NCBI RefSeq assembly: GCF_018771565.1
Contig: NZ_CP076326.1
Coordinates: 992,001-1,056,000 of the forward strand
Source of the DNA: Thermoflexus hugenholtzii
GTDB lineage: Bacteria > Chloroflexota > Anaerolineae > Thermoflexales > Thermoflexaceae
Direction: 5' to 3'
Length of the DNA stretch: 64,000 bases
This document shows, piece by piece, positions 1 through 64,000 of the stretch (within the stretch, counting starts at the first letter, position 1; each line of letters begins with the position of its first letter). The position numbers were made by a program, and so were the translations under genes. Under the pieces are notes generated by a model, which was not told the DNA's origin, made no database searches, and worked only from the letters and a program-made list of their open reading frames with translations.

Positions 1-258
1 GATGTGTGGCTGTGGCCGGTGGGGGGCGAGCCGGTGGCGTGGCGGGTGCGGGGGAGCGGGTGGCGGGTGGAGCCGCTGCCGCCGGTGGGGGGAGGGGTGT
101 GGGAGCGGCTCTGGCCGTGGGCGCTGGGGGTGATGCTGGTGGGGGTGCTGGGGTTTTTGATCTGGGCGTATCCGCGGGTCGTGCGGAGGCGGCCGGCGGG
201 TTTAGAGGGGTCCGGGCGCCCCGCGGATTCGCATAGTCATAAGCCGGAATCTGGATAA
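1..258 (+). CDS. C-terminal end of a membrane-anchored protein (5' partial)
   Basis: The frame is open from the first base, so the gene begins before the window. The visible 85 residues contain one clear membrane segment (roughly residues 37-55, rich in Leu, Val, Gly and Trp), followed by a basic stretch (RVVRRR) and a short hydrophilic tail. This is the usual arrangement of a C-terminal anchor with the preceding part outside the cell. No enzymatic motif is visible, so the function cannot be named. The following gene starts more than 100 nt downstream on the same strand. Confidence 0.55.
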   Translation, partial: DVWLWPVGGEPVAWRVRGSGWRVEPLPPVGGGVWERLWPWALGVMLVGVLGFLIWAYPRVVRRRPAGLEGSGRPADSHSHKPESG

Positions 259-301
259 AGAGGGCCGAAGGGCAAGCCCGGAATGGGTTCGCATAGCCAT
301 A
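226..301 (+). repeat. Pair of 16-bp direct repeats, 60 bp apart
   Basis: Copies of the form G(A/G)TTCGCATAG(T/C)CATA lie at 226-241 and 286-301 and differ at only two positions. The first copy overlaps the 3' end of the upstream gene. The second lies just in front of the GT2 synthase gene. Spacing of about six helical turns would suit a dimeric regulator, but no function is shown. Confidence 0.35.
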
Positions 302-372
302 TAGAGCCAATCGATGGCCTTCGATCCCAGCATTCCAAATCCTCGCAATCCCGAGGCAACGATCTCCAGCCC

Positions 373-2238
373 ATGGAAGGCATCCTGGAGCAGACATCTC
401 ATCGCCCGCTTCGACTGGGGGAGGCACTCATCGCCCGCGGCCTGCTCCGCCCGGAAGATCTGGAATGGGCGCTGGAGATCCAGGCCCGCACCCGGGAGCC
501 GCTGGGACAGATCCTCCTGTCCCGCGGCCTGGTGCGCCGCTACGACCTCTACCGCACGCTGGCCGAGCTCTGGGGAATCCCCTTTGTGGATCTCCTCCAG
601 GAGCCTCCCGATACAGAACTGCTCCGCCGGTTCCCCCCGGAGCAGATGCTGGCCCGCCAGTTGATCCCCCTCCGCCAGCTGGAAGAAGGCCTGGAGATCG
701 CCACTGCCCGCCGGCCAGACCCCATCGTCCTGGAAGAAGCCCAACGCCTATTCGGACAACCCATCGCCCGGATCCGAGCCACCACTGAATGGGATATCCG
801 GCAGATCCTGCTTCGAGCCTTCCGAACGGAGATCCTCACCACCGCCACCTATGGCCTTTACTACCGCCGGCCAGAGGAGTCCGCCCACACAGTTTTCACC
901 CCCGGCCAATTCCTGGTCATGACGCTGCTCCTCATCGGAACCCTCCTCGCCCTGGGCATCACCCCCCGGGCAACCCTGATCGCCATCAACGCCGCCATCA
1001 ACATCTTCTTCCTCGCAAGCATCCTCTTCAAATTCGCCGTCTCAATGGTAGGCGCCCGCTACGAGCGTGAGGTCGCAATCCGGGAAGAAGAAATCCGGGC
1101 CTTGAAAGATGAAGAGCTTCCTCGCTACACGATCCTGGTTCCGATATATCGGGAGGCCGAGGTCATCCAGACGCTGCTGGCCAATCTGGCCCGCCTGGAT
1201 TACCCGAGGGAAAAGCTGGAGATCCTCCTCCTGCTGGAGGAAGACGACCAGGAAACCCTGGAGGCGGCCAAAGCCGCGCGCCCTCCCGGAAACGTCTACT
1301 TCATCCGGATCCCAAACGCGATGCCCCGGACGAAACCAAAAGCCTGCAACATCGGCCTGTTCTTCGCCACAGGGGATTACCTGGTGATCTACGACGCGGA
1401 GGATCAGCCGGAACCTGACCAGCTGAAGAAAGCCGTGCTGGCCTTCCGGAAGGGCGGAGAACGGCTCGCATGCGTCCAGGCCGCCCTGAACTACTTCAAC
1501 GCAAGGGAGAACTTCCTGACCCGCATGTTCACCCTGGAGTATTCCTACTGGTTCGACCACATGCTCCCCGGCCTGCACCGGCTGGGTTTGCCGATCCCCC
1601 TTGGCGGGACCAGCAATCATTTCCCCACCGAACGATTGCGCATGCTGGGCGGCTGGGATCCTTTCAACGTCACCGAAGACGCCGACCTGGGGATCCGCGC
1701 TGCCGTGGAGGGCTGGGAAGTCGGAGTCATCCACAGCACAACCTACGAAGAGGCCAACACTCAGGTCGGAAACTGGATCCGCCAGCGCTCCCGATGGATC
1801 AAAGGCTACATGCAAACCACCCTGGTTCACACCCGCAACCCATGGCAGCTGATCCGACGCGTGGGGCTCCGGAAAGCTGCCGGCTTCCTTCTGCTGGTGG
1901 GCGGAACCCCACTGACCTTCCTGTCCGCGCCGTGGATGTGGGCCATGTTCCTGTGGTGGGTCATCACACAAACCCGCGCCCTGGATCCCTTCTTCCCACC
2001 CCCGGTTCTTTACATCAATCTCTTTAATCTACTGTTTGGCAACGCCATCGCAATTTACCTGAACATGCTGGCCGGCTTCAAACGAGGGTATTATGACCTG
2101 ATCCCATGGGCCTTGCTGACACCTGTATACTGGGTTCTGCACAGCATCGCCGCCTACAAGGCGCTCTGGCAGCTCTTCACCCGGCCCTTCTACTGGGAGA
2201 AAACCCGCCATGGGATCAGCCACTGGCTACGGCGATAG
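373..2238 (+). CDS. GT2 family glycosyltransferase with N-terminal MshEN-like domain
   Basis: Predicted processive membrane glycosyltransferase for an exported polysaccharide. The first ~140 residues resemble the N-terminal domain of type II secretion/pilus ATPases (GspE/MshEN, e.g. LGEALIARGLL and later EEAQRLFGQPI), a domain that in MshE binds c-di-GMP. Two membrane helices follow, then a GT2 domain with DAED (1393-1404), TED (1672-1680) and QRSRW (1783-1797), the D,D,D,QxxRW set of cellulose-synthase-like enzymes, then further C-terminal helices. I chose ATG 373 over the in-frame ATG 283: the extra 30 codons have low third-position GC unlike the rest and include a repeat also found in noncoding DNA upstream. 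No strong ribosome site decides it. The next gene starts 11 nt after the stop. Confidence 0.85.
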   Translation: MEGILEQTSHRPLRLGEALIARGLLRPEDLEWALEIQARTREPLGQILLSRGLVRRYDLYRTLAELWGIPFVDLLQEPPDTELLRRFPPEQMLARQLIPLRQLEEGLEIATARRPDPIVLEEAQRLFGQPIARIRATTEWDIRQILLRAFRTEILTTATYGLYYRRPEESAHTVFTPGQFLVMTLLLIGTLLALGITPRATLIAINAAINIFFLASILFKFAVSMVGARYEREVAIREEEIRALKDEELPRYTILVPIYREAEVIQTLLANLARLDYPREKLEILLLLEEDDQETLEAAKAARPPGNVYFIRIPNAMPRTKPKACNIGLFFATGDYLVIYDAEDQPEPDQLKKAVLAFRKGGERLACVQAALNYFNARENFLTRMFTLEYSYWFDHMLPGLHRLGLPIPLGGTSNHFPTERLRMLGGWDPFNVTEDADLGIRAAVEGWEVGVIHSTTYEEANTQVGNWIRQRSRWIKGYMQTTLVHTRNPWQLIRRVGLRKAAGFLLLVGGTPLTFLSAPWMWAMFLWWVITQTRALDPFFPPPVLYINLFNLLFGNAIAIYLNMLAGFKRGYYDLIPWALLTPVYWVLHSIAAYKALWQLFTRPFYWEKTRHGISHWLRR

Positions 2239-2248
2239 AACCCTGAGC

Positions 2249-3787
2249 ATGAACAGCCGAGCGCATCCCTGGATGGAGAGACTCCGAGAGGGGCTCACCA
2301 TCGGGGTCCTGAGCACGCCCTTTCTCACCACCGGGCTGACAGCGCTCCAGGCCGGGTTCCTGAGCAACGAACACGCTCATCTGATCGAGAAAGCCTTGCT
2401 GATCCGGGATCGAGGACGGGTGGAATGGATCGGATTCGCCTACCCGCCATTACCCGCCCTGATGCTTCTCATCCACCCCTCCCCGACAACCGCCACCATC
2501 CTGGCCAGCCTCCTCGGAGGCCTGCTGGCCTGGAGCGTGTGGAAACGCCTCGAGATCCTGCCCTTCCCCACCTGGATCCGAGCGGGGCTCCTGTTGAGCG
2601 CCATCGCCACCCCCACCAGCCTGTTCCTGGCCACCCAGCGGCTGGGGATGATCTGCGCCCTGCTTCTCTTTTTCTGGTCCTGGCGTCTGTATTTGGCGTT
2701 CACCCGGCATGGGCGAACCGACGCCGCCTTCCTCTCCGCTTTACTAATCGGCTTCAGCTTCTACGTCAGCTTCTACGCCCCCGCCTTCGCCATCGCCTTC
2801 GCCCTCTCCACCCCCCTCTTCACGCGCCTGCGCGGGATCCGACATGCGATCGCCATCCTGCTGGTCATGCTCTTCCCCTCCGCTTTATCCATCGGCGCAT
2901 GGATGTATCTGGCATGGCTGTTCACCGGCGCGCCGCTGGGATTCCTCTATGAGCCGGGCTCCAGCCTGCTGGCCGCCCTGCGTCCGGAGGAAGCGTTCCT
3001 TTCTCCCACTCCAATGATCCGGGAGCTCCTTCAAAGGCTGATCAGCGCCCCTTTATATATCGGGGCCGGACTGCTGATCGCATGGCAGCAACCCCGACGC
3101 CTGCCTGCCTACCTCATCCCCCTTGCCCTGAACTGGCTGGCCTGGAACCTGGGCTGGGCCTTTCCCCGCGAACTGAGCCTGAGCCTCTGGATCCTCTTCG
3201 CCCTCTCCGGGATCCCCGCCCGAACCCCTCGACGCTGGGGGCTCCCCTTGCTTCTCCTGGCACTGCTCCAGATCCCCACCGGATGGTTCGCAACACGCCA
3301 GGGGGAGATGGAACGCTGGTGGACCGTCGTGTTTGAGAAACAAGCACCTGAGGTGGAAGCCATGGAACGAGAGATCGCAACCTATCTACGATCGCAGACC
3401 TGCGGCAGCGTGCTCACAGATGATCGACATGCCTATCGGATCATCGCCCTGGCCGGCACCGCATGCCCCTTCATCCTTCCCCCCGATCCGATCTTCGACC
3501 TGGCCGTGAGCCAGCCCGCCCGGTTCGTCGCGTACGTTCTCGTCCCGGACACGGAGGATGGATTCCCCACGCCTCTGGAGGCCCGCTACCGCCAGCGCCC
3601 TCCCACCGGATTCCGGCTGGAGATCACCTGGCCCGGGTGGAAGCTTTACCGCAAGGTGAGCCCTGAGGAGTTAAGACCACCGGAGACCCTCCGGGCGCAG
3701 CGGGGGGAACGATTTCCCGGGATGAAAGGTAGGAGCAACCGACGGGTCGCCCCGACTACGGGCGGATCGAAAGGCCCAGCTGGGTAA
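2249..3787 (+). CDS. Multi-pass membrane protein, GT-C glycosyltransferase-like
   Basis: A 512-residue polytopic protein with about ten hydrophobic helices in the first ~370 residues and a soluble C-terminal part of about 120 residues. This is the outline of GT-C membrane sugar transferases that use lipid-linked donors on the outer face. I see no decisive catalytic motif beyond an acidic/His loop after the first helix (SNEHAHL), so the family is tentative. The ATG at 2249 is preferred over the ATG at 2210, which lies inside the preceding gene. It probably forms an operon with the GT2 gene. Its 3' end overlaps the convergent ligase gene by 32 nt, and no terminator is visible between them. Confidence 0.65.
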   Translation: MNSRAHPWMERLREGLTIGVLSTPFLTTGLTALQAGFLSNEHAHLIEKALLIRDRGRVEWIGFAYPPLPALMLLIHPSPTTATILASLLGGLLAWSVWKRLEILPFPTWIRAGLLLSAIATPTSLFLATQRLGMICALLLFFWSWRLYLAFTRHGRTDAAFLSALLIGFSFYVSFYAPAFAIAFALSTPLFTRLRGIRHAIAILLVMLFPSALSIGAWMYLAWLFTGAPLGFLYEPGSSLLAALRPEEAFLSPTPMIRELLQRLISAPLYIGAGLLIAWQQPRRLPAYLIPLALNWLAWNLGWAFPRELSLSLWILFALSGIPARTPRRWGLPLLLLALLQIPTGWFATRQGEMERWWTVVFEKQAPEVEAMEREIATYLRSQTCGSVLTDDRHAYRIIALAGTACPFILPPDPIFDLAVSQPARFVAYVLVPDTEDGFPTPLEARYRQRPPTGFRLEITWPGWKLYRKVSPEELRPPETLRAQRGERFPGMKGRSNRRVAPTTGGSKGPAG

Positions 3788-6700
3788 AGAGCGCCTGAAG
3801 GCCCGGCTGCTCAACCGCGGGGGCACGGCGCCAGGCCTGATCCGCCGCCTCCTCCGCCTCCGCCTTCCGGCCCAGCATCGCCAGCGTCACCGCCAGCTCC
3901 CGATAGAACAGCCAGACATCCGGATGCTCCCCCGCGACCTGCAGCGCCTGGCGGAACACCCCCACCGCTCCCTCCAGATCCCCCGCTCCTCGCAACGCAT
4001 ACCCTCGCCGCAAGGCCGCTGTGAGGGCGCCGGGGTTGGCCGTTAGAGCCTGCCCGTAAGCCTCCGCCGCCTCCCGGTAAAGCGGCTGCGCCCGCGAGCG
4101 CTCCAGCGCGCAATCCGCATGGCTCAGGAAAAAGTCTCCGATAGACTGCCATCCATCCGGCCGGGTCTGGAGCAGCGCCGCCAAACGGGCCCGCGCCGCC
4201 TGAGCCTCCGCTGCCCTCCCCAGCTGATCCCGCAGGTAAGCCAGAGCCGCCCAGCCCGTCGCATGGTCAGGCTGCAGCTCCACCAGACGACGATAGAAAC
4301 CCTCCGCCCGCTCCATGGACATCCGCTGGACCTGGGGATCCGCCACCACCTCACTGCGCACCATCAGGAGATCCCCATAGAGCTGATAGGTCTGATCGAA
4401 ACGATCGTCCAGCTGCAGAGAGCGCTGCAGCTTGCGCTCGGCGGAATCCAGATCGTTTCGCTGATACAGGTCCACGCTGGCCCATTCGTTCCACAGAACC
4501 GCGTTGTTCGGGCTGAGCCGGGTCGCCTCCTCGTAATACCGGCTGGCCTGCTCCACGTGCCGGACGAACTCCGGCGGCATCTCCGGAAGATGGATGCGCG
4601 TCCGACAATAGCGGGGATCCAGCAGGAGATCCGCCCATCGCCGATGCATTCGCGCCAGGTTGGCGGTATGATCCGTGTTGAGTGGATTCAGATCGCGCGC
4701 CCGCTCCAGGACCGCTCGGGTGATCTCCAGAAGATCCCCCCGGGACAAGCGCACCAGCTGCTCCAGGGTGAGCGCTTGAAAAGCTCGCTCGAAAGAGACG
4801 CCCTCCGGGATCTGCCGGGAGGCCGATTCCGGTGCCCGGGAAGCCTTCTCCAGCAAAGCCCGTCCCAGCCAGAGGTGGTAGAAATCCTCCCGAGGCGCAT
4901 ACTCGATGGCCCGCCGATAAAGCAGGATGGCCACCTCCCACTGCCCCTGCTTATCCCAAGGATCGCCCTGCTTGTAGATCGCATCGGCCCGGATAGGGTT
5001 CAGGTTGACCGCCCAGACCAGGATCGCCACCGCGATCCATGCCGGAGGGGCCATCAGCAACCCCAATCCGGTTGATGGATCTCCCGCCTCCGGCTCCTCC
5101 CGGGAGATCAGGAAAACCAGCAGGACCAGCACCACGAAGAGAAAGAGAACCAGCCCATCGAACAGGCCCGCCACGCCCTCCGCCAGGCGCAGGACATCCT
5201 CCACGGTCTGGGGCGCGCGGGCGATCAGGGCCGCCAGCAGACCGGCATGGATCAGGGTGTATCCCAGCCAGCCCCCCAGCGCCACCAGCCCATACAGCGC
5301 CAGCGCCTCCGACCACTTCCCGACCGGAAGCCACTCGCGCCGGATCCCTTCGGCCAGCACCAGCGCCGCGCCCAGGCCGGCGGTCAACAGGAACATCACC
5401 AGGATGAACGGAGAGAACCGGTTGCCCTGCAGAGGAAGGCGGGTCAGGCTGGTGACGATCAAAGAGAGAAGATCCAGCCGCTGGCCCTGGTTGGTGATGA
5501 ACTCATAGGAAAGCAGGCTCAGCATCAGGGCCATCAACAAGCCGAGGGAGGCGATCATCGGCCACCACGGGCGGGTCGGGGAGGGAAGCGGCTCCTCGCG
5601 GCGAGGCCGACGCGTGGCTCCTTTCCCTTTGCGCGCCGGGATCGCCGGTTGCGCAGAGGAAGCGCGCGCCGGAGCCGGCTCCGCCAGCCAGCTCTCCCCG
5701 AGAACGACGATCATCGCCGCGAAAGCCCAGAACCAGGTTCGGGTGGAGGCGATGGCGATGCCGAAGTTGATCTCGATGTAATGGGCCAGGACCGCCCCGA
5801 GCAGGGCGATCAGCATGAAGCGATGGGGATGCTGGATGGGAGGCTCCCCGGAAGCCCGCAGGGTGGCAAACACCAGGTAGACCAGAAGCCCCAGCACCGT
5901 CCCCGCGGGGATCGCCACCCCGATGAAGTGCCAGCCGAATCGAAGGGCGAAGAAAAGCCCTGTCGCCGCGGCCCCGAGGGCCCAGAGGCTCAGAAGCAGG
6001 ATCCGATCCCGGCCTCCGTGGATCAGGTTCAGGCTCCGCAACCCATAGGCGAACAGCGAGAAGAACAGCCACTGATAAACCAGGAAGCCCAGAAGGCCTG
6101 TGTGGACCAGCGCATCGAAAGTTTCGTTGTGAGAACGATCCGGCGAGGCGTTGCGGGCCTCGTAATGCGCCAGCTCCGGGGGATAGAACCGATTGTAGGC
6201 GACATACATGGACTCCGGCCCATAGCCGATGAACGGCCGGAGGAGGTGAAACGGATCGGGGCGGCCCTGGGGATCCTGAATCGGCTCGTGGGGAAGCACC
6301 AGCCGGAGCGCGCCCTGCCAGATCAGCACACGGACCTTGCCCGTGCCGGTCTCGGTCTCAAAGATATGGCCCAGCCGGCCGATATAGGGGGATCCGCGGA
6401 GGGGCTCCAGCGGCCCGTTCGGGATATTGAGGAGGATGAGAAAAAGAAACCCGAGCGCGGAGAGACCGAGGACGGCGAACAGCCCTTTCCGCTGGCGCCG
6501 GATCACCAGCCAGAGCACCAAGAAGAGGAACAAACCACCCATCAGCCCCAGCCAGGGGCCCCGGCTGAAGCTGAAGTAGATGGTAGCGGCCTGCACCGTG
6601 GCGATGAAGACATAGAGCGCCCCCCGGGCCACATCGCTGTTGCGAGGAGGCTCAGCGGTCAAAATGGAATGGAAAGTCTCGGCCAGCCGTCCCAGGGTGA

Positions 6701-7289
6701 ACATGAAGGCCATGATGAGATAAGCAGCCACGAAGATGGCGTTCCCCATATGGGAGGCTACCCGGCTGGTGACATCGCCGCCCCAGGGCAGGGGATCCAG
6801 CCGGTAGCGCTGGATCAGGCCGTAGACCGCCACGGGCAGGCTGGTGAGCACCATCGTGAGGGCCAGCCGCTCAAACTGGGCCCGGGTGCGCAGCGCTCCC
6901 AGGAGGCTGAAGAAGATCACCAGATAGGCCAGCCAGCTGTATGCTCCCTGCAACCGCTGATAGGAGCCGAAGAAGCTGGTGTAGGGAACGAGGGAAAGAA
7001 CGCTGGAGATGAGATAGACGACCGCTGAGGCCAGGGCCGGAAGAACCAGAGGGGTTCGCCCGGAGAAGCCGAGGGCCTGGGTGAGCGGGATCCGCTGCCC
7101 CCAGGCCTCGACCAGCTTGATCATCCAGGCAGCCGCCATCACCAGGGCGATGGAGCGCACCAGGGTGAGCTTGTCCGGCTCGAAGACCCGACTGGTGTAG
7201 ATGTTGAAGAACAGGGGGGCGATGACCGCCGCCATCAGCCACCCGGCTTCCAGAACCCGATCGCACCATCGGCTCAGCCGCGTCGACAT
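3756..7289 (-). CDS. O-antigen ligase/polymerase-like membrane protein with TPR tail
   Basis: A 1177-residue protein. The first ~480 residues are multi-helix membrane segments with a large periplasmic-type loop holding GYGPES and SHNETFD, the Wzy_C/O-antigen ligase signature. More helices continue to about residue 800. The last ~350 residues form about six degenerate TPR units (e.g. AILLYRRAIEYAP, YYEEATRLSPNN, YRRLVELQPDHA). It likely polymerises or transfers lipid-linked glycan at the cell surface, with the TPRs as a partner-binding platform. The start is ATG 7289, 16 nt inside the end of the epimerase gene; an ATG at 7301 is possible. It is the last gene of a reverse trio with the epimerase and PHP genes. 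Confidence 0.85.
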   Translation of the reverse strand: MSTRLSRWCDRVLEAGWLMAAVIAPLFFNIYTSRVFEPDKLTLVRSIALVMAAAWMIKLVEAWGQRIPLTQALGFSGRTPLVLPALASAVVYLISSVLSLVPYTSFFGSYQRLQGAYSWLAYLVIFFSLLGALRTRAQFERLALTMVLTSLPVAVYGLIQRYRLDPLPWGGDVTSRVASHMGNAIFVAAYLIMAFMFTLGRLAETFHSILTAEPPRNSDVARGALYVFIATVQAATIYFSFSRGPWLGLMGGLFLFLVLWLVIRRQRKGLFAVLGLSALGFLFLILLNIPNGPLEPLRGSPYIGRLGHIFETETGTGKVRVLIWQGALRLVLPHEPIQDPQGRPDPFHLLRPFIGYGPESMYVAYNRFYPPELAHYEARNASPDRSHNETFDALVHTGLLGFLVYQWLFFSLFAYGLRSLNLIHGGRDRILLLSLWALGAAATGLFFALRFGWHFIGVAIPAGTVLGLLVYLVFATLRASGEPPIQHPHRFMLIALLGAVLAHYIEINFGIAIASTRTWFWAFAAMIVVLGESWLAEPAPARASSAQPAIPARKGKGATRRPRREEPLPSPTRPWWPMIASLGLLMALMLSLLSYEFITNQGQRLDLLSLIVTSLTRLPLQGNRFSPFILVMFLLTAGLGAALVLAEGIRREWLPVGKWSEALALYGLVALGGWLGYTLIHAGLLAALIARAPQTVEDVLRLAEGVAGLFDGLVLFLFVVLVLLVFLISREEPEAGDPSTGLGLLMAPPAWIAVAILVWAVNLNPIRADAIYKQGDPWDKQGQWEVAILLYRRAIEYAPREDFYHLWLGRALLEKASRAPESASRQIPEGVSFERAFQALTLEQLVRLSRGDLLEITRAVLERARDLNPLNTDHTANLARMHRRWADLLLDPRYCRTRIHLPEMPPEFVRHVEQASRYYEEATRLSPNNAVLWNEWASVDLYQRNDLDSAERKLQRSLQLDDRFDQTYQLYGDLLMVRSEVVADPQVQRMSMERAEGFYRRLVELQPDHATGWAALAYLRDQLGRAAEAQAARARLAALLQTRPDGWQSIGDFFLSHADCALERSRAQPLYREAAEAYGQALTANPGALTAALRRGYALRGAGDLEGAVGVFRQALQVAGEHPDVWLFYRELAVTLAMLGRKAEAEEAADQAWRRAPAVEQPGLQALFTQLGLSIRP

Positions 7290-8245
7290 TCCCGCCACCA
7301 CTCCCAGGTTCGTCGCAGACCTTCATCCAGGGTAACACGGGCCTCGAAGCCCAGCAAAACCCGCGCCCGCGAGACCTCCGGAACCCGTCGAGGGGTCTCC
7401 TCAAAACCGGGGCCGTAGACTTCCGAGAACGGCACAAACCGGACCGGCACCGGGCGCCCCGTGATGGCGCGCACTTTCTCCGCCAGCTCCCGGATGGAGA
7501 TCTCCTCTGCACGCCCGATGTTGAAGATCCGCCCGAACGCTTCCGGGAGGAACCCCGCCCGCAGGGTCCCCTCCACTGCGTCCTCCACGTAAATGAAGGA
7601 GCGGGTCTGGCGTCCGTCCCCATACACCGTCAGCGGCTCCCCCCGTAAGGCCTGATCCATGAAACGGGCGATCACATAGCCGTAGCCCTCCGGGTCCGCC
7701 CGAGGGCCGTAGACGTTGAAATAGCGGACCACGCTGACTCGCAGGCCCCGGCCTGCCCATATCATCGCCATGTGCTCGTCCAACAGCTTGCTCACGGCAT
7801 AGATCCATCGGGAAGCCGTCGGCGGGCCCAGCCGCAGATCATCCTCCTCCGCCGCCGGCCAGCGGATGCCTTTCCCGTAGACCTCCGAGGAAGAAGCGAG
7901 ACAGACCGGGAGACCTCGCTCGGCGCAAGCCTCGAGGACCATCTCCGTCCCCCGGACGTTCACCCGCATCGTTCGCAGGGGATCCGCCAGCACCCGCGGC
8001 ACCCCCACCACCGCTGCCAGATGGAACACCCACTCCACGCCTTCGAGAGCCCGGCGAAGGGCGACGGGGTCCGTGACGTCTCCGATGAGGATGCGAAGGC
8101 GGGGATGATCCCGAACCGCCTCCAGGTTCTCCAGGCGTCCCCCGCTCAGATCGTCCAGGACGGTGACAGCATAACCCTCCTGAAGGAGACGCTCCACAAG
8201 ATGGGAGCCGATGAAGCCCGCGCCGCCGGTCACCAGGATCCGCAT
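7274..8245 (-). CDS. NAD-dependent epimerase/dehydratase (extended SDR, sugar-nucleotide epimerase type)
   Basis: The 323-residue length is normal for extended short-chain dehydrogenases of the UDP-glucose 4-epimerase/dTDP-glucose dehydratase group. The N-terminus has the Rossmann motif TGGAGFIGSHL. The catalytic pair is YAVSK, preceded by the SSSEVYG strand. The substrate is probably an NDP-sugar for the surface glycan made by neighbouring genes, but it cannot be fixed from sequence. One nt separates it from the PHP gene upstream and it overlaps the ligase gene downstream, so the three are likely cotranscribed. Confidence 0.9.
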   Translation of the reverse strand: MRILVTGGAGFIGSHLVERLLQEGYAVTVLDDLSGGRLENLEAVRDHPRLRILIGDVTDPVALRRALEGVEWVFHLAAVVGVPRVLADPLRTMRVNVRGTEMVLEACAERGLPVCLASSSEVYGKGIRWPAAEEDDLRLGPPTASRWIYAVSKLLDEHMAMIWAGRGLRVSVVRYFNVYGPRADPEGYGYVIARFMDQALRGEPLTVYGDGRQTRSFIYVEDAVEGTLRAGFLPEAFGRIFNIGRAEEISIRELAEKVRAITGRPVPVRFVPFSEVYGPGFEETPRRVPEVSRARVLLGFEARVTLDEGLRRTWEWWRECRRG

Positions 8246-8246
8246 A

Positions 8247-9299
8247 TCACTCCACCCGGATGGGATTGGTCAGGATCCAGAGGCGGCCGCGGCGATAGAT
8301 CTCCATCCGGTAGATCCCGGGCTCGGCGGTGAGATGCTGGAAGCGTCGCCCGCGCCCGCGGGCCACCACCCCGCTCCCGAAGCGGATCAGGCGGAACTCC
8401 CCCGGCAACGGGGCGCTGGCCTCGAACCGGACCGCCCCCGCTCGCCGCAAGGCCTCCCCCATGGTGGCCTGGCGATGGCCGCTGCGGGCCTCGAAGCGGA
8501 AACCCCGAGAGGACCCCAGAAGGTCGTTGGCCACCCAGGCCCGGCCGGCCTGCAGGGCCGCCCGGATCACCGCCCAGTCCGCCTCCGGCTCGCGCGCAAG
8601 GGGCTGATCCAGCAACAGATGGGTGTTGACCGCCCGGAACAGCCATTCGTAAGGGAAAAGCACACGGCGCAGAGGACCTAACGCATAGGTATGGCCGTGG
8701 GCGTCCGCCCCGCCGATGGCCACTGCCGGGATCCCCTGGAGCCAGAGCTGCTCCCACCAGCGCAGGGTCTCGGGGAACGGCCCCCGCAGGAAGCGCGCGG
8801 GGAAGAAGGCGTAGTAGAGCGCATGCAGAGGGGTGCGGAGACGAGCCTTGAATTCGCTCATCGTGTTCCACACTTCCAGGCCTGTGAACCCCGAGACCTC
8901 CCGATCCACCCATGGCAGAGAAGGTTCTCCCATCCGACGCTGGAGCCATCCCGGGGAACGTTCCACCGGATGCGCTAAGAAGACCAGAGCGCCCTGCTCC
9001 CGGGCGGCGTCGATGAGGGCCTGAGGGGAAGCGGCCAGGGGAGCCAACTCCCGTCCGAGGCCCAGGATCAGGGCGTGATTGACCTGGGGCTGGCGGCAAG
9101 GATCGTGGACCTCCTCGCCGACCAGGAGCAGGACTTCCCCATAGTATCCCTGGAGCCCCTTCACCCAGACGTTGTGATCCGTCACAGCCACCCCATCCAG
9201 GCCGGCTTGCGCCGCCGCCTCCGCGATCCGGCGATGGGTGGCCGTCCCATCGGAGAACCGCGTATGGCTATGGAAGTTGCCGACCCACTCGATCAACAT
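8247..9299 (-). CDS. PHP-domain metallohydrolase (CehA/McbA-like)
   Basis: 350 residues. The N-terminus carries the metal-binding PHP motif HSHTRFSDG, followed by VTDHN, GEEVHD and a later GGADAHGH, all of which fit a trinuclear metal site. PHP proteins of this subfamily are phosphoesterases or related hydrolases, and the substrate is unknown. The C-terminal ~100 residues (from about 255) look like a small beta-rich domain. It is the first gene of the reverse trio. An inverted repeat directly abuts its start codon and could hide the ribosome site. Confidence 0.85.
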   Translation of the reverse strand: MLIEWVGNFHSHTRFSDGTATHRRIAEAAAQAGLDGVAVTDHNVWVKGLQGYYGEVLLLVGEEVHDPCRQPQVNHALILGLGRELAPLAASPQALIDAAREQGALVFLAHPVERSPGWLQRRMGEPSLPWVDREVSGFTGLEVWNTMSEFKARLRTPLHALYYAFFPARFLRGPFPETLRWWEQLWLQGIPAVAIGGADAHGHTYALGPLRRVLFPYEWLFRAVNTHLLLDQPLAREPEADWAVIRAALQAGRAWVANDLLGSSRGFRFEARSGHRQATMGEALRRAGAVRFEASAPLPGEFRLIRFGSGVVARGRGRRFQHLTAEPGIYRMEIYRRGRLWILTNPIRVE

Positions 9300-9331
9300 C
9301 TTCCCCCATCCCCTGAGATCACCGGGGGAAG
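9300..9331 (-). other. Inverted repeat abutting the PHP gene start
   Basis: CTTCCCCC (9300-9307) pairs perfectly with GGGGGAAG (9324-9331), with a 16-nt loop. On the reverse strand the GGGGGAAG arm lies immediately before the ATG at 9299, so folding of the 5' leader would cover purine-rich sequence next to the start. A regulatory role is inference. Confidence 0.35.
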
Positions 9332-9403
9332 CGTAACCCGGGTTGCTTCAGGCCGCAAAGTCGCCGGATCGGAGGCCGGACCTCTGGGGATGAGCCCCCG
9401 ATG

Positions 9404-9412
9404 TGTTACAAT
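9404..9412 (+). promoter_or_regulatory. Extended -10 promoter element for the slipin gene
   Basis: TGTTACAAT is an extended -10 (TGn plus TACAAT, five of six consensus bases), 64 nt before the slipin ATG. No good -35 is seen, which is usual for extended -10 promoters. It may also drive the downstream CDF and cupin genes. Confidence 0.5.
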
Positions 9413-9460
9413 GAGATCAGGATCAGCGCGACATGGGAATTCGAACGGTGGCTCCTGCGG

Positions 9461-9468
9461 AAAGGAGG
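9461..9468 (+). promoter_or_regulatory. Strong ribosome binding site deciding the slipin start
   Basis: AAAGGAGG sits 7 nt before ATG 9476. It selects that start over an in-frame ATG at 9401, which overlaps the predicted promoter. Confidence 0.8.
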
Positions 9469-9475
9469 TCCTTCA

Positions 9476-10243
9476 ATGGAATGGATCACCATTGGCGTCC
9501 CCATCCTGGTCGCCGCCCTGACCCTGCTGGCCTCCGCCATTCGCATCCTGCCTGAATGGGAGCGGGGCGTGATCCTCCGGTTGGGGCGCTATCACGCGAC
9601 CAAAGGTCCGGGCCTGTTCTTCGTCATCCCGATCATCGACCGGGTGATCCGGGTGAACCTGCGTCTGATGACCTTCGACGTGCCGCCCCAGGAGGCCATC
9701 ACCCGGGACAACGTCACGGTGAAAGTGAACGCGGTGGTCTTCTACCGGGTCATCGATCCGGCGAAGGCCATCACCCAGGTGGAGGACTTCAAGGCGGCCA
9801 CCTGGAACCTGGCCCAGACCACGCTGCGCAGCGTCCTGGGCCAATCGGAGCTGGACGAGCTGCTTGCCCATCGGGACAAGGTGAACGCGCACCTGCGACA
9901 GATCCTCGACGAGGCGACGGACTCGTGGGGGATCAAGGTGGTGATGGTGGAGGTGAAGGACGTGGAGCTCCCTCAGGGGATGCAGCGGGCGATGGCCCGC
10001 CAGGCGGAGGCGGAGCGGGAGAAGCGGGCGAAGATCATCCACGCGGAGGGGGAGTATCAGGCGGCCAAGACCCTGGTGGAGGCCGCCCGCATGATCGCCT
10101 CCGAACCCGCCGCCCTCCAGCTCCGCTACCTGCAAACCCTTATGGAGATCTCCGTGGAGAAGAACTCCACCATTATCTTCCCGGTCCCGGTGGACACGCT
10201 CCAGCTCTTCCTGGGCAACCTCCACCGGCCGGCATCGGGGTAG
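9476..10243 (+). CDS. SPFH/band 7 protein, slipin (stomatin-like)
   Basis: 255 residues. One N-terminal membrane helix (about residues 5-22) is followed by the slipin block [17 protein letters not shown], the [11 protein letters not shown] stretch, a band 7 domain, and a Glu/Arg/Ala coiled coil ([13 protein letters not shown]). Slipins oligomerise on the inner membrane face and organise lipid microdomains or support proteases. No NfeD protease gene, a common partner, is adjacent; instead a CDF transporter gene follows after 44 nt. The start is set by a strong upstream Shine-Dalgarno. Confidence 0.93.
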
Positions 10244-10287
10244 CCTCCACGACCGCCTCACCCCCGAGGGCTCGGGAAGGATGCGGG

Positions 10288-11703
10288 ATGTATCAGCGGC
10301 AGGTGCAGCGGGTGCTGTGGATCGTCCTGGCCGCAAACTTGCTGGTGGCCGCGGCGAAGCTGTTCATCGGGCTGCGGGCGGGGGCGCTGAGCGCCCTGGC
10401 CGATGCCTTCCACAGCGGCCTGGACGCCTCAGCGAATATCATCGGGCTGGTGGGGATCGCCATCGCTTCCCGCCCGCCGGACCGCAATCATCCCTACGGC
10501 CATCGGAAATACGAGGCCATCGCGGCGATGATCCTGGGCCTCTTCCTGCTCCTCGCCTCGCTGGAGGTGATCCAGGGGGTGGTCGAGCGGCTGCTGACCG
10601 GCGGGCAGCCGGAGGTCAGCGGGCCGTTGTTCCTCCTGATGCTGGCCACCCTGCCGGTGAACCTGGCCATCTCGCGCTATGAAGCCCGCCAGGGGGAACG
10701 GCTGCGCAGCAGCATCCTGATGGCCGACGCGCTGCACACCCGCACCGACGTCTTCGTAACCCTCTCCGTCCTGGCCAGCCTGGCTGCCGCCCGCCTGGGG
10801 ATCCCATGGCTGGACCCTCTGGTGGCGCTGGGGGTGGTAGGGGTGATCCTGATCGCCGGGCTTCGGATCCTCCGGTCCACCGCCCTGGTGCTGACCGACA
10901 GCGCGGCCGTCGATCCCGAGGAGGTCGAGCGGGTGGCCCGCTCCGTTCCGGGCGTGCGGGCGATCCATAAGGTGCGCAGCCGGGGGACTCCCGACGCGAC
11001 GTATGTGGATCTGCACCTGAAGGTGGATCCGGCGATGAGCACGGAGCAGGCCCACGCCATTGCCACGGAGGTGGAGGAGCGCCTGAAAGCGGAGATCCCC
11101 GGCGTGGTCGACGCGGTCGTGCACGTCGAGCCGGGGCGCCTGCCTCCAGCCTCGGAGTGGGAGGCCCTGAGCGTGAGGATCCGGAGCCTGGCGGATGGGC
11201 TGGGCCTGGGCGTGCATGAGCTTCACGGCGTGGAAACGCCCGAGGGCTATCACATCGGCCTCCACGTGGAGGTGGATGAGGACCTGTCCGTGGAGGAGGC
11301 GCACGCGCGGGTCACGGAGCTGGAGCGGCGGGCCCGGGAAGGGTTCCCCCGGCTGCTTTCGGTGACCACCCACATCGAACCGCGCTCCCGTCCGCCGCGG
11401 CAGGCCGGCCGGGAGATCCCGGCGGAGCTGGAGGCGGCCGCCCGGGAGGCCATCGAGCGGGTCTTCGGAGCCGGATCGTGCCGGGAGGTGTATCTTTACG
11501 CCCATGAGGGCGGTTACGATCTGGCCCTCACCTGCCAGACCGGCGGAGAGATGTCCGTGGTGGAGGCCCATCGACGGGCCGAGGAAGTGGAAAGCCTCCT
11601 GCGCGGGCGCTTCCCGGAGCTCCAGCACGTGATCATCCATGTGGAACCCGCCGGATCGCCTCTGGAGGGCGCCCGCGGAGAACCCTCAGGGGGAGGAGGA
11701 TGA
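10288..11703 (+). CDS. Cation diffusion facilitator transporter with three tandem C-terminal domains
   Basis: 471 residues, against about 290-330 for most bacterial CDF proteins. Six membrane helices occupy residues ~10-205. The metal-site motifs are HSGLD (H42, D46) and HTRTD (H150, D154), the H-x3-D/H-x3-D type seen in zinc-group members. After the first cytoplasmic dimerisation domain (~209-284, ending HVEPG), two more related copies follow at ~299-376 (ending HIEPR) and ~389-464 (ending HVEPA). Each copy has the same helix motif (EQAHA, EEAHA, VEAHR). It likely exports Zn2+, Fe2+ or another divalent cation by H+ exchange. The start is ATG 10288 with GGGAAGG upstream. The stop overlaps the cupin start by 4 nt. 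Confidence 0.92.
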   Translation: MYQRQVQRVLWIVLAANLLVAAAKLFIGLRAGALSALADAFHSGLDASANIIGLVGIAIASRPPDRNHPYGHRKYEAIAAMILGLFLLLASLEVIQGVVERLLTGGQPEVSGPLFLLMLATLPVNLAISRYEARQGERLRSSILMADALHTRTDVFVTLSVLASLAAARLGIPWLDPLVALGVVGVILIAGLRILRSTALVLTDSAAVDPEEVERVARSVPGVRAIHKVRSRGTPDATYVDLHLKVDPAMSTEQAHAIATEVEERLKAEIPGVVDAVVHVEPGRLPPASEWEALSVRIRSLADGLGLGVHELHGVETPEGYHIGLHVEVDEDLSVEEAHARVTELERRAREGFPRLLSVTTHIEPRSRPPRQAGREIPAELEAAAREAIERVFGAGSCREVYLYAHEGGYDLALTCQTGGEMSVVEAHRRAEEVESLLRGRFPELQHVIIHVEPAGSPLEGARGEPSGGGG

Positions 11704-12377
11704 TCTTCAGGGCCTCGATCCCGGAGATCCGCGAGCTCTTGCAGAAACCCTTCCAGGTCTACCCGGTCGCCCGGCTGGGTGGCGTCCAGGTTTACGTCTA
11801 CCGCTCCCACGGGGAGGTCCAGAAGCATCGCCACCCGGAGTTCGACGAAGTCTTCATGGTCTATGAAGGGCTGGTGACCTTCGGGATCGGGGGGGAGGAG
11901 TTCACCCTGAGGCCCGATGAGCTGCTTTGGATCCCCCGGGGGATGGCGCACTGGTCCGGCTCCCGCCTGCCCTCCATGGTCCTCCTGTTCCGACGGGATG
12001 AGGAACCGTTGCGCTGGAATGGGGACTTCCGGATCCGAGAGGGGCCCGGGGAGCGGCCCGTCATCGTGCGCATCCACGAGGCCCTCCAGGACGCCCCGCC
12101 CGGTTCCTCGCGGTTCCTGCTGGAGGCCAGCGGGGTGCGGTATCTGGCGGTTCGGACCCGGGAGGGCTCCACGGAGTGGGAGGCCCAGGGCCCGGCGCTC
12201 CTGCTGCTGTTGCGCGGCGAGCTGGCCCTGGAAGGCGAGGGGCCCGGCTTCCCGGAGCCGGCCCGGGGCATCCTGGCGCCCGGCGAGCTGGCAGTCCTCC
12301 CTCCCGGCACGCGCGGGCGCTGGGAGAGCGAGCGCCCGGCGGTGTTGCTCTGGGCCGAGAACGTAGAGCACATATAG
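11700..12377 (+). CDS. Bicupin domain protein
   Basis: 225 residues with two cupin-like halves. The first has HRHPEFDEVFMVYEG, which fits cupin motif 1 (H-x-H ... E), and a motif 2 region around PRGMAHW. The second half (from about residue 130) ends in PPGTRGRW and has lost the clear His ligands. Likely a metal-binding small-molecule or regulatory protein; no reaction can be assigned. Its ATG overlaps the stop of the metal transporter (ATGA), so the two are translationally coupled, which suggests a role linked to metal handling. Confidence 0.8.
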   Translation: MIFRASIPEIRELLQKPFQVYPVARLGGVQVYVYRSHGEVQKHRHPEFDEVFMVYEGLVTFGIGGEEFTLRPDELLWIPRGMAHWSGSRLPSMVLLFRRDEEPLRWNGDFRIREGPGERPVIVRIHEALQDAPPGSSRFLLEASGVRYLAVRTREGSTEWEAQGPALLLLLRGELALEGEGPGFPEPARGILAPGELAVLPPGTRGRWESERPAVLLWAENVEHI

Positions 12378-12401
12378 GCAAGGGGGAACGGGTTTCGCGC
12401 G

Positions 12402-14477
12402 ATGGACTTTCGCCGATGGATTCGGGTGCTCGGACGGATCTCCGGGGCGCTGATCTTCACCGCCCTGATCGTGGCGCTGGTCGCCTGGCCGGTGGAGACC
12501 CGGGCGGCGCAGGCATGGCAGGTCGGGCAAGCAGCCCCCCAGACCCTCTTCGCCCCTTATGAGCTGAGCTACCCCAGCGCCATCCTCACCGAGCGAGCCC
12601 GCGAGGAGGCGGCCGCGCGCATCGCCCCGATCTACACCGGCCCGGATCCGCGGATCGCCCGCCGGCAGGTGGAGGCCCTTCGGCAAACCCTGGAGGCCAT
12701 CCGCCGGATTCGGGAGGAGGCGCAGCCCCCGGAGGAGCGGGCCCGCCGGCTGGAGGAGGCCCTTCGGGGCCATGGGCTCTCGCCGGCCCAGCGCCAGCGC
12801 CTGTTGACCCTGGAGGCCACCCGCTGGGAGATGATCGCCGGGGAGGCCCTGGCGCTGCTGGACCAGGTGATGCGGGAGCCCATTCGGGAGGACGAAGTGG
12901 CCGGAGTGATCCGGCAGCTGCCCCGCCGTATCAGCGCGCGCCTGAACGAGGAGGAGGCGGAACTGGTAGCCGCCCTGGTCGCCCCGCTCATCGTGCCCAA
13001 CAGCACGCTGGATGTCGAGGCCACGGAGGCCGCGCGCCGCCAGGCCCGGGAGGCCATCCCCCTTCAAATCCGGCGGATCCGCGCCGGGGAGGCCATCGTC
13101 CGGCAGGGAGACGTCCTGGACGCGCTGACCATGGAGGCCCTCCGACAGTATGGGCTGATCCCCAACCCAACGCCATGGCCCCTGCCCCTCGCTCGCGGGA
13201 TCCTCGCGGCCCTGGGGGCCGGCGGGTTGTGGCTGACCCTGGGACGGGTCACGCCGGAGATCGCCGAGCGCCCCCGGCGCCTGCTGGGTCTGGCGGGGCT
13301 CTTCCTTCTGTTCCTCGGCGGGGCCCGGCTGCTGCGGGCCTCCGCACCGGACTGGATCTGGGCCTTCCCCACCGCCACGCTGGGGATGCTGCTGGCCGCC
13401 GGCGTGGGGACGGTGCCGGCCATGATGTTCAGCGCCATCGGCTCGGTATGGTTCGGCCTGATCGCCGACCGGACGCCGGCTTTCCTGATCGCCTCGCTGC
13501 TGGCCAACTGGACGACGATCCTGATCCTCCACCGCCTGGAGCGCTTCCAGACCCTGCTGGCCGCCGGGCTGAGCGCGGGGGTGATCACCGGGCTGATCGG
13601 GATCGCCGCCATGGCAGAGGACGGCATCGTCCCACCGCTCGACGCGTTGCGGATAGGGGGGATGGGGTTGCTGGCGGGAGCGCTCTCCACCACCCTGGCC
13701 CTGCTGGGGTTCATCGTCCTGGGGGTTCTCTTCGACGTCACCACCCCGCTCCATCTGCTGGAGCTGGCCCGCCCCACCCACCCGCTGCTACACCAGCTGA
13801 TGATCCGCGCCCCCGGCACCTATCATCACACCCTGATGGTCGCCAACCTGGCGGAGCAGGCCGCTTTGCGCATCGGGGCGGACCCGTTGCTGGCGCGCGT
13901 GGGCGCCCTGTATCACGACATCGGGAAGATGGTTCGCCCCTACCTTTTTGTCGAAAACCAGGTGGATGGGGACAACCCCCATGAGCGGATGGACCCCCAC
14001 GAGAGCGCCCGGGCGATTATGCGTCACGTGGAGGACGGCCTGGCCCTGGCCCGACGACACCGGCTTCCCCGGCGGATCCGGGCCTTCATCCAGGAGCATC
14101 ACGGCACCCTCTGCGTGACCATCCCCTATCACCGGGCGGTTCAGGAGGCGGGGGATCCGGAGAAGGTGGATCGAGCGGCCTTCTGCTACCGCGGACCGCG
14201 CCCGCAGAGCAAGGAGACCGCCATCGTGATGCTGGCCGACGGCTGCGAGGCCGCCGTCCGGGCCGCGCGGCCGAAGGATCCCCAGGAGCTGGCGCGCATC
14301 CTGGACCGGGTGTTCCAGGAGCGCATCCAGTCGGGTCAGCTGGATGACGCTCCCCTGACCATGCAGGAGCTGCAGGGGATCCGGGAGGCCTTCCTGCAGG
14401 TTTTCCAGGGGATGTTCCATCCTCGCCTGATCTATCCGGAGGTCCCGGGACGGCGCGAGGAGGGATCGGCATCGTGA
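12402..14477 (+). CDS. pgpH: 7TMR-HD family c-di-AMP phosphodiesterase (PgpH/YqfF type)
   Basis: 691 residues with the full family layout: an N-terminal anchor helix, an extracellular 7TMR-HDED domain (about 40-250), seven membrane helices (about 255-460), and a cytoplasmic HD domain from about 465. The HD motif set is visible: YHHTLMVANLAEQ, YHDIGKM, and IQEHHGT. Family members hydrolyse c-di-AMP, a control signal for cell wall and osmotic balance. The stop overlaps the ybeY start by 4 nt. The pgpH-ybeY neighbourhood is conserved in many bacteria, which supports the assignment. Confidence 0.92.
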   Translation: MDFRRWIRVLGRISGALIFTALIVALVAWPVETRAAQAWQVGQAAPQTLFAPYELSYPSAILTERAREEAAARIAPIYTGPDPRIARRQVEALRQTLEAIRRIREEAQPPEERARRLEEALRGHGLSPAQRQRLLTLEATRWEMIAGEALALLDQVMREPIREDEVAGVIRQLPRRISARLNEEEAELVAALVAPLIVPNSTLDVEATEAARRQAREAIPLQIRRIRAGEAIVRQGDVLDALTMEALRQYGLIPNPTPWPLPLARGILAALGAGGLWLTLGRVTPEIAERPRRLLGLAGLFLLFLGGARLLRASAPDWIWAFPTATLGMLLAAGVGTVPAMMFSAIGSVWFGLIADRTPAFLIASLLANWTTILILHRLERFQTLLAAGLSAGVITGLIGIAAMAEDGIVPPLDALRIGGMGLLAGALSTTLALLGFIVLGVLFDVTTPLHLLELARPTHPLLHQLMIRAPGTYHHTLMVANLAEQAALRIGADPLLARVGALYHDIGKMVRPYLFVENQVDGDNPHERMDPHESARAIMRHVEDGLALARRHRLPRRIRAFIQEHHGTLCVTIPYHRAVQEAGDPEKVDRAAFCYRGPRPQSKETAIVMLADGCEAAVRAARPKDPQELARILDRVFQERIQSGQLDDAPLTMQELQGIREAFLQVFQGMFHPRLIYPEVPGRREEGSAS

Positions 14478-14962
14478 AGCGCCTTCGATCCGCCGGGATG
14501 GAATCCACGCGCGCGGAGATCGTGGTCCGGGCCCCACGGGCCTATCAGGCCCCGGGACGTCTGGCCGGGATCCGGCGGGCCGCCCGGGCGGTCCTTCAGG
14601 ACCATGGCCTGGAGGGGAAGGCAACGCTGACCGTGGTCCTCACCGATGAGGAGCGCATCCGGGCGCTCAACCGGCGTTACCGGGGTGTGGACGGGCCCAC
14701 GGATGTGCTGGCCTTCCCGATGGATCTGGAGCTCCGGCCCGGAGTCCGGCACCTGGGCGACATCGTGATCGCGTTCCCGTATGCGGCCCGCCAGGCGGAG
14801 CGGGAGGGGCATCCCCTGGAGGGGGAGCTGGCGCTGCTGGTGGTGCACGGCGCCCTGCATCTTTTGGGCTACGACCACGATACGCCCGCTGCCCGGCGCC
14901 GGATGTGGGCCCGCCAGCGGGCGATCCTGGAACGCCTGGGCTTTCCGGACGTCGCCCCCTGA
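14474..14962 (+). CDS. ybeY: Endoribonuclease YbeY (rRNA maturation factor)
   Basis: 162 residues, usual for the family. The zinc-site signature is near the C-terminus, HGALHLLGYDHD (the H-x3-H-x5-H ligand pattern). YbeY acts in 16S rRNA 3'-end maturation and ribosome quality control. The GTG at 14474 overlaps the pgpH stop; an in-frame ATG at 14498 is a possible alternative start. It is the last gene before the mreB promoter. Confidence 0.93.
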   Translation: MKRLRSAGMESTRAEIVVRAPRAYQAPGRLAGIRRAARAVLQDHGLEGKATLTVVLTDEERIRALNRRYRGVDGPTDVLAFPMDLELRPGVRHLGDIVIAFPYAARQAEREGHPLEGELALLVVHGALHLLGYDHDTPAARRRMWARQRAILERLGFPDVAP

Positions 14963-14973
14963 ATGGAAGGCGG

Positions 14974-15002
14974 TTGCTGGGCCCGCCGGGCACACCTATA
15001 AT
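14974..15002 (+). promoter_or_regulatory. Housekeeping sigma promoter for the mreB cluster
   Basis: -35 TTGCTG (14974-14979), a 17-nt spacer and -10 TATAAT (14997-15002) lie 67 nt before the mreB GTG and just after the ybeY stop. This is the best sigma-70-type match I saw in the window. Confidence 0.75.
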
Positions 15003-15069
15003 TCAGCCCGGCCGCCCGGAGCAGCCGGGGGGTTCCGGAAAGCATTCCAAACGAGGGAGCGAACGATCC

Positions 15070-16164
15070 GTGTGGAATCCGATCGATGCGCTGTTGGGGT
15101 TGTTCTCCCTGGACATCGGCATCGATCTGGGGACGGCGACAACCCTGGTATGCGTGCGGGGGAAGGGGATTGTCATCCATGAGCCGTCGTGGGTGGCGAT
15201 CGATCGACGGACCCGTCGGGTGCTGGCGGTGGGGGAAGCGGCCAAGGAGATGGTGGGCCGCACCCCGGCGCACATCGTGGCCATCCGCCCCCTGCGGGAT
15301 GGGGTGATCTCCGAATTCGAGGTCACCCGGGAGATGATCGGGGAGTTCATCCGCAAGGCCCACCAGCAGGTGCCCGTCCCGGTTCCCCGCCCCCGGGTGG
15401 TCGTCGGGATCCCCAGCGGGGTCACGGAGGTGGAGCGTCGGGCGGTCCACGACGCCTGTCTGGCCGCCGGAGCCCGAGCGGCCTTCCTGATCGAGGAGCC
15501 CCTGGCGGCGGCCATCGGGATCGGCCTCCCGGTCGCCGAGGCCCGGGGCAGCATGGTGGTGGACATCGGCGGGGGCACCACCGAGGTGGCCGTCTTCGCC
15601 CTGGGCGGGATCGTGGTCGGCCGATCGGTCCGGGTGGCCGGGGATGAGATGGACGAGGCGATCATCAACTATATGCGTCAGCGCTACAACCTGCTCATCG
15701 GGGAGCGGATGGCGGAGCGGGTGAAGATCGAGATCGGCTCCGCTTACCCGCTGCCTGAGGAGCGGACGATGGTGGTGCGCGGACGGAACCTGGTGACCGG
15801 CCTCCCCGATGCCTTGGAGGTCTCCAGCATCGAGATCCGGGAGGCCCTGCGGGATGTGGTTTCCATCATCGTGGACACGGTGAAGTCCGTCCTGGACGAG
15901 ACCCCTCCGGAGCTGGTGGCGGACATCATGGAGACCGGCATCGCGGTGGTCGGCGGCGGCGCCCAGCTGAAGGGGCTCGCCCAACGGCTGACCGAGGAGA
16001 CCCGCATCCGGTGCTGGGTGCCTCCGGATCCGGTCAGCGCGGTGGCCATGGGGGCCGCCCGCGTGCTGGAGGACCTGGATACCTGGCATCAGGTGCTGAC
16101 CTCGCTGGATCGGGGCCGGCCGGCCCGATCGCCGGTGCGCATCGGCCAGCCGATCGCCCGATAA
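15070..16164 (+). CDS. mreB: Rod shape-determining protein MreB
   Basis: 364 residues, actin-fold cytoskeletal ATPase. Phosphate-1 motif IGIDLGTATTLV near residue 14, phosphate-2 VVDIGGGTTEVAV around 160, and the adenosine region VVGGGAQLKGL around 293 are all present. MreB filaments guide lateral wall synthesis with MreC, MreD and PBP2, whose genes follow. The start is GTG 15070, 10 nt after GAGGGAG. No ATG is nearer the conserved N-terminus (WNPIDALLGLFS). Confidence 0.95.
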   Translation: MWNPIDALLGLFSLDIGIDLGTATTLVCVRGKGIVIHEPSWVAIDRRTRRVLAVGEAAKEMVGRTPAHIVAIRPLRDGVISEFEVTREMIGEFIRKAHQQVPVPVPRPRVVVGIPSGVTEVERRAVHDACLAAGARAAFLIEEPLAAAIGIGLPVAEARGSMVVDIGGGTTEVAVFALGGIVVGRSVRVAGDEMDEAIINYMRQRYNLLIGERMAERVKIEIGSAYPLPEERTMVVRGRNLVTGLPDALEVSSIEIREALRDVVSIIVDTVKSVLDETPPELVADIMETGIAVVGGGAQLKGLAQRLTEETRIRCWVPPDPVSAVAMGAARVLEDLDTWHQVLTSLDRGRPARSPVRIGQPIAR

Positions 16165-16246
16165 GCGAGCGGCGGCCTCGAGATGAGCGGCACGCCGTTG
16201 CAGCGACCTTCATCCCACTCCCTTCTCGGCCACACGAGGTGAGGGC

Positions 16247-17077
16247 ATGCGTCCCGGCAGCCGACGGCCATGGAACGCCGGGCTGGCGATCGGGCTCTCC
16301 CTCGCCCTCCTCTTCCTCCACGGCCTGGGATGGCTCCAGCCGGTGGAGGAGATCGTGATGATCCCCCTTACGCCGTTGCAGCAGCTCCTCTCCGGGATCG
16401 GGCGAGGGGCTGTGGAAGCCTTTGCCTTCCTGCGGGAGATCCGCGACCTCCGCCAGGAGGCCCAGCGCCTGAGGGATCAGGTGGAGGAGCTCCGGACGGA
16501 GAACCTGCGGTTGCAGGAACTGGCGGCGGAGAACGCCGAGCTCCGGGCGCTGTTGGGGATCGTCCGGGAGAACCCGCAGACCACCTTTGTGGCCGCGACG
16601 GTGATCGGATATGAGACCGATCCCTATCTGCGCTATCTGATCCTGGATGTGGGGACCCGTCAGGGGGTCCGGGAGGGGATGCCGGTGATCACCCGGGGAT
16701 CCGCCCTGATCGGCCGGATCGCGGACGCCGGGCTGAACCGCTCCCGGGTGCGCCTGCTGACCGACGCGGGCAGCCAGGTGGGCGCGCTTTTGCAAACCAG
16801 CCGGGCCACCGGCATCGTGATCGGCCAGCCGGATGGAAGCCTGCTGCTGGATTTCGTGAACCCCGATGAGGAAATCCCCCCGGGGGACACCGTGCTGACC
16901 TCCGGCATCGGAGGGCAGATCCCCCGGGCGCTGGTGATCGGCCAGGTGACGGAGCGGCTGAGCGCCGGAGGCGGCGAGCCCTTCCAGCGCGCCCGGGTCC
17001 GCCCGGCCGTCGATCCCCGACGCATCACCTATGTGCTGGTGATCACCAGCTTCCCGGGCATGGAACCGGCTCCGTGA
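16247..17077 (+). CDS. mreC: Rod shape-determining protein MreC
   Basis: 276 residues. A single N-terminal membrane helix (about 10-30), a coiled coil (about 55-100, containing LRQEAQRLRDQVEELR), then the periplasmic double beta-barrel region with the conserved turn VITRGSALIGRI. MreC links the MreB filament to the wall synthases outside the membrane. The gene follows mreB after 82 nt; the start is preceded by a GAGGTGAGGG-type ribosome site. Confidence 0.93.
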   Translation: MRPGSRRPWNAGLAIGLSLALLFLHGLGWLQPVEEIVMIPLTPLQQLLSGIGRGAVEAFAFLREIRDLRQEAQRLRDQVEELRTENLRLQELAAENAELRALLGIVRENPQTTFVAATVIGYETDPYLRYLILDVGTRQGVREGMPVITRGSALIGRIADAGLNRSRVRLLTDAGSQVGALLQTSRATGIVIGQPDGSLLLDFVNPDEEIPPGDTVLTSGIGGQIPRALVIGQVTERLSAGGGEPFQRARVRPAVDPRRITYVLVITSFPGMEPAP

Positions 17078-17096
17078 GGATGAGGGACGGCAACCG

Positions 17097-17603
17097 ATGC
17101 GGAACCGAATCGGATGGGCCGCGATGGTCCTGGGGCTGGCCGCGCTCCTTCAGGCCACGTGGATCCCTCTCGGGATCCCCGATCCGGGGCGGCCGAACCT
17201 GGTCTTCCTGGTGGTGGCCACGGTGGCCTTCCTGGGCTCCCTGGAGGAGGGGCTCGCATGGGCGGTCGGCGGGGGTCTCTGGCTGGACCTGTTCTCGGGA
17301 GGGCCTCTGGGCGTGAGCGCCCTGGCGCTGCTCGCGGTGGTCCCGCTGGCCCACGGATTGAGCCGCCCGGTCTTCCGGGGCCGTCTGGTGATGCCGGCGG
17401 CGGTGGCCGCCGGAGGCACCTTGCTGATGGAAGGGGTTCGAGGGATCCTGCTCGCGGTTTTACAATATCCGGTGGACCCGGGCTACGCCCTCCGCCAGGT
17501 GATCGGCCCGGAGATCCTCTGGAACACCCTGGGGATGCTGGCGCTTTATCCGGCCCTGCGCCGGCTCCGGCCGCGCCCGGAGCGCCCGGTGCTGGGCGGA
17601 TGA
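17097..17603 (+). CDS. mreD: Rod shape-determining protein MreD
   Basis: 168 residues with five or six hydrophobic helices. It has the family pattern PDPGRPNLVFLVV after the first helix and the LDLFSGGPLGVSAL loop. The inner-membrane partner of MreC in the elongation complex. It is 19 nt after mreC and 31 nt before mrdA, in the canonical order. Confidence 0.9.
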   Translation: MRNRIGWAAMVLGLAALLQATWIPLGIPDPGRPNLVFLVVATVAFLGSLEEGLAWAVGGGLWLDLFSGGPLGVSALALLAVVPLAHGLSRPVFRGRLVMPAAVAAGGTLLMEGVRGILLAVLQYPVDPGYALRQVIGPEILWNTLGMLALYPALRRLRPRPERPVLGG

Positions 17604-17634
17604 AGAGGGCTTTCGAATCCCGAAGGGTTTCGCC

Positions 17635-19647
17635 ATGTCCGAGCCCTATCCATCCCGGCTGGAACCGGAAGCGCTGGACAGCGTGGCGGTGTTCCGACCG
17701 CCTCCGCCGCCTCGTCCATCCCCCACCCTCCGTCTCCTCCTGTGGGGCTTCTTCCTCTTTCTGGCCTTCCTGGGGCTGGGGTATCGCCTGTATGCGCTCC
17801 AGATCCGGGAGGCCCCTCGCTATCAGGCGCTGGGGGAGCGCAGCCGCCTGCGGGTGATCCCCCTGGAGGCCCCCCGGGGGATCCTGCGGGATCGCCAGGG
17901 CCGTCCGCTGGTGCGGAACGAGCCTGCCTTCCGGATCCTGGTGGTCCCCGGCGATCTCCCGGAGGAGCCGGAGGAGCGGGAGGCTATCCTCCGCCGGCTG
18001 AGCGCCTGGCTGGGCATACCGCTGGAACGCGAGGAGGCCTCCGCCCGCGGACAGCGCCGCGAAGGGCTCCGGGAGCGGATCGAGGCCGCCGCCCGGGAGG
18101 CGCCCTTCCGCCCGTTGGTTCTGAAGGAGCCGGTGGACCGGGAGCTCGCCTTCCGGCTGATGGAGGAATCCGTCCGAATGCCCGGCGTCCGGGTGGAACC
18201 CTTCCTCGAGCGCCGCTATCCCAGCGGGGCGCTGACCGCCCATGTCGTGGGCTTCATCGGACGGATCCCGGCGGAGCAGGTCGGGCGCTATCAGGCGGAA
18301 GGGTATGATCCGGCCACGGACCGGGTGGGCCTCAGCGGCCTGGAGTATGCGCTGGAGCCCTGGCTGCGGGGCGTGAAGGGCGCCCGCTATGTCGAGGAGG
18401 ACGCCCGAGGGCGTCCGGTGCGGGTGCGGGCGGAGATCCCGCCGCAGCCGGGCGCTCAGGTCACGCTGACCCTGGATCTCGACCTGCAGGCGGCGGCCCG
18501 GGCTGCGTTGCAGGCCAAGCTGGACGAGCTGAACCGCATCGCCGGGCGAGAGATCACGCGGCGGGGGGTGGCCCTGGTGATGCGGCCGGCCACCGGGGAG
18601 ATCCTGGCCATGGTCAGCCTCCCGGACTACGACAACAACGTGTTCGTCAGCCCGGATCTGCCCCAGGCCTATCCTCGCTTGCTGGAGGATCCCTTCGGGC
18701 CGCTGCTCAACCACGCCGTCGCCTCCCAGTTCGCGCCGGGATCCTCCTTCAAGCCCATTGTGGCGGCAGCCGCCCTCCAGGAGGGAGTGATCACCCCGCG
18801 GACCCGCCTGTTCGATCCCGGGGAGATCCTCATCCCCAACCGGTATTACCCCAACGATCCCGGGATGGCCCAGCGCTTCTTCTGCTGGCTGCGCTCCGGA
18901 CATGGCTGGCAGGATGTGGTGGATGCCCTGGCCAATTCCTGCAACGTCTTCTTCTACAAAGTGGCGGGGGGCTACGATGTGCCCGGGGAGCCGGTCTTCG
19001 AGGGGCTGGGGATCGAGCGCCTGGTGCGCTATATGCGGGCCTTCGGCCTGGGCCAACCCACCGGGGTGGAGCTGCCCGGGGAGGCGGCCGGGCAGGTGCC
19101 GGACCCGGAATGGAAACGCCGCACCTTCGGGGAGACCTGGTCCACCGGCGACACGTATAACCTGGGGATCGGGCAGGGGTATCTGCTGGTGACCCCGTTG
19201 CAGTTGCTGAACGCCATCAACGCCATCGCCAACGGGGGGACCCTCTACCGGCCCCTTCTGGTCCGGGAGATCGCCGACATCCAGGGGAACATCATCCGAT
19301 CCTTCCAGCCGGAGGTCATCGGCCGCCTCCCCATCGCCCCGGAGCACCTCGCCGTGGTCCGGGAGGGCATGGTGGCGGCGGTGGAACGGGGGACCGCCGT
19401 TCGGGCCCAGATCCCCGGGATCCGTGTCGCCGGCAAGACCGGGACGGCGGAGTTCTGCGACGACCTGGCGCTCCGGATGGGGCTTTGCGCCGGGCGGCGG
19501 TTGCCCAGCCACGCCTGGTTCGTCGCCTTCGCGCCGGCCGAGGCGCCCGAGGTATCGGTGCTGGTCTTCATCTGGAACGGAGGGGAAGGCTCCCAGAACG
19601 CAGCGCCGGTGGCCCGTCAGATCCTGGAGGCCTACTTCCGGCGGTGA
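17635..19647 (+). CDS. mrdA: Penicillin-binding protein 2, elongation transpeptidase
   Basis: 670 residues. An N-terminal membrane helix (about 35-57), a PBP dimerisation/pedestal domain, then the transpeptidase. The active-site triads are intact: SSFK with nucleophile S370 (S370-x-x-K373), SCN at 435-437 and KTG at 601-603. It cross-links peptidoglycan during side-wall growth with RodA and MreBCD. rodA is not in this window. The presence of an intact PBP2 shows the organism makes a cross-linked wall. Confidence 0.95.
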   Translation: MSEPYPSRLEPEALDSVAVFRPPPPPRPSPTLRLLLWGFFLFLAFLGLGYRLYALQIREAPRYQALGERSRLRVIPLEAPRGILRDRQGRPLVRNEPAFRILVVPGDLPEEPEEREAILRRLSAWLGIPLEREEASARGQRREGLRERIEAAAREAPFRPLVLKEPVDRELAFRLMEESVRMPGVRVEPFLERRYPSGALTAHVVGFIGRIPAEQVGRYQAEGYDPATDRVGLSGLEYALEPWLRGVKGARYVEEDARGRPVRVRAEIPPQPGAQVTLTLDLDLQAAARAALQAKLDELNRIAGREITRRGVALVMRPATGEILAMVSLPDYDNNVFVSPDLPQAYPRLLEDPFGPLLNHAVASQFAPGSSFKPIVAAAALQEGVITPRTRLFDPGEILIPNRYYPNDPGMAQRFFCWLRSGHGWQDVVDALANSCNVFFYKVAGGYDVPGEPVFEGLGIERLVRYMRAFGLGQPTGVELPGEAAGQVPDPEWKRRTFGETWSTGDTYNLGIGQGYLLVTPLQLLNAINAIANGGTLYRPLLVREIADIQGNIIRSFQPEVIGRLPIAPEHLAVVREGMVAAVERGTAVRAQIPGIRVAGKTGTAEFCDDLALRMGLCAGRRLPSHAWFVAFAPAEAPEVSVLVFIWNGGEGSQNAAPVARQILEAYFRR

Positions 19648-19689
19648 GCGGCGATGGCCCCATGATCCCTGAGGACAGAGGGACTTCCC

Positions 19690-20619
19690 ATGTGGCGCGC
19701 GGTGTTTGTCTCCCTGTCTCGAAACCGGACCCTGAAGCATCGGGTCATGCGCTGGGGGTTTGTATGGCGGGCAGCCGCTCGCTTCGTGGCGGGCGAGACC
19801 CTGGAGGACGGCATCCGGGCCCTCCGGGAGCTGGAAGCCCAGGGGATCCGGGGCATCCTGGACCATCTGGGGGAGAACGTGGAGTCCCCGGCGGATGCCG
19901 AGCGGGCGACCGAGGATTACCTGCAGGCCCTGGACCGGCTGGCGGCGCTGGGGCTGCGTCCCCATCTGGCCGTCAAGCTGACCCATCTGGGGCTGGACAT
20001 CGGGGAGGCGCTCTGCGAACGGAACCTGCGGCGCGTGGTGGAACGGGCGGCCGAGGCCGGGACGGTGGTGGAGATCGATATGGAGAGCAGCGCGTATACC
20101 GAACGGACCCTCGCGCTGTATCGGCGGCTGGCCTCGGTTTATCCCAACACCCGGGTGGCCATCCAGGCCTATCTCTATCGTAGCGCCCAGGACGTGGAGC
20201 GTCTGATCGAGGAGGGGATCGCCCGGATCCGCCTGTGCAAGGGCGCCTATCAGGAGCCGCCCCACATCGCGTATCCGCGGAAGCGGGATGTGGACGCCAG
20301 CTATATCCGGCTGATGGAGCGCCTGCTTTCGGCAGAGGCCCGGGCGCGGGGCGCCTTCGTTGCCATCGCCACCCACGATGAGCGGATCATCCGGCATGCT
20401 CTCCGGCGGATCGAGGAGTGGTCGGTGCCGCGGGGGGCCTTTGAGTTCCAGATGCTCTACGGGATCCGCCGGGACCTCCAGGTGATGCTGGCGCGCCAGG
20501 GGTTCGTCGTCCGGGTATATGTGCCCTACGGCACCGAATGGTATCCCTACTTCATGCGCCGCTTAGGCGAGCGTCCGGCCAACCTCTGGTTTGTGGCGCG
20601 CAATCTCATCCGCCCATAG
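19690..20619 (+). CDS. Proline dehydrogenase
   Basis: 309 residues, the size of stand-alone PRODH enzymes in thermophiles. The beta-alpha barrel shows the family blocks KLTHLGLD, IDMESSAYT, VAIQAYLYR, RLCKGAYQEP and, near the end, YVPYGTEWYPYFMRRLGER, the flavin/substrate-binding signature. It oxidises proline to pyrroline-5-carboxylate with FAD, feeding electrons to the quinone pool. The partner P5C dehydrogenase gene is not in the window. It follows mrdA by 42 nt and may be read through from the mre cluster. Confidence 0.93.
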   Translation: MWRAVFVSLSRNRTLKHRVMRWGFVWRAAARFVAGETLEDGIRALRELEAQGIRGILDHLGENVESPADAERATEDYLQALDRLAALGLRPHLAVKLTHLGLDIGEALCERNLRRVVERAAEAGTVVEIDMESSAYTERTLALYRRLASVYPNTRVAIQAYLYRSAQDVERLIEEGIARIRLCKGAYQEPPHIAYPRKRDVDASYIRLMERLLSAEARARGAFVAIATHDERIIRHALRRIEEWSVPRGAFEFQMLYGIRRDLQVMLARQGFVVRVYVPYGTEWYPYFMRRLGERPANLWFVARNLIRP

Positions 20620-20646
20620 CCGCGCGTTGGGATCGCCGGATCGTCC

Positions 20647-20679
20647 GGGGCGGGGAGCGCGGCCGACGATCCCCGCCCC
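20647..20679 (+). terminator. GC-rich hairpin after the proline dehydrogenase gene
   Basis: A perfect 10-bp stem (GGGGCGGGGA at 20647-20656 with TCCCCGCCCC at 20670-20679) and a 13-nt loop lie 28 nt after the stop. No real T-run follows, so termination strength is uncertain. Confidence 0.45.
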
Positions 20680-20740
20680 TTCGTGGATCGATGGCTGTGA
20701 CCCTTGCGTCATCGAAGACCCGGATTCTTCTGGAAGATCG

Positions 20741-23700
20741 ATGAGGTTTCCAGGGCAAGGTCCGATGCGGCCGGTCGTGCGGATTGGGATCGGGTGGTTG
20801 TGCCTCAGCCTGGGGCTCCTCATCCTGGGGCTGACGGGAGGGATCCTGCGCGCCCGCTGGCGGGGGACCATCGCCGGGTTCCCCCCGCCGATCCCCTGGT
20901 CGGGCGAACCCCGCGTGGGCCTCAACCTCTACCTCTTCGGACAGAACCCTGAAGATCGCCGTCGGGATCTGCAGCAGGTCCGCCAGTTGGGCATCTCCCG
21001 CATCCGCGTCTTCCTCCCCTGGTCGGCCATCCAGCCGGCGCGGGATCAGTGGGACTGGTCGGAGGCGGACCGCGTGATGGTCGACATTCGGGCCGCTGGC
21101 CTGGAGCCGGTGGTGGTGCTGGGGGACAGCCCCGCATGGGCGGCGCGACGGATCGGTCCGATGGCCCCGCCGCTGGATCCCGAGGACTTCGCCCGATTCG
21201 CCAGGGCCTTCGCGGCGCGCTATGGCTCGTGGGTGCGGTTCTATCAGATCTGGGACGAGCCCAACCTGACCATCGGATGGGGCGGGGGAACTCCGGATCC
21301 CGCCGCCTATGCCGCCCTGTTGCGAGCGACAGCGGCCGCGATCCGCGCCGCGGACCCGGACGCGGTGATCCTCCTGGCGGGCCTGGCCCCCACGGTGGAG
21401 CAGGGCCCGTGGAACCTGGCCGACTGGCTGTTCCTGGAGCGGCTGTATCAGCTGGGCGCCCGGGAGTCCTTCGACATCGTTGCCGCCAAGCCCTACGGCT
21501 TCGACACCGGACCGGAGGACCGCCGTGTGGACCCGGAGGTGCTGAATTTCTCCCGGGCGATCCTGCTGCGCGAGGTCATGGTGCGATACGGCGATGAGGG
21601 GAAACCCCTCTGGGCCAGCCACTGGGGATGGAACGCCCTGCCGCCGGGCTGGAGCGGTCGCCCTTCCATCTGGGGGCAAGTGGACGAGGCCACCCAGGCC
21701 CGTTACATCCGGGAGGCCGTCGAGCGGGTCCGGCGGGAGTGGCCCTGGATGGGGACGATGTTCCTGGAGAGCTGGCGCCCGGATGCGCCTTCCGACGATC
21801 CCCGCTGGGGGTTTGCGATGGTCGATCCCCGAGGGCGGCTCCGGCCGGCGGCGGAGGCGCTGCGGGCCGTCGCGAACGGAGCGGTCTTTACTCCCGGATA
21901 CTATCCGGCGGCCATTCCGCAAGCGGAGGGATCCGGCTATGGGCCGCCGCCGGGCGCGCAGTATGAGGGCGCGTGGCGCTTCTCCGCCCTGGGGGCGGAT
22001 ATCGGCCGGGAGGAAGGGGATCGCCTGCGCTTCACCTTTGAGGGGACCGGGCTGGCCCTTCGCGTCCGGCGGGGAGGGTATCGCGCCCATCTTTACGTGT
22101 CAGTGGATGGGCAGCCGGCGAACCGGCTTCCCCGCGACGCCCGCGGCGCGTATTTGATCCTCACCTCCCCGGATTACGCGACCCCAGAGGTGGTCACGGT
22201 TCCGGTGGCCGAGGGTCTGCCCTACGGGCTTCACACCGTTCGGATCGAGGCCGAGCGGGGCTGGGGGCAGTGGGCATTGGTGGGCTGGAGCATCGCGGGG
22301 GTCGGGCCGGATCCGCTCCGGTATCGCCTTGCCCTGGCCCTGAGCCTGCTCGGGGTGGGGATGGGGGGATGGCTGCTCGTCACCGGACTGGTTCAGGCCC
22401 GTCGGCCTCCCCTGCGGGAGATCCTGCAGGCCATCGTCCACCGGCTGGGCCTGTGGGGCGCGTGGGGGCTCTCCGGGCTGGTTTACGCCGGGATGTGGTG
22501 GATCTCGCTGGAGCCGTGGGGGCTCCGGCGCGCGGGGGAGGTGGGGTGGCTGGGGCTGGGGCTGGCCCTGAGCGGGCTTTTCTATCTGGCCCCCCGGGTG
22601 GCCCTCACGGCCCTGGCGGCGTGCCTGCTCCTGATGGTGCTGATCCGACGCCCGTCCTTCGGCCTGGCGCTCACCGCCTTCTGGGCGCCTTTCTATCTAT
22701 ATCCGAAGCCCTTCTTCCAGAAGGCGTTCCCGATGAACGAGCTCATGCTCCTGCTCACCGCGGCCGCCTGGATCCTGCATCGCGGGATCCGCTGGGGGAG
22801 GGGAGAACGGGCACGCTGGGCCTGGGAACCCGCCGATCGATGGATGCTGATCTTCTTCGGCGCGGCCACCCTGAGCACTGCCCTGGCGGCCTTCCAGCGG
22901 GTGGCCTGGCGGGAGTGGCGCCTGGTGATCCTGGAGCCGTTGCTCTTCTATTTCCTGGTCCGGGCGATGCAGCCTTCGCGGGCCGAATGGGAGGCCGTGC
23001 TCAACGCCTTCCTGCTGGGAGGCCTCGGAGCCGCCGGCGTGGGTCTGATCCAGTGGATCACGGGGGTGGGGCTGATCACCGGAGAGGCCGGGGCGCGCTG
23101 TATCCGAGGACCCTACGGTTCTCCCAACAACCTGGCCCTCTATCTGGGGCGGGTCTTCCCGTTCCTGCTGGCGCTGACCCTGAGCGGGAGCTCCCGGCGC
23201 GGGCGCCTTCTGGCCGGGCTGGGCTTGCTGATCGTGGGCGCCGCGCTGATCGGAACCTGTTCGGAGGGAGCCGGGTTCCTGGGGATCCCGGCGGCCCTGA
23301 TGGCGATGGGCGGGCTGTGGCTGTGGGATCGCTGGGGAGGGCTGTCACGAGGGATCCGCTGGGGGCTGATCCTCATGGCGGTGGGAGGGATCCTCCTCTT
23401 CGCCGGAGCGCTGGCGCCGCGCATCGGGGAGGTGCTGGCCCGGCGCGCCGCCACCCCAGGCAGCACCGTCTTCTTCCGCGTCCGCCTGTGGGCCAGCACC
23501 CTGGACCTGATCCGCGAGCATCCGCTCTTTGGGGTGGGGCCGGACAATTTCCTCTACTGGTATCGGAGCCGCTATATCCGCCCGGATGCCTGGCAGGAGC
23601 CGAACCTCTCCCATCCGCATAACGTCTTCCTCGACTTCTGGGCGCGCACGGGGTTGCTGGGATGGATCGCCGGGCTCGCCTGGCAGGTCCTGTTCTGGCG

Positions 23701-23920
23701 TCGGGTCGTCCGGCCCGGGATCTCCGGGGATCCCTGGCGCTGGGGGGCGGCCGGGGCGATGGCCGATCTCCTGGGACACGGCCTGATCGACCAAGGCTTC
23801 TTCCTCATCGACCTGGCCCTGGCGTTCATGATCATCTTCGGCACAGGCCTGGGGATCGCCGACGGATCGCCTCGCTCTGAGCGCCCCCGGCCGGTGGGAA
23901 TCCGCAAGGCGATCGCTTAG
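20741..23920 (+). CDS. Glycoside-hydrolase-like domain fused to O-antigen ligase-like membrane domain
   Basis: 1059 residues. One helix near residues 12-32 is followed by a TIM-barrel-like clan-A hydrolase domain (~55-390) with YQIWDEPNL, placing the putative acid/base at E173. The strand expected to hold the nucleophile reads LWASHWGW, with His294 where clan-A enzymes have Glu. A beta-sandwich, carbohydrate-binding-like domain follows (~410-520), then about 12 membrane helices with the ligase signature GVGPDNF...HPHNVFLDFW near the C-terminus. It likely acts at the outer face of the membrane on a lipid-linked glycan. The start may be ATG 20741 or ATG 20765; neither has a strong ribosome site. 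It converges with, and overlaps by 4 nt, the Tat-exported NodB-like gene. Confidence 0.85.
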   Translation: MRFPGQGPMRPVVRIGIGWLCLSLGLLILGLTGGILRARWRGTIAGFPPPIPWSGEPRVGLNLYLFGQNPEDRRRDLQQVRQLGISRIRVFLPWSAIQPARDQWDWSEADRVMVDIRAAGLEPVVVLGDSPAWAARRIGPMAPPLDPEDFARFARAFAARYGSWVRFYQIWDEPNLTIGWGGGTPDPAAYAALLRATAAAIRAADPDAVILLAGLAPTVEQGPWNLADWLFLERLYQLGARESFDIVAAKPYGFDTGPEDRRVDPEVLNFSRAILLREVMVRYGDEGKPLWASHWGWNALPPGWSGRPSIWGQVDEATQARYIREAVERVRREWPWMGTMFLESWRPDAPSDDPRWGFAMVDPRGRLRPAAEALRAVANGAVFTPGYYPAAIPQAEGSGYGPPPGAQYEGAWRFSALGADIGREEGDRLRFTFEGTGLALRVRRGGYRAHLYVSVDGQPANRLPRDARGAYLILTSPDYATPEVVTVPVAEGLPYGLHTVRIEAERGWGQWALVGWSIAGVGPDPLRYRLALALSLLGVGMGGWLLVTGLVQARRPPLREILQAIVHRLGLWGAWGLSGLVYAGMWWISLEPWGLRRAGEVGWLGLGLALSGLFYLAPRVALTALAACLLLMVLIRRPSFGLALTAFWAPFYLYPKPFFQKAFPMNELMLLLTAAAWILHRGIRWGRGERARWAWEPADRWMLIFFGAATLSTALAAFQRVAWREWRLVILEPLLFYFLVRAMQPSRAEWEAVLNAFLLGGLGAAGVGLIQWITGVGLITGEAGARCIRGPYGSPNNLALYLGRVFPFLLALTLSGSSRRGRLLAGLGLLIVGAALIGTCSEGAGFLGIPAALMAMGGLWLWDRWGGLSRGIRWGLILMAVGGILLFAGALAPRIGEVLARRAATPGSTVFFRVRLWASTLDLIREHPLFGVGPDNFLYWYRSRYIRPDAWQEPNLSHPHNVFLDFWARTGLLGWIAGLAWQVLFWRRVVRPGISGDPWRWGAAGAMADLLGHGLIDQGFFLIDLALAFMIIFGTGLGIADGSPRSERPRPVGIRKAIA

Positions 23921-25905
23921 CCGGAGGGCCCGTAGAACGCCGAGAGCGAAAGGGTCCCTCCCCGCAGCTCCATCCACGCCCAGGGAATGCCCTTCCAGCT
24001 TCGCTCGCGATAGGGGACGGAGGAGCCATCGATGCGCACTTCATGGAGGCGCCCGCCCGGGATCTCCAGGGGGAGGGCCAGGGTGAGGCGCGCAGGGGCA
24101 ACGGGGGAGCGGATCCGCAGATGGAGCGCCCGCCTCTCGGGATCCCAGCGCACCTCCTCCAGCTCCGTCTGATCGCGGGCTTCCACGAACTCCAGCCAGC
24201 GTTGCGCAGACCAGATGGGAACGCCCAACCCAACGGCTTCGTCCAGGATCCCCTCCAGCCAGCGGGCCTGGGTCTCGGCGGCCTCCCCGCCGATCGCGAA
24301 CGGATCCACATGGGCCTGCAGGGCGAGGGCCTCGCCCTGCTCCGCACCTCGGCGGACGAGGGACCTGGAGATCTCCAGGGCGATGGGGAGCGGAAACCGT
24401 GGCGCCTGCGGCCAGGTCCACCCGATCAGCTGTTCATCGACCAGGGCGGTGAGCTGCTGGTAGATGTTCAGCACACGCCCCTCTTCGTCAACGAAGCGCA
24501 TCGGAAGCCCGCTGCCGGTGAAGTAACCGAAGACCCATTCCCCGTCCGGCTTTCGAAACATCGGTCCGACATGATAGAAATCCAGGTTCATCCGGATCCC
24601 ACAGGCGGCCTGGAACCGCGCGGTCTCCACCCAGCCGCTCCACAGGACCCGATGGGTGCGCACGGTAGGGGGGACCGGACGGTAGCCCATCCCGGTGAAC
24701 ACTTCGTAGTAGCGCCGCCAGCCCACCTCCAGGCCTTCTTCGACATAGGGATGGAGCCCAAACTCATGGCCGCGGGCCCGCCAGCGCCACACGTGATCCG
24801 GCAGGACGACATGTGCGGCCGCTTGATCGACCCAATCCCGCAGACGATGCCATGCGCGCTGAAGACGGTTGCGGGGCTGCGGGGCGTAATACACGCTGAA
24901 CGTCCCCCCACGCGCCTCCACCCGGCGGAGGACTTCCTCCACCGCCGACGGAGGCGTGTTGTGGGCATCCCCGGTCGCCACCAGGATCCCCGGGGCGCCG
25001 TCCGGAAAATACCAGATCCGCGGGAGCGGGAGACGGTCCAGGAGCATCCCGGTGATCATCCGGCCCAGCAGCCGCATCAGCTCGTCCGCCTGGGGGATCC
25101 CGATGCGGTCCAGATCGATCCAGCCGTCGAAGAGCTCATGGGCCCGCAGGCCATGAAGCCCATCCCGCTCCTGATGGGCGAGATTGGGGTTTCCCTGACG
25201 GGTCAGGGCAATGCTCCAGGCCGGATCGAAGGCCCAACACCCGGCCTGGCCCTCGCCGAACGGATACAGGGTCACAGCCGGGAAGGGTAGATCCCCGGTC
25301 TTCCCGGCCAGGAAGGCGACGACCTCCGCGCCTGCCGGCCGGTAATGATCGGCCACACCGTGGAATTGGAGCGTCTCTCGGGGGAAACCCTGGCCCATGG
25401 GATGCTCCGGGCGGATCCGGATATACCCTTCGGCGGTCTGACCGGAGGTCGACTCCAGCCCGAAGAGATCCGCCAGCGGAGGGGGCGGCCGCATGGCGAT
25501 CAGGCGGCCGCCCCGGGCGACGTAGCGCCGCAGCGTCTCCCCCTGGCCCGCCTCCAGAGGGCCCGCGCTGAGCACCACCATCGGGAAGCGCTCCAGGATC
25601 TCCATGCGCAGGGCTGAAAGGGAGGCCACCCGGAACGCGTTCAGGCCCTCCGCCCGCAGGATCTCCGCGAGATACGCCCCGGTGGATGGGATCGCCCGCT
25701 CGTTCGCGACGAGCAGGATCGGAGCGGGGCGGCCGCTCCACGGCCAGCGTCGATCCGGCGGCTCAGCGAAGGGAGAGCGGAGGGATAGGGGCTCCCCTCC
25801 GATGTCCTCCCATAGCCGGTAGCCACCGAAGGCCCCCGCTGCCGCCGCGGCGAGCCCGGCCGCGCCGCTCATCTTCAGGAACTGACGTCGGGTGATGGAA
25901 CCCAT
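23917..25905 (-). CDS. Tat-exported NodB-like (polysaccharide deacetylase-related) protein
   Basis: 662 residues. The N-terminus has a twin-arginine signal (TRRQFLKMSGAAG plus an Ala-rich core). Residues ~55-230 resemble the GATase-like/DUF4350 fold that precedes hydrolase domains (YLAEILRAEG, GGRLIAMRPP). Residues ~300-560 form a divergent NodB-type barrel: VATGDAHN in place of the usual TFDDG, GLHPYV, RTHRVLWSG and GSGLPMRF. Much of this is shared with the exported protein encoded at 32317-35202, so the two are paralogues. It probably modifies a surface sugar polymer, but deacetylase activity is not assured. It is the last gene of the long reverse-strand array. Confidence 0.75.
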   Translation of the reverse strand: MGSITRRQFLKMSGAAGLAAAAAGAFGGYRLWEDIGGEPLSLRSPFAEPPDRRWPWSGRPAPILLVANERAIPSTGAYLAEILRAEGLNAFRVASLSALRMEILERFPMVVLSAGPLEAGQGETLRRYVARGGRLIAMRPPPPLADLFGLESTSGQTAEGYIRIRPEHPMGQGFPRETLQFHGVADHYRPAGAEVVAFLAGKTGDLPFPAVTLYPFGEGQAGCWAFDPAWSIALTRQGNPNLAHQERDGLHGLRAHELFDGWIDLDRIGIPQADELMRLLGRMITGMLLDRLPLPRIWYFPDGAPGILVATGDAHNTPPSAVEEVLRRVEARGGTFSVYYAPQPRNRLQRAWHRLRDWVDQAAAHVVLPDHVWRWRARGHEFGLHPYVEEGLEVGWRRYYEVFTGMGYRPVPPTVRTHRVLWSGWVETARFQAACGIRMNLDFYHVGPMFRKPDGEWVFGYFTGSGLPMRFVDEEGRVLNIYQQLTALVDEQLIGWTWPQAPRFPLPIALEISRSLVRRGAEQGEALALQAHVDPFAIGGEAAETQARWLEGILDEAVGLGVPIWSAQRWLEFVEARDQTELEEVRWDPERRALHLRIRSPVAPARLTLALPLEIPGGRLHEVRIDGSSVPYRERSWKGIPWAWMELRGGTLSLSAFYGPSG

Positions 25906-25925
25906 ACACGGCCTTTCATCTGGAT

Positions 25926-25959
25926 GGGGCCGGACAGCGCCGGGAGCGCGGCCGGCCCC
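25926..25959 (-). other. GC-rich inverted repeat between the DUF11 and NodB-like genes
   Basis: GGGGCCGG (25926-25933) pairs with CCGGCCCC (25952-25959), with GCGC-rich sequence between the arms. It lies in the 63-nt gap after the DUF11 stop. No T-run follows on the reverse strand, so it may attenuate rather than stop transcription. Confidence 0.35.
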
Positions 25960-25968
25960 CCATGTCTC

Positions 25969-28900
25969 TCATCCGCCGCGCATAACCAGCGGCAGGAACA
26001 GGCGGAGGCGAACCTGCGTCTGGACCTCCGCGGAGGCGGGTGTGGGGTCCACCGCCCGCGAAACAGCCTCAACCCGGACGCGGATCTCCGGGCTGGTCCA
26101 CCGCTCGACCCGCACGCGCAGCCGGACCGTGGCGTTCTCTCCAACCGGGAGATCCCCGAGGGCACAGGAAGCCTCTACGCAGGAGCCCGAGGAAGGCGTC
26201 GCGTCCAGAACCTGCACGCCATCGGGCAGGGTGAACGTGACCTGCACCCCGGGCGCCAGGGAGGGGCCGGTGTTGGTCAGAGCCAGGGTGTAGGTGACCA
26301 CCTCGCCGACGAAGACGGGGTCCGGCTCCCCGGAGAGGAGGAGCTGCAGATCCGCCTCCCCTCGCACCTCGGTGGAAGCCAGCGCCTCATTGTTCCCACT
26401 GTTCGCATCCGGGGTCCCCGCCCGGACCTCCGCCTGAGCGATCAGCACCATGCCCTCAGGGACCTCTGCCGGCACGGTCCCGGTGACGAGGAGCGTCTGA
26501 ACAGCTTCTGCCGGCATGGTTCCCATAGCACAGATGATTCGGTTCCCGTCCAAACTGCAACCGCTGATCGGGGTGAAACCATCCACCTGCCATGAGATTG
26601 GCAGGGTCAGCGTGAGAACCACCCCCTGCGCGTCGGATGGCCCGGCGTTGGTCAGGGTGAGGGTGTAGGTGAGGAGGGTCCCCGCCACCACGGGATCCGG
26701 CTCATCCCGAAGCGTCAGGCTCAGATCGGCCTGGGTTTGGACGGTGGTGGTTTCGGCGGCGGTGTTGTTGGCCGGGTTGGGATCCGGGGTGGAGGCGGAC
26801 GCCTGGGCGGAGAGGGTCAGGCTCCCTGCCGGGGTGCCGGCGTTGACCCGGGCCTGCAGCAGAAGGGTGGCCGTCCCGCCCGCCGACACGTCCCCCAGGG
26901 CGCAGGTGCTCATCCCGCAGGTTCCCTGGGAGGGGGAGAGGCCCAGGACGGTCAGGCCGCTTGGAAGGGTGAGGGTCACCTGGACCCCGCGCGCATCGGA
27001 TGGCCCGGCGTTGGTCAGGGTCAGGGTGTAGGTGAGGAGGGTCCCCGCCACCACGGGATCCGGCTCGTCCCGAAGCGTCAGGCCCAGATCCGCCTGGGTC
27101 TGCACGGTGGTGAAAGCCGTCGCCGTGTTGTTGACGGTGTTCGGATCGGGAGTGGCGGAGGTGGCCTGGGCGATGGCGGAGAGGGTGGTGCCCGGGAGGA
27201 TGCGGCTGTTGACCCGGGTGGTGACGGTGATGCGGGCGATGTTCCCGGCAGGGAGGGTGCCCAGGGTGCAGGTGGCGTCGGCGCAGGAGCCCTGGGAGGG
27301 GATCCAGGCGATGGGCGTCACGCCATCGGGGAGAGCGAGCTCGACCGCCACCGACTGGGCGTCGGAAGGCCCGGTGTTAGCCAGGGTGAGGGTGTAGGTG
27401 AGCCACGCTCCGGCCAGCACGGGGTCAGGGGCATCGTTCATCGTCAGGGCCAGATCGGCCTGGGTTTGGACGGTGGTGGTTTCGGCGGCGGTGTTGTTGG
27501 CCGGGTTGGGATCCGGGGTGGAGGCGGACGCCTGGGCGGAGAGGGTCAGGCTCCCTGCCGGGGTGCCGGCGTTGACCCGGGCGCGCAACAGAAGGGTGGC
27601 CGTCCCGCCCGCCGGCACGTCCCCCAGGGCGCAGGTGCTCATCCCGCAGGTTCCCTGGGAGGAGGAGAGGCCCAGGACGGTCAGGCCGCTTGGGAGGGTG
27701 AGGGTCACCTGGACCCCGCGCGCGTCGGATGGCCCGGCGTTGGTCAGGGTCAGGGTGTAGGTGAGGAGGGTTCCCGCCACCACGGGATCCGGCTCGTCCC
27801 GAAGCGTCAGGCTCAGATCGGCCTGGGTTTGGACGGCCGTGGAAACCGTCGCCGTGTTGTTGGCGGGATCGTCCGGGGTGTCGGTGCCGACGATCACCTG
27901 GTTCGCCAGGGTTCCCTCAGAGGTGTTGCTGTTCACCCGGACCCGGATATTGACCGTGGCGACGCCGCCCGGGTTCAGGGTCCCCAGGTCGCATGTGAGG
28001 GTGGTGCATGTGCCCTGGGAAGGCGTGGACGCGATCCACGTCATCCCACCAGGCAGCGTATCCGTCACCCGCACGTTCTGAGCCGGGAGCGGACCGCTGT
28101 TCGTGATCCAGATAGTGTAAGTGAGCTCGTTCCCGGCGAGGACCGTGCCGGAGGATGCCTCCTTGCGCACGGTGAGATCGGCGAGCTCCGAATACGAGAG
28201 CACCACCTCTCGCACCTCTGGGGACCACATGGGATTGGTGGTGCTCATCTCCACCCGGTATTGCAAATAGCGAGCGAAGGCCAGCGCAGGAGGAATGTTA
28301 TTCGGGCCTGTCGGGAGGGGATCGGACCAGTCCGACCAGTTTGCGCCGTCCATCGAGGTGCGAACGCGGAAGGCGAGGGTAGTGGTGGATGGCACGGTGG
28401 CATCCCATGCAAGGATGTCCCAGCGGACCTTCTGGCCGGCATCCTGGGGGCACGAAGTGTAGGTCCCGCTCCCCACATACTGGCCCGCGCGCACCCAATC
28501 GATGTCCGTGGGCGTAGAGCCGTAAAAGGAGGGGGTTTGGTGATACAGGAACACCCATGAGGTGACCACTTGGGTGGAGGAGAGGATGGTAGCCTGCAAG
28601 GCCCCATCGATATAATAGCGCGTCACCTCCGGCTCCCACTCAATGCGGAAAACGTGAAATTGCGTCTCATCAGGATCCGGGTCGATGTCCACATCTGCCA
28701 TCGGCCCATCGCCATCCCGGGCCCGCACGATCAGGTTGTTGCTATCGCTGTTGCCCAGGATGAACAGGCGAATGGAGCTAGCAGGAGTGAAGGGGTTATA
28801 GAGCGGACCGATCTCTCGATAGAATCCCAAGTCTACATTCCCCGAGGTGTCAGGGCTCTGCATCAGCCGGGCTCGGGCCTCGAAGAAGCGGGGGAGCTGG

Positions 28901-29292
28901 GTCATCGTGAGGACCGAGCGCAGATACATGCCATCCAGGGAGACCAGGCCGTTGGCCACTGTGATGGCTTGATAGGGGCCTGCCTCCGGGTTGGAGACGC
29001 TGATCACCCAGCGCGCCCCATCGATGGCGGTGCCGTCGAAATCGTCCTCCACACTCGCAGTGAGGTGCAACTCTCCTCCCTCCGCGTTGCCCACGGAGAT
29101 GCCGGTGGAGATGGCGCACACCACGGCGAAATCCGCCACACGGGTGTGGGTGATGACACCGGTCCCCTGCGCCCGGGCGACCGGGACGGGCGTGCCGCTC
29201 AGGATCCCCATCGCGCCGATGAGGAGGGCCAGGAGGATCCCGGCCAGGAGGATGGTCAGGGCGCTCCGGCGAAGCGGTCGCGCTGTTCTCAT
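25969..29292 (-). CDS. Secreted protein with concanavalin-like domain and six DUF11 repeats
   Basis: 1107 residues. A Sec signal peptide (hydrophobic ~11-32, cleavage probably near ARAQ) is followed by a lectin/glucanase-like jelly roll (~70-260) and a linker domain. Six DUF11 beta-sandwich repeats of ~121 residues then start at ADLTVRKEA (~380) and recur with ADLSLTLRDEPDPVVAG or close variants. The C-terminus ends LFLPLVMRGG, a motif shared with other exported proteins here. It is likely a long rod-like cell-surface adhesin or scaffold. Repeats 2 and 4 are nearly identical in DNA while the repeat between them is divergent. It lies 12 nt after the acyltransferase-3 gene. Confidence 0.88.
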   Translation of the reverse strand: MRTARPLRRSALTILLAGILLALLIGAMGILSGTPVPVARAQGTGVITHTRVADFAVVCAISTGISVGNAEGGELHLTASVEDDFDGTAIDGARWVISVSNPEAGPYQAITVANGLVSLDGMYLRSVLTMTQLPRFFEARARLMQSPDTSGNVDLGFYREIGPLYNPFTPASSIRLFILGNSDSNNLIVRARDGDGPMADVDIDPDPDETQFHVFRIEWEPEVTRYYIDGALQATILSSTQVVTSWVFLYHQTPSFYGSTPTDIDWVRAGQYVGSGTYTSCPQDAGQKVRWDILAWDATVPSTTTLAFRVRTSMDGANWSDWSDPLPTGPNNIPPALAFARYLQYRVEMSTTNPMWSPEVREVVLSYSELADLTVRKEASSGTVLAGNELTYTIWITNSGPLPAQNVRVTDTLPGGMTWIASTPSQGTCTTLTCDLGTLNPGGVATVNIRVRVNSNTSEGTLANQVIVGTDTPDDPANNTATVSTAVQTQADLSLTLRDEPDPVVAGTLLTYTLTLTNAGPSDARGVQVTLTLPSGLTVLGLSSSQGTCGMSTCALGDVPAGGTATLLLRARVNAGTPAGSLTLSAQASASTPDPNPANNTAAETTTVQTQADLALTMNDAPDPVLAGAWLTYTLTLANTGPSDAQSVAVELALPDGVTPIAWIPSQGSCADATCTLGTLPAGNIARITVTTRVNSRILPGTTLSAIAQATSATPDPNTVNNTATAFTTVQTQADLGLTLRDEPDPVVAGTLLTYTLTLTNAGPSDARGVQVTLTLPSGLTVLGLSPSQGTCGMSTCALGDVSAGGTATLLLQARVNAGTPAGSLTLSAQASASTPDPNPANNTAAETTTVQTQADLSLTLRDEPDPVVAGTLLTYTLTLTNAGPSDAQGVVLTLTLPISWQVDGFTPISGCSLDGNRIICAMGTMPAEAVQTLLVTGTVPAEVPEGMVLIAQAEVRAGTPDANSGNNEALASTEVRGEADLQLLLSGEPDPVFVGEVVTYTLALTNTGPSLAPGVQVTFTLPDGVQVLDATPSSGSCVEASCALGDLPVGENATVRLRVRVERWTSPEIRVRVEAVSRAVDPTPASAEVQTQVRLRLFLPLVMRGG
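26669..27760 (-). repeat. Tandem ~363-bp DUF11 coding repeats in an A-B-A' pattern
   Basis: Three consecutive units of 363, 366 and 363 bp. The first and third match almost base for base with a 729-bp offset (26722-27081 against 27451-27810, only a few mismatches by eye), while the middle unit is clearly diverged. This suggests recent duplication or gene conversion within the gene. Confidence 0.8.
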
Positions 29293-29304
29293 GGTTTCCT
29301 CCCT

Positions 29305-30594
29305 TCAGGGATGTGAAGCGGAAAGCGGGGTGCTCTGAGCCGGCATCCGGGCGTAAGGGCCGAGGGGCGGGAAGATGCGGTTGAAGGGCCAGCGCCCCAG
29401 CAGGCGGTTCACCCCGGTCTCCATGACCGCTGAAAAGATCACGATGAACACGGTGGCCGCCCCGATGAGGCTCATGCGGATCGACAGCGGCATCTGGAAC
29501 GGCCACAGCCAGACGATCAACGCCCAGAGGAGGGGCTGGTGGAAGACCATCACCCCATACGAGAAGGTGCCGACCCGCGAGAGCACCCAGGCCGCGGGCG
29601 GCCAGCGGGGCAGGAGGTCCCGGGCGAACACAACCAGGAAGCCGCTGGCCGCCGGGGTGATCAGCAGCGGCGCGATCACAGCTCCCGGCCGCGTGAAAGA
29701 GAGCCCCAGCCCGCACCCGTATAGGAACAGGAGGGCCAACCCGGAGCGCGGCGAGCGCAGCCAGCCATGGACCCGCGCTGGATCCCCTGCCGCCCACCAG
29801 GCCAGGATCATTCCCAGGGCGAACTCCCCCAGGCGGGAGGTGAAAAGCAGACCCCGGGACCACATCTCAGGGTCTACCGGCAGAAGGAAGAAGCCGATGG
29901 CCCGGCTGAGCAGGGTAAGAGCCAGCGCGCCCAACCCGAAGCGGACGGCTCCCCATCGCTTCAGGGCCTCCCAGAGGAAGGGGAAGACCGCGTAGAGCTG
30001 CATGATCAGGACGATGAACCACCAGGCGGGTGAGATGAAATGGAAGACCCCGGGCAGGAACCGGAGCCCGAGCAGACTGAGGGCGAAGCGGGGATCCAGC
30101 GGAGAGAACGGCCGCCAGCCCGCCAGGTTGTTGAAGACCAGGAAGAACAGATGTCCGGCCCAGTAAAGGGGGAACAGGCGCAGGAAGCGCCGCAGATAGA
30201 AAGCCCGACGGTCCAGGAGGGCAGCCGAGGAGCGGCTGACCAGCGCCCAGGTGAGGCCGAACCCGCTGATCATGAGGAACACGCCGGTGCCCTGATACCC
30301 CAGCCAGCCCGCATAGCGGAACAGGTTGGCCAGCAGGAAAGCCGCCGTGTTTTCCTGGGGGATCGGCCGGAGCTGAGCGATCCGGGCCATTCGCTCCGGC
30401 CAGTCGCTCCGGGGATGGGCGAACCAGGGCGTCCCGTAGATGGCGACGGTGATGTGATAGAACACGATCATCAGGATGGCCAGACCCCGCATCGCGGGAA
30501 GCCAGGCCAGCCGAGGCGCCCCGGACGCGGAAGGGAGCTCCATCGTGGAAGCGGCCTGCTGCGATCTATTCCATCCCCAGGAGCCATCGCGCAT
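29305..30594 (-). CDS. Acyltransferase 3 (OafA/YrhL-type) membrane protein
   Basis: 429 residues, ten or eleven membrane helices. The N-terminal helix holds the family motif LPAMRGLAILMIVFYH, with the conserved R and H of acyltransferase-3 proteins. These enzymes move acyl (often acetyl) groups across the membrane onto surface sugars or lipids. The ATG at 30594 lies inside the end of the radical SAM gene with GGAGGTGG upstream; an internal ATG at 30543 would remove the overlap. It lies mid-way in the reverse array, which fits a glycan-decorating role. Confidence 0.9.
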   Translation of the reverse strand: MRDGSWGWNRSQQAASTMELPSASGAPRLAWLPAMRGLAILMIVFYHITVAIYGTPWFAHPRSDWPERMARIAQLRPIPQENTAAFLLANLFRYAGWLGYQGTGVFLMISGFGLTWALVSRSSAALLDRRAFYLRRFLRLFPLYWAGHLFFLVFNNLAGWRPFSPLDPRFALSLLGLRFLPGVFHFISPAWWFIVLIMQLYAVFPFLWEALKRWGAVRFGLGALALTLLSRAIGFFLLPVDPEMWSRGLLFTSRLGEFALGMILAWWAAGDPARVHGWLRSPRSGLALLFLYGCGLGLSFTRPGAVIAPLLITPAASGFLVVFARDLLPRWPPAAWVLSRVGTFSYGVMVFHQPLLWALIVWLWPFQMPLSIRMSLIGAATVFIVIFSAVMETGVNRLLGRWPFNRIFPPLGPYARMPAQSTPLSASHP

Positions 30595-32230
30595 GGCGAA
30601 CGGCCACCTCCAGGGCGGACCCCAGGACCGCGGGATCCATCGCGCCCTTCAGGAAGGTGAGGATCGGGCCGGGGCGCAGGGCCCACTCGCGGAAGGCCCG
30701 CTTCTGCCAGTATTCCAGCCGTTCCGCCGGCAGCCCGGGGTAATCCAGAACCGTCGAGCGGTCCATATCCACCTCCTCCCAGGCCGTGCCGGGGCGGAAC
30801 CAGTTGTTCTCCACCACCTGGAAGAAGAACGGGGTCCCGGGATAGGGCGCGGCGATGTGGAAGAGGGCGAGGTCCAGCGGCAGCGACTTGGCGAACTCGA
30901 TGGTCTGCCGGATGGTCTCCTCGGTCTCCCCGGGCAGGCCGATGATGAAGTAACCCCAATTCTTGATGCCCGCTTCCTTCGCCCAGCGGAGAGCCTGCGG
31001 GGCCTGCTCCAGCCGATACCCCTTGCGCACGCCCTTCAGGATCTGTTCGTTGGCCGATTCGATCCCCCAGGAGATCAGCCAGCAACCAGCCCGGGCCATC
31101 TTGTGCAGCATCTCCCGATCCACATAGTCCACCCGGCTGTTGCAGGTCCACCGGATTCGGATCCCTTCCTGGATCAGGAGGTCGCACAGCCCGACCACCT
31201 GCTCCCGGCTGATGGTGAAAAGATCCGCATACATATGGATGTTGCGGATCCCCAGATCCACCAGCTGGCGGATCTCCTCCACGATGTTCTCCGGGGAGCG
31301 GAGGCGGATGGAGTATTGATAGCTCACGTGCTTGATGCAGTAGGTGCATCCCGCCGTGCAGCCGCGGCTGGTGACGATGAAGGTGTAAGGCCCACGGATC
31401 AGCGGGGCCCGGTAGTGATAAAGCGGCAGCAGATGGTGCAGGGGCAGTGGCATATCATCCAGGTTGCGGATGAAAGGACGATCGGCGTTCACGCGGATCT
31501 CTCCGTTGTGCCGCCAGACCAGCCCCTTGATGCGCGCCAGCTTCTCCTCCAGAGGCCACGCTCGGGCCTCCCCCTCGTTCAGAGGGAACCACTCCGGGTC
31601 GCTGTCCTCGAAGAGCCGCCGCATCCGGCCCTCGGGAACCCGGCCTTCGAGGGTGTCGATGAGCTCCCGCAGGGTGAGCTCCGGCTCCCCGCGCAGCACG
31701 AAATCGAGGGCCGGATAGGCCTCCATGGTGGGGATGGGCATGGGGGTCACATGGGTGCCGAAGGCGATGGTCCTGGCCCCCAGGCTGCGGGCCAGGAAGG
31801 CGCCATACATATCGTTGGTGAGGGTCGGAGCGGTGACCTGGGTGATGTAATACTTCGGCTGCTTACGACGTAGCAGATCCTCGAACTCCTTCCAGTCCAT
31901 CCGCAGCGCGATGGCGTCCACGATCTCCACGCTGTAATCCGGGTGGAGCATCGCGGCCATCTGGGCCAGGCTCACCTGCGGCCAGATCATGTTCTCCCGG
32001 GAGCGACGGCCGACCCGATGCTGGCTGCGGATCCAGACCGCTCCGTCCGGGGAGGGAGGGTTCACCAGCAGCACATCCACCGCCTCCGGCGATCGCGGCC
32101 GGCGCAGCCGCTGGATCACCGGGCTCGCGTCCGGGAAGCGCGGCGCCGGCAACGGGGGGATCCGCCGCGTCCCCAGGTTGCGCCGCAGCTCCTCCTCGCC
32201 GACGACCGGAACCTGCGTTCGTGTCGCCAC
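30566..32230 (-). CDS. B12-binding-domain radical SAM protein
   Basis: 554 residues. The N-terminal half (about 45-190) looks like a cobalamin-binding Rossmann domain (VDVLLVNPPSPDG, then MLHPDYSVEIVDA). The radical SAM motif is CTAGCTYC (C-x3-C-x2-C) near residue 272, followed by the GIESANE and GLPGETEE blocks seen in the BchE/methyltransferase-type class. Substrates of this class include lipids, sugars and pigments, and none can be fixed here. The start is GTG 32230, set by a strong ribosome site; an upstream in-frame ATG at 32314 lacks one. Context suggests modification (e.g. methylation) of a glycan or its lipid carrier. Confidence 0.88.
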   Translation of the reverse strand: MATRTQVPVVGEEELRRNLGTRRIPPLPAPRFPDASPVIQRLRRPRSPEAVDVLLVNPPSPDGAVWIRSQHRVGRRSRENMIWPQVSLAQMAAMLHPDYSVEIVDAIALRMDWKEFEDLLRRKQPKYYITQVTAPTLTNDMYGAFLARSLGARTIAFGTHVTPMPIPTMEAYPALDFVLRGEPELTLRELIDTLEGRVPEGRMRRLFEDSDPEWFPLNEGEARAWPLEEKLARIKGLVWRHNGEIRVNADRPFIRNLDDMPLPLHHLLPLYHYRAPLIRGPYTFIVTSRGCTAGCTYCIKHVSYQYSIRLRSPENIVEEIRQLVDLGIRNIHMYADLFTISREQVVGLCDLLIQEGIRIRWTCNSRVDYVDREMLHKMARAGCWLISWGIESANEQILKGVRKGYRLEQAPQALRWAKEAGIKNWGYFIIGLPGETEETIRQTIEFAKSLPLDLALFHIAAPYPGTPFFFQVVENNWFRPGTAWEEVDMDRSTVLDYPGLPAERLEYWQKRAFREWALRPGPILTFLKGAMDPAVLGSALEVAVRHARWLLGME

Positions 32231-32236
32231 CTCGAT

Positions 32237-32243
32237 CTCCTTT
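32237..32243 (-). promoter_or_regulatory. Ribosome binding site deciding the radical SAM start
   Basis: AAAGGAG on the reverse strand, 6 nt before GTG 32230. The in-frame ATG at 32314 has no comparable site. Confidence 0.75.
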
Positions 32244-32316
32244 CCCTTAGAGGGAATTCGCCATGCTCCTCCCCCGCCATCCAGGGGCTGGCTTGCCACA
32301 GATCGTCCCTTCACCC

Positions 32317-35202
32317 TTAGGGAGGTCCGGTATGCAGGATCACCGGCATGAACACACGGTAACGGAACCGGGTTAGGACCTGGAGGTCAAATTGTTGGGA
32401 ATTCGTATGGGGATCGCTCTCAGCTACAACCGAGCGGGCCTGGGCGCTGAGGCGGACGATCCCGGTGAAGTCTGGGTCCACGCGGAGCCTGATCCAGAAC
32501 GTGGCCTGCCGATTGGGGGGGAGGGCTTCCAGATCCCAGCGTGCATCTAATCCGTTCATGCACGGAGGATCACATGCCTCCAGGGTGAGACTCAGCGGCC
32601 ATGAGGCTTCCAGCTGCACAGCCCGCGCGGTGCTGGGCCCTGCGTTTTCCAGGGCTATCGTGAAGGTGACCGGCTGGCCGGCGATCACCGGGTTCGGCTC
32701 TACCTGGCCGGACAGGATCAGGTCGACGAGTGCAGCGATCGAGGCGGTTGGGGTGAAGCGGGTCTCTCCTTGCAGCACGGTTTCGGTTGAAGAAACCTCT
32801 GTGGGGACGGCGAGCTCCCCCAGCGCCTCCGGCTGCAGATCCAGAACGCTGATCAGGATCTGGGCCTGACCGGGAGACAGCCGGTCTATCCGCCAGCTCA
32901 GCGCGGTTGCCTCAATCTGACATGGAGAGGGGCCACATGTGCGGGCCGTGGCGAAGAGCGGAAACGTGGAGCGCACATTTAACCCCCGCGCCTCTGCCGG
33001 CCCGGTGTTCGTCAGGATGAGGGTCAGCGTCACCGGCTCGCCGGCCACAGGGGACACCGGGCTCCACTCCCCGCTCCCCTGAATCCAGGCCACCGGCGGG
33101 AGCGTCGGCGTGGGGCTGGGTGTCGGACTTGGCGTCACCGTTGGAGTCGGGCTGGGTATGCGGGTGGGCGTAGGTGTAGGACTGGGAGTCGCCCTCGGGG
33201 TCGGGCTCGGCTGGGGCGTGAACGTTGGCGTGGGGCTTGGAACCACAGTGGGCGTCGGGCTGGAAGTGGGTGTGGACGTCAGGGTAGCGCTTGGGCTGGG
33301 AGTGGGTGTGGGCGTTTGCTCCCCGAAAGAAACCTCCAGCCCATGAGAGCCAGGGCTTAGAAGGAGGAAGATCCCCGGGATCCCCCGGAGCGTTTGAGGC
33401 ATGAGCGGGACGAGCTGGCCATCCACACGGGCTTCGCGGATCTCCCATGTCCCAAAGCGCTGCGGAAGCCAGAGCGTATGAGAAAAGGAGAGCGTGGGCG
33501 TGCTGACAAAGGTGAACGAGAGGCGTCCTGAGGTCCCATCCCACTGCACATCCTGAATTCGCGCGGCATCCCGGTTGAGCACATAATCCAGCCACTGATC
33601 CGCGGTCCAAATCGGCATCCCCCGGGATCGTGCGGCCGCCATGATCGATTCCGCCCACGGCCGGATCTCCCCCCAGTTGTAATAATCCACATGGAAGTTA
33701 GCCACGAAGGCGGAGTGGTAGGCGCGAAGCCCGTCGTCCATCATGGCGATGACCTGAGCTGCATCCCGATTCCAGTCCGGATAGAAAGGCTGGGCCATGT
33801 ATTGCTCGTCCACGATGTTGGTAAGCTGCTGGTAGACCGGCAGGATCTCCCCGTTGAGATCCACGAAGCGCATCGGAAGCCCGCTCCCGGTCAGATACCC
33901 ATGGGCCTGAGTTCCGTCCGGGCGTGCGGTCACCTGGCCGCGCATGTAGTAGTCTAAGTTCAAGAGGAAACCGAACTCCGCATGAACGCGCGCGTTTCCT
34001 ACCCAGCCGGACCCCATACGGATCTGATGGGTGCGGATGGAGGGGGAAAGCGGAGGACCATAACAACGCATGAAGCGCTCGCGGGTGCGCATCGTGCTGG
34101 TTCGGAAATCTCCGAAGTCGTTTCCCCATTCATCCGTGCCGACATAAGGATGAATCCCGACGGTGTGTCCGGCTGCCCGCCATGCGTTCACCGAACTCGG
34201 TGTGGGCGCGCTCGGACATGAATCGAAGTTTAAAGTGAGGAAAAACGTCGCACGGGCATTGAAGGACTCAATGCTGGCCAGCTCCCCTTCGTAATAGCTC
34301 TGAGGGTTCCCGTGGGCATCCGCGGTGAGGATCAGGAGGCTGAGGGCACCGTTCGGGAAATACCAAAGCTGAGGCATGGGAGCGGCTGTGGCCAGGCCCT
34401 CCCGGATCAGCCGCGAGAGCAGCCGCATCTGTTCATCGGCCTGAGGGATAGCGATACGCTCCAGATCGATCCATCCGCTGAACACATCGGTGGTGCGAAG
34501 GATCCCATCCGGCTCCCGATCCTGCCCCACCCAGTCCGGATTCCCCTGGCGGGTCAGCGCGACGCTGCGGGCCAGATCGTAGCCCCAGAACACCGCCCAT
34601 CCGTTCCCCCGCGTCACGCGCCCGATGGCCGCGAACCCGCTGTTTGTATCTCGATCCCGATAAAACCAGGCGATCACTTCCACCCCATCCGCGACATAAA
34701 GATCTCCCACCCCATGAAACTGAAGGCTCTCCGTGACCAGCCCCTGAACAAGCGGATGCCCTGGCTCAAATCGGATGTAAGCCTCCGAGATGGCCCCACC
34801 GGTGTTCCAGCCCATGGCGGCTCGTAACTCCGGCGAGGGGCGCATAGCGATGAGATGGCCTCCGTTCCGCACGTAATCCCGTAAGATCCCGGCCTGCGTC
34901 GTGTTGAGAGGGATCTCAGCCACCAGAAGGACCGGATACATTTGCAGAAGGGTAGGGGAGAGGGAGGAAGGAGAGATCACATCATAAGCGGCCCAGCCCT
35001 CCGCCCGAAGGATCTCAGCCAGATAGGGCCCGAAGGGGTTCGGAGCCACCGGATCCGTTAGGAGCGCCAGCCGGATACCGCCCCCGCTTTGCGCTCGCGT
35101 TCTGAAGGAGGGAGGCAGGAACAATAAAATCCCCAGCATCAGAGCGCATCCCAGCCATCCGATCCCGATCCAGCGAGATCTGCGAAGACGAATGGGGCTC
35201 AT
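32317..35202 (-). CDS. Exported NodB-like protein with Thr-Pro linker and two DUF11-like domains
   Basis: 961 residues. N-terminal signal or anchor helix (about 13-35), a GATase/DUF4350-like domain (~45-230), then a divergent NodB-type barrel (~300-560) with LTADAHG, GIHPYV, RTHQIRMGSG and GSGLPMRF, matching the paralogue at 23917-25905. A ~70-residue linker made almost only of Thr, Pro and Ser follows, then two DUF11-like beta domains and a C-terminus RVFMPVILH, related to the LPLV motif of its neighbours. The start is ATG 35202, overlapping the esterase stop by 4 nt. Probably a surface enzyme held off the cell by the linker. Confidence 0.75.
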   Translation of the reverse strand: MSPIRLRRSRWIGIGWLGCALMLGILLFLPPSFRTRAQSGGGIRLALLTDPVAPNPFGPYLAEILRAEGWAAYDVISPSSLSPTLLQMYPVLLVAEIPLNTTQAGILRDYVRNGGHLIAMRPSPELRAAMGWNTGGAISEAYIRFEPGHPLVQGLVTESLQFHGVGDLYVADGVEVIAWFYRDRDTNSGFAAIGRVTRGNGWAVFWGYDLARSVALTRQGNPDWVGQDREPDGILRTTDVFSGWIDLERIAIPQADEQMRLLSRLIREGLATAAPMPQLWYFPNGALSLLILTADAHGNPQSYYEGELASIESFNARATFFLTLNFDSCPSAPTPSSVNAWRAAGHTVGIHPYVGTDEWGNDFGDFRTSTMRTRERFMRCYGPPLSPSIRTHQIRMGSGWVGNARVHAEFGFLLNLDYYMRGQVTARPDGTQAHGYLTGSGLPMRFVDLNGEILPVYQQLTNIVDEQYMAQPFYPDWNRDAAQVIAMMDDGLRAYHSAFVANFHVDYYNWGEIRPWAESIMAAARSRGMPIWTADQWLDYVLNRDAARIQDVQWDGTSGRLSFTFVSTPTLSFSHTLWLPQRFGTWEIREARVDGQLVPLMPQTLRGIPGIFLLLSPGSHGLEVSFGEQTPTPTPSPSATLTSTPTSSPTPTVVPSPTPTFTPQPSPTPRATPSPTPTPTRIPSPTPTVTPSPTPSPTPTLPPVAWIQGSGEWSPVSPVAGEPVTLTLILTNTGPAEARGLNVRSTFPLFATARTCGPSPCQIEATALSWRIDRLSPGQAQILISVLDLQPEALGELAVPTEVSSTETVLQGETRFTPTASIAALVDLILSGQVEPNPVIAGQPVTFTIALENAGPSTARAVQLEASWPLSLTLEACDPPCMNGLDARWDLEALPPNRQATFWIRLRVDPDFTGIVRLSAQARSVVAESDPHTNSQQFDLQVLTRFRYRVFMPVILHTGPP

Positions 35203-36506
35203 GGCTCCCTCACCGAATAGCAGACGAGATCTTCCCACGCACACAGCGGCTTGCGGGACATCCCCCCCAGGAGGTTGGGAGGCGCAGGCCTGAGGTCAGG
35301 GCGGGGGCGGATGAGCTGGAGCGCCACACGCCAGCGGCCCGCCGGCAGATCCAGCCGCAGACGTCCCCCGATGGGCCTCACCTCCCGCCGGACGAGCTGC
35401 GCTCCTGTCTGCTCATCGAACACCTCCACCCGCACCCGTGAACCCACCGGATACCAGGCCGGCGTGATCACCGTCAGCGCATCCTCGGTGCGAACGATGA
35501 ATCCCTGCGGCGTGACCTCCCGGACCTCCGACCACGCGTCCGCTCGGGTCCTGGCCATCGTCATCCCATAAACCGTGCGGCTCCGGGCCATGGCGAACCG
35601 GTAAGACCATGGAGCGGGAACAGGCCGGGCTCCCCGAAAGACCGGCACCAGATATTCAAAGATGCGCGCGATCTCCAGGGACGAGACCTCATGCCCCAGC
35701 CCCGGGAGCTCCTCCCAGTGGTGGGGATACGCCAGGGCTTCCAGCGCCTCATGCATCCGCCGGCTGTGAGCCGGGTGGACCTCCGGGTCCGCCCCGCCGT
35801 GGAGGATAAGAAGGGTCAACCCCTTCAGGTTCACCGCCAGCTCCATGGGGTTATCCGCCCCAACCCGAAGGGGATCGGCTCCGGGCGGACCGTAAACGGC
35901 GCGCAGCGCGCTGGAGTCATGGCGCGTGAGATCCAGAACCCCCGCGATGGAGACCGCCGCCGCGAACCGGTCCGGCCGATGGGCCGCCAGGGAGAACGCG
36001 CCCTTCCCCCCCATGGAGAACCCCACCAGCGCCCGCCCCCCCGGATCCCGACGCACCGGATATCGGTGCTCCACCCAGGGGAGCACGCCCTGAAAGAACC
36101 AGTCATAAAACGAAACTTTCCACGCCGATCCCCGGGGCCACGGAAGCCCAGCGTAGATCGAGTAATACGAAGGGACTTCTCCGTCCTCCCCTTGCAGCGC
36201 CACCAGCATCACATGGGCCGCATCGGCAGCTTGCTCCAGGTCCGGCCGTTCCCACATCCCCAAGCCCATCGCCCATCCGGAGAGCAGATAAATGACCGGG
36301 TAGGGCGCGTGGGCCGGGAACCCCGCCGGACGGTAGATCCGCACCTCATGGGCTTCCCCCTGCCAGGACACCGTCCAGCTCTCCCAGCTCCCGGCGGTCA
36401 TCGGGCTGGCCCACGCCGCGACCTCCAGCCTCCCGGGTGCCAACCCGATGGCCATCCCCAGGATCCACCATCCGATCCTCCGGATCCCCTTCCTCGCTGC
36501 CCCCAT
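35199..36506 (-). CDS. Exported alpha/beta-hydrolase, esterase D/feruloyl esterase-like
   Basis: 435 residues. A membrane or signal helix at about 11-33 precedes an alpha/beta hydrolase domain. The nucleophile elbow is GFSMG (S164). The acid is likely in HGGADPEVHP and the catalytic His in GLGHEVSS. These are typical of the putative-esterase family that removes acyl groups from sugars. The C-terminal ~120 residues form a separate beta-rich domain. Clustering with two acyltransferases suggests it trims acyl groups on the surface glycan. It is coupled by ATGA overlap to the next gene. Confidence 0.82.
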   Translation of the reverse strand: MGAARKGIRRIGWWILGMAIGLAPGRLEVAAWASPMTAGSWESWTVSWQGEAHEVRIYRPAGFPAHAPYPVIYLLSGWAMGLGMWERPDLEQAADAAHVMLVALQGEDGEVPSYYSIYAGLPWPRGSAWKVSFYDWFFQGVLPWVEHRYPVRRDPGGRALVGFSMGGKGAFSLAAHRPDRFAAAVSIAGVLDLTRHDSSALRAVYGPPGADPLRVGADNPMELAVNLKGLTLLILHGGADPEVHPAHSRRMHEALEALAYPHHWEELPGLGHEVSSLEIARIFEYLVPVFRGARPVPAPWSYRFAMARSRTVYGMTMARTRADAWSEVREVTPQGFIVRTEDALTVITPAWYPVGSRVRVEVFDEQTGAQLVRREVRPIGGRLRLDLPAGRWRVALQLIRPRPDLRPAPPNLLGGMSRKPLCAWEDLVCYSVREP

Positions 36507-36539
36507 CCATCACCTCAACTCCCTTCCGGCGATCCCGCG

Positions 36540-37805
36540 CTACCGATCCGATGCGCGCTGGATCAGCGGAAGATGGATTCGAAACTCAACGGCCCGGGTG
36601 GTGAACCCCAGGCCATCCCCGGGGGTCCAGTCGCTGCTGCCTCCGGCGTTCGCCGATCGCACTTGCAGACAGTAAAAGGCGCCGGGGCTCAACGCGTCCA
36701 GAACCAGGGAATGCGTTCGCTTTGGGTCCGAATTAGACAGGGATTGGCTCCACGCTCCGCAGACGTTCCCCCATCGGACCTCGCTGGTGGCCTCCACATC
36801 CGTGGTCCAGGTCACCACAGCGCTCGTGGCCAGAGGGAAGACCGCCGGTCCCGAGAGGATCACCGGTGGGGGAGGGATGGCGAAGGGGGTGTCAGAGACG
36901 TAAACCGGCCCAGCCGGGCGATCGGCGGATCCATAGCGACATGCCCCCGGGTTCATGCCCGTGGCATCCGTCACGGTGCCTGTGCACGGGCCCTCCGGTC
37001 CCTCATCGAAATGATAGAGCGCGACGGTGTCCCCGTCCGGTGTGAACGGGGCGCGGGGCGGGGTGAACCCCCCTTCATACCGGATGATCCGGGAGATCCG
37101 CACCTCGTCGATCCATCCGCTATAAGAGGGATAGGTGGCGCGATCCACATCATGCTTCTCCGCCCCGATGACCAGATAAGGATCGTTGGGATAGCTCGTG
37201 CTCCGACCGTCCCGATACCGGATGTCGCCCGCGGGCCCCCAGCCGGTCGCATCCAGCCTCCCGTCCACAAAGATCTGCATCCGCCCGTCGCTCCCGCGCC
37301 GGGTGACGGCGATGTGGTGCCAGTTTCCATCTGCCACCAGGAGGGATCCACACAGGGTGAATCCGTCTCCTCCTCGATTCACCCCGAAGGCGATCCGCCC
37401 CCCGGCCAGGGAGATCCCGTAATCCCCATAGTCGCCCGGCCCGAAGACATCACGGTCGAAGAGGATGTTGCCGAAGATCCAGAGATCCCCCGCTGCCGAC
37501 AAGCACGCCGAGCTGGGGTTCTCCGTCCGCGTGGCTTTCATCCACCATTCGATGGTGAGATCCCCGCCGAGGTTGATGGATCGCCCCTCCACCGGGATCT
37601 TCACCCGATCGATGTCCCCGTCTCCGTTGCCATAGAAACGAAGGGAGAAGCCGCTCACCCCCTGAGCCGGATGCACGATCCCCAGGGGGAGCAGCCATCC
37701 CAGCAACAGGAGGCTTCTCCATCCCCGGACACGCAGCCGGCAAGGCTCCCGGGATCTCGTTCCCTGGCCGATCTCGCGCGTGGCCGCACTGTTTCGGCGT
37801 CCCAT
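36540..37805 (-). CDS. Exported LamG-domain and fibronectin III-like protein
   Basis: 421 residues. The signal helix is at about 29-47, preceded by Arg-rich sequence. A LamG/concanavalin-like domain follows (~50-260) with the typical EWWMKA, NWHHIAVT and GWIDEVRISR strands. An Fn3-like domain follows (~310-400: VTWTTDVEATSEVRWG). The C-terminus reads FRIHLPLIQR, one of the shared terminal motifs. It is a non-enzymatic surface protein, probably binding glycan. The start ATG 37805 overlaps the stop of the upstream GT2 gene by one base (TGATG). Confidence 0.85.
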   Translation of the reverse strand: MGRRNSAATREIGQGTRSREPCRLRVRGWRSLLLLGWLLPLGIVHPAQGVSGFSLRFYGNGDGDIDRVKIPVEGRSINLGGDLTIEWWMKATRTENPSSACLSAAGDLWIFGNILFDRDVFGPGDYGDYGISLAGGRIAFGVNRGGDGFTLCGSLLVADGNWHHIAVTRRGSDGRMQIFVDGRLDATGWGPAGDIRYRDGRSTSYPNDPYLVIGAEKHDVDRATYPSYSGWIDEVRISRIIRYEGGFTPPRAPFTPDGDTVALYHFDEGPEGPCTGTVTDATGMNPGACRYGSADRPAGPVYVSDTPFAIPPPPVILSGPAVFPLATSAVVTWTTDVEATSEVRWGNVCGAWSQSLSNSDPKRTHSLVLDALSPGAFYCLQVRSANAGGSSDWTPGDGLGFTTRAVEFRIHLPLIQRASDR

Positions 37806-39046
37806 CACGCTGGGTGGGAGATGGAGAGAGGTTGAGGGAGGGGCTCCGTGGGTGAGGCCACCGCGCCGGCGGCCAAGTCCTGGCGGATCCGCAGCTCCCG
37901 CTGGCTGAGCTCGGACAGCGCCCGCACCAGGATCCAGGCGGTAATCAGGTCCACGCCCATCAGCACGGTGAGGGCGCTGACGGCGGGGACGAACCAGGGG
38001 GCCGGGAACGGGGGCGCGGTCAGCCCGGCCATGGCCGCCCACCCGTAGAGGATGAGGCCGGCGGCGACGCTGAGGAGCCCCAGCGGCAGGAACCGACGCT
38101 CCAGAGGCTGGCGGAACAGCGGGCGCCCGAACAGCCCCTGGCGGATGGGCCGCTTGTGGAACAGCGAGACCAGGTAATTGAACAGCGTGCCCACCGCGAA
38201 CAGATGAGCCCCCAGGGCGCCCAGGACCACCGCGGCGAACAGTCGGGGGAAGGGCCAGCCCCCAGGGCCGGGCCAGAGAAAGGCGCTGAGCCCCAGCCCG
38301 GCGCCGGCGACGATCAGCCCGAAACCGGCCATCCCGAACACCCGGACCGGGTTGTAGGTCATCACCGTCCAGACGATGGCGTGGAGGAAACGCACCCCAT
38401 CCTGCAGCGGGTGCAGCTTGGATTGCCCCAGGCGCTCCCGATAGGGGATGGGCACCTCGATCATGCGCAGGCCCTCGTAGATGGCCCGGGCGCTCATCGC
38501 CGGGGTGAAGTTCAAGCCATCGGGCAGGGGATACAAGCGTTCCAGGATCTCCCGGCGCAACAGACGCATCCCGCTGGCGCTGTCGCTGATCGCAGCGCTC
38601 CCCAGCACCCGTAGCAGGAAGGCGAACCCCCAGTTGCCGATGCGCCGGACCAGGGGCATCTCCGACTCCGCGCGGCCCATGCGGGATCCAACGACCATGT
38701 CCGCCCCGCTGGCCCGCGCGGCCCGGTAGAGATCCGGGAGGGATTCCGGGGGATAGGTGGCGTCGGCATCCAGGAAGGCCAGCCATTCCCCCCGGGCATG
38801 GGCGAAGCCGGTCTTGAGCGCGGCCCCATATCCCCGGTTGACCGGATGGCGGATCAATCGGACTTCCGGATAAGCGCTCACGATCTCCGCCGTGCGGTCC
38901 CGCGAGCCATCATCGACCACGATCACTTCCCAGTCTGTGAAGCCGGCCTCCTGAAGCGCCGGGCCGACGGCCCGCATCCGCTCCAGCACAGCGCCGATGG
39001 CTCTCTCCTCGTTATAGGCGGGGATCACAATCGATAGCATGCTCAT
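37805..39046 (-). CDS. GT2 polyprenyl-phosphate glycosyltransferase (DPM1-like) with membrane tail
   Basis: 413 residues. The N-terminal GT-A domain has IVIPAYNEE, VVDDGSRDRT and DADATYPPE, the usual donor and metal sites of dolichol-phosphate mannosyltransferase-like enzymes. Four membrane helices follow from about 240. Such enzymes charge polyprenyl phosphate with one sugar, to be used outside the cell by GT-C enzymes. It lies directly after the heptose and acyltransferase genes, so the sugar could be a heptose or another residue of the same glycan. The start overlaps the acyltransferase stop by 4 nt. Confidence 0.9.
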   Translation of the reverse strand: MSMLSIVIPAYNEERAIGAVLERMRAVGPALQEAGFTDWEVIVVDDGSRDRTAEIVSAYPEVRLIRHPVNRGYGAALKTGFAHARGEWLAFLDADATYPPESLPDLYRAARASGADMVVGSRMGRAESEMPLVRRIGNWGFAFLLRVLGSAAISDSASGMRLLRREILERLYPLPDGLNFTPAMSARAIYEGLRMIEVPIPYRERLGQSKLHPLQDGVRFLHAIVWTVMTYNPVRVFGMAGFGLIVAGAGLGLSAFLWPGPGGWPFPRLFAAVVLGALGAHLFAVGTLFNYLVSLFHKRPIRQGLFGRPLFRQPLERRFLPLGLLSVAAGLILYGWAAMAGLTAPPFPAPWFVPAVSALTVLMGVDLITAWILVRALSELSQRELRIRQDLAAGAVASPTEPLPQPLSISHPA

Positions 39047-39840
39047 GGAGATCCCTCCCGGGACAAAACCATGGATTGAACGGCCGGGAGACCGCCGTGG
39101 AAGATCGGACCCTCCACCGGCCGGGGGGTCTCCCGCCGGCTGCCCACCACCCGCGCCGGGACGCCTACCGCGATGGCGTAAGGAGGGATGTCCTGGGTGA
39201 CCACCGCTCCCGCGCCCACCACGGCGCCCCGCCCGATGCGCACTCCGTCCAGGACCACCGCCCCGCCGCCCAGCCAGACGTCATCCTCGATGACGATGCC
39301 GCGGGCGGTGATGCCCTGCTCCGCGATCAGCCGATCTGGATCCGCGAACACGTGGTTGACCGCCAGGATCTGGACCATCGGGCCGGTGTAGACGAAATCC
39401 CCGATGGTCACGCCCCCCTGCCCCCGGATGACGTTGTATTCGCCAATGAAGCAACGTCGCCCGATAGTGATGCCGGAGCCCGGCAGGCCCCGGAAGTTGT
39501 AGACGTGGAGCACCGAGCCGTGCATGATCACCGTCCCCTCGCCGATGACGATGCCCTTCGGGCAGGCGTGGAGGTAAACGCCTTCATCCAGATAGACCCC
39601 GCGCCCCAGGGTGATCCGCCGGGGCTGGGCCAGGCGCACGCCTCGGGCGATGTAGGGGAAACCCCGAGCGTTCAGGATCAGACGATAGGCCAGGCCTCTC
39701 AGGGCGATCCCCAACAGCCCGGGGAGATCCCGGAGCACAGCCATCAGGGACTGCTCCAGAAAATAAGCGCCCCATCCGGTGGACTGAGCGCGGATGTAAA
39801 GATCCAGGGCTTCAACCCAGCGGGAGGGCCAGCGGCGCAT
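39043..39840 (-). CDS. Left-handed beta-helix (hexapeptide repeat) acyltransferase
   Basis: 265 residues. From about residue 75 the sequence shows hexapeptide repeats (GEGTVIMHGSVL, IGDFVYTG, IEDDVWLGGGAVVLDGVRIG) ending in VVTQDIPPYAIAVGVPA. This is the terminal signature of sugar O-acetyltransferases of the NodL/WbbJ/maltose acetyltransferase type. The catalytic His is likely in the AVNHVFADP loop. It probably acetylates a glycan precursor in the cytoplasm. The ATG has GAGGCG upstream and overlaps the gmhB end by 29 nt. Confidence 0.9.
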   Translation of the reverse strand: MRRWPSRWVEALDLYIRAQSTGWGAYFLEQSLMAVLRDLPGLLGIALRGLAYRLILNARGFPYIARGVRLAQPRRITLGRGVYLDEGVYLHACPKGIVIGEGTVIMHGSVLHVYNFRGLPGSGITIGRRCFIGEYNVIRGQGGVTIGDFVYTGPMVQILAVNHVFADPDRLIAEQGITARGIVIEDDVWLGGGAVVLDGVRIGRGAVVGAGAVVTQDIPPYAIAVGVPARVVGSRRETPRPVEGPIFHGGLPAVQSMVLSREGSP

Positions 39841-40417
39841 ACACGCCTCGCGATGAGGGGGTCAGAATCCACTGGGTTTCCCGGCTCAGGATCCAGGCCG
39901 CGGCCTCCGCCAGATCCTCGAAGATGGGAACCTCCGGATAACGCCGGAGGACCTGTTCGGCCTGGATGGCGCCCCGTCCGGTGCGCACCAGGAGGGGCTG
40001 GCACCCGGCCGCCCGGGCGGCTTCGATGTCCGTGAGGGCGTCGCCGATCAGATACGAGCGGCCCAGCTCCAGCCCCAGATCCCGGGCGGCTCGGAGCAGC
40101 AGGCCCGGCTGCGGCTTCCGGCAAGAACATCCCTCGTCCGGCCGATGCGGGCAGTAATAGATCGCGTCCAGCCGCCCTCCGGCCCGGCGCACGTGCCAGG
40201 CCATCCGTTCGTGGATCTCCTCCACCACCGAAGCGGGGACGATGCCGCGGCGGATGATGGCCTGGTTCGTGACCACCACGATGGCCAGGGGGGCCTGGGC
40301 CAGGCGGCGCAGGGCCCCCAGCGCCCCAGGCAGGAACTGAAACTCGGACCACGATTTGACGTGGTCCGGCCGGTTCTCGCAGATCACCCCGTCACGATCC
40401 AGAAAGATGGCGCGCAT
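39812..40417 (-). CDS. gmhB: D-glycero-D-manno-heptose-1,7-bisphosphate 7-phosphatase
   Basis: 201 residues, HAD superfamily. The nucleophile motif FLDRDGV is at the N-terminus, VVTNQA is the second HAD motif, the zinc-loop signature C-x-H ... C-x-C is CPHRPDEGCSC, and GDALTDIEAA is the last motif. It removes the 7-phosphate from heptose 1,7-bisphosphate. It overlaps gmhA by 26 nt. Together with the kinase and isomerase genes it gives heptose 1-phosphate, the substrate for nucleotide activation. Confidence 0.92.
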   Translation of the reverse strand: MRAIFLDRDGVICENRPDHVKSWSEFQFLPGALGALRRLAQAPLAIVVVTNQAIIRRGIVPASVVEEIHERMAWHVRRAGGRLDAIYYCPHRPDEGCSCRKPQPGLLLRAARDLGLELGRSYLIGDALTDIEAARAAGCQPLLVRTGRGAIQAEQVLRRYPEVPIFEDLAEAAAWILSRETQWILTPSSRGVYAPLALPLG

Positions 40418-41024
40418 CCGGCAATGGCTCCTGGTTCAGGATCGGCACTGCCACCGCCGTGCTCTCCCACGTCCGGCGCAGGACGGTGGTGATGGTGTGT
40501 TGCAGGATGAGATGGAGGTCCTCGATCTGCTCCATGCACGCGCTGGGGACGATCAGGCACAGGTCGACCAGATCCCGCAGCCGCCCGCCCTCGAACCCGG
40601 TCAGGCCGATGGTGAAGGCCCCTGCCTCCCGGGCCACGAGCACCGCCTCCAGGACGTTCGGGGAGTTGCCGCTCCCGCTGATGGCGATCAGCAGATCCCC
40701 CGGGCGGATCAGGGGGCGCAGTTGCTCTGCAAACACCCGACGATATTCCGTGTCGTTCGCCCACGCGGTAAGCAACGGGACGTTGTCGGTCAGGGCGATC
40801 ACCCGGACCATGGGCGCGCCGGGCCGACGGGTGCCTTTGGCCAGGTCACAGGCGAAATGAGAGGCCGTGGCCGCGCTGCCGCCGTTCCCGCAGAGGAAGA
40901 TCATCCCCCCGTCCCGCGCCGTCGCCTCGATCTGCGCGATGATCTGGAGCAGGACCTCCCGGGGCAGCGCTTCCAGCGCCCGATGGATGCCGTTGAAATA
41001 CTCCTCAACCCACTCCCCCCACAT
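40392..41024 (-). CDS. gmhA: Phosphoheptose isomerase (sedoheptulose-7-phosphate isomerase)
   Basis: 210 residues from ATG 41024, which has GAGTGAGG upstream and sits 4 nt after the kinase stop. The SIS domain has CGNGGSAATASHFACDL, ISGSGNSPN and the C-terminal EDLHLILQH helix with the metal/substrate-binding residues typical of GmhA. It converts sedoheptulose 7-phosphate to D-glycero-D-manno-heptose 7-phosphate, the first committed step of heptose synthesis. Confidence 0.93.
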   Translation of the reverse strand: MWGEWVEEYFNGIHRALEALPREVLLQIIAQIEATARDGGMIFLCGNGGSAATASHFACDLAKGTRRPGAPMVRVIALTDNVPLLTAWANDTEYRRVFAEQLRPLIRPGDLLIAISGSGNSPNVLEAVLVAREAGAFTIGLTGFEGGRLRDLVDLCLIVPSACMEQIEDLHLILQHTITTVLRRTWESTAVAVPILNQEPLPDARHLSGS

Positions 41025-41028
41025 GGCC

Positions 41029-42033
41029 TCACTCCACCCGGAAGACCTGGACGCCTTCGTCATCGAAGGCTACGTCCATCGGTTTCAGGCCCATCTGGGT
41101 CATCGTCTCTGTCACCCGCTCGATGGCGTTCTCCGGGCAATACAGCAGGAGGAAGCCCCCTCCGCCCGCCCCGGTGATCTTGCCCCCCAGGGCCCCGGCC
41201 TCCCGCGCGGCGGCATAACAGCGGTCGATGAAGTCGTTGGAGATGGGGGAGGCCAGCCCGCGCTTGAGGATCCATGCCTCGTGGAGCAGGCGGCCGAAAC
41301 CGTCCAGGTTCCCCATCGTGAGGCATTCCTCCATATCCTCCACCAGGACCTTCAGCAGATGAAGCCGCCGCAACACCTGCGGATCCTCCTCCGCCGTGGC
41401 CTGTTGCTGGGCTTTCAGGATGCGGGAGGACGGACGGGCCTGGCCGGTGTAGAAAAGCCGCAGCCGTCGCTCCAGGGCCTGGCGGATCTCCGGAGCCAGG
41501 TGGACGCGCTCCACAGTGACCCCATGGGGATCGAACCGAATCCGGTTCAGGCCTCCGAAGGCCGCCGCATACTGGTCTTGCTTCCCCACCGGCATCCCCA
41601 GCCGCTCGATCTCGATCTGACAGGCCAGCTCCGCGATCTCCGCCCGGGAGAGGGACCAGCCGCTCCACGTTGCCAGGGCGGCGATCATCGAGACCGCCAG
41701 GCTGCCCGAGGAGCCGAGGCCGGTGCCCGGAGGAACCTGAGCGGCGATGAACAGATCGATCCCCCCGGGGCTCCCGAAGGCCTCCAGGATCGCCCGCGGG
41801 AGGGAGAGATTGCCATCCCACATGGCATCCCGGTCCGGGGCATACTGGTGGAACAGGCTGTAGTTGGCCGAGATCAGATGGGCCGCCCGGGGCGCCGGGG
41901 AGAGGATGGTGTAGACATAGCGGTTGAGGGTGACGCTCAGGACCTGCCCCCCATACCGCATGAAATAAGCGGGGAGATCCGTTCCCCCTCCCGCAAAGCT
42001 GATCCGAACCGGCGCACGAGCGATGAGCAGCAT
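41029..42033 (-). CDS. hddA: D-glycero-alpha-D-manno-heptose 7-phosphate kinase (GHMP family)
   Basis: 334 residues. The N-terminus RAPVRISFAGGGTDLP and the ATP loop PPGTGLGSSGSL are the hallmarks of the HddA branch of GHMP kinases; the C-terminal motif KITGAGGGGFLL is present. It phosphorylates heptose 7-phosphate at C1, as in the GDP-heptose route. The start ATG 42033 begins the conserved family N-terminus. It is the first gene of the 18-kb reverse array; its promoter must lie in the gap before 42329. The nucleotidyltransferase expected next (hddC-like) is absent from the window. Confidence 0.88.
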   Translation of the reverse strand: MLLIARAPVRISFAGGGTDLPAYFMRYGGQVLSVTLNRYVYTILSPAPRAAHLISANYSLFHQYAPDRDAMWDGNLSLPRAILEAFGSPGGIDLFIAAQVPPGTGLGSSGSLAVSMIAALATWSGWSLSRAEIAELACQIEIERLGMPVGKQDQYAAAFGGLNRIRFDPHGVTVERVHLAPEIRQALERRLRLFYTGQARPSSRILKAQQQATAEEDPQVLRRLHLLKVLVEDMEECLTMGNLDGFGRLLHEAWILKRGLASPISNDFIDRCYAAAREAGALGGKITGAGGGGFLLLYCPENAIERVTETMTQMGLKPMDVAFDDEGVQVFRVE

Positions 42034-42328
42034 CCACGCAGGCTCCCGAAGACAGGATCGTGCAACACTGAGAATAAAAGGGGGGAGTTGGGCTGGGATA
42101 AACGAAAAGTTAGGAAAACGTGGAGGGGATACGCACCGATAAGGGCAGGAGGATTTAACCAATCGGTTGGAATCTCTTGGGGGGCTCTTCTGCTTCCGGT
42201 TCAGCCTTGGCTGTCCTCTGAAAAAGGAGCAGAAGGCGAAGTCGGCGCGCAGGGAGGATGCACGAATCTGGATTATCATAACTAATGAAGGACAAGCGGT
42301 GCCCAGTCATCCGGAGGGCAAGGATGCG
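42034..42328. other. Divergent intergenic region between hddA and the HEPN gene
   Basis: 295 nt, visibly more AT-rich than its surroundings around 42070-42300. It must hold the divergent promoters for the 18-kb reverse array and for the HEPN/MNT pair. Weak -10-like hexamers (reverse TATTCT, 42071-42076; forward TATCAT, 42274-42279) lack convincing -35 partners. I see no RNA gene or clear operator. Confidence 0.4.
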
Positions 42329-42757
42329 ATGGGGAATCGATCCTGGGACTGGCTGACGCAAGCGGCTCACGACCTCAGGCATGCGGAGCATGCCCTGGAG
42401 GATGGGGACTATGATTGGGCGTGCTTTGCCGCACATCAGGCGGCGGAGAAAGCGGTCAAGGCCGTGTTTCTGGCTATGGGAGGGGAAGGATGGGGACACT
42501 CCATTACACGCCTGCTTCGCGATCTGAATCAGCAGGTCCAGATCCCTGACGCTCTCCTCCGCGCGGCCCAGCGTCTGGATAAACACTACATCCCAACTCG
42601 CTATCCTAACGGTTTTGACACAGGCGCCCCGGTCGATTACTACACCTTCGGCGAGGCCCAGCAGGCGCTCGAGGATGCGCGACGGATTTACGTATTTTGC
42701 GAGCAGCAGGTTCGTGCGGCGGGAGGCGGTTCTGGAGGCGCTGCGCCGCTGCGCTGA
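42329..42757 (+). CDS. HEPN domain protein (toxin-like partner of MNT protein)
   Basis: 142 residues from ATG 42329, which follows GGAGGGCAAGG. The sequence is a canonical HEPN fold: WLTQAAHDLRHAEHAL, WACFAAHQAAEKAVKAVF, and RYPNGFDTGAPVDYYTFGEA near the end. HEPN proteins next to minimal nucleotidyltransferases act as RNase or signalling toxins that the MNT partner neutralises, often by AMPylation. The gene is followed by and overlaps the MNT gene. The RxxxxH RNase motif is not obvious, so activity is uncertain. Confidence 0.88.
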   Translation: MGNRSWDWLTQAAHDLRHAEHALEDGDYDWACFAAHQAAEKAVKAVFLAMGGEGWGHSITRLLRDLNQQVQIPDALLRAAQRLDKHYIPTRYPNGFDTGAPVDYYTFGEAQQALEDARRIYVFCEQQVRAAGGGSGGAAPLR

Positions 42758-43040
42758 GCGGCTGCGGGCGGAGTGCCCCGCGGTCGTCGCCATCTACCTG
42801 TTCGGCTCCTTCGCCACGGGGACCGCTACGCCGCGCAGCGACGCGGACATCGTGGTGGAGATCGCCGAGGAAGATCCCGCTCTCCGGGAGGCCGTCCGGG
42901 AGCAGGCCATCGCGATCTTCGCCGAGGCGCCGGTGCCGGCGGAGGTGTTCGTGAAATCGACCCGTGAGGTGGAGGAGGGACGCCGGACCGGGCGGGGGAT
43001 CGCCGGGGCCGTGGCCCGGGAAGGCCTCCGCCTGGCGTAG
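42714..43040 (+). CDS. Minimal nucleotidyltransferase (MNT) antitoxin-like protein
   Basis: About 108 residues from GTG 42714. The pol-beta core motif is GSFATGTATPRSDADIVV, i.e. GS-x10-D-x-D. MNT antitoxins of this class transfer AMP or otherwise hold their HEPN partner inactive. An in-frame ATG at 42675 is possible, but those codons lie within the HEPN-coding region and use unusual third positions. The overlap with the HEPN gene implies coupled translation. This pair appears intact, unlike the one at 54.5-55.1 kb. Confidence 0.82.
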   Translation: MRREAVLEALRRCAERLRAECPAVVAIYLFGSFATGTATPRSDADIVVEIAEEDPALREAVREQAIAIFAEAPVPAEVFVKSTREVEEGRRTGRGIAGAVAREGLRLA

Positions 43041-43075
43041 GACGAAAAGTTTTTGCCTCTACAGGGGGCCTGTCT

Positions 43076-44545
43076 TCAGGGAGCCGGATCTCCCCACTGC
43101 ACTGTGAGGGTCGGGCGGCCTTTTGCGTTCCAGTCCTCCGTGTCGGAGGAGACGAAGTATTTTCCGGAATCGTAATCCCCGTCGGCGGAATAAAGGGCCA
43201 GGCGCAGGGGCTGGCCGGCCGCGTAGGCCTCCGCCACCGCCCGGGTCACATCCCAGGTGTAAGGAATGCCGGGCCAGCCGGGCCAGCTTCGCACCGGATC
43301 CACTCGTGTTCCCCCGATGTTCTCCCAGGCCAGCGGCGCCTGGTTCCAGGTCAGCGTCCGTTCCTCCCAGTCCTCCCGCACGGTCAGCACCTGGATCCAG
43401 GAGGGGGATGGGTTCGATCCCGCGTGCCCCATCTGGTAGAGCGTGAGGGTGGCGGAGAGGATCACCTTGCCCGGAGGGATGGCGTTCAGCGGGAAGATCA
43501 CGTAATACTTTGAGAAGCACGGCCAGTCCGCGATGTCCACCTGGTTCTGGATGTTGAAATCCGGTCGTCCCGGATCCGGGGTCTCGCCCCATTGCGTCCA
43601 GTAATCCAGCCCATCTCCACAGTTCGTGTATCCCCCGATGCCGGCATCTCGAACCACTGCGCCGTTCAGGCCGTGGCGGATGGTCACAGTCCCCCCGGGT
43701 TGGGCGGGAGGCAGCGTGTGAGCGGGCATCCCGAAACGGAGTCGCCCCCACGTGGCGGGCACATTGGGGTTCATGGATTCCGGCCAGACGGTGATCGGGA
43801 TCGGCGTGCCGGCGGCGTCATCGCGGTCGTGAACCATCACGGCAAGCCCCCAGACTGTCCCCTCCGGCGGCGGGCCGGATCGCCCCAGGCTGGCGAAGGG
43901 GATCCGGAAGGTTATCGCCCAGCCCCGGTCGTCTCCGTCATCGTTCAGGCGCTCCCCCCGCCAGCCAGCGAGGGCGGTGAACGAAATAGCCTGAGCCGCC
44001 CATCCGGTGCCGGTGCCCTGCTCCGCCGTCTGATACCGGCCGGAGCGATCCCCGTTGCTCAGCCCGCCGATGAAGCGATACGAAGAAGGGGTCGGCGCGT
44101 TCCCGCTGTTGCCCTCCAGATGGAGGAACAGGGTGACCGCATCCCACGAGGTCAGGGTGGAGGGGCTGGGGTTGGGGTTCGACCAGAGCCGCCGATCGAA
44201 GATCGCCACGTAGACCACCAGCTCGGAGGTCGTGTAGGCCACGCGGACATCCGCGTAGTTCGCGATGGGCGTGACCCTCCCGAACCAGAAGATGGCCATG
44301 CGGGAGAAGTCCGCGCCCAGGGGATCGGCGAGCCGGGGCGCGTTGACCTGGCGGGCCGGGACAGCCCCGACCCCCCGCAGCACCAGCGGAAGGTAGACCG
44401 AGAAGGTGGGGCTGACGGACGGGGAGAGCGAACCGCCCTCCAGGGGCTGCCTCCTCTCCCGGACGCTCGCGACCGGGATATGGGGAGCGAGACCCCCACT
44501 TAGAAACAGGAACAGAACCGCCAGCCCGGCCACCCGACGGGACAT
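43076..44545 (-). CDS. Exported CBM9/DOMON-like and DNRLRE-domain protein
   Basis: 489 residues. A signal peptide (~6-22) is followed by FSVYLPLVLRG, here near the N-terminus rather than the C-terminus. Residues ~85-260 resemble the family 9 carbohydrate-binding/DOMON-like fold (VRVAYTTSELVVYVAIFD, WAITFRIPFASLG). Residues ~330-489 match the DNRLRE/CBM96-type domain (LSATLTLYQMG, REDWEERTLTWNQAP, YTWDVTRAV). Probably a cell-surface glycan-binding protein. The start ATG 44545 has GGGAGGGG upstream; another ATG at 44584 is less likely. Confidence 0.8.
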   Translation of the reverse strand: MSRRVAGLAVLFLFLSGGLAPHIPVASVRERRQPLEGGSLSPSVSPTFSVYLPLVLRGVGAVPARQVNAPRLADPLGADFSRMAIFWFGRVTPIANYADVRVAYTTSELVVYVAIFDRRLWSNPNPSPSTLTSWDAVTLFLHLEGNSGNAPTPSSYRFIGGLSNGDRSGRYQTAEQGTGTGWAAQAISFTALAGWRGERLNDDGDDRGWAITFRIPFASLGRSGPPPEGTVWGLAVMVHDRDDAAGTPIPITVWPESMNPNVPATWGRLRFGMPAHTLPPAQPGGTVTIRHGLNGAVVRDAGIGGYTNCGDGLDYWTQWGETPDPGRPDFNIQNQVDIADWPCFSKYYVIFPLNAIPPGKVILSATLTLYQMGHAGSNPSPSWIQVLTVREDWEERTLTWNQAPLAWENIGGTRVDPVRSWPGWPGIPYTWDVTRAVAEAYAAGQPLRLALYSADGDYDSGKYFVSSDTEDWNAKGRPTLTVQWGDPAP

Positions 44546-44593
44546 CCTTTCCCCTCCCGGAGACGATGTCCAAACCAAAATCAAACTAACTAT

Positions 44594-44622
44594 ATTCTAA
44601 CAAAAATGGGCAGAATAGTCCA
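44594..44622 (-). promoter_or_regulatory. Candidate promoter of the CBM9/DNRLRE gene
   Basis: Reverse strand: -35 TGGACT (44617-44622), a 17-nt spacer, and -10 TAGAAT (44594-44599), in a short AT-rich island 49 nt before the start. Four and five of six consensus bases match. Confidence 0.5.
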
Positions 44623-44647
44623 GGCGCGGATCTCTCCGGTGGCGGAT

Positions 44648-44694
44648 GGGTGGAGAGGGGACAGGTCCTCGGAGATCCTGTCCTCTCTCCACCC
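44648..44694 (-). terminator. Long hairpin after the macroglobulin gene
   Basis: Arms 44648-44665 and 44677-44694 pair over 18 bp with one mismatch, with an 11-nt loop. It lies 10 nt after the stop of the reverse-strand macroglobulin gene. No T-run follows, so it may act as an mRNA-stabilising or factor-dependent terminator structure. Confidence 0.6.
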
Positions 44695-44704
44695 GGCGTG
44701 GGGA

Positions 44705-47700
44705 TCATCGAGTGATCTCGAAGATCGTTCCTTCGCTCTGGCCGTAGATCTCGGGGAAGTAGAATGCGTAGGCGCGCGCGGGCCGCACCTGGAACCGGCC
44801 GGCCCACCCGGCCCGGATGAGATACGTGTATTCATAGGTTCCCGGCGGCAGGTAATCGGCGAACAGGGCGGCTCGATCATCGTAAAGGGCCGCATGGCCG
44901 AACCACCACCAGCCCCACCTCCCGTAGCCCCCGAAGGGATCCGAGGGATCCACCCGCTGGAGCTCCGGCGGACGCCCCACCGTCGGGGAGGTCTTCAGGG
45001 AGGGATCGATGGCCTCCGCGCCGGCCGGATACGGATCCTCCAGCACGAGATGGTGCACCGCCCGGGGCGCGATCAGGGTCAGCCGCACGGTAAGCAGATC
45101 TCCCACCCGCGCCGAGGTCACCGGCGTGCACGGCTGGCGCCGATCCCGCAGGCATGGATCGTCCGCCCGCACATACTGCCGGAGGACCGTCAGGCCCCGG
45201 GAGCGCGGCGCGATCCGCTCCACCGGCTCCTCCAGAGCCAGATGGACGGTGTAGTAAAGCACACCCGGGCCGGCGCTCCGGGAAAGCTCCAGAGCGTTGC
45301 CGACCTCCCGCAGCAGACCGGCGATGTCTTGTTGCAGGGTGACGGTCTCCTGGATGTGCGCCGGGTCCACCGTTCCGGAGCCCAGGAACGCATCGTTCAA
45401 GCGGACCGTCCACGTGTAGTTCCCCTCCAGCTCGCCGGTCTGGACCATCCATTCCGTGAGGGCCATGAGCGCCCAGGCGGTCTCCTGAGTGGTCTCCCAG
45501 CGGTCCGCCCGCCGCGCGGCCATCAACCCGCGCACCGCCTGGAAGGCGAGGGGATGGTCCGGATCCAGACGCAGGAGGCTCAGCAGGGCGATGGCGGTGG
45601 TGCGGGTGTCGGTGTTCCAGTTGAAGTCGTCCATCTTTTGCTCCTGCCAGAAGGCCCCTGTGGCAGTGACCTCGGCGCGTTCCAGCACCGCGCTCTGCAG
45701 GGTGGGGATGAGCGGATGGTCCGGCTGGACCCGGGCGAGGGCCATGGCCAGGAAGGCGCGGGCGTAGAGGGCCAGGCGATCCTTCTGCGCCTCCCACAGG
45801 GCGACGATCCGTCCGGCATCGCCCGCACCGGCCTCCGCCATTGCGAAGAGCATGAAGGCCTGCCGGTTCGCCTTCCACTCCGGCAGATCCGCCGGCGCCT
45901 CCAGCGATCGGCGCAGGAAGGAGACGCCACGGGCGATCACCTCGTCGGAGACGGCGAACCCCGCCGCCCGGGCCTGGGCCAGGGCGAAGACCGCGTAGGC
46001 CGTGGTCAGCGGATCGCTTTCCATCGAGGTGAACCAGCCCCACCCGCCATCGGCGTGCTGGCCGGCGTAGAGGCGCTGCAGGCCGATGGCGATCTGTTGC
46101 CGGAGCGGCTCCTCCAGCTCCGGCCGCATCCGGTTCAGGCGGATGAGAGCTTGATAGGTGGCGATGTTCGGCAGGAAACGGCTGATGGTCTGTTCGGTGC
46201 ATTCGTATTCGAAGTGCTGAAGCCACGTGAGGCTGTCAAGGGTCGCCGCGGCGAGGGAGGGCGACAGACGAAGGATCATCCTCCCGCCGACGACCTCGGG
46301 CTCCGGCGGGATGGCGATGATCTCCAGACGGGGCTCCGCCGTCTCCAGCATCCCGGCGCTGGCCACCGTCTCCAGGCTCACGTAACGCAACACCGGGATG
46401 GTGCCGTCCGGCCGCGCGAGGGTGGGTTTGGTCGCGTCCCGAAAACCGCCTCCCTCCGCGAAGAACGTCAGATCCACGGCCTCCACCGGCTGCACGACGC
46501 CGGTCCACTCGAAGCGGGCCGCGCCGCCGGCCGGGATGGTCCCCTCCTGGGCGGCCGGGCTCTCCAGGGCCAGGCCCCGGGCCTCCAGCCGGACGGCGAC
46601 GGACAGGGTCCGGGTGGTGGCGTTATGCACCGCGGCGCCCAGGGTGACCCGATCCCCGGCGACGAAGAAGCGGGGCACGCTGGGTCGGATCAGGAGGTCT
46701 TTGGTGCTGAGCACATCCCGGGTCGCCTCGCCCACCCGGGTGTCCGCGGTGACGCCTTTGGCGAGGATGCGCCACGTGGTGAGGTTGTCCGGCAGCCGCA
46801 CGGAGAAGGTCGCCGTCCCGCTGGCGTCGGTCCGCAGACGGGCGTTCCAGTAGGCGGTGTCCGGGAACTCCCGGCGGATCTCCCCGAAGGCCTCCACCGA
46901 TCCGCCGCCGCCTCCCTTCCGCTCCCGAGCGATCCGCACGGTCACCCGGTTCAGGTTGTAGACCATCGCCACGCCGGTGAGCACGGAGAGCGGCCGCCGC
47001 GCATAGAAGCCCTCCAGGATGGGCGGGGCGTTGGGATCCACCAGGGCCAGCACCGAGGCGTCCACCACGGCCACCGCGACCTCCGCCGGGACCGGCCGGC
47101 CGTCCGCGTCGGTAGTGCGCACGGTTACCGTCATGGTCTCCCGCGGCCCGTAGTGGGCGCCGGCCTCGACGTCGCGGTCGGGGATCAGCTCAATGCGAAG
47201 CTGCTGCCGGACCGGCTTCACCGGGAGGTTCACCATCCCCATTTTGAAGGATGGCGCCGGGTTCGCCGGGGTCACCCCCTGAACGAGCAGGACGGAGACG
47301 AAGACGTTGGGGGCTTCATCCTCTGTGAGGGGGATGGACAGGGTCGGGGCGTTCCCCTCCAGGGTGCGGACCTCGTAACGCCGGATCCGCCCGCGCTCCA
47401 GGGTGATGAGGGCGGTGACCGTCCCGCTGAACGGGGAGGGGATCAGGATGGTGGCCGTGTCCCCGGGGGCATACTCCCGGCGGTCCGCGATCAGCTCCAG
47501 GCGGTCGTTGTTCTCCTGGCGCCAGGCCACGGTCCCTCGCCCGCTCACCCACACGAACTCCGCGCTTCGGATTCGATGACCCTCCCCATCGATCCCCTCG
47601 GCCTTCACCACGTAGGTGCCGGGATCGGGAGGCGTGAAGGCGAAGCGCCCGCTTCCTTCCGCATCCGTCCGCAGGGTGCCGCTGACGATGGCCGTGTCGC

Positions 47701-50653
47701 TGTAGGTCCACGTCCACATGGGGCCGCGCTCGGTTTCCTGCATCACGCTGAACCACTCCCGACGATAGGCGGTCCAGGTGAGGGGGATCCCCGCGACCGG
47801 TCGGCTCTCCCAATCCACCGTCCGCACCGTGAGCGTGAGGGGTTGGCCGGCCTCCCCGACGTAGCGCTCCGCCTGCAGTCCGATGTAAAAGCGCCCCGCG
47901 TGAACCACCGCCTCCGTCCGCCCGGCCACCACGTTGTCGTTGAGGTCGGTGACGCTCGCCTCCAGGATCACCACCTGGCTTCCGGCGCGCTTGCCCAGGT
48001 CCGCCGGCAACCGGATCAGGAACCGTCCCTGGGCGTCGGTGGTTCCGCTGCCGCTGGCGACCACCTCCTCGCCTTCCCCTTCATAAGCGCTGTAAGGATC
48101 GACGTCGGACCAGGAGAAGTAACCCGGCCCTGTGTATCCAAAAAAGTAGGGGCGCATGCGCGCGATCCACTCGACCTTCGCTTCGGCGACTGGTCCCCCG
48201 AAGTAATAAGTGGCCTGGACCAGGGCCTGGATGGTCTCGCCGGCCACGTAGGCGGGGCGATCGGGGGTCAGGGTGACCTGGAACTCCGGCCGTCGATAGG
48301 CGGCCACCAGGAAAGAGAGGGTGTGGGCGTAGGGGCCCGGGGGCAGATCCGCCATGAGGGTGTAGGAACCCAATGGAGCTTCCTCCGCCAGGGCGAAGGC
48401 GCCCTCTGCGGTGCCGTAATCGCTCAGCGGGAGGGTGGCGGAATAAACCTCCCGGCCCTCCGGATCCTGGATCCGGATCGGCAGGGTTGGAGTGGTCGGC
48501 AAGGTGTAGCGGGCGTCGTCATCGACTCGGACGATGGCCTTGAAGCGGACGGTCTGGCCCGGCCGGTAGATGGGCTTATCGGTCTGCCAGTAGACCCGGA
48601 ATCGCATGGGTTCGTAATCCGCGGGGATGTCGAAGCTCCACGGCTCGATCCCGTCCGACCACGTGCTGGCCCCGATCCCGAAGCGACCGCCGGGGGTCCC
48701 GGCCACGGCCACCCGCATCCGCCAGAGGGGCGTCGGCTCCGCCCACGTGAAGCGCACGATCCCGTCCGCGTCCGTGGTCCCGGACCCGCGGGCCTCCAGA
48801 CGTTCTTCGACGACCTCGAAGAGCTGGACCGGGACGCCCGGGACGGGACGCCCGGAGGCCAGGTCGGTGACCCAGACCAGGGCCTCCTGGGGCGCCACCT
48901 TGATCGCCACGTGGAGATCGGTCGCCGCGATCAGATAGCGAGCGGGTCGATCCTGCAGGGAAACCGGAGCGTCGAGGCGCAGGTGATACAACCCGGTCGG
49001 GAGCGTGGGCCGGCCCGGCCCGGCCAGAGGGATGCGATTCAGCATGATGACGTCCGTGATCACCTCGGGGACCGTGAAGGTCCATCGGGCGAACACCTGG
49101 GAAGGCGGGGCGATGTAGCGGGAGACCGCCTCCGGGTTCTGGGTCATGGTGATGAACGAAGCGAGGCTCAGGCGGGCGAGGGTGAGGTCCACGCGATCCA
49201 GGTTGCGGGTGGAGAGGAACGCCGTGGTCCCGGTGTAGGTCCCCACCAGGGCGATGGGGGTATAGGGGCTGCCGATGTTCAGGTAGGCGAGGGGATCCAG
49301 ATGGTCAACGGTGAACGTGAACACATGCTGGCGATCCAGCCGGTTGCCGTAGCGATCCTCGATCCCCGGGCCCACGGTGAGGGTGTAGGCCGTCCCCGGC
49401 TTCCAATCCGCGTAAAGGGTGAACTCCCCACTCCCCGGGTTCCAGCTGGTCACCACCCGCGTGACGGAGATGGGCGGGTCGAAGCGCAGGTTCGGCCAGA
49501 TGGTCTCCGGGCGGATCAGCCCGGAGCTGAAGCGAAGCTCGATAGAGGAATCCGTGCGGAGGCGGTTCGGCCCTTCCGGGCTCAGGCTGGCGCTCCGCAG
49601 CCGAGGGTAGGCCGGCGTGGTGAAGGCCCACGCCAGCGGGCCTTCGAGGGTGGCCCCGGAGGGGGCCGCGGCGCGGGCTTCCAGACGGACGAAGTAGCGG
49701 GTCTCCATCTTCAACGGCTGGGCGGGTCGGAAAACCAGGGTCCGGCTGATCCATTCAAAGCGCCCGGGGATCGCTGGCCCGTCCTCCGCGCCCTCTCGCA
49801 AGGCGAAGGCGGCCTCGGTCGAGGACCGCTCCATCTCCATGTTGAACGTGATGGAGATCGGCGTGTTCAGATCCAGATCCATCGCCCGGCCCGGTCGGGG
49901 GGCATAATCCACCACCGCCGGACGGCGGATGGTGAACGTCCAGGTGTAATCCCGCTCCAGCGTGACCCCGGAAAGATCCTTTAACCCGGCGGCCACCCGC
50001 GCGATGTAAGTCCGCCCGGCCTCCCAGCTTCCCTCCGGCTGGAAGGTGTAAATGCTGGTGTTGATCCATCGTCCCGTCCCCCGGATGGGTGGATCGAAGG
50101 TGAGGGGTTGCGGGAGATCGCCGGGGGCGAGGTCGCTGCGCAGCGGGACGATGGGGCGATTGAAGATCACGGTGACGGAGGCCCGGGGATCCACATCTCG
50201 GGCATCGGGGGAGGGGATGACCTCAACCACGGCAAGGGGGGAAGCGGTGCGGAAGCGGAAGGCCACCGGTCGGGCCAGGGCCTGGCCGTTCCGGGCCCGG
50301 GCGTTCTCCAGGCGAACCTCGTATTCGGCGTCGGGTTTCCACGGGGCCTGAGGGATGAACCGGAGGATGCGGTCCCCGGCCTCCCAGGCGAAGCGCCCGG
50401 CGATGGCAGGGATCACCCGGAGGTTCGCCTCCACCGAGGCGCGATCCATCGGCTCGCTGAACACCAGCCGCAGGGGCATCTCCGGGGTTGCTTCCTGCCC
50501 GGGCTCCGGCGTGCGGGCGACCAGAACCGGCGGCAACCGCGAGATCACCGGGGTGGGCGTGGGAGTGGGAGCCGGGCGACAGGCATCGAGGAGGAGCAAC
50601 AACAGAATGAAAGCCCCCCCGATCCTTCGCCAGGGCCGGGATGTCGAACGCAT
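44705..50653 (-). CDS. Bacterial alpha-2-macroglobulin family lipoprotein
   Basis: 1982 residues. The lipobox LLDAC places the lipid-anchored Cys at 25. A Pro-Thr linker and Ig-like Big_5 domains (~50-280) come first, then macroglobulin domains and an A2M region, including the bacterial-type sequence GFYARRPLSVLTG. The thioester motif CTEQ is intact (C1485-Q1488) in an alpha-helical toroid, followed by a receptor-binding-like C-terminal domain. Family members trap proteases that attack the cell envelope. The usual partner gene pbpC (PBP1C) is not nearby. The start ATG 50653 follows AAAGGGGG; an upstream in-frame ATG (50725) is unlikely. Confidence 0.92.
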   Translation of the reverse strand: MRSTSRPWRRIGGAFILLLLLLDACRPAPTPTPTPVISRLPPVLVARTPEPGQEATPEMPLRLVFSEPMDRASVEANLRVIPAIAGRFAWEAGDRILRFIPQAPWKPDAEYEVRLENARARNGQALARPVAFRFRTASPLAVVEVIPSPDARDVDPRASVTVIFNRPIVPLRSDLAPGDLPQPLTFDPPIRGTGRWINTSIYTFQPEGSWEAGRTYIARVAAGLKDLSGVTLERDYTWTFTIRRPAVVDYAPRPGRAMDLDLNTPISITFNMEMERSSTEAAFALREGAEDGPAIPGRFEWISRTLVFRPAQPLKMETRYFVRLEARAAAPSGATLEGPLAWAFTTPAYPRLRSASLSPEGPNRLRTDSSIELRFSSGLIRPETIWPNLRFDPPISVTRVVTSWNPGSGEFTLYADWKPGTAYTLTVGPGIEDRYGNRLDRQHVFTFTVDHLDPLAYLNIGSPYTPIALVGTYTGTTAFLSTRNLDRVDLTLARLSLASFITMTQNPEAVSRYIAPPSQVFARWTFTVPEVITDVIMLNRIPLAGPGRPTLPTGLYHLRLDAPVSLQDRPARYLIAATDLHVAIKVAPQEALVWVTDLASGRPVPGVPVQLFEVVEERLEARGSGTTDADGIVRFTWAEPTPLWRMRVAVAGTPGGRFGIGASTWSDGIEPWSFDIPADYEPMRFRVYWQTDKPIYRPGQTVRFKAIVRVDDDARYTLPTTPTLPIRIQDPEGREVYSATLPLSDYGTAEGAFALAEEAPLGSYTLMADLPPGPYAHTLSFLVAAYRRPEFQVTLTPDRPAYVAGETIQALVQATYYFGGPVAEAKVEWIARMRPYFFGYTGPGYFSWSDVDPYSAYEGEGEEVVASGSGTTDAQGRFLIRLPADLGKRAGSQVVILEASVTDLNDNVVAGRTEAVVHAGRFYIGLQAERYVGEAGQPLTLTVRTVDWESRPVAGIPLTWTAYRREWFSVMQETERGPMWTWTYSDTAIVSGTLRTDAEGSGRFAFTPPDPGTYVVKAEGIDGEGHRIRSAEFVWVSGRGTVAWRQENNDRLELIADRREYAPGDTATILIPSPFSGTVTALITLERGRIRRYEVRTLEGNAPTLSIPLTEDEAPNVFVSVLLVQGVTPANPAPSFKMGMVNLPVKPVRQQLRIELIPDRDVEAGAHYGPRETMTVTVRTTDADGRPVPAEVAVAVVDASVLALVDPNAPPILEGFYARRPLSVLTGVAMVYNLNRVTVRIARERKGGGGGSVEAFGEIRREFPDTAYWNARLRTDASGTATFSVRLPDNLTTWRILAKGVTADTRVGEATRDVLSTKDLLIRPSVPRFFVAGDRVTLGAAVHNATTRTLSVAVRLEARGLALESPAAQEGTIPAGGAARFEWTGVVQPVEAVDLTFFAEGGGFRDATKPTLARPDGTIPVLRYVSLETVASAGMLETAEPRLEIIAIPPEPEVVGGRMILRLSPSLAAATLDSLTWLQHFEYECTEQTISRFLPNIATYQALIRLNRMRPELEEPLRQQIAIGLQRLYAGQHADGGWGWFTSMESDPLTTAYAVFALAQARAAGFAVSDEVIARGVSFLRRSLEAPADLPEWKANRQAFMLFAMAEAGAGDAGRIVALWEAQKDRLALYARAFLAMALARVQPDHPLIPTLQSAVLERAEVTATGAFWQEQKMDDFNWNTDTRTTAIALLSLLRLDPDHPLAFQAVRGLMAARRADRWETTQETAWALMALTEWMVQTGELEGNYTWTVRLNDAFLGSGTVDPAHIQETVTLQQDIAGLLREVGNALELSRSAGPGVLYYTVHLALEEPVERIAPRSRGLTVLRQYVRADDPCLRDRRQPCTPVTSARVGDLLTVRLTLIAPRAVHHLVLEDPYPAGAEAIDPSLKTSPTVGRPPELQRVDPSDPFGGYGRWGWWWFGHAALYDDRAALFADYLPPGTYEYTYLIRAGWAGRFQVRPARAYAFYFPEIYGQSEGTIFEITR

Positions 50654-50693
50654 GGGAACCCCCTTTCGGCACAAAGGCCGGAGAGAGGTCCGC

Positions 50694-50712
50694 CAGGCGC
50701 CTGAGGCGCCTG
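50694..50712 (-). terminator. Short perfect hairpin between lipoprotein and macroglobulin genes
   Basis: CAGGCGCC (50694-50701), loop TGA, GGCGCCTG (50705-50712). It lies in the 75-nt gap just after the lipoprotein stop. No T-run follows; partial termination or attenuation before the macroglobulin gene is possible. Confidence 0.4.
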
Positions 50713-50728
50713 ATCGGATCCCCATCGT

Positions 50729-51448
50729 TTAGTATCGACGCTTCCAGTCGAAGACGTATTGGCCGATCTGATTGCAGTCCTGGTGATCGATGATCACAGG
50801 CGGCGAGAGCGGCCGGGGGTTGCTCGGGCTCTCTACGATCTCGATGATGAACCGGAAGGGCTTGCTATAATCCGCTGGGTTTAGCGGAGCAAAACCCCAT
50901 AGCCCGGGCGCGCGACCCCCGCTTTGTTTATAATCCTCGCAGTTCCCATCGCCGGGCGAAAGACAGACCTGCTCATATCCCCCGCCAGAAGGGAAGAACA
51001 TCCGCAGGCGGTACCATACTCCGTTGATGGGGTTCCCCGCCGCGTCCCGGATGTATCCTTCCATATAGACCGCCCCACAGTTGGGAGCGGTGGACATCGG
51101 CTGCGGGTAGAAATCGAAAGCCGGCGTGGGGGAGGGCGTGGGCGTCGCCGTCGGCCGCGGCGTGGGGGTGAAGGGCGGCCGGGTCCGCGTGGGCGTGCGG
51201 GTGGGAGTCGGGGTCTCGGTAGGGGTCGGCGTGAACGTGGCGGTCGGCGACGGCGTGATGGTGGGGGTGAAGGTGGCCGTCGCCGTCGGGCGCGGCGTGC
51301 GGGTCGGCGGGAAGGTCGCCGTGGGCGGCACCGGCGCCCCGAAGGGGACCCCTCCGCAGGCTCCTGCGAGCAGGCTGAGCACCGCGATGAGCCCGACGAT
51401 CCCCCATCGGGTATGGACCCCCCATGCCGCCGCTGTTCTGATCCGCAT
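50729..51448 (-). CDS. Lipoprotein with Thr-Pro-rich linker, unknown function
   Basis: 239 residues. The signal peptide ends in a lipobox (LLAGAC, lipidated Cys about residue 31). A ~70-residue Thr/Pro/Ala linker follows, then a ~125-residue globular domain with several Cys (APNCGAVYMEGYIRD, CLSPGDGNC, DHQDCNQIGQYVFDW) that I do not recognise. Carboxypeptidase-regulatory/Ig-like beta structure is plausible (the phrase GYIRDAAGNPINGVWY looks like a beta-sandwich start). The start ATG 51448 is preceded by AGGAGG at good spacing. Confidence 0.75.
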   Translation of the reverse strand: MRIRTAAAWGVHTRWGIVGLIAVLSLLAGACGGVPFGAPVPPTATFPPTRTPRPTATATFTPTITPSPTATFTPTPTETPTPTRTPTRTRPPFTPTPRPTATPTPSPTPAFDFYPQPMSTAPNCGAVYMEGYIRDAAGNPINGVWYRLRMFFPSGGGYEQVCLSPGDGNCEDYKQSGGRAPGLWGFAPLNPADYSKPFRFIIEIVESPSNPRPLSPPVIIDHQDCNQIGQYVFDWKRRY

Positions 51449-51474
51449 CGCATCCTCCTGGTCTCCGAAGATCC

Positions 51475-52266
51475 TCATCCCGGCCCCGGCGAAGGCGCCG
51501 GCTCGGTTTGCATCGCCTGAAGCAGATGATAGCGCAACCGACGCGCAACTGTCCAGCGGTCCGCCGGCCGGGTCTTCGCCTCCACTCGAACGATGAAAGC
51601 GGTCTCCCCGATGGCCTCGATGCCGGCCACCGTCGGGGGCTCCAGCCATCCGCCCTGAAGCTCCGGATCCTCCCGCAGCGCCCGTGTTGCCTGCTCCAGG
51701 GCCTCCTGGAGCGCCTCCAGCCGGGTCCCTCGGGGCACTGGCAGGTCGACGATCACCCGGGCCCAGTCCCGGCTGAGGTTGCTGATCACCCCCAGCATGC
51801 TGTTCGGGATCACGTGCAACGTGCCATCGGCATCCCGCACGTAGGTGGCCCGCAGGGTGATGCGTTCCACCTTCCCGCTCACGCCCGCCGTGCGGATCAC
51901 GTCCCCGATGCCGAAGGGCCCCTCCAGGACGATGATCAGGCCGGCCAGGAGGTCCCGGATCAGGCTCTGGGCCCCCAGCCCCACCACGACCCCCAGGATG
52001 CCGGCTCCGGTGAGCAGGGGCCCCAGGTTCAGCCCCATCAGGTCGAGGGCCATCAGCAGGGCCACGGCGAGGACGGCCGCCCGCAGCAGGCTGCGGCCCA
52101 GGGAGAGGACCGCCTGGATCCGCCGGGCGCGCTCCGGATCGGAGAGAGGGAGCCGGACCTGGACCACGCGCCCGATCCCCCACCAGAGAGCGCCGGCGAA
52201 GATCACGAGGATCAGGATCCGCAACACCAGGATCAGCGTGCCGGCCTCCATCGGGAATCGTCCCAT
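51475..52266 (-). CDS. Small-conductance mechanosensitive channel (MscS family)
   Basis: 263 residues, close to the E. coli MscS length. Three N-terminal helices; the pore helix region is GILGVVVGLGAQSLIRDLLAG, followed by the beta domain motif FGIGDVI and VPNSM-like VIPNSML. It opens under membrane tension to release solutes during hypo-osmotic shock. Three nt separate it from the hypothetical gene upstream; the lipoprotein gene follows after 26 nt. Confidence 0.93.
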   Translation of the reverse strand: MGRFPMEAGTLILVLRILILVIFAGALWWGIGRVVQVRLPLSDPERARRIQAVLSLGRSLLRAAVLAVALLMALDLMGLNLGPLLTGAGILGVVVGLGAQSLIRDLLAGLIIVLEGPFGIGDVIRTAGVSGKVERITLRATYVRDADGTLHVIPNSMLGVISNLSRDWARVIVDLPVPRGTRLEALQEALEQATRALREDPELQGGWLEPPTVAGIEAIGETAFIVRVEAKTRPADRWTVARRLRYHLLQAMQTEPAPSPGPG

Positions 52267-52269
52267 CGC

Positions 52270-53154
52270 TCACCAGATCGCATCCGGGAAGGTGCAGATC
52301 CCCGCGTGGTGGCCCACCCGCTTATACATCCGGATCCCGTCGAAGGGCTCCCCCAGGATGCCATCGTAAATGGCCCAGGAACGGCCGCGCACCGTTCGTT
52401 CCATCCCGGGCTGCCGGAAGGGGGTGGAGCCGTCCAGCCGACGGTGGAGCACGCCGCCCGGCTGGAACTCCCGATGGATCCACTCCATTTTGGTGCGCCC
52501 CTCGATGTATCCGCAACCGTAGCGTTCGAAGAGGATGGCCGCGTGGTAGGCCAGGGGCTCCACCAGGAACAGATCGTGGCCCAGGCGGCGGATGAACTGC
52601 TCGAACAACGGAAGCATATGTTTGGTCAGGCGCAGGCCCCGGCGCACCTGGCCCGGGGCCAGGCCGAACTGCATGGCGGCGATCTCCGCCTCGATGTTCC
52701 GGCTCACCGTTCCGTATTTCGTCGGCCGTCCCTCCCGGTCCCGATCCACATCAAAGCGAGGGGATTCCGGGTCGTTGGTCATGAAGAGGAGCACGATGAT
52801 GCGGTTATGCAGCGTTTCCGCGAAATGCAGGTAAACCAGCGGATCCCTATCGTCGACCCGTCGCCAGACTTCGATCTCCACCTCCGCGTTCTCCCCATGG
52901 ATGCGGACCAGCGGCCGCCCGGCCGGGTCGCACAGCGTGACCGGGTCGATGCCGTAACGCTCCAGGAGGAAATCCGGGATGAGCGTGCGATAGATGGCCC
53001 GCTGCGCCTCCTCAGGCAGCCGGTGGATCTCCCGCAGGGAGGCCAGCGGGCGACCCGCCACCACGAAGCGGTCGGATTGGATCTCGATCTCCATCCCAGG
53101 TCCCCACCGTGGGAACGCGGCTTCGGATCCGAGAGGATCGCCCATGGCGTTCAC
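52270..53154 (-). CDS. Conserved-looking hypothetical protein
   Basis: 294 residues; I do not recognise the family. It is soluble, without signal or membrane helices. It is rich in Arg, aromatic and acidic residues and has distinctive stretches such as YLHFAETLHNRI, LRLTKHMLPLFEQF and VGHHAGICTFPD. Codon use matches its neighbours, so it is a real gene. It is translationally coupled (ATGA overlap) to the MNT-HepT gene upstream and 3 nt from mscS downstream. An alternative start at ATG 53094 would remove the overlap. Confidence 0.7.
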   Translation of the reverse strand: MNAMGDPLGSEAAFPRWGPGMEIEIQSDRFVVAGRPLASLREIHRLPEEAQRAIYRTLIPDFLLERYGIDPVTLCDPAGRPLVRIHGENAEVEIEVWRRVDDRDPLVYLHFAETLHNRIIVLLFMTNDPESPRFDVDRDREGRPTKYGTVSRNIEAEIAAMQFGLAPGQVRRGLRLTKHMLPLFEQFIRRLGHDLFLVEPLAYHAAILFERYGCGYIEGRTKMEWIHREFQPGGVLHRRLDGSTPFRQPGMERTVRGRSWAIYDGILGEPFDGIRMYKRVGHHAGICTFPDAIW

Positions 53155-54014
53155 CCGGTCTCCGCCTGCTCCGACAGCCAGGCGCGGATCTCCCGGGCGA
53201 AGCGCCGAAAGCGGTCCGGGGCGTCTCGCAACGCCTGAGCGACCCGCTCCGGATCAATCCGGATGTATTCGTGAACCAGAACGTTTCGAAGGCCTCCGGC
53301 ACCTCGCAACAGCCCATACAGCTCCTCGGAGATCACCCCATGCTGTCGAAGGTCTTTCAGCAGGTCTTCATAGGTGGGTGCTTCCCGATGGAACCGGGCG
53401 ACCAGGATGTGATCGGCGATCTGGAATATGAGGTTGAGCCCGGCGATCAGCCCTCGTTCGGCAGCCCAACGTCGGTGCAGATCCCCCTCCAGATCACGGG
53501 CGGTCAGCGCGCGATAGGCCTCCATGGCCTCGGCGATCCGTTCAAGCTCCAGAAGCGCAGACCAGAGGAAATCCGCTCGCAGGGGCATGGGCACTATCCC
53601 CCACCGGGCCTGATGGGCCTGGATCCGGATGCGGAGCCCCTCGTCCCGGGCGATGACGCGGGCGCTTCGTTCGAAAGCCTCGCGCTCCGCCTCCGATCGA
53701 GCGAACAGACAACGGCCGCTTTGAAGAATCCCCGCCTTCAGATAAGGCGGCGCGAACCGGAGATCCACGAGATCCAGGCGATCCGTCCCCAGGGCTTCCG
53801 AGAGTTCGGCGTATAGGAGGGGCCATGAGAAGCCTTCGTCCGGCAGGACGGCCAGATCCACATCCGCCGCGCCCGGATCCCCGCGGGCCAGGGATCCGAA
53901 CAGATAGGCCAGGCGCACCGGGTGGCGCCGGAGGAGGTCAGGCAGGCTTTCCATCCGCCGTGCCACATCCAAAGGAAGTGGGGGCTGGCGCCCGTATCGC
54001 TCCCGCACGCCCAT
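53151..54014 (-). CDS. Single-chain MNT-HepT fusion (nucleotidyltransferase plus HEPN)
   Basis: 287 residues. The N-terminal ~130 residues are a minimal nucleotidyltransferase with GSLARGDPGAADVDLAV (GS-x9-D-x-D). The C-terminal ~140 residues match HepT-type HEPN proteins, with helix RADFLWSALLELERIAEAM and the RNVLVHEYIRID block carrying the R-x4-H motif and the following Tyr that MntA AMPylates in known pairs. In studied systems these are two proteins, toxin and antitoxin. Here they are one chain. The start is 1 nt after the smpB stop, so it is probably cotranscribed with smpB. Confidence 0.85.
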   Translation of the reverse strand: MGVRERYGRQPPLPLDVARRMESLPDLLRRHPVRLAYLFGSLARGDPGAADVDLAVLPDEGFSWPLLYAELSEALGTDRLDLVDLRFAPPYLKAGILQSGRCLFARSEAEREAFERSARVIARDEGLRIRIQAHQARWGIVPMPLRADFLWSALLELERIAEAMEAYRALTARDLEGDLHRRWAAERGLIAGLNLIFQIADHILVARFHREAPTYEDLLKDLRQHGVISEELYGLLRGAGGLRNVLVHEYIRIDPERVAQALRDAPDRFRRFAREIRAWLSEQAETG

Positions 54015-54015
54015 C

Positions 54016-54486
54016 TCACTCTACCCCCTTCATGGCGCGCTCGATCTCCCGGCGGGCCTCCCGCTCGGCGATGGCGCGGCGCTTCTCATATTGCTTCTTG
54101 CCTTTCGCCAGGGCGATCTCCACCTTGGCCAGGCCCCGGGCGTTCAGGTAGACCTTCAGCGGCACGATGGTGTAGCCCTTCTCCTGGGCCTTGCCGATCA
54201 ACCGGTTGATCTCGTGCCGGTGGAGCAACAGCTTGCGCGGCCGCCGGGGATCCGGGTTGTCTCGCGCGGCCGGCTCGTAGGGGGCGATGTGCACGTTCAT
54301 CAGCCACAGCTCCCCATCCCGCGGCAGCACATAGCCCTCCCGCAGGCTGATCTTCCCCGCGCGCACGGATTTGATCTCGCTGCCGGTGAGGACGACGCCC
54401 GCCTCAAAGGTCTCCTCGATGTGGTAATCGTGATAGGCTTTCGGGTTGGTGGCCACCACCCGGCTGGATTCTGTTTTCTTTGCCAT
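54016..54486 (-). CDS. smpB: SsrA-binding protein SmpB
   Basis: 156 residues, normal length. Family blocks are VVATNPKAYHDYHIEETFEAG, GSEIKSVRAGKISLREGYV, HRHEINRLIGKAQEKG and the basic C-terminal tail ending KKQYEKRRAIAERE. It delivers tmRNA to stalled ribosomes. The tmRNA gene itself is not in the window. The neighbours on both sides are toxin-antitoxin-like genes. Confidence 0.95.
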   Translation of the reverse strand: MAKKTESSRVVATNPKAYHDYHIEETFEAGVVLTGSEIKSVRAGKISLREGYVLPRDGELWLMNVHIAPYEPAARDNPDPRRPRKLLLHRHEINRLIGKAQEKGYTIVPLKVYLNARGLAKVEIALAKGKKQYEKRRAIAEREARREIERAMKGVE

Positions 54487-54533
54487 CTCAGGCTTCCTTC
54501 TCCCCGCCGAACCTGGAGGAACCGCCGTATGGT

Positions 54534-54780
54534 TTAGAGGTCTTCGCGAAGTTTGCGACGCACCAGCTCAAGGACCCGATCGGCCATTTGCAGCGCTTCC
54601 GCTGACGATCTCCTCGCCCTGGGCATAGAGGAAGGCCTTGAGGGCTTCCTCCGCGACCTGCTGGGCGATAAAGCAGGCCAGGTGATCGCTCCCGCCTTCC
54701 AGCAGGAGCTGTCCTCCTTTTCGATCGGCCTCCGCCTGCTCAAGCCAGCGGAGGCCCTCCGCCTTCGGATCCCGCCGCAT
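54534..54780 (-). pseudogene. HEPN toxin gene remnant with internal deletion and frameshift
   Basis: The first ~52 codons from ATG 54780 encode a normal HEPN N-terminus (LRWLEQAEADRKGGQLLL, CFIAQQVAEEALKAFLYAQGEE). The frame then runs into SGSAANGRSGP and stops at 54568. In another frame the DNA continues with a typical HEPN C-terminal helix, EALQMADRVLELVRRKL, and stops at 54534. About 50-60 codons between these parts, including the usual RYPNG region, are missing. Its MNT partner gene directly upstream is intact. Confidence 0.75.
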
Positions 54781-55135
54781 AGACCGTCTCTCCCTCCGCC
54801 AGCGCCTGACGGATAAAAGGGTGATCCGCCAGCCGCCGGATTTCCTCCGGCGTGTAAACGAACAGGTCCACGGGGACTCGCGGGTTTAACCGGCGGTAGA
54901 GGAAAGCGGTTCGTTCCAGGAACCCCATGGGCGTATCCCATATGACCAGAAGATCCAGGTCGCTGGTTAAACCGATCGTCCGGCGGACGACGGATCCGAA
55001 CAGGATCACTCGCTCGACCCCGATGGCTTTTAATTCCTCCACCAGACGGGGGAGCTCCTCCTCCAGCTCCCTCCGGTGGACCCGGCGGCGTTCCTGCAGC
55101 CTGCGGCGAAGTCGCTCCTCATGGATGGCGCTCAT
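54740..55135 (-). CDS. MNT-type nucleotidyltransferase (antitoxin-like)
   Basis: 131 residues. A basic N-terminal helix (RLRRRLQERRRVHRREL) precedes the nucleotidyltransferase core with GSVVRRTIGLTSDLDLLV (GS-x10-D-x-D), then PVDLFVYTPEEI. It overlaps the start of the HEPN remnant by 41 nt, the usual order of an MNT/HEPN pair. With its partner broken it may be a leftover antitoxin or may act on the other HEPN proteins nearby. Confidence 0.85.
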   Translation of the reverse strand: MSAIHEERLRRRLQERRRVHRRELEEELPRLVEELKAIGVERVILFGSVVRRTIGLTSDLDLLVIWDTPMGFLERTAFLYRRLNPRVPVDLFVYTPEEIRRLADHPFIRQALAEGETVYAAGSEGGGPPLA

Positions 55136-55300
55136 GGCTTTGCGGAAGCTCCGGATAGGATGCCGGCAGAGGATATTATGCGGGCAATTTGATCGCGGGG
55201 GAAACCCGGCAGGGCGGAGGCCTTCCGGAACCAGACATCCCCCTGCGCATCCATCGCGTATCGAAACCCCGCCGCACCCGCGCGGATGGGGAAGCTGGAT

Positions 55301-56692
55301 TTATGAGGCCCCGGGGGGCTTGGGCGAGGGCGCCGCCGGGGAGGCGCCACCCATCTCCACAAAATAGGCTTCACATGCCCGATCGATGAGCTCCTTGCTC
55401 AGCGTGGGAGGCACGTTGAAATACGAGGCGATATCCTGGATGTGGGACAGCAGATCGCGGGCGTGGACCGCCCGCAGCGGCCGCCGGCGCTTGATATACC
55501 ACTCCTGAAGGAGGTAGACCAGGGCCTGGTCGTCGTAAGGGATCCCTCGGGCCTGGCACTCCCGGCGGAAGATCTCCCGGAACTCCGCCGGGGTGGGGTC
55601 GGGGATCTCGATCTTGTGTCGGATGCGACGCAGGAAGGCCTCATCCACCAGATCCCGCGGGTTGAGGTTGGTGGAGAAGAGGATCAGGGTCTCGAAGGGG
55701 ATCTCGAACTTCTGGCCGGTGTGGAGGGTGAGGTAATCCACCCCCTTCTCCAGGGGGACGATCCAGCGGTTGAGGAGATCTCGGGGGCGCACCTGCTGGC
55801 GGCCGAAGTCATCGATCAGGAAGACCCCGCCGTTGGCCTTCATCTGGAGGGGCGCCTCATAGTAGCGGCTGACCTCGTTCCAGGCCAGATCCAGCATCTC
55901 CAGGGTGAGCTCCCCGCCGCTGACGATGAACGGCCGCCGGATGGCGATCCAGCGGGCATCCGCTGGCGTTTTCAACACGCCGGTCTGGCCGGGCCGATGG
56001 TTGGGCAGCGGCTCGTGGTTCACCTCATCGAACACCTTGATGACGAACCCGCCGACCTCCACGGCATAAGGGATGTAGATGCCTCCCTGAAAGACCCGGT
56101 GGCCGATGGCCTCCGCAATGGAGGTTTTCCCGTTCCCGGGCGGGCCGTAGAGGAAGATGGAGGTCCCCGAGTTGATGGCAGGGCCGATCTTGTGGAACAC
56201 ACGGTCGTTGAGGACCAGATGCCCGAGGGCCTGGCGCATCAAGCGTGGGGTCACCCGCGTGCCTTTATGGGATTGTCGACGCATGGCCGCAGCGTAGGCG
56301 GGGAGGGGCACGGGGGCAGGCCCCGCATATTGGCTTCGGTCCAGCGCCTCGCGGGCCCGATCGCGCCCCCGGGCAGTGAGGGCATACTGATAGGCCTGCT
56401 CCCCCACCCCCTTCGCCCCCAGCACCTCCACCAGTTGCTCCCGCTTGAGGAACTCCAGAATGACCTCTGTCACCCCGGTGTAGGGGAGACGCAGGCGCTC
56501 CGCCAGCTGTCCGCCGGTGAGATAACCGGCGTTGTAGAGGATCTTGAGGCTGAGGTCGGCCAGGAAGGCCAGGGAAAGCCCCGTTTCCTCAATGGAACGC
56601 GGCATCGGAGGGATGAACGCGAACTCCCCCGGAACCGTGGATCTTGCGGTGGTGGACGCCTCAGTCTGCGAGCTCACCGTTGTGTTCGCCAT
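55301..56692 (-). CDS. AAA+ ATPase with N-terminal winged-helix-like domain
   Basis: 463 residues. After a Thr/Ser-rich start, residues ~30-130 look like a winged helix (LSLKILYNAGYLTGGQLAERL, EFLKREQLVEVLG). Walker A is GPPGNGKTS (about 187-195) and Walker B GVFLIDDFG; an arginine-finger region RRIRHKIEIPDP follows. The domain resembles MoxR/Cdc48-like remodelling ATPases found as stand-alone proteins in Chloroflexota and related phyla. The substrate is unknown. It is preceded by a GAGGAGGGGG ribosome site and, upstream, a perfect 22-bp palindrome. Confidence 0.85.
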   Translation of the reverse strand: MANTTVSSQTEASTTARSTVPGEFAFIPPMPRSIEETGLSLAFLADLSLKILYNAGYLTGGQLAERLRLPYTGVTEVILEFLKREQLVEVLGAKGVGEQAYQYALTARGRDRAREALDRSQYAGPAPVPLPAYAAAMRRQSHKGTRVTPRLMRQALGHLVLNDRVFHKIGPAINSGTSIFLYGPPGNGKTSIAEAIGHRVFQGGIYIPYAVEVGGFVIKVFDEVNHEPLPNHRPGQTGVLKTPADARWIAIRRPFIVSGGELTLEMLDLAWNEVSRYYEAPLQMKANGGVFLIDDFGRQQVRPRDLLNRWIVPLEKGVDYLTLHTGQKFEIPFETLILFSTNLNPRDLVDEAFLRRIRHKIEIPDPTPAEFREIFRRECQARGIPYDDQALVYLLQEWYIKRRRPLRAVHARDLLSHIQDIASYFNVPPTLSKELIDRACEAYFVEMGGASPAAPSPKPPGAS

Positions 56693-56764
56693 GCGCTCTC
56701 CCCCTCCTCGCCGGATCGGCGTATCGCCGCACCGAACACCCCAGGCCCGGAAGGATCGGCACGC

Positions 56765-56786
56765 CGCCCGGAGCGCGCTCCGGGCG
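56765..56786. promoter_or_regulatory. Perfect 22-bp GC palindrome upstream of the AAA+ gene
   Basis: Bases 56765-56786 read identically on both strands (arm CGCCCGGAGCG). On the reverse strand it lies just after the candidate start of AAA+ transcription. On the forward strand it is followed by TCTCTATTTT and so could also stop transcription. Operator or hairpin roles are both possible. Confidence 0.5.
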
Positions 56787-56791
56787 TCTCT

Positions 56792-56820
56792 ATTTTGGAC
56801 TCCCCAGGGATTTCATGCAA
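56792..56820 (-). promoter_or_regulatory. Weak candidate promoter for the AAA+ gene
   Basis: Reverse strand: -35 TTGCAT (56815-56820), a 17-nt spacer, -10 CAAAAT (56792-56797), 100 nt before the start. The match to consensus is modest; position next to the palindrome adds some support. Confidence 0.3.
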
Positions 56821-56894
56821 GGGCTCCCCTTCTAATCCGGAAACCGTAACGCGAGCGCTGCAGGATACTACGATCCCTCAGCAGGAACCTGGAG

Positions 56895-56900
56895 TATAAT
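56895..56900 (+). promoter_or_regulatory. Consensus -10 element for the antitoxin-like gene
   Basis: A perfect TATAAT lies 76 nt before ATG 56977. The -35 region is poor, so an activator or UP-type element may be needed. Confidence 0.45.
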
Positions 56901-56961
56901 CCTTTCTGAGGGTCTCGGCTGGATGAGCCATTCCATGAAGAGCCCCTGGCTGCAAGATAAC

Positions 56962-56967
56962 AGGAGG
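56962..56967 (+). promoter_or_regulatory. Ribosome site deciding the antitoxin-like start
   Basis: AGGAGG sits 9 nt before ATG 56977. The in-frame ATGs at 56923 and 56935 have no such site. Confidence 0.65.
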
Positions 56968-56976
56968 CAGATCGGA

Positions 56977-57264
56977 ATGGAGGCGGTGGGGTTGTTAAGG
57001 AAGATCGCGCAGGAGCTGCAACTGACGGAGGAAGATTTGATCCGGCAGGGTCTGCGCGCGTTTCTGGAACAGCGGATTCGGGAGCTCCGAGCGGAGTGGA
57101 TCGAGATCACGGGACGTTACGGGGTGGCCGGCGTCGAAGAGATGGAGGCTCGATACCGGGAGGGCACGCTGGAAGAGGCGGACACCTGGAGGGATCTCCA
57201 ACGGTTGGATCGTCTGGAGTATCAAATTGAACAACTTCAAAGGCTTCTTGAGACTCTGTCATGA
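56977..57264 (+). CDS. Small helical antitoxin-like protein (TumA-type context)
   Basis: 95 residues, almost all helical: EAVGLLRKIAQELQL, LIRQGLRAFLEQRIRELRAEW, then EEADTWRDLQRLDRLEYQIEQLQRLL. The layout (helix, RYGV turn, final LEYQIEQLQRLL helix) resembles antitoxins paired with TumE/DUF6516-like toxins. The stop overlaps the next ATG (ATGA), as in a toxin-antitoxin operon, but the following gene is broken. The family name rests on context and memory, not a search. Confidence 0.6.
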   Translation: MEAVGLLRKIAQELQLTEEDLIRQGLRAFLEQRIRELRAEWIEITGRYGVAGVEEMEARYREGTLEEADTWRDLQRLDRLEYQIEQLQRLLETLS

Positions 57265-57487
57265 TGAGCCTCGAAAATCTACGCAAAATTAACAAAAAAG
57301 AATTTGCAGACGCTGGCAATCTGTATCTACCTTCCCTCGTCATTTCCATGATGGCAGTGAGGATCGTGTGATTGAAAGCTACATGTCCGAGGATCCCGCG
57401 CAAGCATTGCGGGAATTCCTGGGTTTCGCTCGGGAGAAGCTATGCGCGGCCCCTCTCAGCCCGCCGGGAGGCGAAGCGGGAGGATGA
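57261..57487 (+). pseudogene. Broken TumE/DUF6516-like toxin gene
   Basis: Translation can start at ATG 57261 inside the antitoxin stop (MMSLENLRKINKK), but this frame ends at 57371 after 36 codons. A second frame, open from 57293 to 57487, encodes TFPRHFHDGSEDRVIES and then DPAQALREFLGFAREKL. This looks like the C-terminal end of a TumE-type toxin (the TFPxHxHxG motif). The central part of the protein is missing and the halves are out of frame, so the gene is probably dead. Its 3' end overlaps the convergent prenyltransferase gene. Confidence 0.5.
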
Positions 57488-58454
57488 GGTTCAGGAGGAG
57501 CCCGGCCAGGAACAGGGCGCCGGCCCGCCGGTTGAAGACGAAGGCCCAGGAGACATACCACAGGGGCCACACCGGATAGCCGGGAGGTGGCTCAGCCGGA
57601 CGGGGGCGGGCGTAGGTCCGCAGGACGTCGATCAGACGCGGCAGGCTGAGGGCGGTGAGCCACACCCATGGCCCGAGCACCCCTGCGAGCGCCAGCCCTC
57701 CCACCACTACGTAAAAGGCCACCATCAGCCCCGCGTTCAGCGCCCGCGCCATCCGCTCCCCCAACAGAACCGGCAGCGTGTAAATCCCCCGCGCGCGATC
57801 CTGTTCCAGCTTGTCGATGTGCTTGCCGATGAGCACGGTGGAAACCAGCAGAGCGTAGGGGATCGAGGCCAGCCAGACCCATCCCGGGAGGGTCCCTGTG
57901 GTCGCGTAAAAGGTGCCGCCGATCATCAAGGGCCCCCACACCAGGAAGACGCCGAGTTCCCCCAGGCCGATGCGCTTGAGGCGCAAGGGCGGGGCCACGT
58001 AGAACACACTGATGAACAGCCCGGCCAGAGCGAAGGCCAGGATCGGCCATCCCCGCATCGCCGTGAGGGCCAGGGCGATCAGCCCATCCAGGGCGTTCAC
58101 CAGCAGGATGGCGCGCCGCAGCTGCTCCCGTGTGACCATGCCAGAGAGGACCGGATGGGGCGCATACTGGGCCCGGGCGTATTCCGCGGTGTCCAGCCCT
58201 GTCTCCAGATCGAAATAGTCATTGATCATGTTGTTCGCCGCGTGGGCCAGCAGCAGCCCCACGGCGGCCAGAGCAAAGGGAAGGGGCTCGAAGCGCCCGA
58301 CGGACGCCGCCAGCAATCCTCCAATGGCCGCAGAGATCATCGTCATCGGGAACACGCAGCAGCGGACGATGATCAGCCACTTCGAGATCGAATCCATAGG
58401 CCGATCCGCCCGCAGGTTGCATGTGCGATAGATCTCCAGCCAGTTCCGCCACAT
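57456..58454 (-). CDS. UbiA-family prenyltransferase (MenA-like)
   Basis: 332 residues with eight or nine membrane helices. The first Asp-rich motif is NMINDYFDLETGLD, the second region is GKHIDKLEQDRARGIYTLPVLLG. Both are needed to bind the prenyl diphosphate through Mg2+. The sequence style fits 1,4-dihydroxy-2-naphthoate polyprenyltransferases, but the aromatic substrate is not certain. The start ATG 58454 has AGGAGG upstream at 8 nt. No other quinone genes are in the window. Confidence 0.85.
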   Translation of the reverse strand: MWRNWLEIYRTCNLRADRPMDSISKWLIIVRCCVFPMTMISAAIGGLLAASVGRFEPLPFALAAVGLLLAHAANNMINDYFDLETGLDTAEYARAQYAPHPVLSGMVTREQLRRAILLVNALDGLIALALTAMRGWPILAFALAGLFISVFYVAPPLRLKRIGLGELGVFLVWGPLMIGGTFYATTGTLPGWVWLASIPYALLVSTVLIGKHIDKLEQDRARGIYTLPVLLGERMARALNAGLMVAFYVVVGGLALAGVLGPWVWLTALSLPRLIDVLRTYARPRPAEPPPGYPVWPLWYVSWAFVFNRRAGALFLAGLLLNLILPLRLPAG

Positions 58455-58517
58455 CTGCCACCCTCCTGCGCGGTTTTCGAGGGGAACGCTTTTCCATTCC
58501 TCGGCCCGGAACGCCGG

Positions 58518-58546
58518 TTGCGCGTTCCCCCCTGCCCGGATAGATT
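58518..58546 (+). promoter_or_regulatory. Candidate promoter of the hydrolase lipoprotein gene
   Basis: -35 TTGCGC (58518-58523), a 17-nt spacer, -10 TAGATT (58541-58546), 38 nt before ATG 58585. A moderate match with ideal spacing. Confidence 0.4.
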
Positions 58547-58584
58547 GTATCCGAAATCCATTCAGGCCTCTCCGGAGCGGCGCG

Positions 58585-59640
58585 ATGCGGATCTTCCTGT
58601 GCGGATGGATCCTGATCGGGTGGATGGCGGTGGGCTGCGCCAGGCGCCCCACGCCCTCCGGCGTTGCCCCTTCGACCGGGAGCCCGACCTCGGTCCCCAT
58701 CCCGACCGGGCGATCGCTCTCAACCCCTACCGTCCCGATCCCCACCGCAACGGCCCTTCTGACCCCAACCCCCACCCCTGACCCTTATGCCGATCTCACG
58801 GTGGAAGCCCTGCGCCGGCGCGTCTACGGCGGCGGATCCATCCGGATCGAGCGCACCCTAACGGTCACCCCGGCCTTCACCCGTACCCTCATCGCATATC
58901 CCAGCGACGGCCTGACGGTTTACGGCTTCATGAACGTCCCCCGGGGGAAGGGCCCGTTCCCGGTGGTGATCGTGCTGCACGGCTATGTGGATCCGGCGCG
59001 CTATTCGACGCTGGCCTACACGACCCGCTACGCCGACGCCCTCGCCCGGGCCGGCTTTCTGGTGCTCCATCCCAACTACCGGAACCATCCACCCTCCGAT
59101 GAGGGGCCCAACCCCTTTCGCGTGGGCTATGCGGTGGACGTGCTGAACCTGATCGCCCTGTTGCCGACGCTGCCCCAGGCGCGGGCGGATGCCGTAGGCC
59201 TGTTCGGCCACTCCATGGGCGGCGGGATCGCCCTTCGCGTCCTGGTGGCGAACCCGAGGGTCCGGGCCGCGGTGCTCTACGGCTCCATGAGCGCCGACGA
59301 GCGCAAAAACTTCGAGCGCATCCTCCAGTGGTCAGGGGGAACGCGAGGGCGCGAGGAGCTGAACACGCCGGAGGAGGCCCTGCGCCGCATCTCGCCCCTC
59401 TACTACCTCCAGGACATCGCAACGCCCATCCAGATCCATCACGGGGGAGCGGACGCCGTGGTGCCGCCCGAGTGGTCCCGGGAGCTTTACGAACGGTTGC
59501 GCGCCCTGGGCAAGACAGCGGAGTGGTTCGAATACCCGGGCCAGCCCCACACGTTCCCAGCCGGGAGCGCGGCGGACCGTTTGCTCCTGGAGCGAGCCAT
59601 CGCCTTCTTCCGAAAATATCTAAGTGAGAGCGTCCCCTGA
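58585..59640 (+). CDS. Alpha/beta hydrolase lipoprotein (prolyl oligopeptidase/dienelactone hydrolase-like)
   Basis: 351 residues. The N-terminus carries a lipobox (MAVGC, lipidated Cys 18) and a Thr-Pro-rich linker to about residue 70. The hydrolase domain has the oxyanion strand VVIVLHGY, the nucleophile elbow GHSMGG (S210), an acid in GGADAVVPP and the catalytic His in PGQPHTF. The full catalytic triad suggests an active surface esterase or peptidase; the substrate is unknown. The ATG follows GGAG at 5 nt. Confidence 0.87.
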   Translation: MRIFLCGWILIGWMAVGCARRPTPSGVAPSTGSPTSVPIPTGRSLSTPTVPIPTATALLTPTPTPDPYADLTVEALRRRVYGGGSIRIERTLTVTPAFTRTLIAYPSDGLTVYGFMNVPRGKGPFPVVIVLHGYVDPARYSTLAYTTRYADALARAGFLVLHPNYRNHPPSDEGPNPFRVGYAVDVLNLIALLPTLPQARADAVGLFGHSMGGGIALRVLVANPRVRAAVLYGSMSADERKNFERILQWSGGTRGREELNTPEEALRRISPLYYLQDIATPIQIHHGGADAVVPPEWSRELYERLRALGKTAEWFEYPGQPHTFPAGSAADRLLLERAIAFFRKYLSESVP

Positions 59641-59679
59641 GGGAAGATCGCGATCTCCGGCGCATCCAAGGAGGAGATG

Positions 59680-60180
59680 GTGGGGCGGGCGGATCAGGGC
59701 ATCGCGGATGGGCGCTGGGCGGTGATCCCCCGGGTGCTGTGCTTCCTGTTCCGGGGCGACCAGGTGTTGCTGCTCCAGCGCTCCCCAGCGAAAAAAGCTT
59801 TCCCGGGGCGTTACAACGGCCTGGGCGGGCACGTGGAGCCCGGCGAGGATCTGCGCACGGCGGCCCGCCGTGAGCTGGCAGAGGAAGCGGGCATCCCGGC
59901 GGGGGAGCTCCGGCTGGCCGGCCTGATCACCGTAGACACCGGCGCCTCCCCCGGGGTTCTCCTCGCCGTCTTCGTCGGGGAGACGGACGCGCAGCCGGCA
60001 GGGCCCACCCCGGAGGGAACGCTGACCTGGGTGCCGATCTCCCGGGTGCTGGACCTGCCGGTGGTGGAGGATTTCCCGGCCCTCTGGCCCCGGGTGCTGC
60101 GCTTCCGGGAGACCGGGGAGCCCTTCTTTCTGAGTTACACCTACGATGCACAGGACCGTCTGATCGTCCGGGAAGGATGA
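59680..60180 (+). CDS. Nudix hydrolase (MutT family)
   Basis: About 166 residues. The Nudix box is complete: GHVEPGE ... RELAEEAGI, matching G-x5-E-x7-RE-U-x-EE-x-G-U. A VLLLQRSP strand precedes it. It hydrolyses nucleoside diphosphate-linked compounds, such as oxidised dNTPs or NDP-sugars. AAGGAGG (59668-59674) is only 2 nt from ATG 59677 but 5 nt from the next codon, GTG 59680, so GTG is the likelier start. The histidine kinase gene begins 4 nt after the stop. Confidence 0.9.
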   Translation: MGRADQGIADGRWAVIPRVLCFLFRGDQVLLLQRSPAKKAFPGRYNGLGGHVEPGEDLRTAARRELAEEAGIPAGELRLAGLITVDTGASPGVLLAVFVGETDAQPAGPTPEGTLTWVPISRVLDLPVVEDFPALWPRVLRFRETGEPFFLSYTYDAQDRLIVREG

Positions 60181-60184
60181 GCCG

Positions 60185-61276
60185 ATGGGAGAGATCCGCA
60201 CGGAACAACTGGTCGAGCTGGGGCGGGCCCTGAAAGCGTTGCGGGATCCGCAGGAGATCCGCCGTGCCGCTCTGGACTGGGTGATGGCCCGAACCGGGGC
60301 GGTGGAAGGAGCCGCGCTCCTTCGGGAACCCGGCGCCTGGCGGTGCGCCCTCGTCCGGGGCGACCCGGCCTTCTGGGAGCGCGAGTGGACGCTTCCGCCC
60401 TCCGCCCGATCCCCCTGGGAGCCGGTTGCGGACGCCGTGTGGTTCCTTCCCCTTACGGAAAAAGCGCCTTCGGAGTGGCTCGGGGTCCGGGATCCGGACC
60501 CGGAGGCCCTGGCCGATGAGGCGGGATGGGAGGTGGCGAGGCTGTGGATCGGGATGGCGCTGGAGGCAGCCCGGGAACGGGAGGCCCACGGCGCGTTCTT
60601 CTCCACCGCCGTCCACGAGCTCCGCCTGCCGATGACCAGCATCAAGGGTTACGCGGACCTCCTGCTCAAAGAGCTGGCCGGTCCCCTCACCGAGAACCAG
60701 CGCCGGTTCCTTGGGGTCATCCGGGGGAACATCGATCGACTGGCGAATCTGGTGAGCGACCTGCTCGAACACGCGCGCCTCGAAACCGGACGTCTGCGTC
60801 TGCGCATCGAGCCGGTCTCCCTGTCAGAGGCGCTGGAGGAGGCCCTGCGCCGTGTCCGACATGAGATCGAGGCCCGGGGCCACCGGCTCTCCGTGGAGCT
60901 GCCCGAGGGCCTCCCTTCGATGGCTGCGGATCGGGAGCGGCTGGAGGGGATCCTGGCGAAGGTCCTGGACAACGCCGCCAAATACACCCCGCCCGGCGGA
61001 GAGATCCGGGTCCGGGCAGGGCGTCAGGGGCCCACCGTGATTTGTGAGGTCGAGGACACCGGGATCGGGATCGCGCCGTCGGATCAGGCGCAGCTGTTCA
61101 CTCCCTTCTGGCGCTCGGAGGACCCACGGGTGCGGGAAGTCCCGGGCTTCGGGCTGAGCCTGATGGTGGCGCGGGGTCTCCTCCGGGCCATGGACGGGGA
61201 GATCGAAGTGGAGAGCGCCCCGGATCAGGGCACCCGGGTCCGAATTCGGCTGCCGGCGGCGGAGCCGCCACGCTGA
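60185..61276 (+). CDS. Sensor histidine kinase, soluble, with GAF-like N-terminus
   Basis: 363 residues. Residues ~10-125 form a GAF-like sensor region without membrane helices. The H box is VHELRLPMTSIKGY (H144), the N box DNAAKYTP, the G1 box EDTGIGI and the G2 region PGFGLSLMV. It should phosphorylate a response regulator, but no regulator gene is adjacent, so it is an orphan here. It is likely cotranscribed with the Nudix gene. The start is ATG 60185 after GGATGAG. Confidence 0.9.
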   Translation: MGEIRTEQLVELGRALKALRDPQEIRRAALDWVMARTGAVEGAALLREPGAWRCALVRGDPAFWEREWTLPPSARSPWEPVADAVWFLPLTEKAPSEWLGVRDPDPEALADEAGWEVARLWIGMALEAAREREAHGAFFSTAVHELRLPMTSIKGYADLLLKELAGPLTENQRRFLGVIRGNIDRLANLVSDLLEHARLETGRLRLRIEPVSLSEALEEALRRVRHEIEARGHRLSVELPEGLPSMAADRERLEGILAKVLDNAAKYTPPGGEIRVRAGRQGPTVICEVEDTGIGIAPSDQAQLFTPFWRSEDPRVREVPGFGLSLMVARGLLRAMDGEIEVESAPDQGTRVRIRLPAAEPPR

Positions 61277-61279
61277 GGA

Positions 61280-62029
61280 TCAGCGGGCTCCCTGGGCGGC
61301 CTCCACCAGCCAACGAAACGGCCACAGGTGACGGGGATCATCCTCAAAGAGCAACTCCGGGTGCCATTGCACAGCCAGGGCTCCGATCATCCCGGACGCC
61401 GAGCGCCAGAGGAACGCTTCCACCACGCCGTCCGGTGCCTCTGCGATGGGCTGGAGAGGCGGGGGGAGCTCCGCCCGACGGGGAACGCCCTGGTGATGAT
61501 AGGAATTCACCTCCAGGATCTCACCGATCCCGTGAGCGCGCAGGAGCGCTTCCAGCTCGGGAGGGGGCTCCAGGCGCACGGGATGAGCCCGGGCGGGCGG
61601 AGGCGCCTTGCTGTCATGGGCGAGCTCGGTGATGTCCGGAAGATGCTGGCAGAGCGCGGCCCCGAATGCCACGGCCAGCACCTGGGAGCCGCGGCAGATC
61701 CCCAGGATGGGCTTCCCCTGTGCTCGCGCGGCCTCCACCAGGGCGAACTCGAAAGCGTCCCGCTCCGGATCCACTCCCTCGGTCTGTGGGTGCCGGGGGG
61801 CGCCATAGCGGGCGGGGTCGATGTCTCCGCCCCCGGTCAGCAGCACGCCCTCCACGCCTTCGAGGCACGCAGGGGCCGCCTCCGGCGGGAGATTCGGGAA
61901 CATCACCGGCAGCCCCCCTGCCGCCCACACCGCCCGCAGGTAAGCGGCCTCGGTCCCCATCTGCGGGCGGCCCAGGGGATCACGGCCCTGAAGGCGCTTC
62001 GTGGTCACGCCGATCCGTGGCCCTCGCAT
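61280..62029 (-). CDS. Class I glutamine amidotransferase-like hydrolase (PuuD/peptidase C26 type)
   Basis: 249 residues. The nucleophile Cys lies in GICRGSQ and the His-Glu pair in VQWHPEL; TGGGDIDPARYG is the family's substrate loop. PuuD hydrolyses gamma-glutamyl-GABA; related enzymes cleave other gamma-glutamyl compounds. The start ATG 62029 has a GGGGGGAA site upstream. It is 13 nt after the amidohydrolase gene and in the same operon as the glutamine-synthetase-like gene, which fits a gamma-glutamyl pathway. Confidence 0.9.
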   Translation of the reverse strand: MRGPRIGVTTKRLQGRDPLGRPQMGTEAAYLRAVWAAGGLPVMFPNLPPEAAPACLEGVEGVLLTGGGDIDPARYGAPRHPQTEGVDPERDAFEFALVEAARAQGKPILGICRGSQVLAVAFGAALCQHLPDITELAHDSKAPPPARAHPVRLEPPPELEALLRAHGIGEILEVNSYHHQGVPRRAELPPPLQPIAEAPDGVVEAFLWRSASGMIGALAVQWHPELLFEDDPRHLWPFRWLVEAAQGAR

Positions 62030-62042
62030 CGGAGTTCCCCCC

Positions 62043-63170
62043 TCATCGATCCGGCAGCGCATAAAGGGTCTGCGCGTTGCGGCAAAGGATGGCTTCGGCC
62101 GCTGCCTCTGCCTCCGCCGCCGTGAGATCTCCGTCCGCCACCGTTGCTTCCAGGACATCGCCCAGGATCCGCCGTCCCCAGCGTGCCCCCAGGTAGAACA
62201 GCTCGGGGATCAGGTGGGCGTCCGTGGAGAAGAGGATCTTGCTGATCGGCGTCAGCTCCAGGAAGGCGCGGACGGCGAAGGCCATCCCCGCCCGGCTCAG
62301 GAAGGGGATCGCCAGCCCCAGGTCCACGTAGACGTGGGGGTAGACCGCTGCCAGATATCCGGCCTCCCGGGTGTAGGGATAGGAGGCGTGGAGGAGCACA
62401 AAGGGAACACGGCGAAAGTCTGGATGTTCGAGTAGCGGGCGCAGATGAAGCGGATTGGCCCACCGTAGATCCAGATCTGGATCTCCAAAGCCGGTATGGA
62501 ATTGAATCGGGAGGCCCCGGCGGGCGGCGGCCTCCAGGGTTCGCCAGACCACCCAGTCGTTCAGGGGTTTGTGAGCCAGCCGCAGGCGCTCCCCCCGCTC
62601 CGCCTGCTGTCGCAGAGCGCGGAAGGCAGCCTGGGCGGCCTCAGAGTCTGGGGGCTCCACCGCGAGTCCCGTCCGATAGGCGATGATGGTTTTGTAGCCG
62701 ACCACCTCGGGATCGAGGACCTCAAGATCAGCCCGGAAGGCTTCCTCGAAGGCTGACCAGGTGGGGACCTCGGCGATCCGGCGCTCGGCCACGAACTCCA
62801 CCCGAAGCAGCCGGTAGACGGGAGCGAAGCGGTTGTGCCAGGCCGTGGGCATCACCTGATCCGGCATGAACCCGTCGTCGAGCAGGATGGCCTGGAAGCC
62901 CGCGGCCGCGAAGCAGCGCCGGGCTACCTCCTCGAACCCCAGCCGCTCCCGTGTCTCCAGGATGGACTCCAGCGTTGGCTCGCACCCCAAGAGCGCCGCG
63001 ATCTCCCGCATGCTCCGGCGGAAGAAGATCGTCTCCCGCACGTGGTGGGTGACGACCTCCGCTGCATAGCCCTCGGTGAAGGCCGAGGGATAGGCGAAGG
63101 TGCGTGCGTGCTCCGGACGCAGCAGATTATGGGCGTGCTGATCTACGATGGGGATGGCAGACAGGTCCAC
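62043..63170 (-). CDS. Amidohydrolase (FluG N-terminal/uronate isomerase-like)
   Basis: 375 residues from GTG 63170. Metal ligands appear in IVDQHAHNL at the N-terminus, QFHTGFGDPD in the middle and STDAHLIPE near the C-terminus, the pattern of the amidohydrolase superfamily. In fungi FluG joins such a domain to a glutamine-synthetase domain. Here the two are adjacent genes. It probably releases the amine or acid from a gamma-glutamyl-linked product, though its substrate is unknown. An ATG at 63218 lies inside the upstream gene and lacks a better ribosome site. Confidence 0.85.
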   Translation of the reverse strand: MDLSAIPIVDQHAHNLLRPEHARTFAYPSAFTEGYAAEVVTHHVRETIFFRRSMREIAALLGCEPTLESILETRERLGFEEVARRCFAAAGFQAILLDDGFMPDQVMPTAWHNRFAPVYRLLRVEFVAERRIAEVPTWSAFEEAFRADLEVLDPEVVGYKTIIAYRTGLAVEPPDSEAAQAAFRALRQQAERGERLRLAHKPLNDWVVWRTLEAAARRGLPIQFHTGFGDPDLDLRWANPLHLRPLLEHPDFRRVPFVLLHASYPYTREAGYLAAVYPHVYVDLGLAIPFLSRAGMAFAVRAFLELTPISKILFSTDAHLIPELFYLGARWGRRILGDVLEATVADGDLTAAEAEAAAEAILCRNAQTLYALPDR

Positions 63171-63176
63171 CGTGCT

Positions 63177-63182
63177 CTCCTC
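63177..63182 (-). promoter_or_regulatory. Ribosome site deciding the amidohydrolase start
   Basis: GAGGAG on the reverse strand, 6 nt before GTG 63170, overlapping the stop codon of the glutamine-synthetase-like gene. This implies coupled translation. Confidence 0.7.
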
Positions 63183-64000
63183 AATAGCGCTCCAGAAGGA
63201 TACGCACCTCCTCCTCATGAGGCAGATCCTTCATCGCCTCCCACTCCGCCCGCCGCACCGCCAGGTACGAGCGGGCCAGCTCCGGCCCCAGGGCCTGGAG
63301 CAAGACCTTATCTTGCTCCAGGGCAGCGATGGCCTCCCCCAGGCTCGTCGGCAGAGGCTGGATTCCCCGGGCGGCCCGTTCCGCCTCCGGGAGATCCGCC
63401 GGATCCACCTGAACCGGCTCGCCTGGGTCGAGCCCTTTCTCCAAGCCGTCCAACCCAGCAGCGATCACCGCCCCCAGGGCCAGGTAAGGGTTGCAAGAGG
63501 GATCCACGGTCTTCAGCTCGATGTGGGTGATGGGCCGACCGGCAGGGGGCTGGGGGACCCTCACCGCGGCCTCGCGGTTGCCGTAGCCCCAACAGGTAAA
63601 GGCCCCGCTCCAGAACCGCGGACGGATCCGCTTAAAGGAGTTGGGGCTCGGAGTCGTGAAAGCCATCAGAGCAGGCAGATGCTGGAGAACGCCGGCGATG
63701 AATGCCCGGGCCTCGGCGGAGAGAGCATTGGGACGGCGAGGGTCCGCTGTGCGGTTGCGATCGCCCCGCCACAAGCTGAAGTGAAGATGGGCGCCGCTGC
63801 CGGCTTTGTCCGGGAAGATCTTGGGGACGAAGGAAGCGATGAGGCCATGACGACGGGCGACAGCCCGCACCGTCTCTCGGAAGATGATCTGGTTATCCGC
63901 CGCCCGCAGGGCCTCCGCGTAGCGGATCGGCATCTCGAACTGGCCCGGGCCGGACTCCGCGTAGATCATTTCCGGGAGGACGCCCTGAGCCTCCAGGGCC
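63181..64000 (-). CDS. Glutamine synthetase family enzyme (5' end beyond window)
   Basis: 273 C-terminal residues are visible and the frame stays open to the window edge. Family blocks are AGSGAHLHFSLW (the GAG-H-HxS metal/ATP site), the ATP-binding NSFKRIRP, and WGYGNREAAVRVP with the adenine/substrate residues. Operon partners (FluG-like amidohydrolase, PuuD-like hydrolase) favour a gamma-glutamyl-amine ligase such as PuuA over the central nitrogen-assimilation enzyme. The catalytic N-terminal half cannot be checked here. Confidence 0.88.
   Translation of the reverse strand, partial: ALEAQGVLPEMIYAESGPGQFEMPIRYAEALRAADNQIIFRETVRAVARRHGLIASFVPKIFPDKAGSGAHLHFSLWRGDRNRTADPRRPNALSAEARAFIAGVLQHLPALMAFTTPSPNSFKRIRPRFWSGAFTCWGYGNREAAVRVPQPPAGRPITHIELKTVDPSCNPYLALGAVIAAGLDGLEKGLDPGEPVQVDPADLPEAERAARGIQPLPTSLGEAIAALEQDKVLLQALGPELARSYLAVRRAEWEAMKDLPHEEEVRILLERY

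What the first reader, a model, noticed from the sequence alone, without database searches (positions are those of the whole stretch)
20741..23920. O-antigen ligase fused to a hydrolase-like domain that seems to lack the catalytic nucleophile
The N-terminal barrel keeps the acid/base segment (DEP, E173), but the strand that should carry the nucleophile Glu reads ASHWGW with His294. The domain may therefore bind glycan rather than cut it, and could measure or present the polymer to the ligase domain. The fusion order hydrolase, beta-sandwich, polymerase is unusual.
Basis: partly seen in the sequence, partly recalled or inferred. Interest (0 to 1): 0.62.

Follow-up and report, generated by a model that had tools for sequence, protein, structure and literature searches.

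The report
Polymerase fused to dead sugar-cutting domain
In this hot-spring bacterium, and in every sampled relative of its class that carries the gene, a membrane enzyme of the sugar-chain-joining kind has at its front a sugar-cutting domain whose cutting residues are partly or wholly replaced, so the domain probably grips the chain instead of cutting it, which offers a natural test of why polysaccharide-building machines carry cutting enzymes at all.

Summary
Window 20741-23920 (+) encodes a 1059-residue Thermoflexus protein: membrane anchor, GH39 barrel (closest known: PslG), CBM/CE2-like jelly roll, Wzy_C polymerase/ligase. PslG's nucleophile Glu276 aligns with His294 on strand beta-7; acid/base Glu173 remains. 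The gene is not decaying (barrel dN/dS 0.10-0.16 in most comparisons). The fusion is common in Chloroflexota: 160 distinct copies were read. All 36 that keep the full set (Asn172, Glu173, Glu294, Trp343) lie outside Thermoflexus' class. None of the 121 from its class keeps it; position 294 there varies widely (E, A, N, H, S, Q, D, G and others), while Trp171, Pro174, Asn175, Trp180, Gly296 and Trp297 stay almost fixed. The same group gained a Trp-x-x-Trp motif in the jelly roll (0/36 intact against 92/121). Most likely the barrel became a non-cutting glycan-binding domain that holds the polymer for the polymerase in cis. Binding and catalysis are untested. Two cautions: Glu343 is a possible relocated nucleophile in Thermoflexus, and its Wzy_C domain has Glu where the Arg215 counterpart of E. 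coli WaaL belongs. The fusion order is not unusual within the phylum. No report of this family was found in the open literature searched.

The parts
20741..23920 (+). Whole gene, 1059 aa: TM anchor, GH39-like barrel, CBM/CE2-like jelly roll, multi-TM Wzy_C polymerase/ligase
20771..20860 (+). N-terminal membrane helix, residues 11-40
   Evidence: helix 11-40 in the model; hydrophobic sequence
20903..21886 (+). GH39/PslG-like (beta/alpha)8 barrel, residues 55-382
   Evidence: PslG E 1.5e-20; PslG Z 32.9, other GH39 Z 27-30
21254..21259 (+). Asp172-Glu173: clan-A Asn changed to Asp, acid/base Glu kept
21620..21622 (+). His294 in place of the catalytic nucleophile Glu (PslG Glu276)
21767..21769 (+). 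Glu343 after beta-8, where intact homologues have invariant Trp
21896..22300 (+). Beta-sandwich (jelly roll) like CE2 N-domain/CBM35/CBM6, residues 386-520
   Evidence: separate model pLDDT 87; fold matches CE2, CEX, CBM35, Z 10-12.7
22262..22273 (+). Trp508-x-x-Trp511 (WGQW) motif of the jelly roll, gained together with loss of the GH catalytic set
   Evidence: 0/36 intact, 78/100 lost, 14/21 both-Glu members
22313..23851 (+). Multi-TM polymerase/ligase region, residues 525-1037
   Evidence: helices in model
23222..23668 (+). Pfam Wzy_C (PF04932), residues 828-976
   Evidence: 68.3 bits, cut-off 31.7
23264..23266 (+). Glu842 where most homologues have Arg/Lys (inferred counterpart of E. coli WaaL Arg215)
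   Evidence: WaaL residue roles from PMC3643930
23477..23479 (+). Arg913, invariant (counterpart of MagA Arg290 / WaaL Arg288)
23612..23620 (+). His958-Pro-His960, both His invariant (His960 = MagA His323 / WaaL His338 by spacing)

Best explanation
A membrane-anchored Wzy_C-type glycan polymerase/ligase carries in cis a PslG-like GH39 barrel and a CBM-like jelly roll on the outer side of the membrane. In Thermoflexus and across its class the barrel has lost part or all of the residues for retaining glycoside hydrolysis; in Thermoflexus it is most likely kept as a non-cutting glycan-binding domain. It would hold the growing polymer or its acceptor, together with the jelly roll, next to the polymerase active site and so help set acceptor choice or chain length; the ancestral fused enzyme would have trimmed as well as held. 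Shown here: architecture, homology, loss of the nucleophile, class-wide relaxation of the catalytic sites, purifying selection, retention of the central Wzy_C Arg/His. Inferred: glycan binding, orientation outside the membrane, handing the polymer to the polymerase.
For: His294 aligns with PslG Glu276, anchored by flanking W291, G296 and W297. PslG Glu276 is the nucleophile by covalent crystal structure (PMC11912335), and Glu165/Glu276 are needed for PslG function in the cell (PMC9075953). Of 160 distinct fusions, 36 keep N/E/E/W, all outside the class; 121 from the class do not. Of 45 sites with no change in the intact set, the three with most changes in the other set are 355, 343 and 294 (45, 43 and 36 parsimony changes), while P174, N175, W180 and G296 have none and W171, W291 and W297 one or two. 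Thermoflexus dN/dS for the barrel is 0.10-0.16 in 13 of 15 pairs, against 0.13-0.26 for the ligase. The jelly roll matches carbohydrate-binding folds and gained W508/W511 with the GH change. The own genome keeps stand-alone GH39 paralogues with both catalytic Glu.
Against: No binding or activity data. 22 of 124 non-intact members keep both catalytic Glu and might still cut. Glu343 could act as a relocated nucleophile in Thermoflexus. The Wzy_C domain of Thermoflexus lacks Arg at position 842, so its transferase activity is itself unproven. Neighbouring genes do not form a polysaccharide operon, so the polymer is unknown.
Confidence: 0.65

Rival explanations
1. The barrel is still an enzyme with a rebuilt active site: Glu173 plus Glu343 and/or Asp172 do the chemistry (relocated nucleophile, inverting or transglycosylating mechanism).
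For: Asp172, Lys250, Glu343 and Arg355 are concerted changes in Thermoflexus and close relatives; Glu173 kept in 99 of 124; Glu/Asp at 343 in 37 of 124.
Against: Position 343 is also A, Q, P, S, N, T and others with 43 changes on the tree; the acid/base is lost in 25 of 124.
Confidence: 0.15
2. Both ends are inactive: the Wzy_C domain has also lost function in Thermoflexus (Arg842 to Glu, Arg787 to Cys) and the protein is a scaffold.
For: All six full-length Thermoflexus proteins have SEG instead of SRG and Cys787; Arg215 matters in E. coli WaaL (PMC3643930).
Against: Arg913, His958, His960, Asp965, His1013 and Asp1017 are retained; ligase dN/dS is low; K, V and A also occur at 842 in other members of the family.
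Confidence: 0.13
3. The barrel is a decaying relic without function.
For: Catalytic residues lost and replaced by many different residues.
Against: Purifying selection as strong as on the ligase; fold and aromatic cleft conserved at class scale; gain of a Trp motif in the next domain.
Confidence: 0.04
4. Some class members stay hydrolases (both Glu kept, 22 of 124) and the family inactivated several times independently; Thermoflexus is one such case, without a common binding role.
For: E versus non-E at 294 needs about 10 changes on the Wzy_C tree.
Against: All 22 also have Asp172 and no Trp343, so their activity is doubtful.
Confidence: 0.2

Closest known systems
PslG of Pseudomonas aeruginosa (GH39; PDB 5bx9, 4zn2, 9g17)
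   Same: Best sequence and fold match of the barrel; anchored at the inner membrane and associated with polysaccharide assembly proteins (PMC9075953); acid/base Glu aligned
   Different: PslG is a separate protein and has Glu276; here the barrel is fused to a Wzy_C protein, has His294 and lacks the beta-8 Trp and the Asn of NEP
Intact GH39-jelly roll-Wzy_C fusions of other Chloroflexota classes (e.g. L061, L067, L014)
   Same: Same domain order and length; related Wzy_C part
   Different: Keep NEP, nucleophile Glu and beta-8 Trp; often beside a stand-alone GH39 gene; lack W508/W511 together
Wzy_C proteins: O-antigen ligase WaaL, PglL, capsule polymerase MagA
   Same: Pfam Wzy_C over cut-off; Arg913, His960, Gly931, Gly971 match MagA Arg290, His323, Gly308, Gly334 by spacing
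   Different: No GH or CBM domain described in the papers read; Thermoflexus has Glu at the inferred position of WaaL Arg215
Pseudo-glycosidases such as heparanase 2 (abstract of PMC12406646)
   Same: Glycosidase relative without catalysis
   Different: Eukaryotic, other GH family, not fused to a polymerase (from own knowledge)

Membership tests
GH39 (PslG-like) fold | (beta/alpha)8 barrel related to GH39 by sequence and fold | tested here: met
GH39 retaining glycosidase | Acid/base Glu after beta-4 in NEP | tested here: inconclusive
   Glu173 present but in DEP instead of NEP
GH39 retaining glycosidase | Nucleophile Glu on beta-7 | tested here: not met
   His294; same in all Thermoflexus sequences covering the site
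GH39 retaining glycosidase | Clan-A Trp at the end of beta-8 | tested here: not met
   Glu343
GH39 retaining glycosidase | Hydrolysis of a beta-glycoside | not testable with these tools
   needs an assay
Wzy_C (PF04932) polymerase/ligase | Pfam score over cut-off, multi-TM topology | tested here: met
   68.3 bits against 31.7; helices
Wzy_C (PF04932) polymerase/ligase | Arg and His of the large loop (MagA Arg290/His323) | tested here: met
   Arg913, His960
Wzy_C (PF04932) polymerase/ligase | Arg of the SRG motif (WaaL Arg215), inferred by spacing | tested here: not met
   Glu842
O-antigen ligase WaaL in the strict sense | Transfers O antigen to lipid A-core | not tested
   presence of an outer membrane or LPS genes was not examined
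CBM35/CBM6/CE2-N jelly roll | Jelly-roll fold | tested here: met
   Z 10-12.7; CE2_N hint below cut-off
CBM35/CBM6/CE2-N jelly roll | Binds carbohydrate | not testable with these tools
   needs an assay

The most novel reading that the evidence does not exclude
A whole bacterial class has turned the hydrolase of a covalent hydrolase-polymerase machine into a polymer-gripping gauge in cis, with the old catalytic positions retuned in each lineage to its own glycan, so that chain length or acceptor choice is set by binding instead of cutting.
Probability: 0.3. Interest if true: 0.75.

Novelty: new variant of a known kind. Interest (0 to 1): 0.6.

Why it matters
Why a polysaccharide synthesis cluster needs a glycosyl hydrolase is stated as unresolved (abstract of PMC9075953). 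Here the hydrolase is covalently tied to a Wzy_C protein, with catalytic and catalytically stripped versions of the same machine in sister lineages. Comparing them separates the binding role from the cutting role. It also gives a large example of catalytic residues relaxing while the fold and aromatic cleft of a glycosidase are held by selection.

Tried and rejected
Artefact or sequencing error: rejected, His294 recurs in seven Thermoflexus genomes. Chance alignment at 294: rejected, flanks W291, G296 and W297 are almost invariant. Decay: rejected by dN/dS. GH5 or GH42 as the family: PslG/GH39 rank first by sequence and fold; Glyco_hydro_42 was below cut-off. Shared polysaccharide operon: neighbours of 16 non-intact and 13 mostly intact loci gave no common pathway family; housekeeping genes dominate. 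Immediate stand-alone GH39 neighbours were seen in intact loci only, but loci were not sampled at random. Literature: no paper found on GH39-Wzy_C fusions; only the open library was searched. Occurrence outside Chloroflexota was not tested.

Full report
Observation. Window 20741-23920 (+) is one open reading frame of 1059 residues. Glu173 sits in WDEPN and His294 in ASHWGW. Pfam finds Wzy_C (E 8e-19) at the C-terminus and only sub-threshold hints for the front. The PDB sequence search identifies the front as a relative of PslG, GH39, E 1.5e-20, with the alignment pairing Glu173 with Glu165 and His294 with Glu276. In PslG these are the acid/base and the nucleophile; a covalent adduct on Glu276 has been seen (PMC11912335).

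Structure. An AlphaFold model built on 64 aligned sequences has mean pLDDT 89. The eight barrel strands are 59-63, 87-93, 122-128, 167-170, 209-211, 246-249, 290-295 and 337-342, so His294 lies on beta-7, where clan-A enzymes have the nucleophile, and Glu343 lies directly after beta-8, where they have Trp. The best structural matches are PslG (Z 32.9) and then other GH39 enzymes (Z 27-30). The second domain, modelled alone (pLDDT 87), matches CE2 N-domains, the CEX esterase domain and CBM35/CBM6 modules at Z about 10-12.7.

Where it comes from. The genome is Thermoflexus (NCBI class Thermoflexia). It has four further GH39-like places; the ones read keep NEP or NEQ and the nucleophile Glu, so ordinary GH39-type sites exist in the same cell.

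Breadth. The fusion is common in Chloroflexota. From samples of 400 genomes of the phylum and 249 of the class, 160 distinct fused proteins were read out. Thirty-six have Asn172, Glu173, Glu294 and Trp343; all are from other classes of the phylum. The other 124 do not; 121 of them are from the window's class (GTDB grouping as given by the tool, plus Thermoflexus records) and 3 from elsewhere in the phylum. In the 124, position 294 is E 36, A 19, N 18, H 14, S 14, Q 11, D 4, G 3, T 2 and R, F, L 1 each; position 173 is E 99, Q 15, N 8, A 1, D 1. One hundred and two lack at least one catalytic Glu; 22 keep both but have Asp172 and no Trp343. PslG and 56 of 61 stand-alone homologues have Asn-Glu, and 55 of 61 have Glu at 294, so the intact state is taken as ancestral. 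Loci were chosen by score and spread over families, not at random, and some are close relatives.

Pattern of change. On a tree built only from the Wzy_C part, intact versus not intact needs 2 changes, E versus non-E at 294 about 10, and the residue at 294 changes 36 times. Of 45 barrel sites without change in the intact set, the ones that changed most in the other set are 355, 343 and 294; P174, N175, W180 and G296 did not change, and W171, W291 and W297 changed once or twice. So strong relaxation is confined to the catalytic positions and a few neighbours. Within Thermoflexus, dN/dS of the barrel is 0.10-0.16 in 13 of 15 pairs, the jelly roll mostly 0.06-0.10, the ligase 0.13-0.26; the two least diverged pairs give higher, unreliable barrel values. 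The jelly roll has W508 and W511 together in 92 of 121 aligned members of the non-intact group and in none of 36 intact ones.

The polymerase half. Arg913, His958, His960, Asp1017 and His1013 are invariant in both groups and Asp965 nearly so. By spacing, Arg913 and His960 correspond to Arg290 and His323 of MagA, whose alanine mutants lose capsule (PMC3485256), and to Arg288 and His338 of WaaL. The third WaaL residue, Arg215 (PMC3643930), corresponds to position 842, which is Glu in all six full-length Thermoflexus proteins, and Arg or Lys in intact fusions. Whether the Thermoflexus enzyme still transfers glycans is therefore open.

Interpretation. The best-supported reading is a Wzy_C enzyme with an attached, non-cutting glycan-binding module derived from a PslG-like hydrolase. 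In P. aeruginosa PslG is anchored at the inner membrane by Psl assembly proteins and its two Glu are needed for normal Psl behaviour (PMC9075953), so coupling between hydrolase and assembly is known; here it is covalent, and in one class the cutting residues have been given up in part or whole. The alternative that Glu343 serves as a new nucleophile cannot be excluded for Thermoflexus, but the position is not kept in the group.

Context. The gene follows mreB, mreC, a PBP2-type gene and a proline dehydrogenase gene on the same strand and is not in a polysaccharide operon. In many intact loci a stand-alone GH39 gene lies directly upstream of the fusion; none was seen next to 16 non-intact loci. 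In one family the stand-alone neighbour carries HEP and Ala at the nucleophile site while the fused copy is intact (L061, L077, L079, L082, L087).

Verdict. Observation confirmed; interpretation supported for loss of the standard catalysis and plausible for binding; 'unusual fusion' not supported within the phylum. Novelty: new variant of a known kind.

Noticed in passing
window 3756-7301 (-): A second Wzy_C fusion in the same window: Wzy_C followed by a long C-terminal TPR array, beside a GDP-mannose-dehydratase-like epimerase.
   Followed up: partly
window 37805-42279 (-): Glycosyltransferase, hexapeptide transferase, HAD, SIS and GHMP kinase genes in a row, looking like a nucleotide-heptose cluster.
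   Followed up: no
L061, L077, L079, L082, L087: Stand-alone GH39 genes near an intact fusion that have themselves lost the nucleophile (HEP, Ala), the reverse of the Thermoflexus case.
   Followed up: partly
window 23264-23266: Glu842 in the SRG position of Wzy_C in all full-length Thermoflexus copies, Arg/Lys in intact fusions.
   Followed up: partly
window 44705-50725 (-): 2006-residue bacterial alpha-2-macroglobulin with four Big_5 domains.
   Followed up: no
window 25969-29292 and 32317-35244 (-): DUF11-repeat surface proteins flanking a radical SAM and an acyltransferase gene.
   Followed up: no
L195 406-6687: Two adjacent fused GH39-Wzy_C genes, both without the nucleophile, HQ..G and DE..A.
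   Followed up: no
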